Assembly (NCBI RefSeq): GCF_023015885.1
Contig: NZ_JALKBE010000003.1
Coordinates: 62,001-126,000, forward strand
Direction: 5' to 3'
Length of the DNA: 64,000 nucleotides
Source: Aliiroseovarius sp. S1123
GTDB taxonomy: Bacteria; Pseudomonadota; Alphaproteobacteria; Rhodobacterales; Rhodobacteraceae
Positions within the stretch are counted from its first letter, which is position 1. Every line of letters starts with the position of its first letter. Of this stretch, positions 1 to 64,000 are shown piece by piece. The translations under genes and the position numbers were made by a program. Under the pieces are notes generated by a model. It was not told the origin of the DNA. It ran no database searches and worked only from the letters and a program-made list of their open reading frames with translations.

Positions 1-812
1 AACAGCGGGTTCTCGGTGGCGGGTTCAACGGCGAATACGTCGAAGGCAGCGCCAGCAACGTGACCCGATTTCAGCAGATCGGCAAGAGCCTCTTCATCCA
101 CCAGACCACCGCGGGCACAGTTGATGATGCGCACGCCGGCTTTGGTTTTCTGCAGATTCTCGCGGCTTAGAATGTTGCGGGTCGCGTCGATCAGCGGCAC
201 GTGCAGAGTGATGAAGTCAGCGCGGGCCAGCAGCTCGTCCAGCTCGACCTTTTCGACACCCATGCTGTCGGCTTTTTCTTCCGACAGGAAGGGATCGTAA
301 GCGACCACTTTCATCTTCAGACCCAGCGCACGGTCGCACACGATGCCACCGATGTTACCTGCACCAATGACACCAAGCGTCTTGTTGGTCAGCTCGACCC
401 CCATGAACTTCGACTTTTCCCACTTACCGGCATGGGTCGAGGCCGAGGCTTCGGGGATCTGACGCGCCACGGCGAACATCATCGCGATGGCGTGCTCGGC
501 GGTGGTGATCATGTTGCCGAAGGGCGTGTTCATGACGATCACACCGGCTTTCGATGCGGCAACTTTGTCGACGTTGTCGGTACCGATCCCGGCGCGGGCA
601 ACAACCTTCAGGTTGGTCGCGGCTTCAAGAATCTTGTCGGTCACTTTGGTGGCCGAGCGGATTGCCAGACCGTCATATTCGCCGATCCTGGCAGCTAGCG
701 CGTCCTTGTCTTTACCCAGCGTGGGTTCGAAGTCGACTTCGATGCCACGGTCGCGGAAGATCTGAACGGCGGTTTCCGAAAGCTTGTCGGATACGAGAAC
801 TTTGGGGGCCAT
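1..812 (-). CDS. serA: D-3-phosphoglycerate dehydrogenase, C-terminal part outside window
   Basis: Catalyses the NAD-dependent first step of serine synthesis, 3-phosphoglycerate to 3-phosphohydroxypyruvate, in the cytoplasm. About 270 N-terminal residues are present; the rest lies beyond the left edge. The protein starts MAPKVLVSDKLS, the substrate-binding stretch RAGIGTDNVD is near residues 73-82, and the Rossmann dinucleotide motif GVIGAGNIGG is near 147-156. The start has AAGGAC a few bases upstream. It follows serC on the same strand after about 90 bases and is probably cotranscribed with it. Whether an ACT domain is present cannot be seen. Confidence 0.95.
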   Translation of the reverse strand, partial: MAPKVLVSDKLSETAVQIFRDRGIEVDFEPTLGKDKDALAARIGEYDGLAIRSATKVTDKILEAATNLKVVARAGIGTDNVDKVAASKAGVIVMNTPFGNMITTAEHAIAMMFAVARQIPEASASTHAGKWEKSKFMGVELTNKTLGVIGAGNIGGIVCDRALGLKMKVVAYDPFLSEEKADSMGVEKVELDELLARADFITLHVPLIDATRNILSRENLQKTKAGVRIINCARGGLVDEEALADLLKSGHVAGAAFDVFAVEPATENPL

Positions 813-844
813 GTGTTTGGTCCTTATTTTAGAGAGCGGGGCAC

Positions 845-888
845 CGGAGTTTTTGAAAACTCCGACGAATTTTCTTCGAAGAAAATTC
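845..888. repeat. Two adjacent perfect inverted repeats between serC and serA
   Basis: Bases 845-864 form a 9-bp stem (CGGAGTTTT/AAAACTCCG) around a 2-base loop. Bases 867-888 form a self-complementary 22-mer built on GAATTTTC/GAAAATTC. They lie between the serC stop and the serA start. They could attenuate readthrough from serC to serA or stabilise the serC mRNA 3' end; there is no long T-tract, so a classical intrinsic terminator is not certain. Confidence 0.6.
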
Positions 889-904
889 CCTGCCCGAAAT
901 ATGT

Positions 905-2047
905 TTACTGAGCTGCGATTTCGGCGTTGAACGCCCAATCAAGCCACGGCATCAGAGCCTCGACGTCCGACGTCTCGACCGTACCGCCACACCAGATGCG
1001 CAGACCGGCAGGGGCGTCACGATAGGCGCCAACGTCCAGTGCAACACCTTCAGCTTCCAGACGCTTGGCAACAGCCTTGGCGAACGTGGCGCCATCCTTG
1101 ATGCGATCGTCGGTGAACTTCAGGCAGACCGAGGTGTTCGACAGCGTGGTCGCATCTTCAGCAAGGAAGTCGACCCAATCGCGCATCTCGACAAAGTCGG
1201 CGACGGCCTTGGTGTTGGCATCTGCGCGGTGGATCAGGCCTTCCAGCCCGCCAACCGAACGCGCCCAGTCCAACGCGAACAGATAATCTTCGACAGCCAG
1301 CATCGACGGCGTGTTGATGGTCGCACCGGTAAAGATACCCTCGATCAGCTTCCCACCTTTGGTCAGGCGGAAGATTTTCGGCAGCGGCCAAGCAGGCGTG
1401 TAGCTTTCCAGACGCTCAACAGCGCGGGGGCTCAGGATCAGAATGCCGTGAGCCGCCTCGCCGCCCAGAACTTTCTGCCAGCTGAACGTGGTCACATCCA
1501 GCTTGTCCCACGGCAGGTCCATCGCAAACGCGGCCGAGGTCGCGTCACAGATGGTCAAGCCTTCGCGGTCATCCGCAATCCAGTCACCGTTCGGAACGCG
1601 CACGCCCGAGGTGGTGCCGTTCCACGTAAAGACAACATCATTGGTGAAATCGACGGACGCCAGATCAGGCAGTTGGCCGTAATCGGCGGTCTTGGCGACG
1701 GCGTCCAGTTTCAGCTGTTTCACAACATCGGTGACCCAGCCCGAGCCGAACGATTCCCAAGCCAGCATCTCGACCCCGCGGGCGCCCAGAAGCGACCACA
1801 GTGCCATTTCAACCGCGCCGGTGTCCGACGCAGGAACGATGCCGATCTTGTAATCAGCGGGGATGCCCAGCACTTCGCGCGTACCTTCGATGGCCGCTTT
1901 CAGCTTGTCCTTGCCGATGGCGGCACGGTGCGAGCGACCCAAGGCGGCGTCAGCCAGGGCATCAAGATTCCATGTGGGGGGTTTGGCGCAGGGGCCAGAG
2001 GAGAAACGCGGGTTTGCCGGCCGCGTTGCCGGTTTCGAAATAGCCAT
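905..2047 (-). CDS. serC: Phosphoserine aminotransferase
   Basis: PLP-dependent class-V aminotransferase making phosphoserine from phosphohydroxypyruvate and glutamate. The 380-residue protein begins [20 protein letters not shown]; the FSSGPC segment is typical of the long alphaproteobacterial SerC type. The PLP-binding lysine is in SWQKVLGGE, about residue 192. An upstream in-frame start would add 17 residues, but the start at 2047 has a strong GGAAGGAT ribosome site 7 bases away, so it is preferred. Divergent from serB and followed by serA, so the three serine enzymes sit together. Confidence 0.95.
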
Positions 2048-2072
2048 CGATGCTATCCTTCCAGATAAAGCG

Positions 2073-2090
2073 CCCCTCGTTGGGGAGGGG
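2073..2090 (-). promoter_or_regulatory. Hairpin in the serC leader, possible serC RNA element
   Basis: A 5-bp stem CCCCT/AGGGG with an 8-base loop lies about 10 bases upstream of the serC Shine-Dalgarno. Alphaproteobacterial serC genes are known to carry a conserved leader called the serC RNA motif. Position and strand fit, but I cannot confirm the covariance consensus by eye. Confidence 0.3.
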
Positions 2091-2328
2091 TGTCCCACTG
2101 ACCGAATTAAGGCGCGTTTTGATGCTGCACAAGCAAAAAAGCGTCGGAATTAACATTCGATAGGTCGAAAACGGGCGCAGAATGACCACTATCGGAAACT
2201 TGCGACGCGGCTGGAAACGGGGATTTCACGCTGCTGGCGCCGCAATTCTTCGGATTCGGCCTTGTGAAACAGGCGTGATCTGCCGCATGAAACGGGAAGC
2301 TTTAATCTGCCCAACAAAGGCCCGCCCC

Positions 2329-3207
2329 ATGTATTTCGCCACGCTGATCGCATCGCCCTCTGCCCGCAACCTCGAGCCCGCTTTGGTCGAAAGCCTGCGC
2401 AACGCGTGGGGCGGCGGCGACGCGGACTGGCTGGCCCCGGACGAAGCAACCGAGTTTTCGCTGGACGCTCTGCCCGACAATCGTTGGGACGTGTGGGGCG
2501 ACCTGCAGAAAATGGGTGTCGACCTGATCATTCTGCCTGCCGAGGGGCGCAAAAAGAAGATGCTGCTGGCGGATATGGACTCGACCATGATCCAGCAGGA
2601 ATGCATTGACGAACTGGCGGACGAGGCAGGTGTGGGCGAGCGTGTGAAAGACATCACCGCCCGCGCCATGAACGGCGAGCTGGATTTCGAAGGTGCCCTG
2701 ACCGAGCGTGTTGGACTTTTGAAAGGTCTGCCGGAAAGCGTCATCGGCGACGTGCTGGCCAACCGCATCACCTTGATGCCGGGCGGCAAGGCTCTGCTGT
2801 CCACCATGAAAGCCAACGGTGCCTATGCCGCGCTGGTGTCCGGCGGCTTCACCGCCTTCACTGCACATGTCGCCGCCACGCTGGGCTTTGACGAAAACCG
2901 CGCCAACACGCTGAACGTCGACGGTGGCGCGCTGACCGGCACGGTGGGCATGCCCATTTTGGGCCGCGAAGCGAAAGTGCAGGCGTTGAGAGAGATCACC
3001 GCCCGCCTTGGCCTGTCCCATGACGACGTGATGGCTGTGGGCGACGGCGCGAACGACCTTGGCATGCTCGATCTGGCGGGTGCTGGCGTGGCGCTGCACG
3101 CCAAGCCATCCGTCGCGGCCGAATGCGATATCCGCATCAACCACGGCGACCTGACGGCGCTGCTATACATTCAGGGCTATGCGCAGTCAGACTTCGTAGA
3201 TGGCTGA
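2329..3207 (+). CDS. serB: Phosphoserine phosphatase
   Basis: Dephosphorylates phosphoserine to serine, last step of the pathway. 292 residues. The HAD nucleophile motif DMDST is at about residues 82-86, the VSGGF motif follows in the middle, and GDGANDLGML carries the Mg-binding aspartates. The N-terminal 75 residues form the usual regulatory extension. The longest reading frame opens at 2182, but the start at 2329 (MYFATLIASPS) matches the family and has AAAGG upstream. Divergent from serC; its last 8 bases overlap the next gene, so the two are likely cotranscribed. Confidence 0.95.
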   Translation: MYFATLIASPSARNLEPALVESLRNAWGGGDADWLAPDEATEFSLDALPDNRWDVWGDLQKMGVDLIILPAEGRKKKMLLADMDSTMIQQECIDELADEAGVGERVKDITARAMNGELDFEGALTERVGLLKGLPESVIGDVLANRITLMPGGKALLSTMKANGAYAALVSGGFTAFTAHVAATLGFDENRANTLNVDGGALTGTVGMPILGREAKVQALREITARLGLSHDDVMAVGDGANDLGMLDLAGAGVALHAKPSVAAECDIRINHGDLTALLYIQGYAQSDFVDG

Positions 3208-3958
3208 GTTTTCAGCAGAAATCCTAATCATCCTGCTGGCCGCAGGGTTTGTCGCCGGGTTCATCGACAGCATCGCAGGCGGAGGTGGTCTGATCACCGT
3301 CCCGGCCCTGTTGATCGCGGGTGTGCCGCCGGTGACGGCGCTGGCCACCAACAAGGTGCAGGGGCTGTTCGGCGCAGGCATGGCAGCGGTGACCTATGCG
3401 CGCAAAGGCCACGTGAACCTGCGCAGGCAGTTGAAATCCGCGCTCATTGCCTTTGTCGCCGCCCTTCTGGGCGCGCTGTCCGTCAACGCCCTGCCGACCG
3501 AGCTGATCCGCATGGTGCTGCCCGTTTTGCTGGTGGCAATCGCGCTCTTTTTCGCGCTGAAACCGGGCTTGGACGACGTGGATCGTCACCAACGACTGAC
3601 ACCAGCTCTGTTCTCGCTCACCTTCGTTCCACTGGTCGCGTTCTATGATGGCCTCTTGGGACCGGGTGCAGGCGCCTTCTACATGCTGGCCTTCGTCGCC
3701 ATGGCGGGCCACGGCATCCTGAAAGCCACAGCCCACACGAAGCTTCTGAACTTTGCCTCAAACGTAGGCGGATTGGCCGGATTCCTGCTCGTCCTCTCCC
3801 CGCTTTGGCTAGTCGGACTGGCGATGGGCGCAGCCCAAATGGCAGGCGCCTACGTCGGCTCCTCGCTCGCCTCGCACATCGGCGCCAAGCTGATCAAGCC
3901 GCTGCTGGTGATCGCTTCATCCGCCATGGCGTTGAAGCTGATCACCGATCTTCTATAG
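3200..3958 (+). CDS. TSUP/TauE-SafE family membrane transporter
   Basis: 252-residue polytopic inner-membrane protein of the TauE/SafE family, members of which export sulfite, sulfoacetate or other organosulfur anions. The N-terminal signature GFIDSIAGGGGLITVP followed by ATNKVQG is the family hallmark, and seven to eight hydrophobic segments are visible. The start overlaps the serB stop by 8 bases, implying coupled translation. The substrate cannot be read from sequence, and the link to serine synthesis is only positional. Confidence 0.9.
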   Translation: MAEFSAEILIILLAAGFVAGFIDSIAGGGGLITVPALLIAGVPPVTALATNKVQGLFGAGMAAVTYARKGHVNLRRQLKSALIAFVAALLGALSVNALPTELIRMVLPVLLVAIALFFALKPGLDDVDRHQRLTPALFSLTFVPLVAFYDGLLGPGAGAFYMLAFVAMAGHGILKATAHTKLLNFASNVGGLAGFLLVLSPLWLVGLAMGAAQMAGAYVGSSLASHIGAKLIKPLLVIASSAMALKLITDLL

Positions 3959-3980
3959 CTTTTTCTTGCTCCAAATATCC
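3959..3980 (+). repeat. Post-stop intergenic motif, copy A
   Basis: CTTTTTCTTG, four variable bases, then AAATATCC, beginning one base after the stop codon of the exporter gene. Two further copies with the same 18 fixed positions occur in the window (18876-18897 and, inverted, 19995-20016), each a few bases after a stop codon. Confidence 0.7.
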
Positions 3981-3987
3981 TGGGGGA

Positions 3988-4013
3988 GTGTGAAGCCCAC
4001 GCGGGCTTCACAC
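3988..4013. terminator. Bidirectional hairpin between convergent genes
   Basis: Perfect 11-bp stem (GTGTGAAGCCC/GGGCTTCACAC) with a 4-base loop, placed between the converging exporter and asparaginase genes. There is no T-tract directly after the stem. Confidence 0.6.
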
Positions 4014-4027
4014 GGGGGCAAAGCCCC

Positions 4028-5032
4028 TTATACCGCCAACACAGCCTCGGACGGGCGGATGAAACCCGTGTTCAGTCCCGCGAAGTTCAGGACATCCGGG
4101 TTCAGACGCTTCTTTACATCCGGATGTGCGGGATCCAGCACGCCCAGCTTCACCAAGATCGCCGCAATCGCGCATTCAGACGCCCGGGTCGAACCGTCCT
4201 CGATCTTCAACGCAACCCCCATCTCAAGCTCGGGGATAATCGCGACAAAGAACGCCTCGGCCCCGGTTTTCAGGGCCACCTTGCCGGGGGCCGCGCGCAT
4301 CAGTTCGGTACAGGCGCGGGTTTCACCGGCGACAAGCTCGGGGTGCAGCATCATGGCTTCGCGCAGACGAACGGATGCCTTCTGGCGCGCGTCGCCGCTT
4401 TCCCTCGCGGACGCAAAGCCGGCCATGGCGCGGCCCATGCCCAGAAGGGTGCTGGCGTGGTTCGGGGCCGAGCAGCCGTCGATACCGAAGCCGGGGCTGG
4501 CCTCACCCGTGACCTCTTCGAACGCTTGCTTGATCGCCACCTGAATGGGGTGATCCACCGCGACATATTCCGGGTCGCTCACCCCCATATGGCGGCTCAG
4601 CGTCAGGAACCCCGCATGCTTGCCCGAACAGTTGTTGTGAATGCGGCAGGGGCTATCATCGGTCTTGATCAGACCCACCTTGGCAGGCTTGTCGGCAGGC
4701 CATTGCGGGCCACAGCACAGATCGTCATTCCCAAGCCCCATATCTGCAAGCCACCGCGAGACACGATCAGTGTGAATGGCCGCACCCTGATGGCTCGCGC
4801 AGGACAGGGCCAACTGCTCGGTTGTCAGTCCGGCCGCATCCGCAGCCCCGCTTTCCACCAGCGGCAACGCCTGCAACATCTTGGCCGAAGACCGCGGCAA
4901 AATCACCTGATCTGGGTCACCCCACGCGTGCACAATCGCGCCGGTTTTATCGACGACAACCGCGTGCCCCCGGTGCTGGCTTTCCAGAATGTCGCCGCGC
5001 CAGACCTCGACCAGACGCTCTGCCTTACCCAT
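4028..5032 (-). CDS. Asparaginase, Rhizobium etli type (PF06089)
   Basis: 334-residue cytoplasmic L-asparaginase of the family typified by R. etli asparaginase, unrelated to the E. coli enzymes. Conserved blocks SCASHQGAAIHTDRV, NNCSGKHAGFL and DGCSAPNHASTLLGMGRAMA are all present; Ser/Lys/Cys residues in them form the active site in the family. The frame is open for 133 residues further upstream, but the start at 5032 (MGKAERLVEVWRGD) has an excellent AAGGAGA site. It runs divergently from the IalB-like gene, with about 185 bases between them. Confidence 0.88.
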   Translation of the reverse strand: MGKAERLVEVWRGDILESQHRGHAVVVDKTGAIVHAWGDPDQVILPRSSAKMLQALPLVESGAADAAGLTTEQLALSCASHQGAAIHTDRVSRWLADMGLGNDDLCCGPQWPADKPAKVGLIKTDDSPCRIHNNCSGKHAGFLTLSRHMGVSDPEYVAVDHPIQVAIKQAFEEVTGEASPGFGIDGCSAPNHASTLLGMGRAMAGFASARESGDARQKASVRLREAMMLHPELVAGETRACTELMRAAPGKVALKTGAEAFFVAIIPELEMGVALKIEDGSTRASECAIAAILVKLGVLDPAHPDVKKRLNPDVLNFAGLNTGFIRPSEAVLAV

Positions 5033-5216
5033 ATCGCTCTCCTTCAGCCCGGAAACACGCGGAAATCCGCCACCGGGGCTTTCATTACCCTGTCTTTTGG
5101 CGCTAGACTGCGCGTGCAGACATGGAAACGACCTGAGCGGTTTGGTCAAGAGCCACTTAAGATGGCCGGGGGCAGCGCAACGGTCCGAGGCAGAGGCAGC
5201 GGAGGCTGTATTAGAC

Positions 5217-5744
5217 ATGAATCGTTTGATCTTGGGTGCAATTGGCGCCTTTGGCCTGTCGATGGCAGCGACAGGTGTCATGGCGCAAGAAAGCTCGAAC
5301 CGGGTGTCGGCAAACACCGATTGGAGCGTTTTCGTCGAAAATAACCCGACCGAGTGCTGGAGCGTCTCCAGCCCGAAGGAAACCGTGAACACCAAAAACG
5401 GCCGTGCCGTTGCGGTGAAACGCAGCGACATCCTGCTGTTCGTCAGCTATCGCCCGAGCAGCAATGTGAAGGGTGAAGTGTCGTTCACCGGCGGCTATCC
5501 TTTCGCGCCCGGCTCGACCGTCGATCTGACCATCGGCAGCAACAGCTATCAGTTGTTCACCGACGGCGAATGGGCCTGGGCGGCCAGCCCTGCCGATGAT
5601 GCAAAGATCATCACGTCGATGAAGGGCGGAGCCAATGCGGTTCTGTCGGCGCAATCCGCGCGCGGCACCAAGACGCAGGACACATTCAGCCTGCTGGGCT
5701 TCACCGCTGCCGTGGACGAAGCCGGAAAACGCTGCGCCAACTAA
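5217..5744 (+). CDS. Invasion-associated locus B (IalB)-family secreted protein
   Basis: 175-residue exported protein. Residues 1-23 form a Sec signal peptide ending VMAQ. The mature part contains WSVFVENNPTECWSVSSP, SDILLFVSYRP and a GSNSYQLFTDGEWAWA segment, a pattern common to alphaproteobacterial IalB-like proteins, with one Cys near the N-terminus and one at the extreme C-terminus that could pair. A GGAGG sequence lies upstream of the start. The biochemical role is unknown; the family name comes from Bartonella and does not imply pathogenicity here. Confidence 0.8.
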   Translation: MNRLILGAIGAFGLSMAATGVMAQESSNRVSANTDWSVFVENNPTECWSVSSPKETVNTKNGRAVAVKRSDILLFVSYRPSSNVKGEVSFTGGYPFAPGSTVDLTIGSNSYQLFTDGEWAWAASPADDAKIITSMKGGANAVLSAQSARGTKTQDTFSLLGFTAAVDEAGKRCAN

Positions 5745-5792
5745 ACCTGATCCAAATCGGGCAATCTGCCACGCGGGGGTGAAAACCTTCGC

Positions 5793-5821
5793 GTGACAAG
5801 CTATATGTGTTTCCCTATAAG
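5793..5821 (+). promoter_or_regulatory. Sigma-70 promoter for rlmN
   Basis: GTGACA (-35) and TATAAG (-10) are separated by exactly 17 bases, each matching 5 of 6 consensus positions, ending about 30 bases before the rlmN start codon. Confidence 0.6.
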
Positions 5822-5850
5822 CTGCCGCCTTGCACAGTAAGGAACGCGAC

Positions 5851-7041
5851 ATGGACCCCAAGGCCCCGATCACTCAGGATGTGATGACCATCCCCCGCAA
5901 GACCGACGAAGGTGGCAAGCGCAACCTCGTGGGCCTGACGCGCGACCAAATGCGTGATGCGTTGATCGAGATGGGCACCCCCGAAAAGCAGGCCAAGATG
6001 CGCACCGGTCAGATCTGGCAGTGGATCTATCAGTGGGGCAAACGCGACTTTGCCGACATGACCAATCTGGCCAAGGCATACCGTGCCCAACTGGCCGAGC
6101 ATTTCACCATTGAGATCCCCGAGGTCGTGACCCGTCAGGTGTCTGAAGACGGCACCCGCAAGTACCTCTGCCGCATCGCCGGCGGGCACGAGGTCGAGGT
6201 CGTGTACATCCCTGAAGAAGGCCGCGGCACGCTGTGCATTTCCAGCCAAGTTGGCTGCACGCTGACCTGTTCCTTCTGCCACACGGGCACCCAGAAACTG
6301 GTGCGCAACCTGACGGCCGCTGAAATCGTCGGGCAGGTCATGATGGCGCGCGACGATCTGGACGAATGGCCTGTCCCCGGCGCACCGAAAGACGAAACCC
6401 GCCTGCTGTCGAACATCGTTCTGATGGGCATGGGCGAGCCGCTTTATAACTTCGACAACGTGCGCGACGCGATGAAGATCGCGATGGACCCCGAGGGCAT
6501 CCAGCTGTCGCGCCGCCGGATCACCCTGTCGACCAGTGGCGTCGTGCCAGAAATCGCCCGCACTGCCCAAGAAATCGGCTGCCTGTTGGCCATCAGCTTC
6601 CACGCCACCACGGACGAGGTCCGCGACGTGCTGGTTCCGATCAACAAGCGTTGGAATATCGAGGAACTGTTGGGCGCGCTGTCGGCATACCCCAAAGCCT
6701 CGAACAGCGAGCGGATCACGTTTGAATACGTAATGCTGGACGGCGTGAATGACTCGGACGAGGACGCACACCGCCTGATCGAGCACATCAAGCGCCACAA
6801 CATCCCGGCCAAGATCAACCTGATCCCGTTCAACGAATGGCCCGGTGCGCCCTATAAACGGTCGTCCAACAACCGAATCCGCGCCTTTGCGAACATCATC
6901 TATCAGGCCGGTTACGCCAGCCCGATCCGCAAGACACGCGGCGAAGACATTATGGCCGCCTGCGGTCAGCTGAAATCGGCCACCGAACGCGCACGCAAAT
7001 CGCGCAAGCAAATTGAAGCCGAGGCAGGCCTGAGGGGGTAA
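5851..7041 (+). CDS. rlmN: Dual-specificity 23S rRNA/tRNA adenine-C2 methyltransferase
   Basis: Radical-SAM enzyme methylating C2 of A2503 in 23S rRNA and A37 in some tRNAs. 396 residues. The 4Fe-4S motif CTLTCSFC has cysteines at about 136, 140 and 143. The second catalytic cysteine is in [10 protein letters not shown] near 371. [10 protein letters not shown] and LIPFNEWPG are further family blocks. A TTG start 21 bases upstream is in frame, but ATG at 5851 follows AAGGAA with good spacing. Monocistronic, with its own promoter. Confidence 0.96.
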
Positions 7042-7084
7042 CCCCCCCTCTTGGTTGTTTGCAAGCTTTTTACACACCCTGCAG

Positions 7085-7113
7085 TTGACTTGCTGTGACT
7101 TGGGATATTTAAC
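7085..7113 (+). promoter_or_regulatory. Possible promoter for the 7243 gene
   Basis: TTGACT is followed after 17 bases by TTTAAC; the overlapping TATTTA would give a 15-base spacer. The -35 is good and the -10 weak. It lies about 130 bases before the next gene. Confidence 0.35.
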
Positions 7114-7242
7114 ACCCCCAAGTATCGGGTGCGCCTGCGCCTGAGAAACGCGAACACATAAACTGACACCACCCGCATTCCACGTCGCGGCGCCTTCTCG
7201 GCGCCCGGTCCGACACGCATGCGCAATCCCCATGAGAGCCCC

Positions 7243-7593
7243 ATGAAAACCTCTGTTTTTTGCAGCCTGATCCTTTTGACCGCCAGCCCCGCCTTTGCCG
7301 CGGGCCGCAAGTTCGAATGTACCTCGGTTGAAGATGGCAGCGTGATCAAGCTGTGGCAGGATGAAGAAGGGCGCCACGGACATCTGGACACCCCCATCCT
7401 GTCCAAAGACGCGCAGGTGCTGCACGGGTTGCACGACAAAAACGACGATCTTGCCGCCGAGACCTTTCTGGTGATCGACGATGACACGGTGCTGACCTTC
7501 ACGATCGACTTCGGGAAACTGACCTATGAAATGTTTGTCAAAGGGCTGGTGAACGACACCGACCACGGATCCTGTGTCGAACTGACCGGCTGA
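7243..7593 (+). CDS. Small secreted protein, function unknown
   Basis: 116 residues starting MKTSVFCSLILLTASPAFAAG, a clear Sec signal peptide of about 20 residues. The mature part (about 95 residues) contains two cysteines that may pair, one early (KFECTSVEDGS) and one near the end (HGSCVELTG). The alternating hydrophobic pattern suggests a small beta-rich periplasmic domain. A start at 7219 would put 8 residues ahead of the signal peptide and is less likely. I do not recognise a named family. Confidence 0.7.
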   Translation: MKTSVFCSLILLTASPAFAAGRKFECTSVEDGSVIKLWQDEEGRHGHLDTPILSKDAQVLHGLHDKNDDLAAETFLVIDDDTVLTFTIDFGKLTYEMFVKGLVNDTDHGSCVELTG

Positions 7594-7618
7594 GAACGCT
7601 CACCCTTTTGGGGTTCTC
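7592..7618 (+). terminator. Imperfect hairpin overlapping the stop codon
   Basis: GAGAAC pairs with GTTCTC around an inner CCC/GGG stem, starting within the TGA stop of the secreted-protein gene. There is no clean T-tract, so this is a weak candidate. Confidence 0.3.
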
Positions 7619-7648
7619 CGGCAGATTTAGGTGATTTTTAAGGGAAAT

Positions 7649-7677
7649 TTGACAGACACATGTTCAATTGGCTAAAT
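7649..7677 (+). promoter_or_regulatory. Promoter for the Hint-domain gene
   Basis: A perfect TTGACA -35 is followed after 17 bases by CTAAAT. The -10 matches only partly, but the spacing is ideal. It lies about 70 bases upstream of the Hint-protein start, in an AT-rich stretch. Confidence 0.5.
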
Positions 7678-7749
7678 GAAGTTGCTTTCTGAGTACTGGG
7701 GAGAGGTGGGCTCAATCCCAGAGAGAGTGAGTGTGTGCGGGGTATAAAC

Positions 7750-8700
7750 ATGGCGTCATTAACGCTTACGTTTCCGCCGGGGACTGTTGCATATGTTTCT
7801 AAGTCAACCGGTGATTGGTATGTAGATTCTGTCAATGCCACTGCGGTGGTCATTACCGTCGAGGATTTCGACGGCGACGGGTTCATTTCGAATGACGAGT
7901 GGGATGCAGCGGTATCTGGCGATGGCAATGATATTGGCGATTCAGGGTATCTGTATCGCGATGGTGGTGTGTCGGGTACGCTTTATTCGACCGACGGCAC
8001 CACAACCTTCACCGAAGGCCAGAACGTTACCTCCATTCGCGCTGCGATGTCGAACCATTTCGAGGCGGATGTGTCGGCCATTGTCTGCTTCGCCACGGGG
8101 ACACGGATCGCCACCCCCACCGGCCCACAGCGGATCGAAACGCTGACCGAAGGGGACAAGGTTCTGACCGCCAATGGCGACAGCCGCGAGATCCGCTGGA
8201 TCGGACGCCGCGAAGTCTCGATGTTCGAAATGCTACACGCCCCGAAATTGCGCCCCGTGCGCATCCGTGCAGGTGCCTTGGGCAACCAGCTGCCGGAACG
8301 CGACCTGCTGGTCAGCCGCCAGCACAGGATCCTGATCCGCTCCAAGGTCGCCGAACGCATGTTTGGAACGAAAGAGGTGCTGATCCCCGCCATCAAGCTT
8401 GTCGGATGCACAGGCATCGCGGTCGAAGACCAACCCCGCGCGCTGGAGTATTTCCACATCCTTCTGGATGAGCACGAGATCCTGCTGGCAAACGGCGCCC
8501 CGGCCGAAAGCCTGTTCACCGGGCCGGAGGCACTGAAATCCCTATCACCCGAGGCGGTCGAGGAAATCGCGACCCTGTTCCCCGAGGTGCTTGAACGGAT
8601 CGCTCTACATGGCCCCGCCGCTTTGGTGCCGTCCAACAAGAAAATCAAGCGCATGGTCGAACGGCATATCAAGAACGATAAAGAGCTGATCAGCGGTTGA
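7750..8700 (+). CDS. Hint (hedgehog/intein-like) domain protein with an EF-hand loop
   Basis: 316 residues. Residues 39-50 (DFDGDGFISNDE) form a canonical 12-residue EF-hand calcium loop, with acidic residues at positions 1, 3, 5 and 12. From C113 a Hint_2-type domain follows: VCFATGTRIATPTGPQRIETL, GDKVLTANG, IRWIGRREV, LVSRQHRILI. Such proteins are common and duplicated in Rhodobacterales. The first Hint residue is Cys, as needed for autoprocessing, and a His is present in SRQHRIL. No Sec signal is seen, so export, if any, would be by another route. Start: ATG at 7750, with a GTG at 7735 as alternative. Confidence 0.82.
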   Translation: MASLTLTFPPGTVAYVSKSTGDWYVDSVNATAVVITVEDFDGDGFISNDEWDAAVSGDGNDIGDSGYLYRDGGVSGTLYSTDGTTTFTEGQNVTSIRAAMSNHFEADVSAIVCFATGTRIATPTGPQRIETLTEGDKVLTANGDSREIRWIGRREVSMFEMLHAPKLRPVRIRAGALGNQLPERDLLVSRQHRILIRSKVAERMFGTKEVLIPAIKLVGCTGIAVEDQPRALEYFHILLDEHEILLANGAPAESLFTGPEALKSLSPEAVEEIATLFPEVLERIALHGPAALVPSNKKIKRMVERHIKNDKELISG

Positions 8701-8728
8701 CAGTCTACACGTTCCAGCCCGCGATGGC

Positions 8729-9388
8729 TTATCGCCTTCTAAACTCACTTACATAAGTCGCCTTACCCACATGCGCGCCGCGGGTCTCGATTACCGTGTC
8801 CACCAGCTCCAGCCCACAGGCGACAAATGCCTCAACGTGATCGCGGGTTAACACCCATGGCGGGCCTTTCGCAAAATCGCGCTGCGCGTCGCTGACTTCG
8901 GCGACCACAAGCAACTTGCCACCGGGCGCGACGAAATCCGAGATGCTTTTAATCAACTGCTCCTCGTATTTCGGAGGCAGAGCTTGCACCGTGAAGATCT
9001 CAAGCACGAAGTCAAAAGCACGGCGCCAATCCGGCTGATCCTCCAGCAAATCCGCTTGCAGAAACTTGACGGTGCTGTCCGGAAACCGCTGTTTGCAAAG
9101 ATCAATTGCGGATGCGGCCACATCAAACGCCGTGACTGTAAACCCCCGGCCCTCAAGCTCGATTGCGTCATCCCCCAAGCCACAGCCAACGACAAGCGCG
9201 GTCTGCCCTTCACCGGATACCGGATGCGCCTCTAACCACAGCGCAAAAGACGGATGAGTCGCCATATTGGCCCACGGCACACCGTCTCCGCTTTTGCTCG
9301 CGCCCGAGTAAAGTGGCTCGAACCAATCCGAGGGGCGGTCCTCGTCAATCGAAAAGGGCGGACGGGACTTGGAGGGCGTGTCTTGCAT
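8729..9388 (-). CDS. Class I SAM-dependent methyltransferase
   Basis: 219-residue cytoplasmic methyltransferase. The SAM-binding motif I is LVVGCGLGDDA near residues 65-75, followed by motif II acidic residue in TVTAFDVAASAI and the FLQADLLEDQP segment. The overall pattern resembles thiopurine/TPMT-like or Methyltransf_25 proteins, and the substrate is unknown. The start has AGGAC upstream. It lies tail to tail with the Hint gene and directly follows the LOG-family gene on the same strand, about 40 bases apart. Confidence 0.8.
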   Translation of the reverse strand: MQDTPSKSRPPFSIDEDRPSDWFEPLYSGASKSGDGVPWANMATHPSFALWLEAHPVSGEGQTALVVGCGLGDDAIELEGRGFTVTAFDVAASAIDLCKQRFPDSTVKFLQADLLEDQPDWRRAFDFVLEIFTVQALPPKYEEQLIKSISDFVAPGGKLLVVAEVSDAQRDFAKGPPWVLTRDHVEAFVACGLELVDTVIETRGAHVGKATYVSEFRRR

Positions 9389-9427
9389 ACTGTGTCCTGA
9401 TTTCTTGCTGGGATGAGGTGGATCGAC

Positions 9428-10270
9428 TTACCGTCCCGGAAGTTCGTCCCGCGCCTCGCGGCTTGGCCAGTTGTCGATCGCGTCCACAGCTTCCTGTGCG
9501 GTTTCGACGAACTTGAACAGCTCCAGATCCTCGGCGCTGATGGTGCCGGCGTCGGACAGGGCCTCCCAGTTCACAATCTTGGTCCAGAAGTCGCGGCCAA
9601 ACAGCAGAATCGGCACCTTCTTCATGCGGCCGGTCTGGATCAGGGTCAGGCTTTCAAACAGCTCGTCCAGTGTACCGAAGCCGCCGGGGAAGATGGCGAT
9701 CGCCTCGGCGCGCATCAGGAAATGCATCTTGCGGATGGCGAAATAGTGGAAGTTGAAGCACAGGTCGGGCGTCACGTATTCGTTCGGCGCCTGCTCATGC
9801 GGCAGCACAATGTTCAAGCCGATGGAAACACCGCCCGCGTCTTCTGCGCCGCGGTTGCCAGCCTCCATCACGCCGGGGCCGCCGCCGGTGACGACCACGT
9901 TCTCGCGATGGCCATTCACCTTCGAGCGCAGGGTCAGCAGCCGGGCGAACTCGCGCGCTTCGTCATAGAACTTGGACAGGTCGGCCAAAGTCTGGGTGCG
10001 GGCGCCGTCCTTTTTCGACGGTTCGGGAATGCGCGCGCCGCCGAACAGGACCACGGTGCTTTCCACGCCATATTCCTGCATCATCAGTTCGGGCTTCAGA
10101 AGTTCCAGCTGCAAGCGCACCGGGCGCAACTCGTCGCGGCACATGAAATCCTGATCGTCATAGGCCAGCCTGTAGGCTGGCGCGCGGGTCTGTGCTGTAT
10201 CGGGCGTCTGATGCGCGGTTTCGCGGTCCTGATGACTGTCACGAAGCGGATGGTTGCGGTCGTCTTTCAT
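9428..10270 (-). CDS. LOG-family nucleotide phosphoribohydrolase
   Basis: 280 residues. Contains both LOG signatures: GGGPGVMEAGNRGA and PGGFGTLDELFE. Proteins of this family, often mis-annotated as lysine decarboxylases, hydrolyse nucleoside 5'-monophosphates such as cytokinin riboside monophosphate to free base plus ribose 5-phosphate. The first 60 residues are hydrophilic and His/Asp/Arg rich, a longer N-terminus than the minimal LOG fold. The frame is open upstream for 27 residues; the start at 10270 (MKDDRNHPL) has AGGAC and is preferred. Confidence 0.85.
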   Translation of the reverse strand: MKDDRNHPLRDSHQDRETAHQTPDTAQTRAPAYRLAYDDQDFMCRDELRPVRLQLELLKPELMMQEYGVESTVVLFGGARIPEPSKKDGARTQTLADLSKFYDEAREFARLLTLRSKVNGHRENVVVTGGGPGVMEAGNRGAEDAGGVSIGLNIVLPHEQAPNEYVTPDLCFNFHYFAIRKMHFLMRAEAIAIFPGGFGTLDELFESLTLIQTGRMKKVPILLFGRDFWTKIVNWEALSDAGTISAEDLELFKFVETAQEAVDAIDNWPSREARDELPGR

Positions 10271-10421
10271 GGCACTGGTCCTGTCACTTTCTGCGTCTCT
10301 ACCCCAAGGCGTAACGGCTTTGAGCCGCAAGGACCAGAGCCTGATGGTCACCTTCCCGCGATGAAAACGTCGCTTGAGAGAGGCTTGTCGCCGCAGATGG
10401 GCGCACCCGGCCCAATCATCG

Positions 10422-10450
10422 TTGCGAAAAAGGGGCGTGGGCCTTATAGC
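10422..10450 (+). promoter_or_regulatory. Promoter for dapD
   Basis: TTGCGA, a 17-base spacer and TATAGC, each hexamer matching 4 of 6 consensus bases, end 37 bases before the dapD start codon. Confidence 0.45.
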
Positions 10451-10487
10451 CCTTGTGGAACATTGACGCGCCTACGGAGATACCGAC

Positions 10488-11315
10488 ATGTCGAACGCCC
10501 AATTGGAAGCCGCCATCGAAGCCGCCTGGGAGGCGCGCGACACGATTACCCCCGCCACCACCGGTGAAACTCGCGAAGCCATCGAAGACACGCTGAACGC
10601 TCTGGACAGCGGCAAACTGCGCGTAGCCGAGAAGCTGGAAAACGGCGACTGGCACGTAAACCAGTGGGCCAAAAAGGCCGTGCTGCTGGGTTTCCGCATC
10701 AAAGATATGGAAGAGCACGCGGGCGGTCCGCAAGGCGGCGGCTGGTGGGACAAGGTCGACTCGAAGTTCAAAGGCTGGGGCGACAACCAGTGGAAAGCTG
10801 CTGGCTTCCGCGCCGTACCGAACGCCGTTGTACGAAAGTCGGCCTATATCGCACCGGGCGTGGTCCTGATGCCGTCATTTGTGAACCTTGGTGCTCACGT
10901 TGATGAAGGCACCATGGTCGACACTTGGGCCACCGTGGGTTCGTGCGCCCAAATCGGCAAAAACGTGCACCTGTCGGGTGGCGTTGGCATCGGTGGCGTG
11001 CTTGAGCCCATGCAGGCCGGCCCGACCATCATCGAAGACAACTGCTTTATCGGCGCGCGTTCGGAAGTCGTCGAAGGCTGCATCGTGCGCGAAGGCTCGG
11101 TTCTGGGCATGGGCGTGTTCATCGGCCAGTCGACCAAGATCGTCGACCGCGAAACCGGCGAAGTGATGTATGGCGAAGTACCGCCCTATTCGGTCGTTGT
11201 GGCTGGCTCGATGCCGTCGAAGAACGGCGTCAACCTGTACTGCGCTGTGATCGTGAAACGCGTGGACGCCAAGACCCGCTCGAAAACGGGCATCAACGAG
11301 CTGCTGCGCGACTAA
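10488..11315 (+). CDS. dapD: Tetrahydrodipicolinate N-succinyltransferase
   Basis: Uses succinyl-CoA to succinylate tetrahydrodipicolinate in the lysine/diaminopimelate pathway. 275 residues, the normal length. An N-terminal helical domain is followed by a left-handed beta-helix of hexapeptide repeats, visible as [19 protein letters not shown] through [26 protein letters not shown] precedes the ATG. dapE, which acts two steps later, lies about 3 kb downstream on the same strand. Confidence 0.96.
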
Positions 11316-11328
11316 TCTTACGACTTTC

Positions 11329-11348
11329 GGCCCGCACCTTGGCGGGCC
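11329..11348. terminator. Hairpin after dapD
   Basis: A 7-bp GC-rich stem (GGCCCGC/GCGGGCC) with a 6-base loop lies 14 bases past the dapD stop, between converging genes. There is no strong T-tract. Confidence 0.55.
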
Positions 11349-11378
11349 TGAAACCTGTATTCGGCGGTCATGCGATGG

Positions 11379-12449
11379 TTATCGCGGGCCGCCGAACCAC
11401 TTTACGGACAGATCTGAATAGACGCCGGTTTCGATCAGGCGCAAAAGCGCGACATTGATGTCTTCGCGCAGAGGCGTGCCGGTCGGAAGCGCGATACCAT
11501 AGCTTTCCGGGCGGAATACGCTGTCCAGCACCTCGCCATAATAGGCACCTTCATTCTGGGCATAGTGGGCCAGAATGGGACCGTCAAAGATGACGGCGTC
11601 CAGCTCGCCCTGCTCGAAATCGCCAAGCAAAGCATCCAACGAGTCATAGCCCGAATAGACCATGCCGCGATCTTCCAGGAAGATCGACGCGGTGGAGCCT
11701 TCGGTCGTACCGACGCGTTTTCCGTCCAGATCGGTCACCGAATGGATCGAGCCCGAAATCGCGCTGACTGTGATGGACGCAGTGATATGGGCGACGAAGA
11801 CCGACACGACAAACAGGCTTGAGATCACAAGGAACGTGCCGAACAGCCGCCCGAAGATCGACCGCGGCATGCGCTCTTCGAAGCCACCATTCACCACCAG
11901 ATTCAGCGCCCACCAGAACGCGGGAAACATGGCCTGTTTGGCGTCGCCCTCGAAGTAAGGCTGCTTGTCGCGCTCGAAGTACCACATCAGCATCCCGCCG
12001 CCCAGCAAAAGCGCGAAGGCGGCCAGAATGGCCAGCGCCAGATCAAGACTGATCAGCGTGGACCAAATGCTGACCGCAGCCTGATCGCGCGGCACCATGA
12101 TGCGTAGACCGCCGTGATAGATCGGCTGCGAGAAATCCATACGGGCTTCCCGGTCACGCGTGATTGATATATTGGCAATCGCCCCATCGACCTGTGCGGA
12201 TTCGACCATCTGCAACATCTCGGGGAAGCTATCGGCGATCTCGAAGCTGACTGTCTGCCCCATCTCGGTGGCGATGGCGGTCATCAGATCGACGGCAAAC
12301 CCAGTTGGCGCATCCTCGCCGGACATCGCGAAAGGAGGCCTCTCGACCGTTACAAATTCCAGATCAGATGCCTGAGCATATGACACCGTGGCCATACAGA
12401 TTGTTGCCAGACACACAGCGGCCAAGTGGCGGAGCCTTTGTGCAATCAT
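11379..12449 (-). CDS. Ionotropic-glutamate-receptor-like ligand-gated channel
   Basis: 356 residues with the layout of a bacterial iGluR. Signal peptide 1-26; first half of a type-3 solute-binding domain about 28-122 (EFVTVERPPFAM, PTGFAVDLMTAIA); TM1 about 133-158; re-entrant pore segment about 174-190 (FWWALNLVVNGGF); TM2 about 200-226; second half of the binding domain from about 235 (SVTDLDGKRVGTTEGST). Unlike GluR0 it lacks a potassium-type TVGYG filter. It could be annotated as an ABC-transporter binding protein, but no permease or ATPase is adjacent and the inserted TM-pore-TM argues for a channel. Start chosen at the signal peptide. Confidence 0.78.
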   Translation of the reverse strand: MIAQRLRHLAAVCLATICMATVSYAQASDLEFVTVERPPFAMSGEDAPTGFAVDLMTAIATEMGQTVSFEIADSFPEMLQMVESAQVDGAIANISITRDREARMDFSQPIYHGGLRIMVPRDQAAVSIWSTLISLDLALAILAAFALLLGGGMLMWYFERDKQPYFEGDAKQAMFPAFWWALNLVVNGGFEERMPRSIFGRLFGTFLVISSLFVVSVFVAHITASITVSAISGSIHSVTDLDGKRVGTTEGSTASIFLEDRGMVYSGYDSLDALLGDFEQGELDAVIFDGPILAHYAQNEGAYYGEVLDSVFRPESYGIALPTGTPLREDINVALLRLIETGVYSDLSVKWFGGPR

Positions 12450-12557
12450 CGCGCTTTCCCCAAAACTACACTTCCCACATACCGCGACCGGCGCAAACTT
12501 CCAACTGTTAGCGTTTGACACTTGTGCTTTCCGTGGCGTTCTGGCACCCCTTTTTTC

Positions 12558-12911
12558 ATGACCAAGACAACCAAAACCAAGAAGCCTCACAAAGTGTATA
12601 CACTGCTGGTTGAGGTGGGACGGAAAGACGATGACGGCCTGCCCGAGGGTGCCACGGGGGCTGCGCTGGTGTGCTATGCATCCGGCGTGGACGAGGCCGA
12701 GGCCGTGCGCGAGACCGTTGCCATTCTGAAGCAGGCCGATTTGGCCCCGCTGGATGTCAGCGGATACGGATCTCTGGATGACCGTCTGGCCGAGGGCCAC
12801 GACATCCCCGCCGAGGAACGCAAACTGATGGGCCGCGCATTGGCCGAGAACAGCGTGATCGTCGCTCAGATGACCCCGTTTTACGACGACGAAAAGCGGC
12901 CCCTGCAATGA
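12558..12911 (+). CDS. Conserved small protein upstream of the HAD phosphatase, unknown
   Basis: 117 residues beginning MTKTTKTKKPHKVYTLLVEVG. No signal peptide or membrane segment. A basic N-terminus leads into an alpha/beta pattern containing ATGAALVCYASGVDEAEAVRETVAIL, which resembles a small ferredoxin-like fold. The stop overlaps the next start by 4 bases (ATGA), so it is translationally coupled to the HAD gene. A perfect TTGACA occurs at 12515-12520, but no Shine-Dalgarno precedes the ATG, so translation may use a very short leader. No named family recognised. Confidence 0.65.
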   Translation: MTKTTKTKKPHKVYTLLVEVGRKDDDGLPEGATGAALVCYASGVDEAEAVRETVAILKQADLAPLDVSGYGSLDDRLAEGHDIPAEERKLMGRALAENSVIVAQMTPFYDDEKRPLQ

Positions 12912-13537
12912 TCTTTTGGGATCTGGATGGCACGCTGACGGATCCCAAGCCGGGCATCACCGGCAGCGTGATCAAGGCGTTGCATGATCTTGGCCTGCCT
13001 GCACCCAGCGCAGACGATCTTGAATGGGTGATCGGCCCGGCGCTCTTATGGAGCTTCGAAAAGCTCGGCGCCCCGGACCCAAACGCCGCGCTCGACGCCT
13101 ACCGCAAGTACTATAATCACGGCGGTGGCATGTATGATTGCACCGTTTATGACGGCATTCTGGCCGTGCTGGACGATCTGTCGACGCGCCATAAGATGAG
13201 CATTGCGACCGCCAAGCCCCACGCCTACGCCCGCAAGATCACCGCGCATTTCGGACTGGCCCAGCACATGGCGCACGAGTTCGGCCCCGAGCTGGACGGC
13301 ACCCGCAATGACAAGGCCGAGCTTTTGGCCCACGCGCTGACGATTACCAAAGACGACCCCGCGCGCTGTGTGATGATCGGGGACCGGCACTATGACTTGA
13401 AGGCAGCCCGCGCCAACAACATGGCGTTCATCGCGGTGGATTGGGGTTATGGCGGGCAGGACGACATGTCCGACGCGGATGCCCACGTCAAAACGCCCGA
13501 CGAATTGCCGGGCGTCATCGCGTCTCTGATCGGATAA
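12908..13537 (+). CDS. HAD-superfamily hydrolase, phosphoglycolate-phosphatase-like
   Basis: 209 residues. Motif I is [16 protein letters not shown] at the very N-terminus, and motif IV is [17 protein letters not shown] near the C-terminus, with the helical C1 cap between, as in Gph/PgmB-like phosphatases. It probably removes phosphate from a small metabolite such as 2-phosphoglycolate; the substrate is not decided by sequence alone. It overlaps the preceding small gene by 4 bases and converges on a lipoprotein gene with only 4 bases between stops. Confidence 0.82.
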
Positions 13538-13541
13538 CGCG

Positions 13542-14114
13542 TTAGGGCGTCACGATCGTGACAAAGCTGTCCGGGATCGACGGATCCTGCATCGCGAACT
13601 TGTCCAAGGGAATGATCAGCGTTGCCATGTCCCCGCTGTCCGACAGCGTGCCATTGGTTTCGACGATCTGACCTTCGATCGTAAAGGTCAGGTTCCGCCC
13701 CACCAACATCTGCTGCATCATCGCCAGCATACCGGGGTCCATACCACCTTCCGCAACGCTGGCTTTCATCTCGGCCAAATCGAACGAGACCCGCAGGTTG
13801 CCGTCCTCCAGCTTCTCGATTTTGGCGGTCTGGTCCGGGTCCATCCCTTCTTTCGAGGCTTCCAGCTCGGCGATCATTTCATCAACCGTACCCGACATCT
13901 CGGTCGTGCACTGATAGTCGCCGTTGTCCAGCATCGTGCCGACACCATCCGCGCACATGTCCTCGCCGCTGGATGCCATCATCTGATAACCTTCCGGACC
14001 CATCGTCACCGTCGACGAAACGGTCGCGTTATCGCCGTCGATCTTCAGGGTCAAATCCATGTCGACGCAGGCTGCAAGTGGCAAAAGGCACAGAAGGAAC
14101 AGGAGTTTACGCAT
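13542..14114 (-). CDS. Putative lipoprotein, function unknown
   Basis: 190 residues. [16 protein letters not shown] is a lipoprotein signal with lipobox LAAC, so Cys16 should be lipidated. The mature protein is acidic and Met-rich, with [23 protein letters not shown], a stretch of Met/Gly/Glu residues around [16 protein letters not shown], and two further cysteines (DMCADG, YQCTTE) that could pair. A TTG start 12 bases upstream is less likely because GGAG sits just before 14114. Family not recognised. Confidence 0.7.
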
Positions 14115-14279
14115 CGGGCGCTCCAATCAGGGGTTGCAATTTGCAGGCAGGTTAGCGGCAGCGTGGCGCAGGGTCCAGCGCGACAGGGCACAGTGACGCC
14201 TCACGGGCAAGGTTTCGCAGGCAAGGGACGTTTCCACCGGTCGCGGCACCTGTTAAGGGTGGGGGGAATGGAGAATGTG

Positions 14280-15437
14280 ATGACGACGACCCAACCTGCC
14301 CCGCTAGATCCTGTGGACCTGACCCAACGACTTGTACGCTGCGCGTCGGTCACGCCGGACGAAGGCGGAGCTTTGACGCTGCTTGAGGGCATTCTGACCG
14401 GTGCGGGCTTCACCTGCACCCGTGTGGATCGGGGCGAGGTATCGAACCTGTTTGCCCGCTGGGGGTCGAAGAACGCGCGCACGCTGGGCTTCAACGGTCA
14501 CACCGATGTGGTGCCAGTCGGCGATGTCGGCGCATGGAGCGTCGATCCCTTCGGCGCGGAAATCCGTGACGGATACCTTTATGGCCGGGGTGCGACCGAC
14601 ATGAAATCAGGCGTGGCCGCGTGGGTGGCCGCCGCCGTGGATTTCACCCGCCACGCGCCCGAGGATGCGTCCTTGGTGATCACCATCACGGGTGACGAGG
14701 AAGGCCCGGCCACTGACGGCACCGTCGCCATTCTGGACTGGATGGAGGCACAGGGCGAGAAGATGACCGACTGCATTGTCGGCGAACCCACCTGCCCCAA
14801 CGAAATGGGCGAGATGATGAAGATCGGGCGGCGTGGGTCGATGACCGCGTACTTCACCGCCCGCGGCGTGCAGGGCCACGCAGCCTATCCGCATCGCGCG
14901 CTGAACCCGGTGCCCGCGCTGGCCCGCCTGATGGCCGACCTTGCCGCGCATGAGCTGGACAGAGGCACCGATCACTTCGACGCCTCGACGCTGGCCGTCA
15001 CCACGATCGACACCGGAAACCCTGCCACCAACGTGATCCCCGCCGAATGCCGCGCCACGGTGAACATCCGCTTCAACGATGCCCACAGCTCGGACAGCCT
15101 GACCAAGTGGTTGCAGGCCGAAGCCGAGCGCGTCGGCAACGACACCGGCGTGGATATCGAAATGGTCGTAACCGTTTCGGGCGAAAGCTTCGTGACGCCT
15201 CCGGGTGAGCTGTCCGAGCTGATCTCGAACGCCGTGCAAGCAGAAACGGGACTGGTGCCCGAGGCCTCCACCTCCGGCGGCACATCGGACGCGCGTTTCG
15301 TGCAATATCACTGCCCGGTGGTCGAATTCGGCCTTGTCGGGAAAACCATGCATGCGGTGGACGAACGGGTCGAAGTCGCCCTGATCCCGCAGCTCAAATC
15401 CATCTACAGCCGCATCATCCAGGATTATTTCGCATGA
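14280..15437 (+). CDS. dapE: Succinyl-diaminopimelate desuccinylase
   Basis: Zinc M20-family hydrolase releasing LL-diaminopimelate from its succinylated form. 385 residues. Metal-ligand motifs [12 protein letters not shown] (His and Asp), then [11 protein letters not shown] (Glu pair), and a late His in [12 protein letters not shown] are all present. ATG at 14268 is in frame too, but 14280 has GGAG six bases upstream and gives the family-typical N-terminus. Its stop overlaps the rnr start by 4 bases. Confidence 0.95.
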
Positions 15438-17689
15438 GCAAACTGCCCACCAAGAAAGCCATTCTGGACTGGATTTCGGAAAACCCCACCCAGACCGCGA
15501 AGCGCGACATAGCGCGGGCCTTTGGCATTCGTGGGGCGGCCCGGATCGACCTGAAACGCATCCTGAAAGAACTCGAAGCCGAGGGTCATCTGCAGAAACG
15601 CAAGAAGACCTATCGCGACGCTGACAAGCTGCCGCCGGTCTCTGTTCTGAGTGTCAAAGGCCCAGACGCCGATGGCGATCTGTTTGCCTATCCTACCGAA
15701 TGGACCGGCGAGGGCGCGGCCCCCCGCGTGCTTCTGGTAGCGAAAGACGGCGACCCCGCACTGGCGGAAGGCGAACGTATTCTGGCCCGCCTTACCGAGG
15801 TTAAAGACGAATCTCACGCCTATGAAGGCCGCCTAATCCGGCGCATCGGCACCAACCCCCAACGCATTCTGGGCATCTTCCGCAAAGGATCGGAAGGTGG
15901 GCGGATCGTGCCTATCGACAAGGGTGCGGATAAGGAATGGATGGTTGCCCCCGGCGACGAGGATGGCGCCAAGGATGGAGAGTTGGTCGAGGCGCAGCGC
16001 TCGGGCCCCAAATCGCGCATGGGCCTGCCCCGTGCGCGGATCGTGGCCCGTCTGGGCGACCCAACCGCACCCAAGGCGGTCAGCCTGATCGCAATCCACC
16101 AGCACGGCATCCCCGACGCTTTCCCAGATCGCGTGATCGAGGAAGCTGATGCCCAGAAACCCGCGGGCCTGAAGAACCGTGAAGACCTGCGGCACCTGCC
16201 GCTGATCACCATCGACCCTTCGGATGCGCGCGACCATGATGACGCGGTCTATGCCCATGCCGACGATACCCCCGGAAACCCCGGCGGTCACGTGGTTTGG
16301 GTCGCGATTGCCGATGTGGCGCACTACGTGACACCCGGTTCGGCCTTGGATAACGAGGCACGCAAGCGCGGCAACTCCAGCTACTTCCCGGACCGCGTGG
16401 TACCTATGCTGCCCGACCGCCTGTCGGGCGATCTGTGCAGCCTGCACGAAGGTGTCCCGCGCGCCTGTCTGGCGGTGCGTATGGTGCTGGACGCGCAGGG
16501 CAACAAGAAAAGCCACAGCTTCATTCGCGGGCTGATGCAGTCCCATGCCTCGCTGAATTATACCGAGGTGCAGGCCGCCCAAGACGGCCAACCGAACGAG
16601 AAATGCGCGCCCCTGATGGAGGACGTCATCGCGCCGCTCTATGCCGCCTATCGGTCCGCCAAACTGGGCCGCGCGGCACGACAACCACTGGACCTGGACC
16701 TGCCCGAACGCAAGATCGTACTGGGCGAGGACGGCAAGGTCGCCTCGATCGATTTTGCTGAACGGTTTGATGCGCATAAGCTGATCGAAGAATTCATGAT
16801 CCTCGCCAATGTCTCGGCCGCGGAAGAGCTGATGCGCCTGAAGCGCCCGCTTCTGTTCCGTGTCCACGAAGAGCCCAGCCCCGAAAAACTGGAGGCCCTG
16901 CGCGAGGTTGCACAGGCATCCGGCTTTACGCTGGCCAAGGGGCAGGTTTTGCAGACCCGGCACCTAAACAACCTGCTGGCGCAGGCCGAAGGCAGCGAGT
17001 TTGATGAGCTGATCAACATCTCGACCCTGCGGTCGATGACTCAGGCCTATTACTACCCCGAAAACTTCGGGCATTTCGGGCTGTCGCTGAAATCCTACGC
17101 GCATTTCACATCACCCATCCGGCGCTATTCCGACCTGATCGTGCACCGCGCGCTGGTGTCCGGGCATGGCTGGGGGGATGACGGGTTGTCGCCGCAGGAC
17201 GTGGAAACGCTGGAAGCGACCGCAAAACATATCTCGGAAACCGAGCGACGCTCGATGTTGGCAGAACGCGACACGACCGACCGCTATCTGGCGGCCTATC
17301 TGTCCGAACGCGTGGGCGGCGAGTTCACTGGCCGCGTGTCTGGCATTGCGCGGTTTGGACTGTTCGTGAAGCTGGATGAAAGCGGCGCGGATGGGCTGGT
17401 ACCTCTCAGCACGCTGGGCAACGAATACTTCCGCTACAACGCCGACGATCAAACCCTGACCGGCGAGCGGTCGAACTTCACCCTTGGGCTGGGTCAGCGC
17501 GTTGTCGTGCGCCTGACCGAAGCCATTCCCACCACCGGCGGGTTGGCGTTAGAGATGCTAGAGGTCGAAGGCCGCAAGCTGCCCCGCACATCAGCCCGCA
17601 AAGGGGGGAAATCTGGACACAGAAAACCCGTGAACAATGCGCGAAAAAAAGCCAAACTCAATCGAAAGGTGAAACGATCCCGGCGGTAA
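15434..17689 (+). CDS. rnr: Ribonuclease R
   Basis: 3'-5' exoribonuclease degrading structured RNA. 751 residues: an N-terminal winged-helix region ([23 protein letters not shown]), cold-shock-like domains, the RNB catalytic domain opening with [17 protein letters not shown] (metal-binding aspartates), an S1 domain ([19 protein letters not shown]), and a Lys/Arg-rich tail from about residue 710 typical of RNase R. ATGA overlap with dapE suggests coupled translation. Confidence 0.95.
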
Positions 17690-17700
17690 CGTCGGTTGGG

Positions 17701-18867
17701 ATGGCGAGGTCGATTGTGACAGAAGCATTTGGGGACGCAGAGAAACGCTTTGATCAGTGGCGGGAAGGCTACATCGAAAAGGCAACGCAGTCGGGGATTT
17801 CGCAAGAAACCCTAGATCGCGCGATGCCTTATCTGGTGCTCGATCCCAGCATTCACGAGCAGCAATGCAATCAATCCGAGTTCGCCCTGAATATTTCCCA
17901 GTATCTTGACCGCGTCGTCACGCTTGATCGGGTCAGCAAAGGCCGCGCTACGTTTCGCAACCAGCGACAGATCCTGAACGAGATAGCCGAAGCTTATCAT
18001 GTCGATCCTCAGGTCATTCTGGCGATCTGGGGGGTCGAGACCGACTATGGCCGGGTGCGGGGCGCGCATTCGGTTCTGACCGCACTGGGCAATCTGGCCC
18101 ATAACGGCCACCGCGCGGAATTCTTTGAAACCGAACTGACAACGGCCCTGTCAATCATTGACGGGGGACATGTGGATGCAGATGCAATGCTCGGATCCTG
18201 GGCCGGTGCGATGGGGCATGGGCAGTTCATGCCCTCAAGCTTTCTGAATTTTGCGGTGGATCATGACCATGACGGCAAATCAGATATCTGGTCAAAAGAT
18301 CCGACAGATGGATTGGCGTCGATTGCCAACTATCTGGCCCGGCATGACTGGCATGAAAGCCAGCCTTGGGGGATCGAAGCGCGGTTGGCTGACGGGTTTG
18401 ACTTCACACTGACGGGCCCCGAACATCGCCTGTCCATTTCCGATCTGAACGGGATGGGCGTGCGCACGATGGAGGGAACGGCCCTGCCGGATTATGGCGA
18501 TGCATCCGTGCTGTGCCCCTCTGGCGCCACCGGTCCGGCATTCGTGGTCAATCACAACTTCCATGTGATCCTGACATATAACCGGGCCGAGGCTTACGGC
18601 ATCGCAGTTGGGTATCTGTCGGATCGGCTGGCCGGCTCGCGCGCCAAGATCACCCCTTGCCCCGAGGGCCTGCCGCCCCTGACCCGCGGTCAGATGGCCC
18701 AGCTCCAATTGCGCCTGACCGCTGCCGGGTATGACACGCAAGGGGCCGACGGGTTCACCGGCCCGAACACGCGCATGGCCCTACGGGCCTATCAGAATGA
18801 CATAGGTTTGATCCCGGATGGGTTCGCAACACTCGCCTTGCTGAACGGACTCGCCCCCTCCGCCTGA
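17701..18867 (+). CDS. MltB-family lytic murein transglycosylase with peptidoglycan-binding domain
   Basis: 388 residues. The SLT_2 domain contains AIWGVETDYGR with catalytic Glu at about 113 and GSWAGAMGHGQFMPSSF. A C-terminal PG_binding_1 repeat covers roughly 325-388 (LQLRLTAAGYDTQGADGFTGPNTRMALRAYQ, split here as two half-repeats around GADG). Such enzymes cleave the glycan strand in the periplasm, yet no signal peptide is visible from the ATG at 17701 or the GTG at 17716, and no clear ribosome site precedes either. It begins 12 bases after rnr. Confidence 0.85.
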   Translation: MARSIVTEAFGDAEKRFDQWREGYIEKATQSGISQETLDRAMPYLVLDPSIHEQQCNQSEFALNISQYLDRVVTLDRVSKGRATFRNQRQILNEIAEAYHVDPQVILAIWGVETDYGRVRGAHSVLTALGNLAHNGHRAEFFETELTTALSIIDGGHVDADAMLGSWAGAMGHGQFMPSSFLNFAVDHDHDGKSDIWSKDPTDGLASIANYLARHDWHESQPWGIEARLADGFDFTLTGPEHRLSISDLNGMGVRTMEGTALPDYGDASVLCPSGATGPAFVVNHNFHVILTYNRAEAYGIAVGYLSDRLAGSRAKITPCPEGLPPLTRGQMAQLQLRLTAAGYDTQGADGFTGPNTRMALRAYQNDIGLIPDGFATLALLNGLAPSA

Positions 18868-18875
18868 CCCCTACG

Positions 18876-18897
18876 CTTTTTCTTGTCAGAAATATCC
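18876..18897 (+). repeat. Post-stop intergenic motif, copy B
   Basis: CTTTTTCTTG, TCAG, AAATATCC, starting 8 bases after the transglycosylase stop. Same fixed positions as copies A and C. Confidence 0.7.
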
Positions 18898-18918
18898 CGG
18901 GGTGAGCGCGCAGCGCGA

Positions 18919-18934
18919 GGGGCAGAGCCCCTTT
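18919..18934 (+). terminator. Short GC hairpin after copy B
   Basis: GGGGC-AGA-GCCCC stem-loop followed by TTT, between converging genes. A similar GGGGCA-AGCCCC segment follows copy A near 4014-4027. Confidence 0.5.
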
Positions 18935-18944
18935 CTAGCCGCGC

Positions 18945-19892
18945 CTATTCAAACTCCATCTCGGCAAAGACCTGACCCGCATTCTTCGTGGCCAGTTCCC
19001 CGAACGTATCGTGATGGGCGAAGGGGGACTGGTCGACGTAGTAAGCTTCGTCCAGCGTACCGCCATCTTCCAGAAGCTTGCCAATCTCGCCGCGCAGGTG
19101 CTTGAGGTACCCGATCGTGTGCTCTTCCACTTGCGCCATATTGGTCGGGTAACCGTGGCCCGGGATCACATAGGTCGCGCCGATAGGGGCAAAGACGGTC
19201 TCCCATGTTTCGATCCAGCAGCTGGTGCAGGTGTCTTCGAAAATCGGCGGGATACGATTGTGAAAGGCCATGTCGCCGGCGATCATCAGGCTGTCTTCGG
19301 GCAGCCAGACCTGAATGTCGCCGGGGCTGTGGGCGGGGCCGGAATAGAGCACCTCGATGGTTTTATCGCCCATCGTGATGACCTCTTTGTCCTCAAACGT
19401 GCGGGTCGGGCCCATCGGCTCGGTGCCTTCCCAGTTTTCCTGCGCATAGCGCTTCATACCTTCGAAAAGCTGACCGGCGTATTCCTCGAACTCATGGGCG
19501 GCATCCACATGGGCCAGAACCTCGACGCCCTGATTAATCCAATAGTTGTTGCCCAGCATCGCGTGACCCTGACCGTTCTCGTTGATCACGAGCTTCACGG
19601 GCTGGTCGGTGATGGCCTTGATTTCAGAATGCAGCGCCTCGGCCAGTTTATAGTTCGCACCCGCGTTCACCACGATTACCCCGTCGCCCGTCACGATGAA
19701 CGACAAGTTGTTGTTATGGCCCACGTTTTCATAGGTGGGCGGCGCGGTTGCACCGATGGCGGACCAGACGTCCGGGATGACCTCGACCGGCTTTTCATAG
19801 AGGGCCGAGTCCGGGTACTGGTCGGCGATGTTTTCATCCGCAAGCGCAGGCAGGGCGAGGCAGGTCAGGATGGCGGTGGTGATGCGAAACAT
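18945..19892 (-). CDS. Secreted metallo-beta-lactamase-fold protein with altered metal motif
   Basis: 315 residues with a signal peptide (MFRITTAILTCLALPALA). The MBL fold is clear: GDGVIVVNAGANYKLAEAL, YSGPAHSPGDIQVWLPEDSLMIAGDM and VIPGHGYPTNM. The first zinc motif, normally HxHxDH, reads NENGQGH (VINENGQGHAMLGN), so three of its His/Asp ligands are replaced. The later His (GPAH), Asp (AGDM) and His (PGHG) ligands remain. It resembles SoxH-like periplasmic hydrolases. Activity with one metal, or loss of activity, is possible. Confidence 0.8.
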   Translation of the reverse strand: MFRITTAILTCLALPALADENIADQYPDSALYEKPVEVIPDVWSAIGATAPPTYENVGHNNNLSFIVTGDGVIVVNAGANYKLAEALHSEIKAITDQPVKLVINENGQGHAMLGNNYWINQGVEVLAHVDAAHEFEEYAGQLFEGMKRYAQENWEGTEPMGPTRTFEDKEVITMGDKTIEVLYSGPAHSPGDIQVWLPEDSLMIAGDMAFHNRIPPIFEDTCTSCWIETWETVFAPIGATYVIPGHGYPTNMAQVEEHTIGYLKHLRGEIGKLLEDGGTLDEAYYVDQSPFAHHDTFGELATKNAGQVFAEMEFE

Positions 19893-19964
19893 GGGATCCT
19901 CCGGAAATCAGTTCCGGATAGATTGTCACATTCGCATGTGTTGTTCTAGCAAAAAGAGAACGCG

Positions 19965-19996
19965 CCCCGCCGGGGGGTTTTAAGCCTCCGGCGGGG
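19965..19996 (-). terminator. Strong GC-rich hairpin downstream of rpe
   Basis: A 9-bp stem (CCCCGCCGG/CCGGCGGGG) lies just beyond copy C of the post-stop motif in the direction of rpe transcription. The loop contains TTTT on the + strand. Confidence 0.55.
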
Positions 19997-20016
19997 ATAT
20001 TTTCGACAAGAAAAAG
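19995..20016 (-). repeat. Post-stop intergenic motif, copy C
   Basis: Read on the minus strand: CTTTTTCTTG, TCGA, AAATATCC, beginning 3 bases after the rpe stop and leading into a GC-rich hairpin. Confidence 0.7.
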
Positions 20017-20019
20017 AGG

Positions 20020-20712
20020 TCAGCCTTGCACGGCGGCAGCGGCGTCGCGCAGCGCGCGGATGTTGTCGCCATAGACCTCGGGCGTGTCGACCGAGCCGCC
20101 TTTGAAGACCGCCGAGCCTGCGACGAAGCAGTCGGCGCCGGCTTCGACCAGCGGGCCGATGGTGGTCGGGTCAACGCCGCCGTCCACTTGGATGTGGATG
20201 TCGCGATCGCCGATCATCTCGCGCACTTGACGCACTTTCTCGACCGAGGACGGGATGAACTTCTGACCACCAAAACCGGGGTTCACGCTCATCACCAGCA
20301 CCATATCGCAGAGCGGCAGAAGGTGTTCGATCACCGAGGCAGGCGTGCCCGGGTTCAGGCTGATGCCTGCTTTCGCACCGGTGGCCTTGATGGCTTGCAA
20401 GGTGCGGTGCGGGTGGGGGCCGGCCTCGTAATGGGCGACGATCATGTCGGCGCCGGCATCGGCATAGGCCTGAATATAGGGATCGACGGGGGCAATCATC
20501 AGGTGCACGTCCATGAAGGTTTTCACATGCGGACGGAAGGCTTTCACGGCGGGCGGGCCGAATGTCAGGTTCGGTACGAAATGGCCGTCCATCACATCCA
20601 CGTGTACCCAGTCGGCACCTTGCGCTTCGATGGCTTGGATTTCCTGGCCAAAATTGGCGAAATCAGCAGAAAGGATCGACGGCGCGATCTTGATGGAACG
20701 ATCAAAAGACAT
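20020..20712 (-). CDS. rpe: Ribulose-phosphate 3-epimerase
   Basis: Interconverts ribulose 5-phosphate and xylulose 5-phosphate in the pentose phosphate and Calvin pathways. 230 residues, standard length. [44 protein letters not shown] and IQVDGGVDP are the classic TIM-barrel motifs with catalytic Asp and His residues. Probably transcribed alone and ended by the hairpin downstream. Confidence 0.97.
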
Positions 20713-20790
20713 GAGGGACTCCGGGCAGCATGGATTTGCCGCCCTTATAGAGGGTTTCGCGCGTTTGCGAAGGGTGAAAGCGCGGGCGGT

Positions 20791-21282
20791 CTAGCGCCGA
20801 GGCAAATCTGGGTCGCAGCGTTTGCCCTGCAAGCAGGCCGTGACTTTGGACAGGGTGCCTGCGTCCGGGTCTTGGAAGGCCATCCCTCCACACGGGTTGG
20901 TTTCCAGCAGATAGCTGTCGCCCACCTTCTTTAGATAGACCAGATAATCTTCCCCGTTACTCAGCCCCGCGCACCACGGGCCAGCACACATTACGTTGAT
21001 GTCGATATCGCGCACGAATTGCGCGGTAAACCCGGCGCGCGTCAGGGATTGGCCGTCGATACGCCCGGTCAGGAAGTTGTCCGGCTTGACGTCTTCCTGA
21101 TGGTCCCAATCCACCTTGGGCAGCTTGCTTTCATCGAAGCGCAGCGTGCCGTGGGCGACGACGTAGGCGTCATCCGAATCTGCTGCATCGTTAAACGCGG
21201 CGATGGCGTTGTAGGGCCGACACGACAGGGCCGAGGCCGCAGTAGGCACCGCCATCACAATCGCCAGTAACAAAGCACGCAT
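20791..21282 (-). CDS. Secreted cysteine-containing protein, unknown
   Basis: 163 residues. The signal peptide is [20 protein letters not shown]. The mature part has six cysteines (SCRPYNA, VMCAGPWCAGL, NPCGGM, TACLQGKRC), suggesting a disulfide-stabilised periplasmic domain. The start overlaps the rppH stop; a GTG one codon earlier is also possible. The overlap suggests cotranscription with rppH. I do not recognise a family. Confidence 0.7.
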   Translation of the reverse strand: MRALLLAIVMAVPTAASALSCRPYNAIAAFNDAADSDDAYVVAHGTLRFDESKLPKVDWDHQEDVKPDNFLTGRIDGQSLTRAGFTAQFVRDIDINVMCAGPWCAGLSNGEDYLVYLKKVGDSYLLETNPCGGMAFQDPDAGTLSKVTACLQGKRCDPDLPRR

Positions 21283-21776
21283 CACAAATACTCCCGAAAT
21301 CCTTCCATTACCTTGGCATAGATTTCGCGTTTGAAGGGAACGATATTATCGACGACCTCGTTTGCGGCCATCCATTGCCAACGGCTGAATTCAGGGTGGT
21401 CAGTTTCGATGTTCACTTGCGCGTCGTCACCGTGGAAGCGCAGAAGGAACCAACGCTGTTTCTGGCCGCGATAGCGCCCCTTCCAGATCTTGGGCACGAT
21501 GTCATGGGGCAGGTCATAGGGCAGCCAATCGGGCAGCTCGGCCTCGATCGTCACAAGGTCTGCGGTGATGCCGGTTTCCTCCCACAGTTCGCGCAAAGCG
21601 GCGTCGCGCGGGTCTTCGCCATCATCCACCCCACCCTGAGGCATCTGCCACGCGGTCTGCGTGCCCAGCTTGGGCGCGTCCAGACGCTGGCCGACGAAGG
21701 CCTTGCCGTCCATGTTCAGAATCATGATGCCCACGCAGGGGCGGTAGGGAAGTTTTAAGATCTCTTCGGGGGTCAT
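21282..21776 (-). CDS. rppH: RNA pyrophosphohydrolase (Nudix)
   Basis: Removes pyrophosphate from the 5' end of mRNA or hydrolyses dinucleoside polyphosphates. 164 residues. The Nudix box is [17 protein letters not shown] continuing to WEETGI, matching GX5EX7[20 protein letters not shown] at the N-terminus and QKRWFLLRF are typical of the RppH/IalA group. Located next to ctpA and envC, as in many alphaproteobacteria. Confidence 0.92.
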
Positions 21777-21820
21777 CTGGGCCTCGTTTTTTTTGCGACC
21801 CTAACGAGAGGGACGCCAAA

Positions 21821-21850
21821 GGAAAAGGGCCACCCGAGAGGGCGGCCCTT
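21821..21850 (-). terminator. Intrinsic terminator of the gpmI-envC-ctpA operon
   Basis: On the minus strand, an AAGGGCC/GGCCCTT stem with a GC-rich interior is followed by TTTTCC, 20 bases past the ctpA stop. Confidence 0.75.
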
Positions 21851-21869
21851 GATGTTCATGCGACAGCGA

Positions 21870-23204
21870 TCAATCGTCCGTCTTGATCGTCGCCAGGCCC
21901 TTGATCAGATCGACGGCGTAGGACAGTTGGAAGTCATCGTCACGCAGCTTGGCGGCCTCTTCGGCGGCTTCGCGTTCTTCCTCGATCTTGCGACGTTCAT
22001 CGTCGGACAGGCTGTCATTGTTCAGGCTGCCGCGCAGGTCGGCTTCGCTGCGCTGACGGCCGTTATCCTCGTCTCCGTCTTCGCTTTCCGGCTGACGCGG
22101 CGGCTGTTCTACGACGATGTCGGGCGACACGCCCAGCGCTTGGATCGAGCGGCCCGACGGCGTGTAGTAGCGCGCGGTGGTCAGGCGCATCGCCCCTTCG
22201 GACGCCACCGGCATCACCGTCTGAACCGAACCTTTGCCGAAGCTTTTCGTGCCCACGACGATGGCGCGACGGTGATCCTGAAGAGCGCCTGCCACAATCT
22301 CGGACGCCGAGGCCGAGCCGCCGTTGATCAGCACCACGATGGGTTTGCCTTCGGCCAAATCGCCGTTCTGAGCATTCACACGCTCGCTTTCTTCCGGGTT
22401 GCGGCCACGGGTCGACACGATCTCGCCGCTGTTCAGGAAGGCATCAGACACGGCGATGGCTTGGGTCAGCAGACCGCCAGGGTTGTTGCGCAGATCCAGC
22501 ACGACGCCGTCGACATTTTCAAACCCGCCCAGCGCTTCGACCTCGCGGGCCAGACCGTCTGCCATGTTGGGATAGGTCTGATCGTTGAAGGTGGTGACGC
22601 GCAGCACAACCGTATTGCCGACGGTGCGCGCGGTGGCGGCGGTCAGCTTGATCGTGTCGCGGATGATCGAGACGTCAAAGGGCTCGTCCACACCTTCGCG
22701 CACCACGGTGATGATGATCTCGGACCCGACCGGTCCGCGCAGCTTGTTCACCGCCTCGTCCAGCGTCAGGCCCAGCAGGCTTTCGCCATCCACATGGGTG
22801 ATATAGTCGCCGGTCGCCATACCCGCGTCATCGGCAGGCGTGCCATCCATCGGCGACACGACACGTACGAAGCCCTCTTCCTGCGTCACTTCGATGCCCA
22901 GCCCACCGAACGACCCACGGGTCTGCACGCGCATATCCTCGGCATCCTTGGGCGACAGATAGCTGGAATGCGGATCAAGCGAGGACAGCATGCCGTCGAT
23001 GGCGGCTTCGATCAGATCGCCGGGCTCGACCTCTTCCACGTATTGCGCGCGGATGCGTTCGAAAATATCGCCAAACAGGTCAAGCTGCTCGTACACCGTT
23101 GCGTTTTCGCTGGCGTCTTGCGCGACTAGGGGGCCGGCAACCTGTGTGGTCAGAATGGCGCCTGCCAAGGTTCCGCCCAGCGCGGCCATTACGAGTTTCT
23201 TCAT
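21870..23204 (-). CDS. ctpA: C-terminal processing protease (S41 family)
   Basis: 444-residue periplasmic serine protease. An N-terminal export segment (about 1-28), a PDZ domain (GSFGGLGIEVTQEEGFVRVVSPM), then the S41 core with LDLRNNPGGLL, INGGSASASEIVAGAL (catalytic Ser) and GTKSFGKGSVQ (catalytic Lys). The C-terminal 60 residues are charged and probably coiled. The start is 4 bases after the envC stop. Alphaproteobacterial CtpA homologues process envelope proteins and murein hydrolases. Confidence 0.94.
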   Translation of the reverse strand: MKKLVMAALGGTLAGAILTTQVAGPLVAQDASENATVYEQLDLFGDIFERIRAQYVEEVEPGDLIEAAIDGMLSSLDPHSSYLSPKDAEDMRVQTRGSFGGLGIEVTQEEGFVRVVSPMDGTPADDAGMATGDYITHVDGESLLGLTLDEAVNKLRGPVGSEIIITVVREGVDEPFDVSIIRDTIKLTAATARTVGNTVVLRVTTFNDQTYPNMADGLAREVEALGGFENVDGVVLDLRNNPGGLLTQAIAVSDAFLNSGEIVSTRGRNPEESERVNAQNGDLAEGKPIVVLINGGSASASEIVAGALQDHRRAIVVGTKSFGKGSVQTVMPVASEGAMRLTTARYYTPSGRSIQALGVSPDIVVEQPPRQPESEDGDEDNGRQRSEADLRGSLNNDSLSDDERRKIEEEREAAEEAAKLRDDDFQLSYAVDLIKGLATIKTDD

Positions 23205-23208
23205 TCCA

Positions 23209-24375
23209 TCAATCCTTGCCTGCCGCGAACCAAGTCGTGGGATCCACGGGCTTTCCGTCTTTTCTTAGCTCTATATAAAGCGTTTCCGAGCGTTCTGCGC
23301 CAGTTCCTTCCTCAGAAGCGATCAAAAACGCTTGATCATCGCCGGAGTTCACGGTCGGGTCGGCCCCGCCCATCAGCCCGACAGGCGCACCTTGGGCCAG
23401 CACTTCGCCAACGTCTCCGTAGAGCTGCCCCAGCCCGGCCAGCACCAGCAAATAGCCGTCACCGGGTTCCAAAATGGCAACGTTGCCATAGTCCAGCAGC
23501 GGGCCAAGGTAGCGGATCGTGGCGGGCCACGGGGTTGTGACGATGGACAAGGGACGCGTCGCGACAATCAGGCCGGGGCGCTGAATGCCTGCCGCGTCAC
23601 GCTCGCCATAGCCGCGCAGCACGCGGCCCAGAACCGGCATCGCCAACCGCCCGCGCACGGATGCGAAATCGGGCAGTGCGGTGGCGCTGGCAGTGGCTTT
23701 TGGGTCTGACATCAGACCTTCGGCAAAGCTGGCCAGTGTATCGGCGCTTTCCACAAGAGTCTTCATCCGTGCCTCGTCCGCGACGAAGCGGCGGGGCAGT
23801 TCGGTCCTGCGGGCAAGCGCAAGGCTCAGTTCAAACCGCGCTTCCTGCACGCCAGTCAGTCCCGTTTGCAGCGTCTCGACGGCGTTTTCCTGCAGCGCGC
23901 GCAGGGTGCGTTGTTCTTCCAGCCGGGCGCGCAAATCCTCGGCCTGCGCTTGCAGGGCGGGCGTCACCTCGGACAGGATCATGCCGGACCGCGCGGTGCC
24001 AAGGGGGCCAGACGGGTGCACCAAAAGCGCGGGCTCGGGCGCTTTCCCTATGGCTTGCAACACGCCCAGAAGCTGGCCCAGACGGTCGCGCTCAGCCTCG
24101 AACGCCGCCTGCAAGGCAGCTTCGCGCAGATTGATCCGGCGCAATCCGTCACGCAGCGCGGACAGAGCTTCCTCGTAGGCTTGAACGGTCTGGGTCAGGG
24201 CCGCGATGCGGTCCCCCGATTTCTGCGCCTCTTGCAGGGCAAGGGTTGCGGCCTCAAGCTGCTCCATCGCCGCGCGGGCGGTCTGGGTCGGGTCGGTTTG
24301 CGCCGACAAAGGCCCAGCGCACACCGCAAGGGCAAGGCTCGCCAAAAGGGGCTGGAGGGCGCGGCGCAGGATCAC
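23209..24375 (-). CDS. envC: EnvC-like murein hydrolase activator
   Basis: 388 residues. Signal peptide ending PLSAQ, followed by a long coiled-coil region (about 30-220) rich in Ala, Leu, Gln and Arg, then a C-terminal LytM/M23-like domain (LRGYGERDAAGIQRPGLIVATRP, GNVAILEPGDGYLLVLAGLGQLYG). The metal-binding HxxxD and HxH of active M23 peptidases are not seen, so it probably activates amidases rather than cutting peptidoglycan. ATGA overlap with gpmI upstream and 4 bases to ctpA downstream. Confidence 0.88.
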   Translation of the reverse strand: MILRRALQPLLASLALAVCAGPLSAQTDPTQTARAAMEQLEAATLALQEAQKSGDRIAALTQTVQAYEEALSALRDGLRRINLREAALQAAFEAERDRLGQLLGVLQAIGKAPEPALLVHPSGPLGTARSGMILSEVTPALQAQAEDLRARLEEQRTLRALQENAVETLQTGLTGVQEARFELSLALARRTELPRRFVADEARMKTLVESADTLASFAEGLMSDPKATASATALPDFASVRGRLAMPVLGRVLRGYGERDAAGIQRPGLIVATRPLSIVTTPWPATIRYLGPLLDYGNVAILEPGDGYLLVLAGLGQLYGDVGEVLAQGAPVGLMGGADPTVNSGDDQAFLIASEEGTGAERSETLYIELRKDGKPVDPTTWFAAGKD

Positions 24376-25892
24376 GAACGGATCAGGCTTTCGCCGGTCA
24401 TCTCGGCGGGTTTCTCAAGGCCCATCAGCTGCAGCACCGTTGGGGCCAGATCCGCCAGACGCCCATGCGCCAGAGAGATCCCGTCCGGTCCGCCCATCAG
24501 AACCACCGGCACAAGGTTGGTCGTATGCGCGGTGTGGGGGCCATTTGTGGCGTCATCCCACATGGTTTCACAATTGCCGTGATCCGCGGTAACGATCATC
24601 GCGCCGCCGACCTCTTCCAAAGCTGCGATCACCTTGCCCAGACCATCGTCCACCGCCTCACAGGCTGCAATCGCCGCGTCGAGGTCTCCGGTATGGCCCA
24701 CCATGTCGGGGTTGGCGAAGTTGGTGACGATCAGGTCAAACCCGTCATGGATCGCTTGCACGAAATGTTCGGTCACATCGGGGGCCGACATCTCGGGCTG
24801 CAGGTCATATGTCGCGACCTTGGGCGACGCCGCCATATAGCGGGTCTCGCCCTCGACCGGGTCTTCCTTGCCGCCGTTCAGGAAAAAGGTGACATGCGGA
24901 TATTTCTCGGTCTCGGCTGTGTGAAACTGGGTCTTGCCGTGCTTCGCAACCCATTCCGCCAGCGTGTTCACGATTTCGCGCTTCGGGAAACAGGTGGTCA
25001 TATAGGCGTTGTGCGCGTCCGAATACTCGACCATGCCCAAAAGTGCCGACAGGATCGGGCGGGTACCTACGGCAAATTCGTCAAAGTCCGGCTCGCCAAT
25101 GGCGCGCAGGATCTCGCGGGCGCGGTCTGCGCGGAAGTTGATGAAGAACAACCCGTCACCTTCTTGCAGGCCAGCATGTTCATCAATGATCACCGGGCGG
25201 ATGAATTCATCCGTGGTTTCGTTGTTATACGCAGATGCAATCGCTGCATCGACCGAGCTGAAGATGTTCCCGGTGCCGTGCATGATCGCCTCGTACGCCA
25301 GCGAGACACGCTCCCACCGGTTGTCGCGGTCCATCGCGAAATAGCGGCCAGACAGAGTCACGATTCGCGCGCCTTCAGGCAAATCGGACTGGAAGGCGGC
25401 AAGCTGTTGGCGGGCGGATTGCGGGGCCACATCGCGCCCATCGGTGATGGCGTGGATGGCGACCGTGAGGCCCGCATCGGTCAGCGCCTTCGCCGCGGCC
25501 ACAAGGTGGTTCTGGTGGCTGTGCACGCCGCCGGGGCTGACAAGGCCCGCGATGTGGGCGGTGCCGCCAGCGGCTTTGACCTTCGCGGCGAACTCTTGAA
25601 GGGCGTCGTTTTTGAAGAAGCTGCCATCCTCGATCGCCAGATCAATCTGCCCCAGATCCATCGCCACCACCCGGCCCGCACCGATATTGGTGTGGCCGAC
25701 CTCGGAGTTGCCCATTTGGCCGGTGGGCAGGCCAACATCGGGGCCGTGGGTGATCAGGGTATTGTTGGGACAGGTGGCCATAAGCCGATCAAAGTTCGGC
25801 GTCTTCGCCAGCGCGGGCGCGTTGAACGCGGTCTCCTCGCGCAGGCCCCATCCATCCAGAATGCACAAAACAACGGGTTTCGGGGTGGTCAT
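24372..25892 (-). CDS. gpmI: 2,3-bisphosphoglycerate-independent phosphoglycerate mutase
   Basis: Glycolytic interconversion of 3- and 2-phosphoglycerate. 506 residues, the usual size for the Mn-dependent enzyme. CILDGWGLREE near the start, TGQMGNSEVGHTNIGAGR with the catalytic Ser, and late metal ligands in NFANPDMVGHTGD and IVTADHGNCE. First gene of the gpmI-envC-ctpA unit, all overlapping or nearly so. Confidence 0.97.
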   Translation of the reverse strand: MTTPKPVVLCILDGWGLREETAFNAPALAKTPNFDRLMATCPNNTLITHGPDVGLPTGQMGNSEVGHTNIGAGRVVAMDLGQIDLAIEDGSFFKNDALQEFAAKVKAAGGTAHIAGLVSPGGVHSHQNHLVAAAKALTDAGLTVAIHAITDGRDVAPQSARQQLAAFQSDLPEGARIVTLSGRYFAMDRDNRWERVSLAYEAIMHGTGNIFSSVDAAIASAYNNETTDEFIRPVIIDEHAGLQEGDGLFFINFRADRAREILRAIGEPDFDEFAVGTRPILSALLGMVEYSDAHNAYMTTCFPKREIVNTLAEWVAKHGKTQFHTAETEKYPHVTFFLNGGKEDPVEGETRYMAASPKVATYDLQPEMSAPDVTEHFVQAIHDGFDLIVTNFANPDMVGHTGDLDAAIAACEAVDDGLGKVIAALEEVGGAMIVTADHGNCETMWDDATNGPHTAHTTNLVPVVLMGGPDGISLAHGRLADLAPTVLQLMGLEKPAEMTGESLIRS

Positions 25893-25967
25893 GGCGGAGT
25901 CCTCTGTCTGCTCGCCTTCTATCTATGGGGTCAGGGGGGCGTGTGCAACGGTTGAGGCGCCCCCACG

Positions 25968-26489
25968 CTACTCGGGCACGATCTGCAGCGCATCATTGAA
26001 GCGATTGAACGCGCCGGTCAGGGCGATGCGCCATGTCAGCTCGACAATCTGGGCCTCAGACAGATTGGCGCAAAGGGCGTCGACCTCGGCGTCCCTCATC
26101 TTTCCGGCGCGGGTGGTGACGGCTTCGGCGTAGCGGACCACATCGCGTTCAAGCTCGGTCAGCTCAGGGTGGTTTTCGACGTCGGGCAGACGGTCGATCC
26201 CCTCGGCGCTCAGGCCCGTAACTTGCAGCTTGGGGCCGTGGTTCGTGGTGCAATAGTCGCAGGCATTGATCTTGGACACGGTGACCATCGCCAGTTCGGA
26301 CAGGCGCGTGGGCAAGGTCGAGCCATCGCGCAGCGCGCTCAACATGGCGCCCACCTGATCCAGAACCGGCGGGTGATGGGCGGCAATTCGTGACCAGTTT
26401 TCGAACGCGCCATAGGCGGCCATCCGGTCAAAGGCGGCGCGGGTTTGGGCGTCAAAATCGTGGTCGGGTCTTTCAGGCAAACGGGGCAT
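25968..26489 (-). CDS. Carboxymuconolactone decarboxylase / AhpD-like protein
   Basis: 173 residues, all-helical. The redox motif CDYCTTNH (Cys-x-x-Cys-x3-His, near residue 75) marks the AhpD-like branch of the family, which reduces peroxides or acts as a thiol relay rather than decarboxylating. It sits between rlmH and gpmI, about 200 bases from rlmH, and may have its own promoter. Substrate or partner unknown. Confidence 0.82.
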   Translation of the reverse strand: MPRLPERPDHDFDAQTRAAFDRMAAYGAFENWSRIAAHHPPVLDQVGAMLSALRDGSTLPTRLSELAMVTVSKINACDYCTTNHGPKLQVTGLSAEGIDRLPDVENHPELTELERDVVRYAEAVTTRAGKMRDAEVDALCANLSEAQIVELTWRIALTGAFNRFNDALQIVPE

Positions 26490-26660
26490 GGGCGCGGTCC
26501 TTCTTTGTGGGGAAGGTGCGGGGTCATGCGCGAAGGTTCAAGGGCGCGGGTGCGGGATCACTGGAAGGTGATTGGGGCGACGGTAGAGGAAATTCACATA
26601 GGGCTGCATAGACCCGCGGGGTGGCGCATTTGCGCCGCCCCATGGGGGCGGGTCGGCGCA

Positions 26661-26680
26661 GTCCGGTCTGCCGACCGGAC
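26661..26680 (-). terminator. Hairpin downstream of rlmH
   Basis: Perfect 8-bp stem GTCCGGTC/GACCGGAC with a 4-base loop, 12 bases past the rlmH stop. Not followed by a T-tract. Confidence 0.5.
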
Positions 26681-26692
26681 GGGAAATCGCCT

Positions 26693-27163
26693 CTAGACCC
26701 TGTGATACGGGCTGCCTGCCAAAATGCTCGCCGCACGATAGAGCTGTTCGGACAGCATCACGCGGACCAGCATGTGGGGCCAGACCATTTTGCCGAAGGA
26801 CAGGCTGGCGTCGGCCTTGGCGCGCAGCGACGGGTCGATGCCGTCCGCACCGCCGATAACAAAGGCGACGTCTCCGCGCCCCGCATCGCGCCAGCGGCCA
26901 AGTAGGTTGGCAAAATCAGGCGAGGACATGACCTTGCCGCGCTCATCCATCGTGCAGATCAGCGCACCTTTGGGAATGGCACGTTCCAACAAGGGCGCCT
27001 CGGCAGACATGCCGCCGCCCTTCTTGTCTTCGACTTCATGCAGAGAGAGCGGACCAAGGCCCAGCGCCCGCCCGGTCCGGTCGAACCGGGTGGCGTAGTC
27101 GTTGATCAGCTCAAGTTCGGGCGATTTGCGCAGCCGTCCGACCGCGCAGACATGCACACGCAT
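26693..27163 (-). CDS. rlmH: 23S rRNA pseudouridine-1915 N3-methyltransferase
   Basis: SPOUT-class methyltransferase acting on the 70S ribosome. 156 residues, standard length. The SAM pocket motif FVIGGADGIDP and C-terminal knot LVRVMLSEQLYRAASILAGSPYHR are diagnostic. It lies 15 bases after rsfS, a widely conserved pair. Confidence 0.96.
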   Translation of the reverse strand: MRVHVCAVGRLRKSPELELINDYATRFDRTGRALGLGPLSLHEVEDKKGGGMSAEAPLLERAIPKGALICTMDERGKVMSSPDFANLLGRWRDAGRGDVAFVIGGADGIDPSLRAKADASLSFGKMVWPHMLVRVMLSEQLYRAASILAGSPYHRV

Positions 27164-27178
27164 CTTATCGCCCCCAGA

Positions 27179-27544
27179 TCAGTTTTTGGCGTCTGCTGCG
27201 CCGGGTTCCATCCACATCTTTTCAAGCTGATAGAACTCGCGCACTTCCGGGCGGAACACGTGGACGATCACATCGCCCCCATCGATCAGCACCCAGTCGC
27301 CCTGACCCTTTCCTTCGACCTTCGAGAAGACGCCCATTTCCTGCTTCAGCTTATCAGCCAGCTTTTCAGAAATGGCACCCACCTGACGTGTCGAACGGCC
27401 AGAGCAAACGACCATGTTGTCGGCCATCTGCGATTTGCCGCTGAGGTTGATCACCACAACGTCTTCGGCTTTGTCATCTTCAAGGGACTTCAGGACAAGG
27501 GCCAGCATCTGCTCGCTGGCGGTATTTCCGGGGTTAGCCGTCAT
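27179..27544 (-). CDS. rsfS: Ribosomal silencing factor
   Basis: Binds L14 of the large subunit and blocks subunit joining in starvation. 121 residues. LKSLEDDKAEDVVVINLSGKSQMADNMVV and GDWVLIDGGDVIVHVF are the family core. The frame is open to a TTG at 27589 that would add 15 residues, but family N-termini begin close to 27544 and an AGGGGAT precedes it. First gene of the rsfS-rlmH pair. Confidence 0.93.
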   Translation of the reverse strand: MTANPGNTASEQMLALVLKSLEDDKAEDVVVINLSGKSQMADNMVVCSGRSTRQVGAISEKLADKLKQEMGVFSKVEGKGQGDWVLIDGGDVIVHVFRPEVREFYQLEKMWMEPGAADAKN

Positions 27545-27720
27545 TTCGGGATCCCCTGCGGCTGCGCCTGATGCAGCCTCTGTTTGCAAAGACAGGACAT
27601 TGTCCTCCTAACATTACACACCGTTCCGCCCCGGTGCTGGGCATGTGAGAATCGTATCACCGCGAACAGATAAGCTCAATCCACAGTGTTTCAAGCAAGC
27701 GTGAAGGGTGTGTAAACAGG

Positions 27721-29079
27721 TCACGGGTCGATTTTGGGGCCTAAATCTTCCAGCATCCGCACCTCGCGCTGCGGGAATGGGATCGAGATGCCATGTTCCT
27801 GGAACGCATCCCAAAGCGCCAGATAGACATTGCCGCGAATATTGGTCAGCCCGCCGGACGGATCGTCGATCCAGAACCGCAGGATGTAATCGACCGAGCT
27901 GTCCCCGAAGCCGACGATATGACAGACCGGAGGCCGGAAGCTGAGCACGCGATCCACGCTGCGGGCGGCATCGATCGCGATTTTGCGGACTTGATGGGGA
28001 TCGTCGCCATAGGCAGTGCCAAAGAAAATGTCCAAGCGCACAAAAGCATTGGTGTGGGACCAGTTCACCACCTGCCCGGTGATCAGGTCTTCGTTCGGGA
28101 TCAGATACTCTCGCCCATCGCGTGTGACCACGGACACATAGCGCGCACCCAGCTGTTCAATCCAGCCGAACGTATCGCCAAGACTGATCACGTCGCCGGG
28201 CTTGATCGACTTGTCCAGAAGGATGATCACCCCGGACACAAGATTCGACACGACCTTTTGCAAACCGAAGCCAAGACCCAGACCGATGGCACCAGACAGG
28301 AAGGCAAGCCCGGTCAGGTCCACTCCCACCGCTTTCAGCGCGATAAAGAACGCGGCACCGTAAAGCCCCATCTGCAGGAACTTGACCGCCAGCACCTTCA
28401 TCGAGGGCGAGATGTCGTCATTTTCCTGAATGCGCGCGGCAGACCCGCGACTGAGCACCCGCGCCAACGCAAACAGGATGCCAAGAATGACCGCCACACG
28501 CAGAGTGGTCCAAATCGAGATGCGGAAATCCCCGACCTCGAGCGCGAGGTTATCCAGAACGCTGGCGGTTTCCTCGGTGATGCCAAGGAAATACAGCGTC
28601 ACGTAGATCCACATCCCCCACATGGCCGTGCGGCGCAGTGGGCGGTTCTCAATGGCAAATGCGGCAAGGCCGACCAGCAGCCACGCCGTGACTATCGTGG
28701 CTACGAGCGCAATCAAATAGCTGCGGGACGGCCATGTGGCCTCGCGCATCACGGACACGGTGCCCCATGACAGCACGATATAAGCCATCATCGCGATGCG
28801 ATTGCGCAGGTGGATGGCAAAGCGCAACTTGCGTTTGGACCACCCCTCACGGGTGCGCAGCCACGTTTCGACCTTGGGAATCAAAAGCCGGGAAAGGATA
28901 TACGCGGTCGCCGCCAACCCCAGCATGATCAGAACCTGATACAGGCGCCATGTCTGGCCAAGGCTGATCACAAAGTCGCCACCGTCCTCCCACAGCGACC
29001 AAAGCTGTTCGGTCAAGGACGGACCCGCCGGTTCTGCGGGCACCTCCGGTTTGACTTCTGCTGCGGGATCCTGCTCCAT
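27721..29079 (-). CDS. MscS-family mechanosensitive ion channel
   Basis: 452-residue inner-membrane channel that would open on osmotic downshock. An acidic N-terminal tail, about five hydrophobic segments, then the pore helix and beta domain: FLSGAIGLGLGFGLQKVVSNLVSGVIIL and DKSIKPGDVISLGDTFGWIEQLGARYVSVVTRDG. Larger than E. coli MscS (286 aa) because of extra N-terminal helices. The start has AAGGAGGGGG directly upstream. Divergent from leuC. Confidence 0.9.
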   Translation of the reverse strand: MEQDPAAEVKPEVPAEPAGPSLTEQLWSLWEDGGDFVISLGQTWRLYQVLIMLGLAATAYILSRLLIPKVETWLRTREGWSKRKLRFAIHLRNRIAMMAYIVLSWGTVSVMREATWPSRSYLIALVATIVTAWLLVGLAAFAIENRPLRRTAMWGMWIYVTLYFLGITEETASVLDNLALEVGDFRISIWTTLRVAVILGILFALARVLSRGSAARIQENDDISPSMKVLAVKFLQMGLYGAAFFIALKAVGVDLTGLAFLSGAIGLGLGFGLQKVVSNLVSGVIILLDKSIKPGDVISLGDTFGWIEQLGARYVSVVTRDGREYLIPNEDLITGQVVNWSHTNAFVRLDIFFGTAYGDDPHQVRKIAIDAARSVDRVLSFRPPVCHIVGFGDSSVDYILRFWIDDPSGGLTNIRGNVYLALWDAFQEHGISIPFPQREVRMLEDLGPKIDP

Positions 29080-29356
29080 TCCCCCTCCTTTTTTGGCAGC
29101 ATGGCATGGTCCAATGCGGAAGGTCCAGAGCCTCTGCCCTTGCCCTGAAGGACGGGAACGGTTATCTGACCAGCATGACTCGGATTTTTGACATGGATGA
29201 CCACGCGTTCTTGCCGTGGCGCTTCTTCGGCGCCCAGAACGCTGTGCTCGCCCGACTATAAGTTGCTGCCACCCGCACGGGTGGCTGCTCATCGCCTGTA
29301 TTCGGGCCGATGATCCCTGTCACATTTCACACCTTTGACCATCCACGGAGAGCGAC

Positions 29357-30766
29357 ATGACCGCCCCGAAGACACTCTATGATAAAATCTGGGATGCCCA
29401 CGTAGCCCACGAAGCTGAAGACGGCACCTGCCTGCTGTATATCGACCGCCACCTGGTGCACGAAGTCACCAGCCCGCAGGCGTTCGAAGGCCTGCGCATG
29501 ACCGGCCGCAAGGTACACGCACCGGACAAAACCATCGCCGTGCCGGACCACAACGTTCCGACCACCGCGGGCCGTGAAGACCCGTCGCAGATGACCGAGG
29601 AAAGCCGCATTCAGGTGGCTGCACTGGACAAGAACGCCAAGGAATTCGGCGTACACTACTATCCGGTATCCGACGTCCGTCAGGGCATCGTGCACATCGT
29701 TGGCCCGGAACAGGGCTGGACCCTGCCCGGCATGACCGTTGTGTGCGGCGACAGCCACACCGCGACCCACGGTGCGTTCGGCGCGCTGGCCCACGGCATC
29801 GGCACCTCGGAAGTTGAGCACGTTCTGGCGACGCAAACGCTGATCCAGAAGAAGTCCAAGAACATGAAGGTCGAGATCACCGGCAAGCTGAAGCCGGGCG
29901 TGACCGCCAAGGACATCACGCTGGCCGTGATCGGCGAGACCGGCACCGGCGGCGGCACCGGCTATGTCATCGAATACTGCGGTGAAGCGATCCGTGATCT
30001 GTCGATGGAAGGCCGTATGACCGTCTGTAACATGGCCATCGAAGGCGGCGCCCGCGCTGGCCTGATTGCCCCGGACGAAACCACCTTTGAATACGTCAAA
30101 GGCCGCCCGCACGCCCCGAAAGGTGGCCAGTTCGAGCAGGCTTTGGAGTACTGGAAAACGCTGTTCACCGACGAAGGCGCGCATTTCGACAAGGTTGTCA
30201 CGCTGAAAGGCGAAGAGATCGAGCCGGTTGTAACCTGGGGCACCTCGCCCGAGGACGTTCTGCCGATTTCCGGTGTGGTCCCCAGCCCCGAGGATTTCGA
30301 AGGCGGCAAGGTCGAAGCGGCCCGCCGCTCGATCGAGTACATGGGCCTGACCCCCGGCCAGAAGCTCTCGGATATCGAGATCGACACCGTATTCATCGGG
30401 TCCTGCACCAACGGCCGTATCGAAGACATGCGCGCTGTGGCCGAGATCGTGAAGGGCAAGAAGATCAAGGACGGCATGCGCGCCATGATCGTCCCCGGTT
30501 CGGGTCTGGTCCGCGCTCAGGCGGAAGAAGAAGGCCTGGCCGAGATCTTTGAAGAGGCCGGTTTTGAATGGCGTCTGGCGGGTTGTTCCATGTGTCTGGC
30601 GATGAACCCCGACCAGCTGTCCGAGAACGAGCGCTGCGCCTCGACTTCGAACCGCAACTTCGAAGGTCGTCAGGGCTATAAAGGCCGCACCCACCTGGTG
30701 TCGCCCGCCATGGCCGCCGCAGCTGCCCTGACCGGTAAGCTGACCGACGTTCGTGAACTGATCTAA
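29357..30766 (+). CDS. leuC: 3-isopropylmalate dehydratase large subunit
   Basis: Aconitase-family 4Fe-4S enzyme of leucine synthesis, isomerising 2-isopropylmalate to 3-isopropylmalate with LeuD. 469 residues. Cluster cysteines in [13 protein letters not shown] and [45 protein letters not shown] is split here only as recognised blocks ([24 protein letters not shown]). GGAGAG precedes the ATG. No leader peptide rich in Leu codons is obvious upstream. Confidence 0.97.
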
Positions 30767-30778
30767 GAGGACCGCAAT

Positions 30779-31384
30779 ATGGAAAAGTTTGAAAAACTCC
30801 AAGGTATCGCGGCCCCTATGCCGCTGGTGAACATCGACACGGATATGATCATCCCGAAAGTGTTCCTGAAGTCGATCGCCCGCACGGGCTTTGGCAAGAA
30901 CCTGTTTGACGAGATGCGCTATAACCGCGACGGCACCGAAATCGAAGATTTCGTGCTGAACAAGCCGCAATACCGCGACACCCAGATCCTGATCGCCGGT
31001 GACAACTTCGGCTGTGGCTCGTCGCGTGAACACGCCCCGTGGGCGATTGCAGATTTTGGCATCAAATGCGTCGTGTCGACCAGCTTCGCGGACATCTTCT
31101 TTAACAACTGCTTCAAGAACGGCATTCTGCCGATCGTCCTGCCGCAGGAACAAGTTGATGTGCTGATGGCCGACGCGGAAAAAGGCGCCAACGCCCGTAT
31201 GACCGTGGATCTGGAAGCGCAGGAAATCACCACGTCGGACGGTGAAACTATTGCTTTCGAAGTCGATGCGTTCAAGAAGCACTGCCTGCTGGAAGGTCTC
31301 GATGACATCGGTCTGACCATGGAAAAGAAAGCCTCGATCGACGCTTTCGAAGCCAAGGCATCGGCGGCCCGTCCCTGGGTCTGA
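30779..31384 (+). CDS. leuD: 3-isopropylmalate dehydratase small subunit
   Basis: Partner of LeuC forming the swivel domain of the active site. 201 residues. [29 protein letters not shown] and [17 protein letters not shown] are the family motifs. It begins 12 bases after leuC with AGAGGA upstream and is followed by a strong terminator. Confidence 0.97.
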
Positions 31385-31408
31385 CCGCTCAAAAACAACT
31401 AGAAGTAA

Positions 31409-31436
31409 GGGGCGATCCAATGGATTGCCCCTTTTT
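31409..31436 (+). terminator. Intrinsic terminator of leuCD
   Basis: A 10-bp stem (GGGGCGATCC with GGATTGCCCC, one G-T pair), 3-base loop, then TTTTT, 25 bases past the leuD stop. Confidence 0.88.
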
Positions 31437-31637
31437 ATATGCCTGTTTGGTGCATTCCGGCATCATTTGTGGCGTTTTTGGGGCAAATCTCCTTCGGATT
31501 GTTCGCAAGGCCTTGCGGCCCCCTGCATTTCCCGCGCAATCTGAATGAAACCACCCTGGTTTGACCCTGGCGAGGGGACAAGCAGCGGAACAAGGATGCG
31601 GCACGAACCGCACCGTCCGTATAGCGGAGGAAGAGGC

Positions 31638-32480
31638 ATGGTTAGACGATTGTTCGGCGCCATCTTGCGCGCTGGTCTTATGGTGATGTTGGTCGCAACA
31701 CCTTCGGTCCTGGTTCCAGGAGTTAGCACCGAGGGTGGGCAAGTCGTGGCTATTCTGGCGCTTGCCGCCGCCGCACTGACAACATTCGAATATGCAACAA
31801 CCTATCCCAGCATTGTCGAGTTTCGGAACGCCCCACCCTTTAACCGTATCCGGTTCCTGTCGCTGTTTGCCTCGATCCTCTGCCTGTCGATCATTGCCCG
31901 CTCGCAAACCGACCCGTCGATCGCGGTCGAGTTTCTGACCTCGATTGGCATTCTGATCGGACAGGCGATTGATTTCCCCTATAGCCCTGTGCATGCGGTG
32001 GTCTCGATCCTGCCTGCAGACGCCCCGTTCAAGGATTTGGTCCAACTGCGCGCCTTTGCCGGGATGAGCTATCTGATCTCGCTTCTGTCGGTCGCGGTTT
32101 TCCTGATCGCGCTGCGCCTGACCAACTGGCCCTTTTTCCGGCAAGAGACCTTCAACCTGTGGGTCAATCTGCCTACGTTCAGCCCGACCCGCAGCGGCGA
32201 CATCGTGCGCCGTCTGAAGCGGGACGCGCGCTGGAACATTGCGCTTGGGTTCTTGCTGCCGTTCCTAACCCCGATGATCGTCGTCGAAACCGCAGCCCTG
32301 TTTGACACGTTCGAGACGATCGAAACCCAGACGATCATTTGGACCGTTGCCGCGTGGGCCTTCCTGCCCGCCAGCCTGTTCATGCGCGGAATCGCGATGC
32401 AGCGTGTTGCCATCATGATCAGCGCGGTGCGCGAAAAGAACGGGTCTCCGGCCCGCAACGGACAGCCTGTCACCGCATGA
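31638..32480 (+). CDS. Integral membrane protein, unknown
   Basis: 280 residues with about five to six hydrophobic segments (GLMVMLVATPSVLVPG, VVAILALAAAALTTFEY, FLSLFASILCLSIIA, MSYLISLLSVAVFLIALRL, IALGFLLPFLTPMIVV, TVAAWAFLPASLFM). An excellent GGAGGAAGAGG site fixes the start at 31638. It overlaps the next gene by 4 bases (ATGA). No enzymatic motif recognised. Coupling to a secreted phosphodiesterase-like protein suggests an envelope role, which is inference. Confidence 0.75.
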   Translation: MVRRLFGAILRAGLMVMLVATPSVLVPGVSTEGGQVVAILALAAAALTTFEYATTYPSIVEFRNAPPFNRIRFLSLFASILCLSIIARSQTDPSIAVEFLTSIGILIGQAIDFPYSPVHAVVSILPADAPFKDLVQLRAFAGMSYLISLLSVAVFLIALRLTNWPFFRQETFNLWVNLPTFSPTRSGDIVRRLKRDARWNIALGFLLPFLTPMIVVETAALFDTFETIETQTIIWTVAAWAFLPASLFMRGIAMQRVAIMISAVREKNGSPARNGQPVTA

Positions 32481-33553
32481 AACGATCCCTTCTGGCGTTG
32501 TGGCTGGCGCTTGTTCCCTGCACTGCTCTGGCCGAGGTGTTGCGCATCGCGACCTATCACGCCGACATTCGCAAAAAGGGGCCGGGTCTGCTCTTGCGGG
32601 ACATCCTGAAAGACGATCCGCAGATCGTGGCATTGGCGCAGGTGATTGCCCATGCCAAGCCGGACGTCCTGGTGCTTCAGGGGTTTGACTACGATTTACA
32701 AGGCCACGCGCTTGCCGCGTTTCAGGACGTATTGAAATCCGTGGACCATCAGTTGCCGCACAGTTTCGCCGCCGCGCCCAATACCGGGATCGAAACCGGG
32801 TTTGATCTGGATGGCGACGGGCGGCTGGCCGAACCCGAAGACATGCAAAGCTATGGCCGCTACACCGGCGAAGGCGGGATGGCAGTGCTGTCACGCGTGC
32901 CGATTGGGGATGTGCGCGATTTCTCGGACCTTCTGTGGAAAGACCTTCCCGGCGCACTTCTGCCCGGCCCGGACGAGGCACCCTTCCCCACACCCGCGGC
33001 GCTGACGGTCCAGCGCCTGAGCAGCGTGGCGCATTGGGATGTCGAGATGCGGCCCGAAAACGCGCGCCCGTTCCACCTGCTCACCTTCCACGCCAACACG
33101 CCGGTGTTCGATGGCCCTGAAGATCGCAATGGCCGCCGAAACCATGACGAGGTCACCTTCTGGGCCAAGTATCTGGACGGCGTTCTACCCTTCCCGCCCC
33201 CCGACGCCCCCGTGGTGATTGCCGGAAATGCCAATCTGGACCCGCTGGATGGGGACGGTCGGCACGACGCAATCGAAACGCTTCTACAGCACCCGCAGCT
33301 CCAAGACCTCCATCCGCAAAGCGCCGGGGGAGCAGCCGCCGCAGACACAGACCATCGCGCCGACCCGGCGCTGGATACCGCCGACTGGCCGGACCAGAAA
33401 CCGGGCAACCTGCGGGTCAGCTATGTCCTGCCCGACGCCCGACTGCGCATCATGGACAGCGGCGTCATCTGGCCCCTGCCCGACAATCCGTTTGCGCAAA
33501 CGGTCGAAACCGCGTCCCGTCACCGGCTTGTCTGGGTCGATATTGCGTTTTGA
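32477..33553 (+). CDS. Secreted endonuclease/exonuclease/phosphatase-family protein
   Basis: 358 residues with signal peptide MKRSLLALWLALVPCTALA. The EEP fold is indicated by LRIATYHADIRKKGPG, KPDVLVLQGFDYD, VVIAGNANLDPLDGDG and the C-terminal SRHRLVWVDIAF. Two usual catalytic positions differ: the LQE-type glutamate reads LQG, and the GDFN motif reads GNAN; the final catalytic His is kept. Function as a nuclease is therefore uncertain. Translationally coupled to the membrane-protein gene. Confidence 0.8.
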   Translation: MKRSLLALWLALVPCTALAEVLRIATYHADIRKKGPGLLLRDILKDDPQIVALAQVIAHAKPDVLVLQGFDYDLQGHALAAFQDVLKSVDHQLPHSFAAAPNTGIETGFDLDGDGRLAEPEDMQSYGRYTGEGGMAVLSRVPIGDVRDFSDLLWKDLPGALLPGPDEAPFPTPAALTVQRLSSVAHWDVEMRPENARPFHLLTFHANTPVFDGPEDRNGRRNHDEVTFWAKYLDGVLPFPPPDAPVVIAGNANLDPLDGDGRHDAIETLLQHPQLQDLHPQSAGGAAAADTDHRADPALDTADWPDQKPGNLRVSYVLPDARLRIMDSGVIWPLPDNPFAQTVETASRHRLVWVDIAF

Positions 33554-33628
33554 GCCGTTGTTTTCTTGACCCTGCGTGCCGGGCAGGCTAGGCCCGTCTG
33601 CGACGAATTCAGTGCAAGGAATGCCCCC

Positions 33629-34732
33629 ATGACGAACCCCTCTCTGCTTATTCTGCCCGGCGACGGCATTGGTCAGGAAGTGATGGCCGAAGTGCGCAAG
33701 GTGATCGACTGGATCGGCGCGAAACGCGGCGTGACGTTTGATGTCAGCGAGGATCTGGTGGGCGGTGCCGCCTATGACAAACACGGCGTGCCGCTGGCCG
33801 ACGAAACCATGGCGAAGGCACAGGAAGTCGACGCTGTTCTTCTGGGCGCCGTAGGTGGTCCGCAGTACGACGATCTGGACTTCTCGGTGAAGCCCGAGCG
33901 CGGCCTTCTGCGCCTGCGCAAGGAAATGGACCTGTTCGCCAACCTGCGCCCCGCGCAGTGCTTTGACGCGCTGGCCGACTTCTCGTCCCTGAAAAAGAAC
34001 ATCGTGTCGGGTCTGGACATCATGATCGTGCGCGAGCTGACCTCGGGCGTGTATTTCGGCGAGCCGCGCGGCATTTCCGAAGTCGACGGTCAGCGCGTGG
34101 GCGTGAACACCCAGCGTTACACCGAAGCCGAGATCGAACGCGGCGCGCGTGCGGCTTTCGAACTGGCGATGAAGCGCGACAAGCGTCTGTGCTCGATGGA
34201 AAAAGCCAACGTGATGGAATCGGGTATCCTGTGGCGCGACGTTGTGACCGAGGTGTCGAAAGACTATCCCGAGGTCGAGCTAAGCCACATGTATGCCGAC
34301 AACGGCGCCATGCAGCTGGTCCGCGCCCCCAAGCAGTTTGACGTGATCTATACCGACAACCTGTTCGGCGACATCCTGTCGGATTGCGCTGCCATGCTGA
34401 CCGGCTCGCTGGGCATGCTGCCCTCGGCCTCGCTGGGCGCTCCGATGGAGAACGGTCGCCCGAAAGCCATGTACGAGCCCGTCCACGGCTCGGCCCCGGA
34501 CATTGCCGGCGAAGGCAAGGCCAACCCCTGCGCCTGTATCCTCAGCTTCGCGATGGCCCTGCGTTACAGCTTTGACATGGGTGAAGAAGCAACCCGTCTG
34601 GAAGCAGCGGTTGAGAAGGTTCTGGCCGACGGTGTACGCACCGGTGACCTGCTGAACGAAGAAGGCAAGACCCCGGTTTCGACCAGCGAAATGGGCGATG
34701 CCGTTATCGCCGCGCTGGACGCCAGCCTCTAA
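33629..34732 (+). CDS. leuB: 3-isopropylmalate dehydrogenase
   Basis: NAD-dependent oxidative decarboxylation of 3-isopropylmalate. 367 residues. [39 protein letters not shown] and [18 protein letters not shown] are family motifs, including the Arg/Asp substrate and metal ligands. The frame opens earlier, but AAGGA lies just before 33629. Separated from leuCD by two non-leucine genes and by the leuCD terminator, so it probably has its own promoter. Its stop overlaps the convergent transporter gene. Confidence 0.97.
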
Positions 34733-36324
34733 ATCTCTTTCCCTTCGGCCTTTTCCGGGGCCGAGGGGAATCCCCGCCGCGCGATGGCCTGATAATGGGC
34801 GACACGTTCGGCATGGTGCAGACTTCTGTCCAGCCAGCGCATCGCATCCGTATGCGCAAACACCTCCTGCAGATCATAAATCCCCGCATGTTCGCCCAGC
34901 AAAAGCCCGCGACGGTGCTTGTTTTTACGATGCTTGACGATGTCATGCAGACGGGTCAGGCGTGCGGCCTCGCGCGGGTCGAAATCGGCTTCGGTAAAGC
35001 GCCGCAACGTGGCCCCAAGCGCCAAGGTGGGGCGGCGCAGAACGTGGTCGTCTAGCAGCTCGTTCACATGGGTGGTCTTGCTGGCGCGGTTGATCAGGCG
35101 TGACATGTGGTCTGTCTGGTGCAACAGCGCGGAATAGGTGTCCTCTTCGACGCGACTGTCCCGTTCCTGATGGATATGCGACAGAAACTCGGACAGTTCC
35201 TCGAGTGCGCCCTGAAATGGGGCCAGAGCCGAGATACCGCGATAGTCCGGAGGGGTGTTCATCGCCTGACCCAAAGCGCCAAACAACCGCTTTGCGATCT
35301 TCTCACTTGCACCCTGCGCCGCAATCAGCGCCGCGTCCGTGTCTTTCAATAGACTACGATCCAACGAGATCAGCTTGTCTTCCGCTTTCTCGGGCACCAG
35401 TCGGGCGACCATCGCCGCGAACTTGGGCGTTATGGGCAAAAACGCCGCCGCGCCGATCAAGTTGAACCCGGTGTGGAACACCAAAAGCGCGGTGAGGTTG
35501 TCAAAGCTCTGCGCCAAACCGTTCAGCATCGGAAGGAACAGCAGAAGCAAAGGGAAGGCGAACCCAGCCGTCACGCAGTTGAAGATCAGGTTGGCAATCG
35601 CCGTTTGCCGCATCGGCAACGATCCCCCGACCGAGGCCAGAATGGCCGTGAAGGTGGTCCCGATGTTCATGCCAATCACAAGGGCCGCGGCCTGAACCAG
35701 CTCGATCGCGCCGCCTTGAAGCAGCACCAGCGCAAGTGCCATTGCCGCGCTGGACGATTGCATAACGATGGTCATGACCAGCCCTATGCCGACCAGGAAC
35801 AACAGCCCTCCGATGCCGCTGCCGGGTAGGATGTCCGGGGTGACCGAATCCTTGAAGCCGCCAAGGCCCGTCTGCATCATCTCAAGCCCGATGATCAGCA
35901 GACACAGCCCGGCAAGCCCGCGCCCGATCCGCTTCCACATACCTTTGCCCAGCAGGTCCAGAAGGCTTGCGGGCAGAAGCAGCGCCATGGCGGCGATATC
36001 CAGATCCAGTTTGAACCCGACCAGCGACACCAGCCAACCCGTCGCCGTCGTCCCGATATTGGCGCCATAGATAATCCCCAGCGCCTGCACCATCGTCAGA
36101 AGCCCGGCGCCTACAAAGCCCACGGTCAGCACGGTTGTGGCGCTAGAGGATTGGATAACCGCTGTACCCAAAGCCCCGGTCAGAACGCCGCGCAGGGGTG
36201 TTGTGGTGAAGCGCGCCAGCATCCGGCGCAAATTCGATCCTGCAGCATCACGCAGCGCGTTGGTCAGGATTTCCATCCCGACCAGGAACATTCCGACACC
36301 GCCAATGGCATAGTAGACCTGCAA
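34729..36324 (-). CDS. Na/Pi cotransporter II-related protein with PhoU-like C-terminus
   Basis: 531 residues. The N-terminal two-thirds carries duplicated PNaS repeats, visible as [26 protein letters not shown] and [21 protein letters not shown] (the QSSS motifs), with about eight membrane spans. The last 200 residues are helical and PhoU-like. It probably moves phosphate, perhaps by export. Overlaps leuB tail to tail by 4 bases. Confidence 0.88.
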
Positions 36325-36415
36325 GGGCTTACCCCTTTTTGTTTCACTTCAGTCTGGCCCAATCGACATAAGTTCACAAGAAGCCGCGATAAGGACTTTC
36401 CGTGTGGAAAACGCG

Positions 36416-36443
36416 CTTGCAAATCAGCCCAACGAGGTATAAT
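36416..36443 (+). promoter_or_regulatory. Promoter of the tRNA-Pro gene
   Basis: CTTGCA, a 16-base spacer and a perfect TATAAT -10, ending 14 bases before the first tRNA base. Confidence 0.7.
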
Positions 36444-36457
36444 TCACGCGCCACGGT

Positions 36458-36534
36458 CGGGCTGTAGCGCAGCCTGGTAGCGCACCTGCTTCGGGAGCAG
36501 GGGGTCGGAGGTTCGAATCCTCTCAGCCCGACCA
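36458..36534 (+). tRNA. tRNA-Pro, anticodon CGG
   Basis: 77 bases including an encoded CCA. The acceptor stem CGGGCTG pairs perfectly with CAGCCCG. The anticodon stem CCTGC/GCAGG encloses the loop TTCGGGA, giving anticodon CGG at 36492-36494. The T arm GGAGG/CCTCT with GTTCGAATC is standard. Preceded by a consensus -10 and followed by a terminator. Confidence 0.96.
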
Positions 36535-36540
36535 ATGACA

Positions 36541-36563
36541 AAGGCCCCTCGCGGGGCCTTTTG
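36541..36563 (+). terminator. Terminator of tRNA-Pro
   Basis: An 8-bp stem AAGGCCCC/GGGGCCTT with a 4-base loop, then TTGTTGTTCTT. Confidence 0.8.
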
Positions 36564-36606
36564 TTGTTCTTGGGGTCCGTAGGCAGGGCGACACCCTGCC
36601 CGGACA

Positions 36607-37062
36607 TTATTCCGCTGGCGCGTCCGAGTACGTCGCGACGTAGGCGACGATATCCTCGGCGCCCTTGCGCAGCTTCACACCCATGTTCGGGCGCGCTTTG
36701 GGGTCGTTCAAGAATGTCTGAATGAACCCGATCGGGTCTTGCGTGTATTCAACCAGATTTTCGATGGTCCAGACCAAGCCCTCTTCGCCCGCACGGATCA
36801 TATCGTCGGTGAACATCCCAACCGGAAGCCGTTCACTTCCGTTACGATAATCGCCTTCCGTCCCGGCCAAACGGCCAACAACGCCATACAGGTTCGGCCC
36901 GGTGATGCCACCTTTGACCAGCACCTCGCCTTCCGGGCTGATGATGGCGTGGCACGCCGAGCAGCGATTGTACATTTTTTCGCCCTTGGCCGGATCGCCT
37001 TCTGCACCCGCCAAACCGGGGAAGAGAAGCAACGCTGCCAGTGCAGAATACAATTTGGTCAT
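36607..37062 (-). CDS. Class I cytochrome c (c2/c550-like)
   Basis: 151 residues, exported by signal peptide MTKLYSALAALLLFPGLAGA. Heme motif CSACH follows GEKMYNRC, with KCHT-type spacing; ITGPNLYGVVGRLAGT and a C-terminal Met in RPNMGVKLRKGAEDIVAYVATY give the axial ligand. A periplasmic electron carrier. A candidate Fnr-type site lies about 60 bases upstream of the start. Confidence 0.92.
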   Translation of the reverse strand: MTKLYSALAALLLFPGLAGAEGDPAKGEKMYNRCSACHAIISPEGEVLVKGGITGPNLYGVVGRLAGTEGDYRNGSERLPVGMFTDDMIRAGEEGLVWTIENLVEYTQDPIGFIQTFLNDPKARPNMGVKLRKGAEDIVAYVATYSDAPAE

Positions 37063-37676
37063 GTGAGAGCCTCAAGTGATGGATTCGCCTGTTAACTAGC
37101 TGACTGCGCGTAAGCGCAATTTGTCGCAGATCAAATGGACGTATTTTTTTCATCGCAAGGTTGATTGAGCGCACAACCAATCGCACGCGGTTGAACGCCA
37201 TCAGTCGCAGCTGATTCTGCACAATGTTCAGACCATTTTTTTGGACAGAATGCGCGCAAATAAACATTCATATTTATGGGTGATTTCATCAAAGCCGCAC
37301 TGTGGCATTACCGTATAACGAGATCTTACGCTCGAAGACCCAAAACCAGCTACGCGCGAATCGGTGCGGAAAGGGAAATCTGCACCAAGAAACGCCTTAA
37401 TTGCTTATGTTTCCTGAAAATATTGGCCCATGCAGCACCAATACTGAAAATTCTCAACGCTTACACACACCTTCACACGATCCCTTAACGGTGGAAACAA
37501 AAGCATTTTCCGTTCGCCATAATTGCGCCCCAATTGGGACTTAAACAACCCTCAATTGTGTCTCAATTACGCCCCGTTCTGGGTCACACTCGTTGAGGTG
37601 TATTTATGAGTTCTCGACCTCTTGTTTCCCGAGGTCTGTCCGGTACCCCACTCTACCTAACGCCGAGGACCATACA
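37063..37676. other. Long noncoding region before the GTPase block
   Basis: About 610 bases with no credible gene. It is visibly more AT-rich than the flanks. A 70-residue frame at 37276-37488 lacks a ribosome site and family features. The last 160 bases contain a cluster of CAATT elements (37518-37575): AATTGCGCCCC and AATTACGCCCC repeated 44 bases apart, and CTCAATT twice, 11 bases apart. I see no convincing sigma-70 promoter for the following genes. Confidence 0.6.
37121..37134. promoter_or_regulatory. Candidate FnrL-type operator upstream of cytochrome c
   Basis: TTGTCGCAGATCAA matches TTGAT-N4-ATCAA at 8 of 10 positions. In Rhodobacterales, FnrL controls electron-transport genes from such sites. 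Position relative to the cytochrome start fits. Confidence 0.35.
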
Positions 37677-38105
37677 GTGCACGCTTCGTCTAATGTTGTT
37701 GATATTCAGGCAAACGCAGCCTTTGTCATGCGCAAAGGTCTCAGCGATAGGTTGAAGTATATCAGCGCAGAGTACCCTCAGGTCGGATTTGGCGTCTCGC
37801 TTGTTACCAAGCGCGGAGACCATTATATGCTCGCCAATCCCAAGATGGCACTTCCTGCCAACAAAGCGGATGGCTTTCCGAAGGGCGAACAGGTCGCCAA
37901 ATACGAAGGCGGCGAGCGATTTCAGACCATTCAAGTCTTTGCGGACATACCGGACGGGCCCGTCCGTCAGGATCTGCCAGAAATGCAGCTGATCCTTGAT
38001 GTCATCAATCTGGTAGAGCTGATCGACGCACCGTCGGCCCTGCCCGCCGGACAACTGCAAACGGAAACTGGTCAGAGGAACGTCTTAAACGGTACCGAGG
38101 GTTAA
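37677..38105 (+). CDS. Small protein opening the GTPase block, unknown
   Basis: 142 residues from a GTG start preceded by GAGGA with 7-base spacing. A TTG at 37593 would add 28 residues without the look of a real N-terminus. No signal peptide or membrane span. Mixed alpha/beta pattern, with hydrophobic strands around VGFGVSLVTKRGDHYMLA and FQTIQVFADIP, and a helix MQLILDVINLVELIDA near the end. It precedes the first GTPase by 3 bases, so it is likely a component or adaptor of that system. Family not recognised. Confidence 0.65.
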   Translation: MHASSNVVDIQANAAFVMRKGLSDRLKYISAEYPQVGFGVSLVTKRGDHYMLANPKMALPANKADGFPKGEQVAKYEGGERFQTIQVFADIPDGPVRQDLPEMQLILDVINLVELIDAPSALPAGQLQTETGQRNVLNGTEG

Positions 38106-38108
38106 GCC

Positions 38109-40121
38109 ATGGCGCGAAACATACATCTCCTGGCAACAGGCAATGAAGCTTTGGACCCGCTGAACGATGCGTTTGGCGGGTTGAACGCGACTATTGACCA
38201 GCTCACAGCGATCGCAGACGCACGCAGTTCGGCCCGACTGGCCAAACTGAAATCGCGGATGGACGAATTCACCGCCAACGTGACCTTTGTGGGTCAGGTG
38301 AAGGCGGGCAAGTCGTCGCTTGTGAACATCATGGCAGGACGCCCCGGGCTGCTGCCGTCGGACGTCAACCCGTGGACCTCGGTCGCGACGACCCTGCACG
38401 TGAACACCCGGACGCCGGGCGACACGAAAGCAAAGTTTACCTTCTTCGATCACGATGAATGGCAGAACCTGACCGCCGGTGGCGGACGTCTGGGTGAACT
38501 GGCCCACCGTGCTGGTGCCGATGACGAAATGGACGACATTCGGAAGCAGGTTGAAGATATGAAGGCCCGCTCGGAAGAGCGGTTGGGCAAGCATTTCGAC
38601 CTGATCATGGGTCAAAGCCACTCGTATGACTATTTCGACGACGATCTGGTGCAGCGCTATGTCTGCATGGGCGACGAAGATGACCCGGATATCAGCGCCG
38701 ATAGCGGACGCTTTGCCGATGTGACCAAAACAGCCGAACTGTATTTGGACATCCCGCAATACCCGATGGCGATCAATCTGAGCGACACGCCGGGTGTGAA
38801 CGATACGTTCATGGTCCGCGAGCAGATCACCCTGCGCAGCCTGCGCGGGTCCGAGGTCTGCGTGGTTGTGATGGCCGCCAGCCAGGCTTTGACCACGATG
38901 GATCTGGCGCTGATGCGCATGATCTCGCAGTTTGAGAACCGCCAGATCATCCTGTTCATCAACCGTATCGACGAGCTGCACGACCCGGTCCGCGAAGTTC
39001 CGGAAATCCGCGACCGCGTGACCGAGATGCTGAAGCAAAGCAGCATCAACGCCGATGCGGGCGTGATCTTTGGCAGCGCGCTCTGGGCTGAAGCCGCCCT
39101 GACCGGAGATTCTGACGTTCTGACCGATCACGCAGCATCGTCCTTGAACAAGCTTTATGCGGCCGCCGGGTTTGACAGTGGCAGCGTGACGCTTGAACAG
39201 ATCTGGGCCCTGTCCGGTCTGCCGGATCTGCTTCTGTCGATCAACGAACGCATCGCCGAGGGCGCAGGCGCGCGCCTGTGCAACAAGGTGCGTAACCGCG
39301 CCCGCAACATGGCCAGCCAGATCCGTGCAACCTCGGTCGCCAAGACGCTGACCGACACGGGCACGATGGTCTATGATATGGACGGCAAAACGCCCGAAGA
39401 CGCCATCCGCACCGTCGCATCCGAATACGAGAATCGCGTGGCTGACCTGACCGCATCGCTGCGGGACAAGGTGATGCAGCGTCTGGCTCGCACCGAAGAA
39501 AACTTCATCAAGCGTGCTACTGAATCGCTGCTTGAGCATCTTGAACAGCACGGCGAAGACGGCACGTGGCAATACGACCCGGCCGGGTTCCGTGCGCTTC
39601 AGAAATCCGCCTATTTCAACTTTGCCCGCGCCATGCGCAAAGAGGTCGGCGCGCTCTATGCCTCGGCCGCACATGACGTCGAGGCCGTGTACCGCAACAT
39701 GCTGGGGCAGCACCTTGGCGAGTTCTCGATCGAACCGCCGATCGTGCCCAACGTCCCGCCCCCCCTTGCAATCGGACGCACCATCGCGCTGGATCTGCAA
39801 AGCACATGGTGGCGCCGCTGGTGGCAGCGTCGTCGGGGTGCGGCCTCGTACGCCGCGGATTACACCCGGCTTGTGGCATCCGAAGCCAGCTCGATTACCA
39901 AGGACATTGAAGAACACCAGATCGCAGCTGTGTTGGAAAACGCCCGCGCGTCGCTGGCAGAGTTCATGGTAGAGCAGCAGGAAACACTTCTGGGAATTTC
40001 ACAGACGGCTCAGGCGCAAATGGACGAGGAAGCCTTGAAAGCGGCTGGCCTTCAGCCTGCGAAATCCCCAGACGAACTTTTGGGAGACATCCTGAAGGAT
40101 CTTGGCACCGAGGCGGCCTGA
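38109..40121 (+). CDS. Dynamin-like GTPase 1 (large)
   Basis: 670 residues. G1 P-loop GQVKAGKS at 62-69, G3 DTPG at 226-229 and G4 NRID at 285-288; a Thr in DVNPWTSVATT (about 85-95) fits switch I. The G domain is followed by a long helical region (about 375-670), as in bacterial dynamin-like proteins that remodel membranes. At 567-576 the run WWRRWWQRRR is strikingly aromatic and basic and could be a membrane-contact tip. Closely related to the GTPase at 43168. It starts 3 bases after the first gene and ends 4 bases before the next GTPase. Confidence 0.85.
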   Translation: MARNIHLLATGNEALDPLNDAFGGLNATIDQLTAIADARSSARLAKLKSRMDEFTANVTFVGQVKAGKSSLVNIMAGRPGLLPSDVNPWTSVATTLHVNTRTPGDTKAKFTFFDHDEWQNLTAGGGRLGELAHRAGADDEMDDIRKQVEDMKARSEERLGKHFDLIMGQSHSYDYFDDDLVQRYVCMGDEDDPDISADSGRFADVTKTAELYLDIPQYPMAINLSDTPGVNDTFMVREQITLRSLRGSEVCVVVMAASQALTTMDLALMRMISQFENRQIILFINRIDELHDPVREVPEIRDRVTEMLKQSSINADAGVIFGSALWAEAALTGDSDVLTDHAASSLNKLYAAAGFDSGSVTLEQIWALSGLPDLLLSINERIAEGAGARLCNKVRNRARNMASQIRATSVAKTLTDTGTMVYDMDGKTPEDAIRTVASEYENRVADLTASLRDKVMQRLARTEENFIKRATESLLEHLEQHGEDGTWQYDPAGFRALQKSAYFNFARAMRKEVGALYASAAHDVEAVYRNMLGQHLGEFSIEPPIVPNVPPPLAIGRTIALDLQSTWWRRWWQRRRGAASYAADYTRLVASEASSITKDIEEHQIAAVLENARASLAEFMVEQQETLLGISQTAQAQMDEEALKAAGLQPAKSPDELLGDILKDLGTEAA

Positions 40122-40125
40122 TACA

Positions 40126-41745
40126 ATGAAAGATCATATCCCCCAGCGTATTGTCACAGCAGAACAATGGAAGCGCCTGAAGCGCTGGTCACACCGTAAG
40201 CCGGTCTTCGCCCTGATGGGCGAGTTCAGCGCCGGCAAATCGACGCTTTTGAACTTCCTTCTGAAAAAGGAAACCCTGCCCACGCAGGTCACGGCGACGC
40301 AATTGCCGCCCATCTGGTTCTCGTGGGGCAACAAGCAGTCCTATGTGCAGAACTTGGATGGCAGCCGCGAACCGATCGAGTTGAGCGAGATTGGCGAAGT
40401 TGGCGTTCAAGGCGCGCATTTCGTGCGGGTCTATCTGGAAGCCGAGATTCTTGAGGCTGTGGACCTGATCGACACGCCCGGCATCTCGGACCCGAAGATC
40501 TCTGAAGACGTCTGGCGACGCGCGGTGGGGCAGGCCAACGGCGTGTTGTGGTGTACCCACTCGACACAGGCGTGGCGCGAAACCGAACGCGCGACCTGGG
40601 CCTCGTTGCCCGACCGTCTGCGCCAGAACTCGCTTCTGCTGGTGACGCGCGCCGATGCGTTGAACGAGACCGATCAAGCCAAGGTGCTGCGCCGTATCAA
40701 CCGTGAAACGGGCGAGATGTTCCGCCGCACGATCATGATCTCGGCCCGCGATGCGATCATTGCGCGTGAGCACGAAGAGCATGCACATCTGTGGGCCGGA
40801 AGCGGTGGCGGCAAGCTGGTGGACAACTTCCTGACCATCACCGCCGACATCATGGCCGCACGCGCCGAGATGCTGGCACGCTATCAGAAAGACGGCTCCA
40901 GCGAAGAGATGAGCACAGATGCGCTTCATTTGGGCGAGGAGACCTCGACCCGCATCTGGAGCCCGCCCGTCATGTCGGTCGCAGATGATGCCGAGCCAGC
41001 ACTCGGCGATGCAGGCAACGTCGTGCGCATTCGCCCTGCCCGCCCGCGTCGCGGTGTTCAGGCCGGCGACACATCCGAGACCCGGCAGCGCATTGATGCA
41101 GACGAAGCCGAAAAGCTGCGCGCGAAGGTGCAAGCAGACGCGCATGAAGAACAGGATATGCGCGAGCTGAAATCCGTCTTCCATGTCGAGGAGCCCGCAC
41201 AGACGGATGCGGTTACCGAGGACGACACGCCGGAAACTTTGACTCTGGTAGATGCGCTTCCTGAACAGCGAGACGACTTCGATGACGAGACCGCGACTGA
41301 ATGGGATGAGGCCGAACCGCTTGACGCCCAAGACGATGTGGCGATCGATGAGACCGAAGAGCCCGCTCAGGACATTGAAGAGGATGATTCCGAACAGCTA
41401 ATCGCGTCGATCACCGATCTGGTTTCCGACCGGGGGCAGGACTATGAAGATCAGGCAGAAGATGCCGACGAGGCGCTTACCGCCGAGACGATCGCCTTGG
41501 CCTCGAGCCAATCTGTCTTCAGCATCCCGGAAACTCAACCGCTAAGCGCATCGGAAGCGTGGGCCGAACACCTGTCGACCCTTGGCGATGTTGACGACCC
41601 GGCTGCATTGCACGAGGAATTCGTAACCTTCCTGAAGCTTTTCGACGACCGCGCCCGCGAACACCATGCGCAGCAGTCCGAAGGCGCCTTGCAATCTCTC
41701 AGCGACACGGCATCTGACAGCGATACTGTCTGGCACGTGCTTTAA
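40126..41745 (+). CDS. Dynamin-like GTPase 2 (short partner) with acidic tail
   Basis: 539 residues from ATG at 40126 (a TTG 24 bases earlier is possible). P-loop GEFSAGKS at 32-39, DTPG at 116-119, and TRAD at 174-177 as an altered G4. A marked WCTHSTQAWRETER segment follows G3 and is shared with the GTPase at 45198. After about residue 270 the protein becomes long, acidic and low in complexity (many Asp, Glu, Thr), probably disordered. Bacterial dynamins often work as two adjacent unlike subunits; this arrangement fits that. Confidence 0.8.
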   Translation: MKDHIPQRIVTAEQWKRLKRWSHRKPVFALMGEFSAGKSTLLNFLLKKETLPTQVTATQLPPIWFSWGNKQSYVQNLDGSREPIELSEIGEVGVQGAHFVRVYLEAEILEAVDLIDTPGISDPKISEDVWRRAVGQANGVLWCTHSTQAWRETERATWASLPDRLRQNSLLLVTRADALNETDQAKVLRRINRETGEMFRRTIMISARDAIIAREHEEHAHLWAGSGGGKLVDNFLTITADIMAARAEMLARYQKDGSSEEMSTDALHLGEETSTRIWSPPVMSVADDAEPALGDAGNVVRIRPARPRRGVQAGDTSETRQRIDADEAEKLRAKVQADAHEEQDMRELKSVFHVEEPAQTDAVTEDDTPETLTLVDALPEQRDDFDDETATEWDEAEPLDAQDDVAIDETEEPAQDIEEDDSEQLIASITDLVSDRGQDYEDQAEDADEALTAETIALASSQSVFSIPETQPLSASEAWAEHLSTLGDVDDPAALHEEFVTFLKLFDDRAREHHAQQSEGALQSLSDTASDSDTVWHVL

Positions 41746-41750
41746 TACAG

Positions 41751-42176
41751 ATGATACATACCAACACTTTGGCTGACGTAACATTGTCCCTGGACGATGC
41801 GCTTTCAGCGGGCATGCAAACCGTCCCGAACTGCGTTGCGGCCGGATATGTCGACATGCAAACGGGGTTCCTTCTGGGCGTTCAGGGGCGTGATGACGAC
41901 AGCATTGCCGCGCTCGAGGCCATGTCTACCTCGATCGCCAACCTGATCCTGGGCCGCGGCGTGAACGCTGTCGAACAGCTTTTGTCCGGCGGCGGCACCC
42001 AAGGCGCAGGCTTTGGCGAGATCGCAATCTGCTCGGGCAAGCGCCTGTATCTGCTGCTCAGACGTCCAGATCAGCCGGATCACCTGATTTGCTATGTCTC
42101 GGATGACAGCACAAATGTTGGGCTGGCTCTGGCCAAGTCCGCGGCGAATATGAAACTGATCTCGGCTGCGGTGTAG
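41751..42176 (+). CDS. Roadblock/LC7-like protein
   Basis: 141 residues, cytoplasmic. The pattern CVAAGYVDMQTGFLLGV, then a helix LEAMSTSIANLILG, strands GFGEIAICSGKRLYLLLRR and LICYVSDDSTNVGLALAKSAA resembles the Roadblock/LC7 fold, in which small proteins such as MglB bind and regulate Ras-like GTPases. Placed between two GTPase pairs, 5 bases after one and 6 before the next gene. The family call is by pattern, not search. Confidence 0.55.
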   Translation: MIHTNTLADVTLSLDDALSAGMQTVPNCVAAGYVDMQTGFLLGVQGRDDDSIAALEAMSTSIANLILGRGVNAVEQLLSGGGTQGAGFGEIAICSGKRLYLLLRRPDQPDHLICYVSDDSTNVGLALAKSAANMKLISAAV

Positions 42177-42182
42177 ACAGAA

Positions 42183-43091
42183 ATGACTGTAATCCAATCA
42201 GATGTCCTTGACCGGCTTGAACGCATTGTGGACGACGCAAAGGCGCGGCGTGAACAAAGCGTGCAACTGACCCAAGATACGGCCGAGACCCGCAGCAAAG
42301 CAGCGCTTGAGGTCGTGCGGACAACGTTTTTGCCGCGTATTGTTCAGATCAGCAATGATCAGGACGACGCGATAAAACTGGCAGTCAACAATGGCCGCGT
42401 GGCCGCCATGACTGAGGCCCTGATGGACGGGGTACAGGCAACCCCGCCTGAAGCCACCGCCCTGAATATTGCCCAGATCCTGAACACGGTTTGCTCTGGT
42501 TCTGGGGTACGGATGCTCAGCGCTCCGACCGAAGAGGGTGCGGACATTGTCGCAACGGGTTTGCCGGTTTCTGCGATTGACGCAGCCCTGAATACGCTTG
42601 AACCCACCAGCCCGCCTCCGGCGCCGTCCGAACCCTCGGGTCCGGAAGCTGTCGAACCAGACATCGACATTCCTGTCACAAAGATCGCCGCGCCAGCACC
42701 ATCTTCAGAACCGACCACAGAAACACCGGCCGACGACGAGTTTGGCGATGGCATTGCCGCTCGGTTTTACCAAAGCGCAACGCGGGTCAGCGATCAGCGG
42801 ATCCTGATCCGTCACACAGACTCTACCGTTGCCGGTCCGGACGGTATTCTGTCGCAGAATTTAGACGCTGTTCAGCAGCTGATGGACGACCTGTCAGCCT
42901 GGGACGCTGACCACGATGAAAAAGATGCGGGCCCACAGCTGATTATCCTGCGCGCTCAGGATCAGGATATGCCCAGTTTGACCATCTGTCGCGACGCGGA
43001 TGCGACAACTATGACCGCCCACCACACGCGTAGGTTGGGTTCGGCCGTACAATTGTGGAAATCATTGACTTCGAACGAGAATTTTAGCTGA
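42183..43091 (+). CDS. Protein of unknown function within the GTPase block
   Basis: 302 residues. The first 80 are helical and charged (LDRLERIVDDAKARREQSVQL), about 135-185 is a Pro/Ala/Glu-rich linker (EPTSPPPAPSEPSGPE), and the last 110 form a compact domain with GPQLIILRAQDQDMPSLTI. No signal peptide or TM. The two-domain layout with a flexible linker suggests a scaffold. Not recognised. A 76-base gap follows before the next GTPase. Confidence 0.6.
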   Translation: MTVIQSDVLDRLERIVDDAKARREQSVQLTQDTAETRSKAALEVVRTTFLPRIVQISNDQDDAIKLAVNNGRVAAMTEALMDGVQATPPEATALNIAQILNTVCSGSGVRMLSAPTEEGADIVATGLPVSAIDAALNTLEPTSPPPAPSEPSGPEAVEPDIDIPVTKIAAPAPSSEPTTETPADDEFGDGIAARFYQSATRVSDQRILIRHTDSTVAGPDGILSQNLDAVQQLMDDLSAWDADHDEKDAGPQLIILRAQDQDMPSLTICRDADATTMTAHHTRRLGSAVQLWKSLTSNENFS

Positions 43092-43167
43092 ATACTATGA
43101 AACGCCCGCTTCTCACGTTGGGATTTGGGTCTGCAGTTTGCTTTGAATAACGAGTTGGAAAACAATA

Positions 43168-45201
43168 ATGGACGAGGGACGCCGACAGGAACTGCTTCGG
43201 ATCGCCGAACAGATGTCACAAACGGCTAGCGATGAAGCCAAGCCGTTCATTGCGCGCATTCTGGCGGACCTGAAATCGTTGAAGCCCGGCGTCGCCTTTG
43301 TTGGCCAGATTAAGGCGGGAAAATCGCGCCTGATCAATGGCTTTACCGGGCAAGCGAACTTCTTGCCCTCGGATGTAAACCCTTGGACCACCGTTGTGAC
43401 CGATATGCATTTCGGGCATCCGTCCGGACGCACCAACGGCGGAATCTTCCATTTCTTTGACAATGCCCAATGGCAGGCACTTTTGTCCGAAGGGGACGAA
43501 ATTCGTGATCTGCTGCCAGATGGCGAAGACAACTACAAGCGCCAGATCATCGAAGAGCAGATCGAAGCGATGAAAAGTCGGGCGAAGGCGCGGCTTGGTG
43601 CCCGCTATGAGGAGCTGCTGGGGACATCCCATGACCTTGAGGACCTGACGCAAGACGATCTGGCGCGCTATGTCAGTGCCGGCGCCGATCCCGAGGATGA
43701 GCCGACGCAGCGCGATGACGAAGCCCCCTATTACAGCGACCTCACCCGCAAGGCCGAGGTCTTTTTCAAGCAGGGCCATTTCGCGTTCCCCCTGACCGTG
43801 ACCGATACGCCGGGCATCAATGACCCGCTATTGATCCGGGAAGAGATCTCGCACCAGTATCTGCGCAATTCCGACTTCTTCGTCGTGGTTCTGTCGGCAC
43901 ATCAGGCGCTGTCACAAGCGGATCTGAAGCTGCTTCGTCTAATGCAAGCGCTTGAGCTGGGGCAGATGGTGGTCTTCGTGAACCGGGTGGACGAGCTGAA
44001 CCGAGGCGTCGAGGATGCCGCCAGTGTGCACGCGGACGTGCATGCCGGGCTTGAGCGCGCGCTGGACAGCAGCCGCATGACGGTGATCATGGGCAGCGCG
44101 CAGTGGGCGCATTATGCGCTGACCGGGGACTTAACCGGCATCGACCACGACCAGATTTTGGCGTGGCTGAAAGCCCATCCGCAGAAAATGCAGCGTTTCC
44201 TTGAGGGCGTTGAACAACTGAAACAAACCAAGCGGGACGGCGCCGCCGAAAGCGCGTTGCGCTTGGCCGCCATGATTGCCTCGGGCCTGCCTAACCTGCG
44301 CAGCCACGTGATGCGCGAAATGTCGATCGGCCCCCGCAGCGAACGCATTCACATCGCGGCGCAGCATCTGCGCAACTTCGCCAATAGCGAGCTGGAGCGC
44401 CGCCGCGTGCACCTGAAGATCGTCGACGACGATACCGCGGACGCCCATTTCGCCCAGACCGAGGACCAAATCCGCACGCAGCTAAGCCAGATGGTGATAA
44501 ATACCAAGGATAGCCTTGCCAGTGGAGTCCAGCATGACATGGCCGCGCTGCGGCAAGAGCTTGATGACATCGTCCGGTCCATGGTCTCGACCGTGGTACA
44601 GGGCGAGGATGGCGTGTCGCCGTTGTTGTCCACCGGCAGCGCGACTGAACTGGACTTTAGCGACCTGCGGCAGGCGATGCGCGACCGGCTGCTGGATGCG
44701 GCACATGCCCAGCGCCAGAAAATGCTGAACGAGCTGTTTGCCTTGGACATGCGGTCCAACGCTGCGCTTACGGAAGGCGACTCAGACGCTACGGACACCC
44801 CTCTGAATGTGGATGCCAGCGCGCTGCGTTGGTACCGCCCGGACACCAGCATTCTGACCCGCGGCATCACGGTCGAACTGCGCGTCTCGTGGTTGGCACG
44901 CCTGCTAAAGCAGCAATCCGTCGTGACCCGCGCGGAACAGATGATCACACGCGAGTTTCAGTCGATTGCAACCGACTTGGTGAACCAGTTTCAATCCGAC
45001 CTGACGGGACGTCTGAATACGGTGATCGAGCATCATCTGGCAGTGCTGGCGACCCGCTTCGAAGAGCTGGACAAGACCCAACCTGCCTCTCGCCCGGACG
45101 CACATGCGGCATTGGAAAACGCCAAGAGGCTTGCAAATGAGTTGGAAGAGTTGTTCGAAGAGGGTATCGAACCTGTACAGCAACTCGAGGCGGTAACGTG
45201 A
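43168..45201 (+). CDS. Dynamin-like GTPase 3 (large)
   Basis: 677 residues. GQIKAGKS at 46-53, DTPG at 213-216 and NRVD at 272-275. It shares with GTPase 1 the blocks LPSDVNPWT, FFDNAQWQ and VTDTPGINDP, so the two are paralogues. The long helical C-terminal part has VSWLARLLKQQS in the place where GTPase 1 has its Trp/Arg run, again aromatic and basic but milder. It overlaps the next gene by 4 bases (GTGA). Confidence 0.84.
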   Translation: MDEGRRQELLRIAEQMSQTASDEAKPFIARILADLKSLKPGVAFVGQIKAGKSRLINGFTGQANFLPSDVNPWTTVVTDMHFGHPSGRTNGGIFHFFDNAQWQALLSEGDEIRDLLPDGEDNYKRQIIEEQIEAMKSRAKARLGARYEELLGTSHDLEDLTQDDLARYVSAGADPEDEPTQRDDEAPYYSDLTRKAEVFFKQGHFAFPLTVTDTPGINDPLLIREEISHQYLRNSDFFVVVLSAHQALSQADLKLLRLMQALELGQMVVFVNRVDELNRGVEDAASVHADVHAGLERALDSSRMTVIMGSAQWAHYALTGDLTGIDHDQILAWLKAHPQKMQRFLEGVEQLKQTKRDGAAESALRLAAMIASGLPNLRSHVMREMSIGPRSERIHIAAQHLRNFANSELERRRVHLKIVDDDTADAHFAQTEDQIRTQLSQMVINTKDSLASGVQHDMAALRQELDDIVRSMVSTVVQGEDGVSPLLSTGSATELDFSDLRQAMRDRLLDAAHAQRQKMLNELFALDMRSNAALTEGDSDATDTPLNVDASALRWYRPDTSILTRGITVELRVSWLARLLKQQSVVTRAEQMITREFQSIATDLVNQFQSDLTGRLNTVIEHHLAVLATRFEELDKTQPASRPDAHAALENAKRLANELEELFEEGIEPVQQLEAVT

Positions 45202-46511
45202 TCAACTTTCCAGAAACAGATTCGGTTCTTGGTCAACTGAAGGCGTTTCTTTCTAAAACCGAAGCTGCGCCACGCTCGGCCCCGCTGGATGGCATGCGCA
45301 CGCTGGCACGGGGTCACATCGACCAGTTGACCAGCGCCGTGACCATCGGATTTGCGGGCGAGTTTGGGGCGGGCAAGTCCAGTCTGGCCAATATGCTGGC
45401 CGGCACCGACATCCTGCCCACGGGGCCGCAGCACCTGAAGCTACCCTTGGTGATCGTGCAATACGCGCCCGAACCCGAGACCACGGTGGGTTGGTGGGAA
45501 AAGGCCTCTGAGAGTTTTCCCGGGATCGATCTGGAAAAAGCGGCCGAGTACGCGCCCGACTTTATTTCGGTGGGGTTGCCGTCTGAAGCCCTGCAAGAGC
45601 TGGTGCTGTTCGACCTTCCCGGATCAGGCGCTTTGGATGAAAGCTATAAGCAGACACTGGAACTTCTGAAATTCGTCGATTGCGCGATTTGGTGTACCAA
45701 CGGCACGAACGCTTGGCGCGAAACCGAGCGGTTTCTGTGGTCACATGTCGCCAAAGAGCTTCAGGAAAACAGCCTGCTTGCGGTGACCCACACAGACCTG
45801 ACCGCGGTGCAGGAAGCTTTGCCGCGACTTATGCCCCATCTGGAACGCGACAGCGACGGCATGTTTCAGGCCGTTGTTCCCATCGGTACGCCCGTCGCCG
45901 TACAGGCGATGGCGCAAGAGCCGGAACCCGATTTCGAACTGTGGTCCGAATGTGGCGGAGAAGATCTGGCGCAGCAGGTGCTGGGTCTGGCAGCCACTCG
46001 CAAAACGCGGGATCTTGAGACGGCCAAGAACGACCTTGAAACGAAGCTGACCCCCGCATTGGCAGCTCTGGGTGTCGCAGAAGAGCCCGCCGAAACCGAT
46101 CTGAAAGAAGCAGCGGCAGCTGTTGCTGCGGCCGCCGCAGCAGCAGAGAACGCGGCAGCTGCTTCCGAACCGGAGCCCGAAGAGCTCGATCTGGACAACC
46201 CCCTGCTGGACGACTGGAAGGCTGCGTTGCGTGACTTGCTTACGGACCTGCGCGACACCCCGGATCTAGAGGTTACAGACCTGCTGCAGCGCTGCCAAGA
46301 ACTGGTCGACGACTTCACCGAACAACTTGAACCCGGCCAAAGCATCACCCCCTCGGCCGAATGGATCGTGGGTGAGTTCGAGAACGCCTCGGACCTGCTG
46401 ACATTGATGCAATTCGAAGACACGCCGCATGCAGCTGAAACGGTCCTGAACATCATGACCCAGCTCAGCGACAACCTGTCTTGGGCGGGAACGCAACGCG
46501 AAGATGCATAA
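45198..46511 (+). CDS. Dynamin-like GTPase 4 (short partner)
   Basis: 437 residues from a GTG start overlapping the previous stop. GEFGAGKS at 54-61, DLPG at 139-142 and THTD at 197-200. It shares WCTNGTNAWRETER with GTPase 2, marking a second large/short pair. A poly-Ala segment near 310-325 (KEAAAAVAAAAAAAENAAAA) links to a C-terminal helical domain (DDWKAALRDLLTDLRD through MTQLSDNLSW). It closes the first block; 339 noncoding bases follow. Confidence 0.8.
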   Translation: MINFPETDSVLGQLKAFLSKTEAAPRSAPLDGMRTLARGHIDQLTSAVTIGFAGEFGAGKSSLANMLAGTDILPTGPQHLKLPLVIVQYAPEPETTVGWWEKASESFPGIDLEKAAEYAPDFISVGLPSEALQELVLFDLPGSGALDESYKQTLELLKFVDCAIWCTNGTNAWRETERFLWSHVAKELQENSLLAVTHTDLTAVQEALPRLMPHLERDSDGMFQAVVPIGTPVAVQAMAQEPEPDFELWSECGGEDLAQQVLGLAATRKTRDLETAKNDLETKLTPALAALGVAEEPAETDLKEAAAAVAAAAAAAENAAAASEPEPEELDLDNPLLDDWKAALRDLLTDLRDTPDLEVTDLLQRCQELVDDFTEQLEPGQSITPSAEWIVGEFENASDLLTLMQFEDTPHAAETVLNIMTQLSDNLSWAGTQREDA

Positions 46512-46850
46512 GCGCTGATATCGACGAGTTATCCACAGAATCGCGTCAACTTCTGGCGGAATCACCTGATCCTTCGCCGCGCAATTAACCCAAAGAAAGT
46601 CTCGGCCCTGGACGGATTCCACGACTGTCACGAAGCAGATGCCTCGTCGATCTTCTTTGATTCAGCAACAAAGAGGTTACATCGCCTATTTTGTCGCCCC
46701 GAGTCATAGCGAAGCCATGTGGCCGCCACAGTTTGGTCTCAATTCCTAAGTCTAACTTCGATGGCATCGCTGGTTGAATTTACCTTGATAAATTGACCCG
46801 ACGGTTGGGGAATCCCACTGCCAGAAAAAAAGAGACGCAGGTAAGATCAA
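46512..46850. other. Intergenic region between GTPase and kinase blocks
   Basis: No credible gene. It probably contains the promoter of the kinase block, but I cannot pick a consensus pair. It holds TCTCAATT at 46737-46744, the same octamer found at 37561-37568 before the GTPase block, and one perfect DnaA-box-like TTATCCACA at 46530-46538 that may be chance. Confidence 0.5.
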
Positions 46851-48926
46851 ATGAGCCATAATCAGGCATCGGGGCAGACAGTCGAAAACACTCAGATTGC
46901 GGCGTTGCAGCCGGGTGAAAAACTGCTGCGCGACCAGTATGAGATCATTCGCTTTCTGAACAATGGCGGTTTTGGCATCACCTATCTGGCGCGCGACAGC
47001 CTGAACCGCAATGTCGTCATCAAAGAATGCTATCCAGGTGCTTTGTGCCGCCGCGTCGGCAACAATGTCGAGGCCTCGGACCCGGCTTTTGAAGAAGATC
47101 TAAGATCAATTATTGGGCTGTTCATTCAAGAAGCCCGCAACCACGCGCGTCTGGTTCATCCGAACATCGTGAATGTGCATCAGGTCTTCGAAGACAACCA
47201 GACTGCTTATATCGCCATGGATCTGATCAATGGCGGTGATCTACTTGATTATGTTCAGGATAAACGCAACACGGTGACACCGGACTTCATCGTGAAAGTC
47301 ACCGAGAAGATGCTGTCGGCGATCTCGTTCATCCATGACAACGGGATGCTGCATCGCGATATTTCGCCCGACAACATCCTGATCGACGAAGACGGCGAGC
47401 CGGTTCTGATCGACTTCGGCGCGGCGCGGGAACGCGCGGCAAATCGCTCGGCGGCGCTGCTGACGCTGCGGGTGATCAAGGACGGATATTCTCCGCACGA
47501 ATTCTATGCGCGCGGCGCCGATCAGGACGCGACAAGCGATCTGTATGTCTTGGCGGCCACGCTCTATCACGCCATCAGCGGCGAACGCCCGATCGATGGC
47601 AAGTCGCGCCTCGAGGCATTCAACGCCGGCGAAACAGATCCCTATACACCGCTGTCTGGCCGCTTCGACGGCTATCCTGACGGCTTTCTGGAAGCCTTGG
47701 ACAAGGCGATGGAAGTGCACATCGTTAACCGTCCGCAATCAGCACTGGAATGGCTGCGGATGTTCCGAGGCCCGGCCGTTGTGTTCGAGGAATTTGGCTA
47801 TCGACCCAGCTCGGTGATCGTGGCGCTGGAACGCCCGGAAGACCGCAAAGCGGACTCGGAAAACGCCGAAGCAATCGTTACCGCGCTTCTGTCTAGCAAC
47901 GATGATGTCGCAACAACCGCGCAGTCAGAAGGGCTGACGCAGGCACAACCCAAAAGCGATCCGTCGGTCACAGTTGTCAAAAACAGCTCAGGCGGAGGCG
48001 GCAAGGCCATTGCCGGTGTGATCGCTCTGGTCGTGCTTGGTGCTGGCGGATACTTTGCCTTTAGTGGATCCGACGGAACCGATGGCTCTGACCCGGTCGA
48101 GGTAGCAGCTGTTACCCCGGCACCGGTCGCACCTGCACCGACGCCCGAACCAGAAGCCAAGCCCGTTGTTGATACGGCACCCGCTGCCGCAGTTGAAGCA
48201 TCACCCGCAGCGGCGGAAGACAGCGCGACCGATGCCATTGGCGCCGAAACCGCTGAGGCTTCTGTTCCCGCGGCACCTAAGACGGTCCCGGCACCTGCCC
48301 CCGTCGCAGCCGAGGATCTGTTAGAGCAGCAGATCGCCTTTGGCCACTGGGACGTCGAGATTCCTTTCGCCACCAGCACCCGCCGCCTGTCCACGGGCAG
48401 CGCTGTTGCGATCACCGGCGTTGATCCGAAGCAGGACTTGTCAATCATCGGGAACTGGGTCAGCCGCGGCGCCGTGATTTACACGATCAATGGTGAACCT
48501 GTCACTGACGGCGCCAGCTTTGTGACCCAAATTCTGAACGATGTTAAGGTCGATCCAGACGGGTATATCCGCGTCGGCGCGCGCTATCGCGCCAACAGCA
48601 GCACACGTCCGTTGAACGGCCTGCTTGCATTGCCCGCGATCCGTTTCTTTGGGCTTGAGAATGGCGTAACCTTGACGGCACATAACGCAGACAATGGCAA
48701 CTGGGCGGTTAGCGTCACCCGCTTGCCCGCAGACTATGCCGACGGTCTGCGCGTCGGCGACATCCTGTTGTCTGAAAACACGACGGGTCAGCAAATCAAC
48801 GCCATCGAAAGCTTTGATCGCATTCTTGAAACCCTCGTCGCTGACGGCGTGTCCCAAGCACGCCTGACCGTCTTGCGCGAAGGCGGTGAGGTTCAGGTCA
48901 CCATGCAACTTGCAGGGAGATCCTGA
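46851..48926 (+). CDS. Transmembrane Ser/Thr protein kinase with periplasmic PDZ-like domains
   Basis: 691 residues. Kinase domain about 30-310: glycine loop LNNGGFGITYLA, catalytic Lys58 in VVIKECYP, HRDISPDN (Asp170) and DFGAARE (188-190), all intact. One membrane span at about 386-405 (AIAGVIALVVLGAGGYFAF), then a Pro/Ala/Glu-rich stretch, then about 500-691 with two PDZ-like units (GAVIYTINGEPVTDGASF; GLRVGDILLSENTTGQ). Resembles PpkA-type kinases of type VI secretion regulation. The kinase faces the cytoplasm and the PDZ part the periplasm. CAGGTAAG lies upstream of the start. Confidence 0.88.
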   Translation: MSHNQASGQTVENTQIAALQPGEKLLRDQYEIIRFLNNGGFGITYLARDSLNRNVVIKECYPGALCRRVGNNVEASDPAFEEDLRSIIGLFIQEARNHARLVHPNIVNVHQVFEDNQTAYIAMDLINGGDLLDYVQDKRNTVTPDFIVKVTEKMLSAISFIHDNGMLHRDISPDNILIDEDGEPVLIDFGAARERAANRSAALLTLRVIKDGYSPHEFYARGADQDATSDLYVLAATLYHAISGERPIDGKSRLEAFNAGETDPYTPLSGRFDGYPDGFLEALDKAMEVHIVNRPQSALEWLRMFRGPAVVFEEFGYRPSSVIVALERPEDRKADSENAEAIVTALLSSNDDVATTAQSEGLTQAQPKSDPSVTVVKNSSGGGGKAIAGVIALVVLGAGGYFAFSGSDGTDGSDPVEVAAVTPAPVAPAPTPEPEAKPVVDTAPAAAVEASPAAAEDSATDAIGAETAEASVPAAPKTVPAPAPVAAEDLLEQQIAFGHWDVEIPFATSTRRLSTGSAVAITGVDPKQDLSIIGNWVSRGAVIYTINGEPVTDGASFVTQILNDVKVDPDGYIRVGARYRANSSTRPLNGLLALPAIRFFGLENGVTLTAHNADNGNWAVSVTRLPADYADGLRVGDILLSENTTGQQINAIESFDRILETLVADGVSQARLTVLREGGEVQVTMQLAGRS

Positions 48927-49123
48927 CACCAACCAATGACCTGACTGCCAGATAGTGTTTCCTGCGAGCCCATGCGGCTCGGGCGGGTGTTGGATCCGCC
49001 GCAGAAATTAGCAAGTAACCGAGTATCCACATCAAACTCTGTCTGGGCATCCTGCCCGACTGGAATGAGACGTCATGAACCAAGGCCTTTGCCTTGGCGA
49101 AGAGAGTGAAAGGTGAAGTTGCC

Positions 49124-50050
49124 ATGTTCAAATACAAAAGCCCGCTGAGCCGGCTGCTTGAAGGTAGCGCTAAACACGCGAACAAGGACGATTCCCACGA
49201 GGATGATCGCGACGAAGCCACGGAAGAGCCCATTGCCGATCTGAACGCCCTTCGTCAGGTTTTGGCCGGTGGCAATCTGGCCGCCGAAGCAGAGTCCGAG
49301 GCCGAAGACCCCGCAGAAGAGCTGATTGCGGAAGATATTCAGATCGACGAGATCCGCGCCCAAGACATCGCACCGCTCGTGGTCGAAGATGTTCCTCAGG
49401 ATATCCCTATGGTCGAGGACAGCACCCCGGCCGAGGACGATGCCGCAGATGCAATTGTGAACACGATTCTGGCTGAAGATCTGCCCGGTCGGACCCCAAG
49501 CATCGAACTGACGGAAACGCCGGAAGTCGCAGAGATCCCGCAGGTCGAAATTGCGCCCGAACCGGTACAAGCTGAAGCCCCTACCCCCTCTACCGATCGA
49601 AGCGAACGTGTCAAAACCACGTTCCTAGGCTTCGAACGTCCCGACGCGCATGTGCAGGACAGCATGGACGCTGCCCCTGTGCCGAAGCAAGCGGTTGAGC
49701 AGAACACCTTCCCAGTAGGGTGGCTGGTCGTCACTCAGGGGCCGGGTCGCGGCACCAGCTTCACGCTGATCGCAGGATTGGCTCAGATTGGCCGCAACGA
49801 TGATCAAGCGGTTCAGCTGGACTTTGGCGACAACGGCATTTCGCGTGCCGGACACGCTGTTGTGGCTTACAACACTGAAGATCGGACCTGTTACTTGGGA
49901 CATGGCGGCAAGGCCAATCTGGTCCGTCTGAATGGCGGCCCGGTTCTGAGCACGGTTCCCCTGACAAATGGCGATATGATCCGCATCAGCGACACCACCC
50001 TGCGGTTTGTGTCGTTCTGCGACGACGGCTTCGACTGGCAGGACAGCTAA
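49124..50050 (+). CDS. FHA-domain phosphothreonine-binding protein
   Basis: 308 residues. The first 200 are acidic and low in complexity. From about 205 an FHA domain follows: GRGTSFTLIAGLAQIGRNDDQ, ISRAGHAVV, LNGGPV and LTNGDMIRI. The GR, SxxH-like and NG signatures needed to bind phosphothreonine are present. ATG at 49124 has AAGGTG upstream; a TTG 30 bases earlier is possible. It follows the kinase after 197 bases that include a small CGAGCC/GGCTCG hairpin (48965-48981), and precedes the phosphatase by 2 bases. Confidence 0.85.
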   Translation: MFKYKSPLSRLLEGSAKHANKDDSHEDDRDEATEEPIADLNALRQVLAGGNLAAEAESEAEDPAEELIAEDIQIDEIRAQDIAPLVVEDVPQDIPMVEDSTPAEDDAADAIVNTILAEDLPGRTPSIELTETPEVAEIPQVEIAPEPVQAEAPTPSTDRSERVKTTFLGFERPDAHVQDSMDAAPVPKQAVEQNTFPVGWLVVTQGPGRGTSFTLIAGLAQIGRNDDQAVQLDFGDNGISRAGHAVVAYNTEDRTCYLGHGGKANLVRLNGGPVLSTVPLTNGDMIRISDTTLRFVSFCDDGFDWQDS

Positions 50051-50052
50051 GC

Positions 50053-50838
50053 ATGTTGGCCAACCCGGCATATGATATCGCCCTCGTGGCGGATCAGGGC
50101 AAACGTGACGCTCAGGAAGATTCCATTGCTGCGCGTTTCTTTGATGCCTTGGATTCCGGCTATGTCGTCATTGCAGACGGCATGGGTGGGCATGATGCCG
50201 GGGATGTTGCCTCGGGGCTTGTAAAGACCACGTGGCAGACCGAACTTGATGACCTGTTGGAAAATGGCGTGTGTGGTGATGATCAGGTGACAGAAAACCT
50301 GACCCAGATCGCACTGCGCACCAACGATGCCGTGGCAGCCTATCTGGAAGAAAACGACTCGGAACTGCGGATGGGTTCGACCCTGCTGGGCGTGCTGTTG
50401 CGCGGCAAGCATATGAACTGGGTTTCGGTCGGGGACTCGCCGCTGTATCTGTGCCGCAACGGCTTCATGATGCAGATCAACGAGGACCACTCGATGGCCC
50501 CGATGATCGACGCGCAAGTCTCGGACGGCACCCTGTCCGAGGAAGAAGCCCGCACCCATCCTGACCGCAATCAGCTGACTTCGGTGATCATGGGCGCCCC
50601 CGTGCCCAAGCTGGACTGCCCCGAAGCGCCGGTTGAACTGGCCAAAGGAGACGTGATTTTGGCAGCAAGCGATGGGCTTCAATATCTGGACAACGACCAG
50701 ATCCAGTCCCTTGCCAACACCTACAAAGATCACCCCGCCCGTGACTTGGCGGTAGCCCTTGTTCAGGCACTTCGCGCCAAATCCCACCCTGATCAGGACA
50801 ACGTCACGATCGCCGTGATCAAGCCCCTGAACATCTGA
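50053..50838 (+). CDS. PP2C-family protein phosphatase
   Basis: 261 residues, a minimal PP2C. Metal-binding aspartates occur in DQGKRDAQEDS, VIADGMGGHDAGD and HPDQDNVTIAVI; LLGVLLRGKHMNWVSVGDSPLYL is the core beta block. It would reverse phosphorylation by the upstream kinase. Two bases separate it from the FHA gene. Cytoplasmic, with no TM or signal. Confidence 0.92.
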   Translation: MLANPAYDIALVADQGKRDAQEDSIAARFFDALDSGYVVIADGMGGHDAGDVASGLVKTTWQTELDDLLENGVCGDDQVTENLTQIALRTNDAVAAYLEENDSELRMGSTLLGVLLRGKHMNWVSVGDSPLYLCRNGFMMQINEDHSMAPMIDAQVSDGTLSEEEARTHPDRNQLTSVIMGAPVPKLDCPEAPVELAKGDVILAASDGLQYLDNDQIQSLANTYKDHPARDLAVALVQALRAKSHPDQDNVTIAVIKPLNI

Positions 50839-50871
50839 AACGACGCTTCTAACTAAGGACCCAAAGGAAAT

Positions 50872-52134
50872 ATGAGAAACCTTTTCTTCGCATCCGGTCT
50901 GGCCCTGACTGCAATCTCCGGTTCTGCCTTCGCCCAAGAGGCGTGCTCGAATTATGTGGTCGAACGCGGCGACAGCCTGCGCCAGATTTCGCTGCGTGTG
51001 TACGGCAGCACGGATTTTCGGGCGATTTACAACGCGAACAAGGATGCGATCGGGAAAGACCCCAACATCATCCGCTTGGGCATGACTTTGAAGATCCCCT
51101 GCCCGACCGCGCTTGCCGCATCAAAAGCAGCGACTGTCACAGAGGCCGAGAAAATGGCCCGTGACATGTCGGCCGAGCTGATTGCCGAGGCCGAAGCCCG
51201 CGCCGCCGCAGCCATCGCCGAGGCCGAAGCCCGCGTTGCGAATGCCGAAGCAGAAGCGTTGAAAGCCAGCGAAGAAGCCGTCGCCGCAGCCAAAGCAGAA
51301 GCTGCTTCTGCCATCGAAGCCGCCCGCGCCGAAGGTGCCGCGCTGATCCGCAAGGCGGCTCGCCCCGGGACGTCGCCCGTAGACGAGCGACAGATCCTGC
51401 TAATCACCGGTGGCAACTATGCCCCCTTCACCGACGAAGCCCTGCCCAATCGCGGCCTCTATACCAAACTGGTCGAGACCGCTTTCCTGCGCGCCGCACC
51501 CGAGCAAGCCTACAAGATCCAGTTCGTAAACGACTGGAGCTCGCATCTGGACCTTCTGATGCCAACCCTTGCGTTTGATGGCACGTTCCCTTGGTCGCGC
51601 CCCAATTGCGAAGAGGCTGAAGCCCTGTCGGAAAGCGACCGCAACCGCTGCGAGACCTATGATTTCTCGAATCCGTTCTACGAGGTGGTCGACACCTACT
51701 TCGCGCTGAACGGGTCGGGCTATGAAGAGGCGATGAGCCATGCTGATTTTGCCGGGACGACGATTTGCCGCCCCGAAGGCTGGTCGTTGACCCATATGGA
51801 CGCCGTTGGCCTGTATGAACCGGCCATCACGTTGCTCCGCCCCACCGAGCCGGATGCCTGTTTCGACGCTGTCGCCAATGGCACCGCCGATATCGTCGCG
51901 ATCGAAGCTCACCTCGCCGTCGAAGCCATCAGCCGCCTTGGCTATCAGGACGAGATTCTCGAAAATCCCAACTTGGCGGCAATCAAGGGTCTGAACGTAA
52001 TGACCCATGTGAACAACCCGGACGGGGAAGCGATCCTAGAGATCCTGAACCGCGGTCTGGAAATCATGCAACAATCTGGCGAATGGCGGGACATCGTGTC
52101 CACAGCTCTGCGCCACCAAATGGAAAATAGTTAA
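50872..52134 (+). CDS. Secreted LysM plus solute-binding-domain protein 1
   Basis: 420 residues. Signal peptide ending SAFAQ; a LysM domain about 25-80 (NYVVERGDSLRQISLRVYG through LGMTLKIPC) for peptidoglycan; an Ala/Glu coiled coil about 90-165; then a type-3 solute-binding domain (LLITGGNYAPFTDEALPNRG to the end). Cysteines in RPNCEEAE, RNRCETYD, TTICRPEGW and PDACFDAV are kept in its sister, suggesting two disulfides. No permease is nearby, so sensing is more likely than transport. Confidence 0.84.
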   Translation: MRNLFFASGLALTAISGSAFAQEACSNYVVERGDSLRQISLRVYGSTDFRAIYNANKDAIGKDPNIIRLGMTLKIPCPTALAASKAATVTEAEKMARDMSAELIAEAEARAAAAIAEAEARVANAEAEALKASEEAVAAAKAEAASAIEAARAEGAALIRKAARPGTSPVDERQILLITGGNYAPFTDEALPNRGLYTKLVETAFLRAAPEQAYKIQFVNDWSSHLDLLMPTLAFDGTFPWSRPNCEEAEALSESDRNRCETYDFSNPFYEVVDTYFALNGSGYEEAMSHADFAGTTICRPEGWSLTHMDAVGLYEPAITLLRPTEPDACFDAVANGTADIVAIEAHLAVEAISRLGYQDEILENPNLAAIKGLNVMTHVNNPDGEAILEILNRGLEIMQQSGEWRDIVSTALRHQMENS

Positions 52135-52173
52135 GGCCACATCAGGCCGATAAGAATACCTGGAGGATAGGAA

Positions 52174-53283
52174 ATGTTTAAACAAACTGCGAAAAAGCTC
52201 GCAATCGCGACAACTGCCGCTGTGGCCTTGTCGGCTGGCATGGCAAGCGCTCAGCAGGCCTGTACCAACTATACCGTTGCCGACGGTGACACGCTGGCGA
52301 CGATCGCAATCACGGCCTATGGCACCTCAAACTATCAGCAAATCTTCAACGCGAACCGTAACATCGTGAGCAACCCCAACGACCTCGAACAGGGTCTGGT
52401 GCTGGCTCTGCCCTGTGAGGATGGCAGCCTGCCCGACGGTCGTTCCGCGCAAGAAGTGATCGCCGCCGAGGAAAACCGCTTCGAGACCACCCGTCGTTCG
52501 AACGTCTATGAGCCCCCCATTCGACTGGTGACCGGAGGAAACTGGGCACCATTCAGCGATGAGGGCCTGAATGGTGGTGGCTTCGTCACTCGCTTGGCAA
52601 CGACTGCTTTGCACCGCGGTGGCAACTCGCGCGATTACTCGGTCAGCTTCGTCAGTGACTGGGGCGCGCACCTTGAAACCCTGTTGCCGTTGGGTGCCTT
52701 TGACATCTCGATGGCATGGTACATCCCGGATTGCAGCAACCGCACGTATGAATGGTCCGAGAACACACACCGCCGCTGCACGCAGCTGGATGGAACCGTA
52801 AGTGTGTACGATACCGTTGTCGGTTTCTACACCTTGCCGGAAAGCGAGTACGCACGTGCTGGCAGTTTCGAAGAATTTGAAGGTGCCACAATCTGCCGTA
52901 TGGACAGCTGGTTCACCCACGACCTTGAAGAAAAAGGTATGGTTTCTCCGAGAGTCGAGATGATCCGCCCGATTACAGCGCGCGAGTGTATTGATGCAGT
53001 TCTGAACGGAACGGCAGATATTGCTTCGTTCGAAGTTCAGCTGGCCGCCGACGCAATGTCAGATATGGGTCTGACTCAAGGCGAATTGGTTGAAAACCCG
53101 TTTGTGAACACCTTTGCAAGCCTGCGTTTCGTAACGCATAAAACCAACCCCTACGGCCGCCAGTACATTGCGATGCTGAACCGCGGTCTGAACGAAATGC
53201 GTGAATCGGGTGAATGGTACGCGATCATCTCGGACACTCTGCGCGAACATAACGAGCGCATGATGGCTGCTGCCGGCAACTGA
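52174..53283 (+). CDS. Secreted LysM plus solute-binding-domain protein 2
   Basis: 369 residues. Signal peptide ending GMASAQ, LysM domain (NYTVADGDTLATIAITAYG), then the same solute-binding domain as the preceding gene (LVTGGNWAPFSDEGLNGGG) without the coiled-coil spacer. The four matched cysteines are in IPDCSNRT, HRRCTQLD, ATICRMDSW and ARECIDAV. Last gene of the block, followed by a strong terminator. Paralogue of the 50872 protein; the ligand is unknown. Confidence 0.84.
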   Translation: MFKQTAKKLAIATTAAVALSAGMASAQQACTNYTVADGDTLATIAITAYGTSNYQQIFNANRNIVSNPNDLEQGLVLALPCEDGSLPDGRSAQEVIAAEENRFETTRRSNVYEPPIRLVTGGNWAPFSDEGLNGGGFVTRLATTALHRGGNSRDYSVSFVSDWGAHLETLLPLGAFDISMAWYIPDCSNRTYEWSENTHRRCTQLDGTVSVYDTVVGFYTLPESEYARAGSFEEFEGATICRMDSWFTHDLEEKGMVSPRVEMIRPITARECIDAVLNGTADIASFEVQLAADAMSDMGLTQGELVENPFVNTFASLRFVTHKTNPYGRQYIAMLNRGLNEMRESGEWYAIISDTLREHNERMMAAAGN

Positions 53284-53308
53284 TCATCGCAGCGGATCTG
53301 AAACAGAA

Positions 53309-53334
53309 ACGGCCGGCAATTCGCCGGCCGTTTT
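53309..53334. terminator. Strong terminator closing the kinase/LysM block
   Basis: A 9-bp stem ACGGCCGGC/GCCGGCCGT, 5-base loop, then TTTTCTTTT, 25 bases after the last LysM gene. On the minus strand it also has TTTCTG after the stem and could serve the convergent CBS gene. Confidence 0.88.
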
Positions 53335-53357
53335 CTTTTGCGTGCAGTCAAGTCGCG

Positions 53358-53765
53358 TTAGCTGTCTTGCGCCTCGGCATAGCTCAGCACCATGTCCCGC
53401 AGCGTGACCAGCCCACAGGCCGAACCATCATCGATGACCAAAGCGCGGCGGTGGTCCAGTCGCGACAGAAGTCGCACGGCGTATTTAACCGCCATGTGGT
53501 CAGCGACAGTCAGGGCGGGCTTGTCCATCACCTCGTAGACATTGGTGCGGTCCAGGGACTTGTTCACCGCAATCGCCCGCTCGGCAATCATCTCGATCGA
53601 GACGATGCCGTATTCATCATCCTCATGCCGCCGCTCGATCACCAGTGCGGTGACGCCCTTGGCGTCCATCTCGTTCACGGCTTCGCGCACGGTTGCCAGA
53701 CCACTGATCATATAGATCGTGCCCTGCATCACATCGCGGACCTTCTTCTTGTTATCGTCCATCAC
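53358..53765 (-). CDS. CBS-domain protein
   Basis: 135 residues, two CBS motifs and nothing else: residues about 10-65 (VRDVMQGTIYMISGLATVREAV, shown as two parts DVMQGTIYMI and TVREAVNEM) and about 75-130 (VYEVMDKPALTV, RRALVIDDGSACGLVTLRDM). Such proteins bind adenine nucleotides and regulate partners. Its start overlaps the PII-like stop by 4 bases, and it is the last gene of the DUF1538 operon. Confidence 0.88.
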   Translation of the reverse strand: MMDDNKKKVRDVMQGTIYMISGLATVREAVNEMDAKGVTALVIERRHEDDEYGIVSIEMIAERAIAVNKSLDRTNVYEVMDKPALTVADHMAVKYAVRLLSRLDHRRALVIDDGSACGLVTLRDMVLSYAEAQDS

Positions 53766-54115
53766 AAGTCCTCCTTGCTGATTTCCTCTTGGATCGAGGC
53801 GATCTGGCCAGACAGGCCGATTGCGTCCTCGATATCCAGTTGGAAGGCAACCCCGGTACCGGGATCTTCGTCAAAACGGCACGCGGCGCCGATGCTTTCA
53901 AGGATCAGGCGGCTGTGGTGTTCTTCGACCAGAAACAGAATTACGTCCCGCTGCCCCGCGACGGTCAACCCAAAGAAGCTCTTGGTCGGGTTGAGCCCTT
54001 CTCCGCGCGCCGAGGTGATGACGGTACACCCGGTTGCGCCCTTTTCGCGGGCCGCTTCGATGGCGGTGTCCGTCAGTTCATCCTGTGTCATCACAATGAT
54101 CAGTTTAAACTTCAT
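53762..54115 (-). CDS. PII-like signalling protein
   Basis: 117 residues. [19 protein letters not shown], then GATGCTVITSARGEGLNP, FFGLTVAGQRDVILFLVEE and a C-terminal VAFQLDIEDAIGL match the PII trimer fold (ferredoxin-like with a T-loop). The T-loop lacks the Tyr uridylylated in GlnB. It probably binds adenine nucleotides and controls the adjacent DUF1538 membrane proteins. The start is fixed by GGAGAGAACC and overlaps the end of the DUF1538 gene. Confidence 0.78.
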   Translation of the reverse strand: MKFKLIIVMTQDELTDTAIEAAREKGATGCTVITSARGEGLNPTKSFFGLTVAGQRDVILFLVEEHHSRLILESIGAACRFDEDPGTGVAFQLDIEDAIGLSGQIASIQEEISKEDL

Positions 54116-54902
54116 GGTTCTCTCCTTGGCTGTCTTTGTCGGCCTTGCGGCGCGATAGCCAGTTGCTGATTTGGGCATAGCCCATCACGGTAATCATGGG
54201 AAATAGGCTGGCCAAGGCAATCAGGCCGAACCCGTCCAGAAGGGGGCTGCGCCCCGGTACGGTGCTGGCAAGGCCCAGTCCAAGGGCCGCCACCAAGGGC
54301 ACCGTCACGGTCGAGGTCGTCACCCCGCCGCTGTCATAGGCCAGCGGAATGATCATGCGCGGGGCCATAAGCGTCTGGATCACGACGATCACATAGCCCA
54401 CGATCATGTATTGATAGAGCGGCGTGCCCGTCACGATGCGGAACGTCCCCACCGCAAGGCTGATCGCCACCCCAAAGGCCACGGCGATGCGCAGCCCATT
54501 GGCCTTGACCGCCCCACCGGATGCCTCCTGCGCTTTCAAGGCGACGGCGATCAGGGACGGCTCGGCGATGGTGGTCGTAAAGCCGATGGCAAAGGCAAAG
54601 ATATAGACCCAGTAGTAATCCAGCCATTGAACGACCCCGCCGGGCTCGATCCCAAGGAAGGCCGGATCGGTCAGCTGCGCGGCCATTTCGCGGCCCAGAG
54701 GGAACAGGGCAAGCTCGAGCCCCGACAGGAACAGCGCAAGCCCCAGCAGCACATAGAACATGCCCAAGGCTACTTTCTTGGGGTGGGGAATGGGTTTGCG
54801 CAGGATCACAAGCTGGAACAAGAGCAGCACCGCCGCAATGGGCAGCACGTCACGCACAACGCTAAGGAAGGTCCACAGAAGGTCAGTCAGGATCGTGATC
54901 AT
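54105..54902 (-). CDS. DUF1538 membrane protein B
   Basis: 265 residues with about six to seven membrane spans. Conserved DUF1538 blocks [59 protein letters not shown] (shown as [15 protein letters not shown]) and [16 protein letters not shown]. Homologous over its length to the next gene upstream, so the two likely form a heterodimeric or pseudo-symmetric channel or transporter. The C-terminal tail overlaps the PII-like start. Confidence 0.85.
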
Positions 54903-55639
54903 GTCGCCACCACCAATCCGAACACCAGCACGAAAATGATTGGCATGAGCGAAGCAAAGGCGATCAACCCGAACCCGTCGATCATCGGGTTCCGTCCCTT
55001 GATGACCGAGGCCAGACCAACGCCCAGCGCCGTCACAAGCGGTACGGTGATGGTCGAGGTCGTGACACCCCCGCTGTCATAGGCGATGCCGATGATCTCG
55101 CGCGGGGCGATGGGGGTCAGGGCAACCACCATGATGTAGCCGCCAATGATCAGCCATTGAATCGGCCAGCCCATCAGGATGCGGAAGACGCCCAAGACCA
55201 AGGACGCACCGACGGACGCGGCCACGGTATAACGCAGCGCGGTGGCCATGAAGTTCATCTCGGCCTCGCTTTGGCCGATCACACCAGCCTCGGACATTAC
55301 GGTCGCGGCCTCGGCCCCGACGGCGATCAGGGCGGGCTCGGCAACGGTGGTGCCAAAGCCAAGGCTGAAGGCAAACAGGACAAGCAAGGGAAGCGAGCCA
55401 CGCAGGGCCAGTGCGTTCGCCAGCGCCTCGCCCAGTGGAAACAGCGCCATATCCAGACCACGGATAAACACCGTCAGACCCAGCAGGACAAACAGGAAGC
55501 CCAGCGCGAATTGCCCAATATTATCAATCGGTTGCTTCAAAACCACAAGCTGGAAAAAGCCCACGATCAGAAGGATCGGGGCAAGGTCGCGGGCGGTCCC
55601 GCCCAAATAGCCGAACAGCTTTCCAAGCGTATCGGTCAT
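54899..55639 (-). CDS. DUF1538 membrane protein A
   Basis: 246 residues, hydrophobic throughout. [52 protein letters not shown] and [16 protein letters not shown] parallel the downstream DUF1538 gene. Start MTDTLG at 55639 rather than 24 bases earlier, with AAGG upstream. It overlaps gene B by 4 bases. First gene of the four-gene operon; the substrate is unknown to me. Confidence 0.85.
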
Positions 55640-55741
55640 ATGCCCCTTCCTGTGTCGCGCCATAGGTTATGCATTCATACCAAAGATGTAACAGCCATGT
55701 GGCAGCGGCGCGAGCCATGATTGAAATCAAACTACAATGGC

Positions 55742-55771
55742 AAAAAAACACCCCCGGACAAACCGGGGGTG
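55742..55771 (-). terminator. Terminator of the aldehyde dehydrogenase gene
   Basis: On the minus strand, a 9-bp CACCCCCGG/CCGGGGGTG stem with a 5-base loop is followed by seven T residues. Confidence 0.9.
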
Positions 55772-55795
55772 CATGTGTTCAGTCTGTGGCTTGGA

Positions 55796-57235
55796 TCAGT
55801 CGTTCGACCAGCCCGACACGGCTTTGACTTCCAGAAAGTCCTCGATCCCCAGAATGCCGCCTTCGCGTCCATTGCCGGACTGCTTGTAGCCGCCAAAGGG
55901 CGAGCCTGCAGCGCGCGAAGTGCCGTTCATCTCGACCATGCCCGAACGCATCTGGCGCGCAACACGGTTGGCGCGGGCGCCGTCCTGCGTCTGGATATAG
56001 TTGGTCAGGCCATAGACGGTGTCATTGGCGATCTCGATGGCTTCTTCTTCCGTGTCGAATTTCATGATCGACAGAACCGGGCCAAAGATTTCCTCGCGAC
56101 CGATGGTCATATCGTTGGTCACGTCGGCAAAGACGGTGGGCTTCACGTAATAGCCTTTATTCAGGCCGTCAGGGCGCCCGGTACCACCCGCCACAAGGCG
56201 TGCGCCTTCGTCGATGCCCTTCTGGATCAGATCCTGGATCTTGTTCCACTGAAGCTCGTTCACAACGGGACCAACATGGCGGCCTTCTTCCGACGCAGGC
56301 CCAACCTGCACTTTGCCAGCCACTTCGGCAGCTTCTTCCACCACGCGATCATAGATCGAGCTTTGGACCAGCATACGCGAGGGCGCGTTACAGCTTTGGC
56401 CGGTGTTCTGCATCATGTGCAGGACGCCACGCTTCACGGCTTTCTCGTCCGCATCTTCAAACAGGATGTTGGCACCCTTGCCGCCCAGCTCCAGCGCCAC
56501 ACGCTTGATCGTATCGGCGGCGGCTTTCGAAATGGCGATGCCTGCACGGGTCGAGCCGGTGAAGCTGACCATGTCCACGTCGGGATGCGAGGTCAGCTGG
56601 CTGCCAACGCCCATGCCGTCGCCATTCACCATGTTGTAGACGCCAGCGGGGGTGCCGGCCTCGTCCATGATCTCGGACCAGACAATCGAGGACAGCGGCG
56701 CGACTTCAGAGGGTTTCAGCACCATGGTGCAGCCCGCCGCGGCCGCGGCCACAACCTTCAGCGTCACTTGGTTCATCGGCCAGTTCCACGGGGTGATCAG
56801 CGCGGTCACACCGATGGGTTCATAGAGCAGGCGGTCGTTCGGGGCACGCTCGCTCAGCATCTTGTCGAACTCGAAATCCTTGAAGGCACGGATGAAGTTC
56901 TTGATATGCCAGCTGCCAGAACCCACCTGCGAGCTGCGCGACAGATCAATCGGCGCGCCCATTTCAAGGCTCATGGCTTGGGCCAGATCTTCGGCGCGGC
57001 GGTTGTAGATCTCGAGAATGCTCTCGATCAGTTCCAGACGTTCGGCCTTGGATGAAAAGCCCCAAGTCTTGAAGGCTTCCTTGGCGGCGGCTACAGCGGC
57101 ATCCGTGTCGGCCTGATCACCAAGCGAAATGACCGCGCAGACCTCTTCGGTCGAAGGGTCAATCACATTGCAATCGTTGGCGGCGGCGGGGGCGACCCAT
57201 TTGCCGTTGATGTAAAAGTCGCGTTTCTCGATCAT
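55796..57235 (-). CDS. NAD(P)-dependent aldehyde dehydrogenase
   Basis: 479 residues. ITPWNWPMNQ, GCTMVLKPSEVAPLS (cofactor), FTGSTRAG, catalytic Glu in LELGGKGANILF and catalytic Cys in NTGQSCNAPSRM. Oxidises an aldehyde to its acid; the substrate is not given by sequence. The start at 57235 has AAGGAGT. A perfect 18-bp palindrome lies about 70 bases upstream, and the unit is bounded by terminators on both sides, so it is regulated separately from the homogentisate operon. Confidence 0.93.
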   Translation of the reverse strand: MIEKRDFYINGKWVAPAAANDCNVIDPSTEEVCAVISLGDQADTDAAVAAAKEAFKTWGFSSKAERLELIESILEIYNRRAEDLAQAMSLEMGAPIDLSRSSQVGSGSWHIKNFIRAFKDFEFDKMLSERAPNDRLLYEPIGVTALITPWNWPMNQVTLKVVAAAAAGCTMVLKPSEVAPLSSIVWSEIMDEAGTPAGVYNMVNGDGMGVGSQLTSHPDVDMVSFTGSTRAGIAISKAAADTIKRVALELGGKGANILFEDADEKAVKRGVLHMMQNTGQSCNAPSRMLVQSSIYDRVVEEAAEVAGKVQVGPASEEGRHVGPVVNELQWNKIQDLIQKGIDEGARLVAGGTGRPDGLNKGYYVKPTVFADVTNDMTIGREEIFGPVLSIMKFDTEEEAIEIANDTVYGLTNYIQTQDGARANRVARQMRSGMVEMNGTSRAAGSPFGGYKQSGNGREGGILGIEDFLEVKAVSGWSND

Positions 57236-57303
57236 ATTCCTGACTCCTTGGACGGGTTTGCGGCACTGTGGCACCACCGGGCTGGTTTCGCAACCCACGG
57301 AAA

Positions 57304-57321
57304 TATAATTTGATCAAATTA
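57304..57321. promoter_or_regulatory. 18-bp perfect palindrome, probable repressor operator
   Basis: ATAATTTGATCAAATTAT is fully self-complementary and AT-rich in a GC-rich background, 69 bases upstream of the aldehyde dehydrogenase start. TTGATCAA-centred palindromes are typical of MarR-family sites. No regulator gene is in the window. Confidence 0.6.
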
Positions 57322-57345
57322 TCAATGGAAATCAAGATGGATCAA

Positions 57346-57383
57346 AAAGAAAGGGCCCGCGCAGGTCTGCACGGGCCCCTTTT
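57346..57383 (-). terminator. Terminator of the homogentisate operon
   Basis: On the minus strand GGGCCCG and CGGGCCC pair around an inner GCAG/CTGC hairpin, followed by TTTCTTTTT, just beyond the DUF2783 stop. Confidence 0.85.
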
Positions 57384-57408
57384 CATGTCCAAAACGAAGC
57401 TTACAGCC

Positions 57409-57597
57409 TTATTTCTCGGCGGCTTTCAGCGCTTGGCTTAGCGCTTCACGGTCACCGACATGGTTGGCCAGAACCAGCACAAGGCGCGCGTTCAGCGCGT
57501 CGCTGTCTTCTTTGGTCAGACCTTCATGCGCGGCCAGAAGCTCGGCATAGAAATCGTCCACACCGTCGATGTTCGGGGTCAGGATCAAATCAGTCAT
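57409..57597 (-). CDS. DUF2783 small protein
   Basis: 62 residues, acidic and helical: LILTPNIDGVDDFYAELLAAHEGL, here as PNIDGVDDFYAELL, then DSDALNARLVLVLANHVGD. DUF2783 proteins typically sit next to FAD-dependent aromatic hydroxylases, as here, with 5 bases to the upstream gene. It may be an accessory subunit; role unproven. Confidence 0.85.
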   Translation of the reverse strand: MTDLILTPNIDGVDDFYAELLAAHEGLTKEDSDALNARLVLVLANHVGDREALSQALKAAEK

Positions 57598-57602
57598 GGG
57601 GC

Positions 57603-59225
57603 TTACTCCTTACCGATGGCGCGACGGATCGCGGCGCGGATCTGGTTGTCATCAAAGCTAGGGCGACGGGCTGCAACGTGCTGATCCGGGCGGATCAGAT
57701 AGACGGCGCTGTCATTGTCACCCAGATAGCGTTCACGCAAGGCGCCGGTCTTGTCGTCAGTGGTCGACAGGGCCAGACGGGTGACCTGAATGCCGCTTTC
57801 CTCGATCATGTCGGGGGCGTCAGCGTCGATGGTCAGCAGGATGAACTTATCCCCCAGCTTCGACAGCAGGAAGTCGTCCCCCAGCGGCGCATCGGGGCAG
57901 ACCGAACCGGGACGCGAGCGGGCGGGGCCGTCCAGCGCATCAGCCGAGTTCAGCGGCGAGCCATCATAGGTGCAGGGCACCGACAGACGGCCCGAGTTCA
58001 CCATCGGGCGCGCAAACTCGTGCTTTTCCGACAGGTCCAGCACGGCGTCGCGCAGAAGGCGGCTCATTTCCGATTTCGGGGTGATGAAATCGGTCGACCG
58101 GGTCGAGTTCAGGATGTTCTCGTCCGCACCGTGGATACGCTCGTAGTTATAGGTAGCCAGCAGGCTGTCGGGTGCTTCACCGCGCATGACCATGCCCAGT
58201 TTCCAACCCAGATTGTCCACGTCCTGCATACCCGAGTTCGCACCACGTGCGCCGAAGGGCGACACTTGGTGGGCGGCGTCGCCTGCAAAGAACACGCGAC
58301 CATGACGGAAGCTGTCCATGCGTTTGCACTGGAACGTGTAGATCGAGGACCAGACCATATCGTACTGCACGTTTTCACCAAGGAAGGCGTCCAGACGACG
58401 GCGGATGTTTTCCTCTTTCATCTCTTCCTTGCGGTCGACGTCCCAGCCAATCTGGAAGTCCACGCGCCAGACATCGTCGGGCTGTTTGTGCAGAAGGGTC
58501 GAGGCACCGCCACCGTGGGTCGGTTCAAACCAGAACCAACGCTCGGTCGGGAAATCGTCGTTCTTCATCTTGATGTCAGCAATCAGGAAGCTGTCTTGGA
58601 AAACCTTCCCGGTGAAGTCCAGATCCAGCATCGTGCGCAAGGGTGACGCGGCACCGTCACAGCCGATCAGCCATTCGGCTTCCAGCGTATAGGGGCCATC
58701 CGGCGTCATGATCTCGAGCGTGACATAGTCGTCATGCACTTCGACGTTATCGATGCGGTTTTTGCCGCGGATCTCGATCGGCGCGCCGTCCTTCTGCAGC
58801 TCTTCAAAGCGGTCCAGCTGGAAGCTTTCATAGTAAGGCTGCTGCATGTTGATGAAGGCGGGGTATTCGTGGCCTTCTTCGGGCAGAAGGTTGAATTCAA
58901 AGACCTGATCGTCCTTGTTGAACACCTTGCCGATGTTCCAAACAACGCCCTTGTCGACCATCGGCTTGCCGCAGCCATAGCGGCCAGCAACCTCAAGGCA
59001 CCGCTTGGCGAAACAGATCGCGCGCGAGCCCATGCCGACGCCTTCGTGGTCGTCCAGCACCAGCGTTGGAATACCTTGGCGACCAAGGTCCAGCGCGGTC
59101 GCGATGCCGATGGGTCCTCCACCCATCACCACGACCGGATGGCGCACGGGCGACGCCGCATCCTGATCGGCAGATTTCTTATAAGGATAGCGCTTATAGG
59201 CAAGCGTGTATCTATCGTCGAACAT
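57603..59225 (-). CDS. FAD-dependent aromatic monooxygenase, MhpA-like
   Basis: 540 residues of the PheA/MhpA hydroxylase group. FAD motif VVMGGGPIGIATALDLGR near residue 31, WLIGCDGAASPLR (DG motif region), and GDAAHQVSPFGARGANSGMQD (second FAD motif). A C-terminal thioredoxin-like part follows (DKFILLTIDADAPDM). It would hydroxylate a phenolic ring using NAD(P)H and O2. Being in the hmg operon, it may supply homogentisate from a hydroxyphenylacetate; that is inference. AGGAG precedes 59225. Confidence 0.85.
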   Translation of the reverse strand: MFDDRYTLAYKRYPYKKSADQDAASPVRHPVVVMGGGPIGIATALDLGRQGIPTLVLDDHEGVGMGSRAICFAKRCLEVAGRYGCGKPMVDKGVVWNIGKVFNKDDQVFEFNLLPEEGHEYPAFINMQQPYYESFQLDRFEELQKDGAPIEIRGKNRIDNVEVHDDYVTLEIMTPDGPYTLEAEWLIGCDGAASPLRTMLDLDFTGKVFQDSFLIADIKMKNDDFPTERWFWFEPTHGGGASTLLHKQPDDVWRVDFQIGWDVDRKEEMKEENIRRRLDAFLGENVQYDMVWSSIYTFQCKRMDSFRHGRVFFAGDAAHQVSPFGARGANSGMQDVDNLGWKLGMVMRGEAPDSLLATYNYERIHGADENILNSTRSTDFITPKSEMSRLLRDAVLDLSEKHEFARPMVNSGRLSVPCTYDGSPLNSADALDGPARSRPGSVCPDAPLGDDFLLSKLGDKFILLTIDADAPDMIEESGIQVTRLALSTTDDKTGALRERYLGDNDSAVYLIRPDQHVAARRPSFDDNQIRAAIRRAIGKE

Positions 59226-59291
59226 CGGGTTCTCCTCCGGCTGCGCGCGTTTCGTGTGGGGTCCGGCCCTCATGGCCGAACCCCGAAGGTC

Positions 59292-60242
59292 TTAGCCCTG
59301 CAGGGCGGCCCACATGTCCAGATCGCGCTGTGCGGTCCAGATGCGGGGGGTGTCGATGCCGCGAGCCTCGTCATAGGCGCGGGCGACGTTGAAGGGCAGG
59401 CAGTGCTCGTAGATGGCATAGTCTGCGAATTTCGGATCACACGCGGCGCGGACCGCGTCCCATGCTTCTTTCAGCGAACCACCACGGGCAGCCACTTTGG
59501 CGGCTGGGGCGTAGGTGCTGTAAACGAAGTCACGGGTGCTTTCGATGGCGCGCTCGACGGCTTCTTTGCCGATCAGGGCGCCGCCACGACCGGGCGCGAT
59601 GGCGTCCACGTCGAAGGACGCGATGTTGTCCAGCGTGTCGCCCCAATCCGAGAAGTGACCGTCGCCACAATAGCAGGCCGAGTGATCTTCCACGATGTCG
59701 CCGGTGAACATGACGTTCTGGTCCGGCACGTGAATCACGATATCACCCGCAGTGTGGGCACGGCCCAGATGCATCAGGTCAACGCGGCGGTTGCCCAGAT
59801 AGACGGTCATGTCGTCCGAGAAGGTGGTGGTCGGATAGGTCAGGCCGGGGATCGACTCGTGGCCTTCGAACAGGCGCGGGAAGCGCTGGAATTCGCTGTC
59901 CCAGTCTTCCTGACCGCGTTCCACAACCATCGCACGGGCTTGGTCGCCCATGATGATCTGATCCGCACCATAGGCCGACGCGCCCAGCACGCGCACGGCG
60001 TGATAGTGGGTCAGAACCACGTGGCTGATCGGCTTGTCCGTCACCGAGCGTACGCACTCGATCACTTTATTGGCCAGACGCGGGGTTGCCTGCGCTTCGA
60101 CGATCATCACGCTGTCATCGCCAATGATCACGCCCGAGTTCGGGTCGCCTTCGGCGGTGAAGGCATAGAGCCCCTCGCCGATCTGGTCGAAGGTAATTTT
60201 CTTTTCGGTCATGTCGCCTTGCGACGCGAATGCCTTTGCCAT
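59292..60242 (-). CDS. Metallo-beta-lactamase-fold hydrolase of the homogentisate operon
   Basis: 316 residues, cytoplasmic. MBL strands GVIIGDDSVMIVEAQ, then LTHYHAVRVLGA where the usual HxHxDH has become HYHAVR, then LGRAHTAGDIVIH, MFTGDIVEDH and PGRGG. The second half of metal motif 1 is lost and the final PGHG His is replaced by Arg. It could use one metal. It lies between the reductase and the FAD monooxygenase; it may hydrolyse a thioester or lactone formed in the pathway, which is inference. Confidence 0.8.
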   Translation of the reverse strand: MAKAFASQGDMTEKKITFDQIGEGLYAFTAEGDPNSGVIIGDDSVMIVEAQATPRLANKVIECVRSVTDKPISHVVLTHYHAVRVLGASAYGADQIIMGDQARAMVVERGQEDWDSEFQRFPRLFEGHESIPGLTYPTTTFSDDMTVYLGNRRVDLMHLGRAHTAGDIVIHVPDQNVMFTGDIVEDHSACYCGDGHFSDWGDTLDNIASFDVDAIAPGRGGALIGKEAVERAIESTRDFVYSTYAPAAKVAARGGSLKEAWDAVRAACDPKFADYAIYEHCLPFNVARAYDEARGIDTPRIWTAQRDLDMWAALQG

Positions 60243-60247
60243 GGTTG

Positions 60248-60775
60248 TCAGTCCTTGATGAGATAGTCGATTTGAATCACGCCGCCGCCATGGGTCTGGC
60301 TGGAGGCGAATGAGAGGTTGTGTTGTGGTCCGTCGGTGAACAGTTTGCGCCCGCCACCAAGAATGGTCGGCATCACGAAGACGCGCAGAGTATCGAACAG
60401 GCCCGCGTCAAGTGCTGCGCGCTGGGCTGCTCCGCCCCCCATGACCCAGACCTTCTTGTGCCCAGCCTTTTCGATGGCTTTGCGAAGGGTCTCGATGTCT
60501 CCGGCAGCGGTGACGTGATCTGCGGAATAATCGGCCTGATGGGTCAGGACATAGCTGGCGCGATCCTCGTAGGGCCACCCCCAGCCAAGCACCTGCTGGT
60601 GCGTTTCGCGCCCGGTGATCAGCGCGTCCACCTCTGAAATGAACGCGCCATATCCTCCGTCGCTTCCGTCGGCACCCATCGCCTCGTTGAACGGATCAAG
60701 CCATGCCACGCCACCGTCTGGGGTAGCGATGTAGCCATCAAGGCTCATGGCGATATATCCAACGTATTGCGTCAT
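60248..60775 (-). CDS. RibD C-terminal/dihydrofolate-reductase-fold protein
   Basis: 175 residues. YIAMSLDGYIATPDG at the start, ALITGRETHQQVLGW, VWVMGGGAAQRAAL (nucleotide-binding loop) and VMPTILGGGRKLF are typical of the RibD_C/YwjB-like DHFR fold. It probably reduces a small carbonyl or pterin-like compound with NADPH. Five bases from the MBL gene. Its presence in a homogentisate operon is not explained by the known pathway. Confidence 0.85.
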   Translation of the reverse strand: MTQYVGYIAMSLDGYIATPDGGVAWLDPFNEAMGADGSDGGYGAFISEVDALITGRETHQQVLGWGWPYEDRASYVLTHQADYSADHVTAAGDIETLRKAIEKAGHKKVWVMGGGAAQRAALDAGLFDTLRVFVMPTILGGGRKLFTDGPQHNLSFASSQTHGGGVIQIDYLIKD

Positions 60776-60787
60776 GCGCGGGGTACC

Positions 60788-62047
60788 TTACTTGGGCCAG
60801 CTAACGGCAGGCAGGATCTGCCCGACACAGTCGCCAAAGCCGATCTGGAAGCCGTCACCCTTGGCGGCACCGCGCAGGGTCAGGGTGTCGCCGTCCTCGA
60901 TGAACGTGCGGGTTTCGCCGGTGTCGAGCGTGAAAGGCTCGCGGCCCGCCCAGCTCATTTCCATCAGCGAGCCATATTCTGTCTTTGTCGGACCCGAGAT
61001 CGTGCCCGATCCCAGCAGGTCGCCCACATTCATAGCACATCCGCCAATCGCATGGTGGCACAGCTGTTCAGCGGCCGAGTAATACATGCGGGTGTAGTTG
61101 GTTTCGCCAACCACCGAAGCTTTATCCGCGCCTTCGGGCTGCATCAGCACCTGAAGCTCGATGTCATAGAGGCCGTCCTTGGAGCCATCCAGATAGGGCA
61201 GCAGTTCTTTCTCGCGTTCCGGCGTTGGGGCGCGGAACTCTTCCAAAGCGGCGGCGGTCACGATCCACGGGGAGATCGAGGTGCCGAAGGCTTTTCCCTG
61301 GAACGGGCCAAGCGGTTGGTATTCCCAACCTTGGATGTCGCGGGCAGACCAGTCGTTCAGCAGCACGTAGCCAAAGATCATGTCGTCGGCTTCGTCCACG
61401 GTGATCGGCTGACCGAATTCGGAGGGCTTGCCGACGATTGCACCCATTTCCAGTTCGATATCCAGACGCATCGAGGGTCCAAAACTTGGCATCTCGGCGT
61501 CGGGCGCTTTGCGCTGACCGTTCGGGCGGTGGATCGGGGTGCCCGAGATCACAACGGACGACGCGCGACCGTTATAACCGATCGGAATGTGCAGCCAGTT
61601 GGCCGGCAGATCGGGCGAGCCACGCAGGATCGCGCCCATGTTGGCGGCGTGCTGACGACCGGCGTAGAAGTCGGTGTATTCCGACACAAGGAACGGCATG
61701 TGCAGCTCGGCATCGGCTTGGGCCACAAGCAGAGGCGCAACCGCGTCACGCTCGGTCGAGCCTTCGCCAAGCAGTTGCCCAAGGCGGGCGCGCAGGGCGG
61801 ACCATGCGTCCGATCCCAGCTCCATCAGCTCGTTCCAGAAGGGCACGTCGAAGACGGGTTCATCACCGATCTCGATCAGGCCAGCTTCTTCGGCGGCCTG
61901 CATATCAAGGATCATGTCCCCGATGGCCACACCACAGCGCGGCTCGCTATCCGCGGTCGAGAACACGCCATAGGGCAGGTTGTTCAGGGGAAAGGGGGTC
62001 TCGGCAGAGTTCGCGCTGTCCACCCATGACTTTTTCAGTTGGCTCAT
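60788..62047 (-). CDS. fahA: Fumarylacetoacetase
   Basis: Last step of homogentisate breakdown: fumarylacetoacetate to fumarate plus acetoacetate. 419 residues. NLPYGVFSTADSEPRCGVAIGD, DFYAGRQHAANMG (catalytic His region), LDIELEMGAIVGKPSE and VLLNDWSARDIQGWEYQPLGPF (metal ligands, here LLNDWSARDIQGWE) match the family. Start MSQLKKSW at 62047 has AGGAT; 14 more residues could be read upstream. It starts 7 bases after maiA. Confidence 0.96.
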   Translation of the reverse strand: MSQLKKSWVDSANSAETPFPLNNLPYGVFSTADSEPRCGVAIGDMILDMQAAEEAGLIEIGDEPVFDVPFWNELMELGSDAWSALRARLGQLLGEGSTERDAVAPLLVAQADAELHMPFLVSEYTDFYAGRQHAANMGAILRGSPDLPANWLHIPIGYNGRASSVVISGTPIHRPNGQRKAPDAEMPSFGPSMRLDIELEMGAIVGKPSEFGQPITVDEADDMIFGYVLLNDWSARDIQGWEYQPLGPFQGKAFGTSISPWIVTAAALEEFRAPTPEREKELLPYLDGSKDGLYDIELQVLMQPEGADKASVVGETNYTRMYYSAAEQLCHHAIGGCAMNVGDLLGSGTISGPTKTEYGSLMEMSWAGREPFTLDTGETRTFIEDGDTLTLRGAAKGDGFQIGFGDCVGQILPAVSWPK

Positions 62048-62054
62048 GTGATCC

Positions 62055-62696
62055 TCACTCGGCATCCGGCTGTGCCTCGGGTCGCGCATCGGCGAAGGCG
62101 GGCAGGGCCAGACAGGTTTCTTCGATTTCGGTCAGACGCGGATAGGCGGTCAGATCCACCCCCCAGCGCCGTGCGTTATAGTACTGTGCGACAAGGCAAA
62201 TGTCTGCCAGCGTCGGCGTGTCGCCAAAGGCAAACTTGGTGCCCTTGTCGACCATCTGTTCAAGGGCGGCAAAGCCCGTGTCCATCCAGTGGACCATCCA
62301 TTGGCGCTTCGCCTCGGCATCCGCACCGAACGTGTCGCCCAGATGCTTGGCCACCCGCAGGTTGTTCACCGGATGAATATCCATCGCGACGACATGCGCG
62401 GCGGCCATCACCTTAGCACGTTTGACTGGATCTGCGGGCAGCAAGGCAGGCTCGGGCTGCACGGCCTCAAGATAGTCGATGATCGCCAGCGACTGGGTCA
62501 GGACAGTGCCGTCCTGAAGCTCCAACGAGGGCACCAGATGGGTCGGGTTCTTGGCCACATAATCTGCCGCGTGCTGCTGTCCGCCATCTTTCACAAGATG
62601 GACGGACACGTGATCCGCGCTAAGCCCTTTCAGGTTCAGCGCAATCCGCACGCGATAGGCCGCAGTGGACCGCCAGTATCCATACAGTTTCATCAT
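62055..62696 (-). CDS. maiA: Maleylacetoacetate isomerase (zeta-class GST)
   Basis: Glutathione-dependent cis-trans isomerase converting maleylacetoacetate to fumarylacetoacetate. 213 residues. [22 protein letters not shown] is the zeta-class N-terminus ([12 protein letters not shown]), with [11 protein letters not shown] and [11 protein letters not shown] for glutathione binding. The usual SSC motif reads RSTAAY, as in other alphaproteobacterial members. ATGA overlap with hmgA. Confidence 0.93.
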
Positions 62697-64000
62697 TTCT
62701 TGCCGGGCGTCCCGTCGAACTTCTTCTCAAGGCTGTCCCAGCAGTCGATGTAATCGTCCTGCAGCGGGGCTTCGTTTGCGGCGAAGGCTGTCAGGTGCTG
62801 CGGGAAGCGGGTCTCGAACATGAAGGACATGGTGTTGTCCAGCTTCTCGGGTCCAAGGTTCGAATTCGAGGCACCCTCGAACGCATCACGATCCGGCCCG
62901 TGCGGCAGCATCATGTTGTGCAAGCTGACACCACCGGGGACAAAGCCCTGCGGTTTGGCGTCGTACTGGCCATAGATGTTGCCCATCAGCTCGGACATGA
63001 TGTTCTTGTGATACCACGGCGGGCGGAAGGTGTTCTCGGCCACCATCCAACGCTCGCGGAACAGAACGAAGTCGATATTCGCGGTGCCGGGCTGGCCCGA
63101 GGGCGCCGTCAGCACGGTGAAGATCGAGGGGTCCGGGTGGTCAAACAGGATTGCGCCAACCGGGCAGTACGTTGTCAGGTCGTATTTATAGGGCGCGTAG
63201 TTGCCGTGCCACGCGACGACGTCCAAGGGCGACTGGCCGATCTCGGTCTTGTGGAACTGACCGCACCATTTGATGGTGATGGTCGACGGCACTTCGCGGT
63301 CTTCAAACGCAGCAACAGGGGCTTTGAAGTCACGCGGGTTGGCCATGCAGTTGGCACCGATCGGACCGCGGCCCGGAAGCTCGAATTTCTGGCCGTAGTT
63401 TTCGCAAACGAAGCCGCGCGCGGGGCCTTCCAGCAGTTCAACGCGATAGACAAGGCCACGGGGGATGATGCCGATTTCCTGCGGGGCAAGGTCGATGACA
63501 CCCAGTTCCGTATAGAAGCGCAGCTTGCCTTCCTGCGGCACGACCAGCAGCTCGCTGTCAGCCGAGAAGAAATAATCATCCACCATCGACTCGGTGACCA
63601 AGTAGACGTGGGTTGCCATGCCGACTTGGGTGTTCACGTCGCCCGCCGTGGTCATGGTCCGCATGCCGGTGATCCAGTTCAGACCTTCGGCGGTGGGCAC
63701 TGGATCCCAGCGATACTGGCCCAGCGAAATCACGTCCGGATCCACGCAGGGCGCGGATTTCCAGTACGGCACATCAATCTTGGTGTAGCGCGCCGAGTGC
63801 TTCACCGACGGACGGATGCGGTAACACCACGTACGCTCGGGCGGGTTGGCAGTGAAGGCGGTGCCGGACAGTTGCTCGCCATACAGGCCATATTCACATT
63901 TCTGCGGGCTGTTCATGCCTTGCGGCAGCGCACCGGGCAGAGCCTCGGTTTCGAAATCATTCGCCCAACCGGGCATGTAATACGTTTCGGTGCCAACGGC
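62693..64000 (-). CDS. hmgA: Homogentisate 1,2-dioxygenase, probably missing a few N-terminal codons
   Basis: Iron-dependent ring cleavage of homogentisate to maleylacetoacetate. At least 427 residues. [16 protein letters not shown]-like opening (here [17 protein letters not shown]), [40 protein letters not shown] and [17 protein letters not shown] carry the conserved His/Glu iron ligands region. The ATG at 63976 is possible, but the open frame continues to the window edge (AVGTETYY before the Met), and family members usually start several residues earlier, so the true start is probably outside. First visible gene of the operon. Confidence 0.95.

Follow-up and report, generated by a model that had tools for sequence, protein, structure and literature searches.

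The role and trigger of bacterial dynamins are mostly open. In Campylobacter, the paired dynamin-like proteins Cj-DLP1/2 (5owv, 5oxf) are encoded in an operon whose other content includes an HcpA-like beta-lactamase gene; the paper describing them nowhere uses the term kinase (PMC6104087). The dynamin-like GTPase of E. coli RdcA/RdcB (YjdA/YjcZ) is tied to a signalling pathway (PMC6510439), whose output is c-di-GMP. LeoABC/Eleos also contains a dynamin pair. Nostoc BDLP and mycobacterial IniA stand at a sequence identity of 13–15% to the dynamins described here. To our knowledge, neither BDLP nor IniA is accompanied by a kinase set.

The locus described here lies in a 64,000-nucleotide stretch of Aliiroseovarius sp. 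S1123 DNA, hereafter the window, in which dynamins are kept beside a complete control set. As in Campylobacter, the dynamin-like proteins are paired, but in this locus they come with genes for a kinase, an FHA protein, a PP2C phosphatase, a Roadblock protein and LysM proteins. The likeness to LeoABC/Eleos comprises the dynamin pair, weak PADLOC matches and a LeoA fold match of one GTPase, g02. By contrast, this locus appears to lack the split LeoB/LeoC arrangement and carries extra regulators, and the family of g02 is nearly restricted to a single family of bacteria. The PADLOC LeoA and LeoBC models, for which no cut-off is given, both matched the GTPases weakly and did not tell A from B. Unlike the MglA/MglB system, the twelve genes include no small Ras-like GTPase according to Pfam, their GTPases being dynamin-like, and in place of the c-di-GMP output of RdcA/RdcB the cluster has a kinase, an FHA protein and a PP2C phosphatase. 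The phosphorylation set of type VI secretion likewise brings together kinase, phosphatase and FHA protein; this candidate was rejected, as a Pfam scan of the twelve genes and of seven genes flanking them detected no structural family of that system. No paper describing such a gene set was found in the literature searched, most subscription papers being outside our reach, and the available part of PMC7016017 describes none. The cluster seems to couple proteins that shape membranes to a chemical on/off switch.

Gene content and layout

The cluster comprises twelve open reading frames, g01 to g12 (37677..53283), each open and all on the forward strand, and the first-pass annotation of the gene cluster as a whole was confirmed. 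The intergenic gaps are, in order, 3, 4, 5, 6, 76, −4, 339, 197, 2, 33 and 39 bp, and those of 339 and 197 bp divide the run into g01–g07, g08 and g09–g12. The several overlaps previously described within blocks reduce to a single one, of 4 bp between g06 and g07. As had been noted, the run ends at a strong terminator: an intrinsic, terminator-like stem (53306..53334, forward strand) of 12 pairs, eight of them G-C, with a T-rich tail, in a region of folding z −2.55. It is the strongest of 21 terminator-like sites; since shuffled sequence gave 16.1 (SD 4.4), the number of sites alone is meaningless. A tRNA gene lies approximately 1.1 kb upstream of the cluster, and a Pfam scan of seven genes flanking it showed transport, redox and regulatory types.

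Four forward-strand genes encode dynamin-like GTPases: g02 (A1, 670 aa, 38109..40121), g03 (B1, 539 aa, 40126..41745), g06 (A2, 677 aa, 43168..45201) and g07 (B2, 437 aa, 45198..46511). All four matched Dynamin_N above the Pfam cut-off (45, 51.2 and 41.1 bits in g03, g06 and g07, respectively) and possess G1, D[TL]PG and G4-like motifs, which in g02 are GQVKAGKS, DTPG and NRID. The P-loop is intact in each, as originally reported; it is missing in 10 of 114 B-type proteins. The g03 protein consists of a GTPase domain and an acidic low-complexity region, and a B gene of this type adjoins the A gene in relatives. Orthologues of g06 at 57–59% occur in eight genomes of genus g21, and g07 is closest to the GTPase-like gene that many widespread clusters carry between their PP2C and A genes.

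Support for dynamin identity at the level of fold concerns g02 and comes from its structure model, its alignment to BDLP and Foldseek. In the model, a long helical neck/trunk surrounds the GTPase domain, and the BDLP alignment covers residues 5–670. Residues 537–577, which carry the sequence WWRRWWQRRR from residue 567, lie between long helices 492–536 and 578–636. Trp567 is invariant (30 of 30 aligned sequences), and a loose aromatic/aliphatic form of the motif is present in 74 of 82 A proteins. This conserved Trp/Arg stretch, modelled with moderate confidence (pLDDT about 67–72), is a candidate membrane-binding tip, its location at the tip being deduced from helix order and not from coordinates. 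The protein has no clear membrane span; its top hydrophobic stretch (score 1.71 at 249) is a GTPase-core strand in the model.

The g04 product (141 aa, 41751..42176, forward strand) had been called Roadblock-like. No Pfam family matched it, and Robl_LC7 matched nothing in its own genome. In hhalign, comparison of the g04 family with 14 true Robl_LC7 domains gave a probability of 17 (P 0.0014), as compared with P values of 0.32 and 0.13 for two other cluster families. Sequence searches left the identity undecided, and it was settled by fold: the model (pLDDT 88.5) is a Roadblock/LC7 fold according to a VIA second look drawing on Foldseek's own top 1000. Its genetic linkage to GTPases makes g04 a candidate for acting on one of them. 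The adjacent g05 (302 aa, 42183..43091, forward strand) belongs to a family shared with the protein encoded after the Roadblock gene in widespread clusters (hhalign probability 98.3, E 1.7e-14); membership of a cluster-86 protein from two kinase-free clusters was not supported. The first gene, g01 (142 aa, 37677..38105, forward strand), has a GTG start and no Pfam match. Its homologues are 35–39% identical in loci L037–L044, and the family occurs in the 12-gene type and in Roseovarius aestuarii locus L165.

The kinase/FHA/PP2C set proposed at first reading is complete by sequence, with all three domains above cut-off and their motifs intact. The g08 product (46851..48926, forward strand; Pkinase 105.4 bits) is a Ser/Thr kinase with HRDISPDN (HRDxxxxN) and DFG motifs and, as annotated, a membrane protein: one span near residue 385 is followed by about 287 residues. 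This tail yielded weak PDZ matches, all below cut-off, and no convincing match to solved structures. The FHA protein g09 (308 aa, 49124..50050, forward strand; FHA 27.3 bits) contains a pocket defined by GR224, SR241 and H244 and, ahead of the FHA domain, the motif RVKTTFLGF. Thr165, Leu/Ile at +3, GR and SRxxH are conserved in 50 of 50 sequences, and the entropy of the Thr165 motif is 0.5 bits versus 2.6 bits in the 60 preceding residues. An FHA domain with a conserved upstream Thr resembles the GarA/OdhI-type phospho-switch; g09 matched the OdhI model with E 1e-4, far below the model cut-off, and its Thr motif differs from that of GarA/OdhI. By its conservation, Thr165 is a candidate phosphorylation site for the kinase. 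The PP2C phosphatase g10 (261 aa, 50053..50838, forward strand; PP2C_2 36.4 bits) has a DGMGG motif and scored 135 bits against the Stp1 model, under the cut-off of 230.

Distribution and linkage among related genomes

Among 149 genomes of the order, A was present in 60, FHA in 59, both in 56 and neither in 86 (Fisher p 3e-32, a value that ignores shared descent); the count omits weak short matches to A in G110 and G134 and to FHA in G064. The A- and B-type GTPases, kinase, FHA protein and PP2C lie on one strand in 56 of 69 loci. Linkage is kept despite rearrangement: the blocks are convergent in Defluviimonas and on a Leisingera plasmid, divergent in Actibacterium, and in other orders in Frigidibacter and R. 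aestuarii. Exceptions include the FHA gene missing from 4 of the 60 genomes with A, the FHA set without A in 3 of 59, and 14 of 80 named loci, some of them on short contigs, in which no kinase lies within reach; in G057, A and FHA are on separate contigs. The proposed check for GTPase and kinase blocks occurring independently, run among the order's genomes, did not refute their association. Co-occurrence, the complete loci and linkage across rearranged orders indicate a single linked system and not two blocks that happen to adjoin, and we are confident that the twelve genes form one system.

The cluster is patchy, being absent from the two other sampled genomes of the window's genus, and it also occurs on plasmids. 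An empty site in the genus was not demonstrable, as relatives of the flanking Na/Pi transporter in G012 and G051 are only 25–38% identical. In samples of the class (289 genomes) and phylum (349), searches scoring at most 3–4 candidates per genome found outside the window's family only short A matches, with E 8e-8 or weaker. Possible A proteins outside the family occur in a Neomegalonema-named bin (L189, among the 80 named loci) and in one Calditerrivibrio plasmid record (among 19 plasmid records). A phage origin was rejected: g02 had no match in 50,697 phage records. Overall, the gene set is conserved in this marine bacterium and many relatives, and in some of them it appears to be connected to cell-wall sensors as well.

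Secreted proteins and outside sensing

Two LysM solute-binding proteins had been annotated. The first, g11 (420 aa, 50872..52134, forward strand), is a secreted protein with LysM above cut-off and SBP_bac_3 below it (18.5 versus 26.4 bits). The second, g12 (369 aa, 52174..53283, forward strand), is its secreted paralogue (40% match over g12 residues 108–361), with a sub-threshold LysM match (15.9 versus 20.9 bits). The solute-binding label of both rests on the weak SBP_bac_3 match, their mutual homology and the database names of Ruegeria orthologues.

A close LysM-SBP or PBP-OmpA protein was present in 28 of 28 genomes with a long-tail kinase and in 0 of 27 with a kinase lacking the long tail, at cut-offs picked after the lists had been seen. 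Weaker LysM-SBP relatives occur in soluble-kinase genomes (G097, E 1.9e-39; G074, 1.2e-29; G044, 6.6e-29), and distant PBP-OmpA relatives in 119 of 149 genomes at E 1e-20. In the A tree, the kinase kind switches twice, giving at most two independent pairs for this pattern. The interpretation given at first reading is partly supported, its step of sensing outside the cell likewise only in part: that step fits the membrane-kinase branches, including that of the window, but not the roughly half of related clusters in which the kinase lacks both a tail outside the cell and a close secreted partner. For that reason, a shared role in envelope sensing is improbable. Where membrane kinases occur, the two unrelated wall-anchored solute-binding proteins beside them point to a checkable sensor design.

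Proposed mechanism and alternative readings

The linkage, the predicted folds of g02 and g04, the intact motifs and the invariant Thr form the observed basis for a mechanism that we advance tentatively, as possible though short of probable: a dynamin-like GTPase pair (here two pairs) with a Roadblock regulator acts on membranes under phospho-control by a reversible Thr switch. The wall-bound LysM proteins and the kinase tail would report a wall or solute signal, upon which the kinase would phosphorylate Thr165. Judging from the motif, phospho-Thr165 with its Leu/Ile at +3 may be gripped by an FHA pocket, either in its own molecule or in a second one, altering which partner the FHA protein holds, and PP2C would reset the switch. 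Linkage suggests that the switch could determine the state or the location of the GTPase pair and that the Roadblock protein might adjust GTP hydrolysis in the way that MglB acts on MglA. From its fold, the A protein may insert its Trp/Arg-rich stretch in the inner membrane to tether, fuse or seal it. With a kinase, a likely switch residue, a phosphatase and a Roadblock protein in one control set, phospho-control of a bacterial dynamin becomes testable. More doubtful is a broader formulation, in which the locus is a membrane-remodelling machine nearly confined to one bacterial family, its dynamin pair switched by Ser/Thr phosphorylation and a Roadblock protein, with interchangeable wall-anchored sensors (LysM-SBP or PBP-OmpA) where the kinase crosses the membrane, as a counterpart of phospho-regulated eukaryotic dynamins.

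Alternatively, A and B could be signalling GTPases that, like RdcA/RdcB, switch a membrane enzyme by contact, with kinase, FHA protein and PP2C merely setting the switch. RdcA is described as soluble, and together with its partner this dynamin-like GTPase activates DgcE via the DgcE membrane domain (PMC6510439); the lack of a clear span in g02 and the many tailless kinases agree with such a role. However, the architecture of g02 is that of a full-length dynamin, in which the conserved Trp/Arg stretch lies between long helices, and the Pfam scan found no diguanylate cyclase among the twelve genes. We consider this reading unlikely.

Somewhat less likely again is anti-phage or anti-plasmid defence by an Eleos-like dynamin pair acting on the membrane at infection under kinase control. 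The GTPases are hit by the PADLOC LeoA and LeoBC models with E values from 2e-11 to 1e-3, the defence kinases PD-T4-6 and MAD6 match g08, and the patchy occurrence, plasmid copies and upstream tRNA gene would suit a defence locus. Yet the Leo scores are low, the kinase matches read as the common kinase fold, the flanking genes are of other types, and Pfam found no nuclease or integrase family in the twelve genes. Also counting against it, defence systems do not usually have wall-bound solute-binding partners.

A vesicle or secretion device is improbable; here the pair would drive the release of outer-membrane vesicles, a role proposed for LeoABC. The g02 fold resembles LeoA (4aur, Foldseek E 3.3e-8), and leo deletions lower vesicle markers by about half (PMC4159319), but the same source reports LeoA to be periplasmic, whereas the top hydrophobic stretches of g02, g03 and g04 are weak or internal and, judged by hydrophobicity, suggest a cytoplasmic location. 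Finally, that the GTPase and kinase blocks are adjacent by chance or shared transfer, without joint function, was set aside as highly improbable: a 339 bp gap separates them and a few genomes have one half without the other, but their co-occurrence, the complete loci and linkage in rearranged orders argue otherwise, and the halves already appear to be kept or lost together.

Composition and layout of the cluster

The block of twelve genes at 37677..53283 of the window (g01 to g12) proved genuine: as the first-pass annotation had proposed, its ORFs were all open and codirectional, and Pfam confirmed the assigned families, with Dynamin_N in g02, g03, g06 and g07, Pkinase in g08, FHA in g09 and PP2C in g10. 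The dynamin-like GTPases are designated A (g02/g06 type) and B (g03/g07 type). LysM and solute-binding domains had also been claimed for the secreted proteins g11 and g12 (LysM-SBP). Of these, the LysM domain of g11 passed the cut-off, but the LysM match in g12 and the solute-binding match in g11 fell below it. In a plasmid annotation table, the Ruegeria orthologues of g11 and g12 are named 'transporter substrate-binding domain-containing protein', those of the four GTPases 'dynamin family protein', and those of g01, g04 (a Roadblock/LC7-fold protein) and g05 'hypothetical protein'.

The sizes of the intergenic gaps suggest that transcription may proceed in three blocks, g01–g07, g08 and g09–g12. 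In a sigma-70 scan, promoter-like sites were no commoner than in shuffles (4 vs 6.0). The strong terminator placed at the end of the block was recovered as the top-scoring site of the terminator scan (53306-53334). Downstream of the block and convergent with it, a run on the − strand (53358-55663) encodes a CBS-domain protein, a P-II-like protein and two DUF1538 proteins, and has the appearance of a membrane protein pair under regulation.

A tRNA gene is located ∼1.1 kb upstream of the block (36458-36531, + strand). In the two other sampled genomes of the window's genus (G012 and G051), neither g02 nor g06 nor the FHA part had a match. The tRNA gene may mark an old site of insertion for the block, which these two genomes lack, but it is separated from the block by a cytochrome gene, and the genes scanned included no integrase. 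Among the matches listed, the closest named relatives were Aliiroseovarius records (90-96% identity in g02). The transporter and cytochrome genes upstream in the window also occur in two fetched loci, L114 and L115; in L116, the cytochrome gene is present and the flank gave no transporter match.

Linkage and distribution of the gene set

Searching 149 genomes of the order reported relatives of g02 in 62 and of the FHA protein in 60; dropping weak short matches (G110 and G134 for g02, G064 for FHA) reduced these counts to 60 and 59. The two mostly co-occurred: 56 genomes had both, four had g02 only (G019, G063, G088, G094), three had FHA only (G009, G060, G133) and 86 had neither (Fisher p 3e-32, uncorrected for shared descent). 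In G057, the g02 and FHA halves were on separate contigs.

From the order-level genomes, we took 69 loci (L037 to L105). The A- and B-type GTPases, kinase, FHA protein and PP2C were all on one strand in 56 of these; the other 13 did not show this, and two of them (L048 and L052) stop at contig ends. The usual run in most loci was kinase, FHA, PP2C, often a B-like GTPase, A and B. This core was commonly followed by a Roadblock-type gene, which grouped with g04 by blastp in 36/69 loci, and commonly trailed by a gene of ∼260 aa, whose largest groups form one family with g05 (hhalign 98.3, E 1.7e-14). The P-loop was kept in 82/82 grouped A proteins and missing from 10 of 114 B-type proteins.

All twelve genes recurred in the window's order in 8/8 matching genomes of one coded genus, g21. 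One of the eight had an additional g12 copy, and the named-locus scan suggests that g21 is largely Ruegeria. G072 contained most of the set, broken by contig ends, with g01 and g04 not seen. By our own count of architectures in the best 80 of at least 499 confirmed named loci, the window's order, as far as the flanks reach, occurred in 41 (the g05 match missing in one); kinase-FHA-PP2C-B-like-A-B, whole or as a cut part, in 16; other linked orders (convergent, divergent, permuted) in eight; and A + B with the kinase not within reach in 14. The remaining locus, L149, is a contig of 3.4 kb. On a Leisingera plasmid (71,659 bp), A and B are accompanied by two small genes, PP2C, FHA, a pair of substrate-binding genes and the kinase. 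The varied architectures therefore indicate that the order shuffles and the set mostly stays together. The twelve-gene block is very probably a single system.

Proteins of the A family seem almost restricted to one bacterial family: outside it, 289 and 349 sampled genomes yielded short weak matches only. Possible outliers are a Neomegalonema bin (L189) and one Calditerrivibrio plasmid record. Matches to g02 occurred in 19 of 72,556 plasmid records and in none of 50,697 phage records.

Kinase-free clusters were also observed, as A-B-A-B arrays (L055, L056, L099, L100, L102) or with a single A-B pair (L101, L103-L105). Next to most of these is another small Roadblock-like protein (cluster 14); a PAS-domain-type protein is additionally encoded in L103 and L105. 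Two clusters in G057, L203 and L204, combine a kinase and FHA with a B-like protein and a Roadblock-like gene and have no A protein, which we read as the same parts put to a reduced or a different use. In genus g4, three genomes (L053, L061, L062) encode a very large protein (∼1,400 aa, with a repeat-like start) adjacent to or near the cluster.

An invariant threonine and the proposed mechanism

All 50 FHA proteins, that of the window included, possessed a short motif in an otherwise variable linker, RVKTTFLGF in g09, where it precedes the FHA domain. By position, the motif comprises R (49/50), any residue, K (46), T (50), R/T, L/F/I/V, L/I, G (50) and F (48). Thr165 and Gly169 are invariant, as are the GR, SR and H residues of the FHA pocket, and the +3 residue is Leu or Ile in 50/50. 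A looser form of the motif occurred twice in other ORFs of L037-L105, in unrelated ORFs. FHA domains bind phospho-Thr, often selecting by the +3 residue. The natural reading is therefore that the FHA protein would bind itself once phosphorylated by the adjacent kinase. The g09 switch may work like that of GarA/OdhI. We did not assign g09 to the GarA/OdhI group; its match to the OdhI model was far below the cut-off.

A phospho-controlled, membrane-acting mechanism is a tentative proposal, of which the linkage, predicted folds, intact motifs and invariant Thr were observed. In this mechanism, a signal would be sensed, relayed by phosphorylation and handed over to the GTPases, which would then act on membranes. 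By analogy, the block might instead encode a signalling GTPase resembling RdcA (PMC6510439), a defence system resembling Eleos, or a vesicle-release system such as LeoABC (PMC4159319).

Every component is of a known kind, and the block belongs with the paired bacterial dynamin operons. The combination of parts was not found described in the literature searched, mostly outside subscription journals, and we found no earlier report of such a putative control set beside a dynamin pair.

Kinase type and putative secreted partners

The kinases were of two kinds: one, represented in the window, combines a membrane span with a long outside tail, and the other lacks this arrangement. In other genomes, membrane-kinase clusters adjoin a PBP_like_2-OmpA protein or PilJ-domain proteins, according to Pfam. 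Scoring each genome for a strong LysM-SBP match (E below 1e-50) or a close PBP-OmpA match (43% identity or more), cut-offs picked after viewing the lists, we found one or the other in 28/28 tail-kinase genomes versus 0/27 of the other kind. Weaker LysM-SBP relatives were present in some soluble-kinase genomes (G097, G074, G044), and distant PBP-OmpA relatives in 119/149 genomes. The kinase kind was upheld on recheck where ORFs were cut or missing (L059, L065, L091, L097, L207). The comparison omits G057, G060 and G133, as kinases outside A loci; those of G057 and G133 are tail kinases, and that of G060 was not seen. Along the tree of A proteins, only two switches of kinase kind occur and there are at most two independent pairs, so descent alone could yield this pattern.

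In genus g8, four loci (L199, L202, L208, L209) contain a further PP2C set that includes FHA; the latter was called as a gene in L208 and L209. In L199 and L209, this set includes a very large membrane kinase with >600 residues after the span. Encoded beside this second set is a protein of 669 aa that has an FHA domain at its N-terminus and a remainder that we read as flavoprotein-like; no dynamin genes are within reach.
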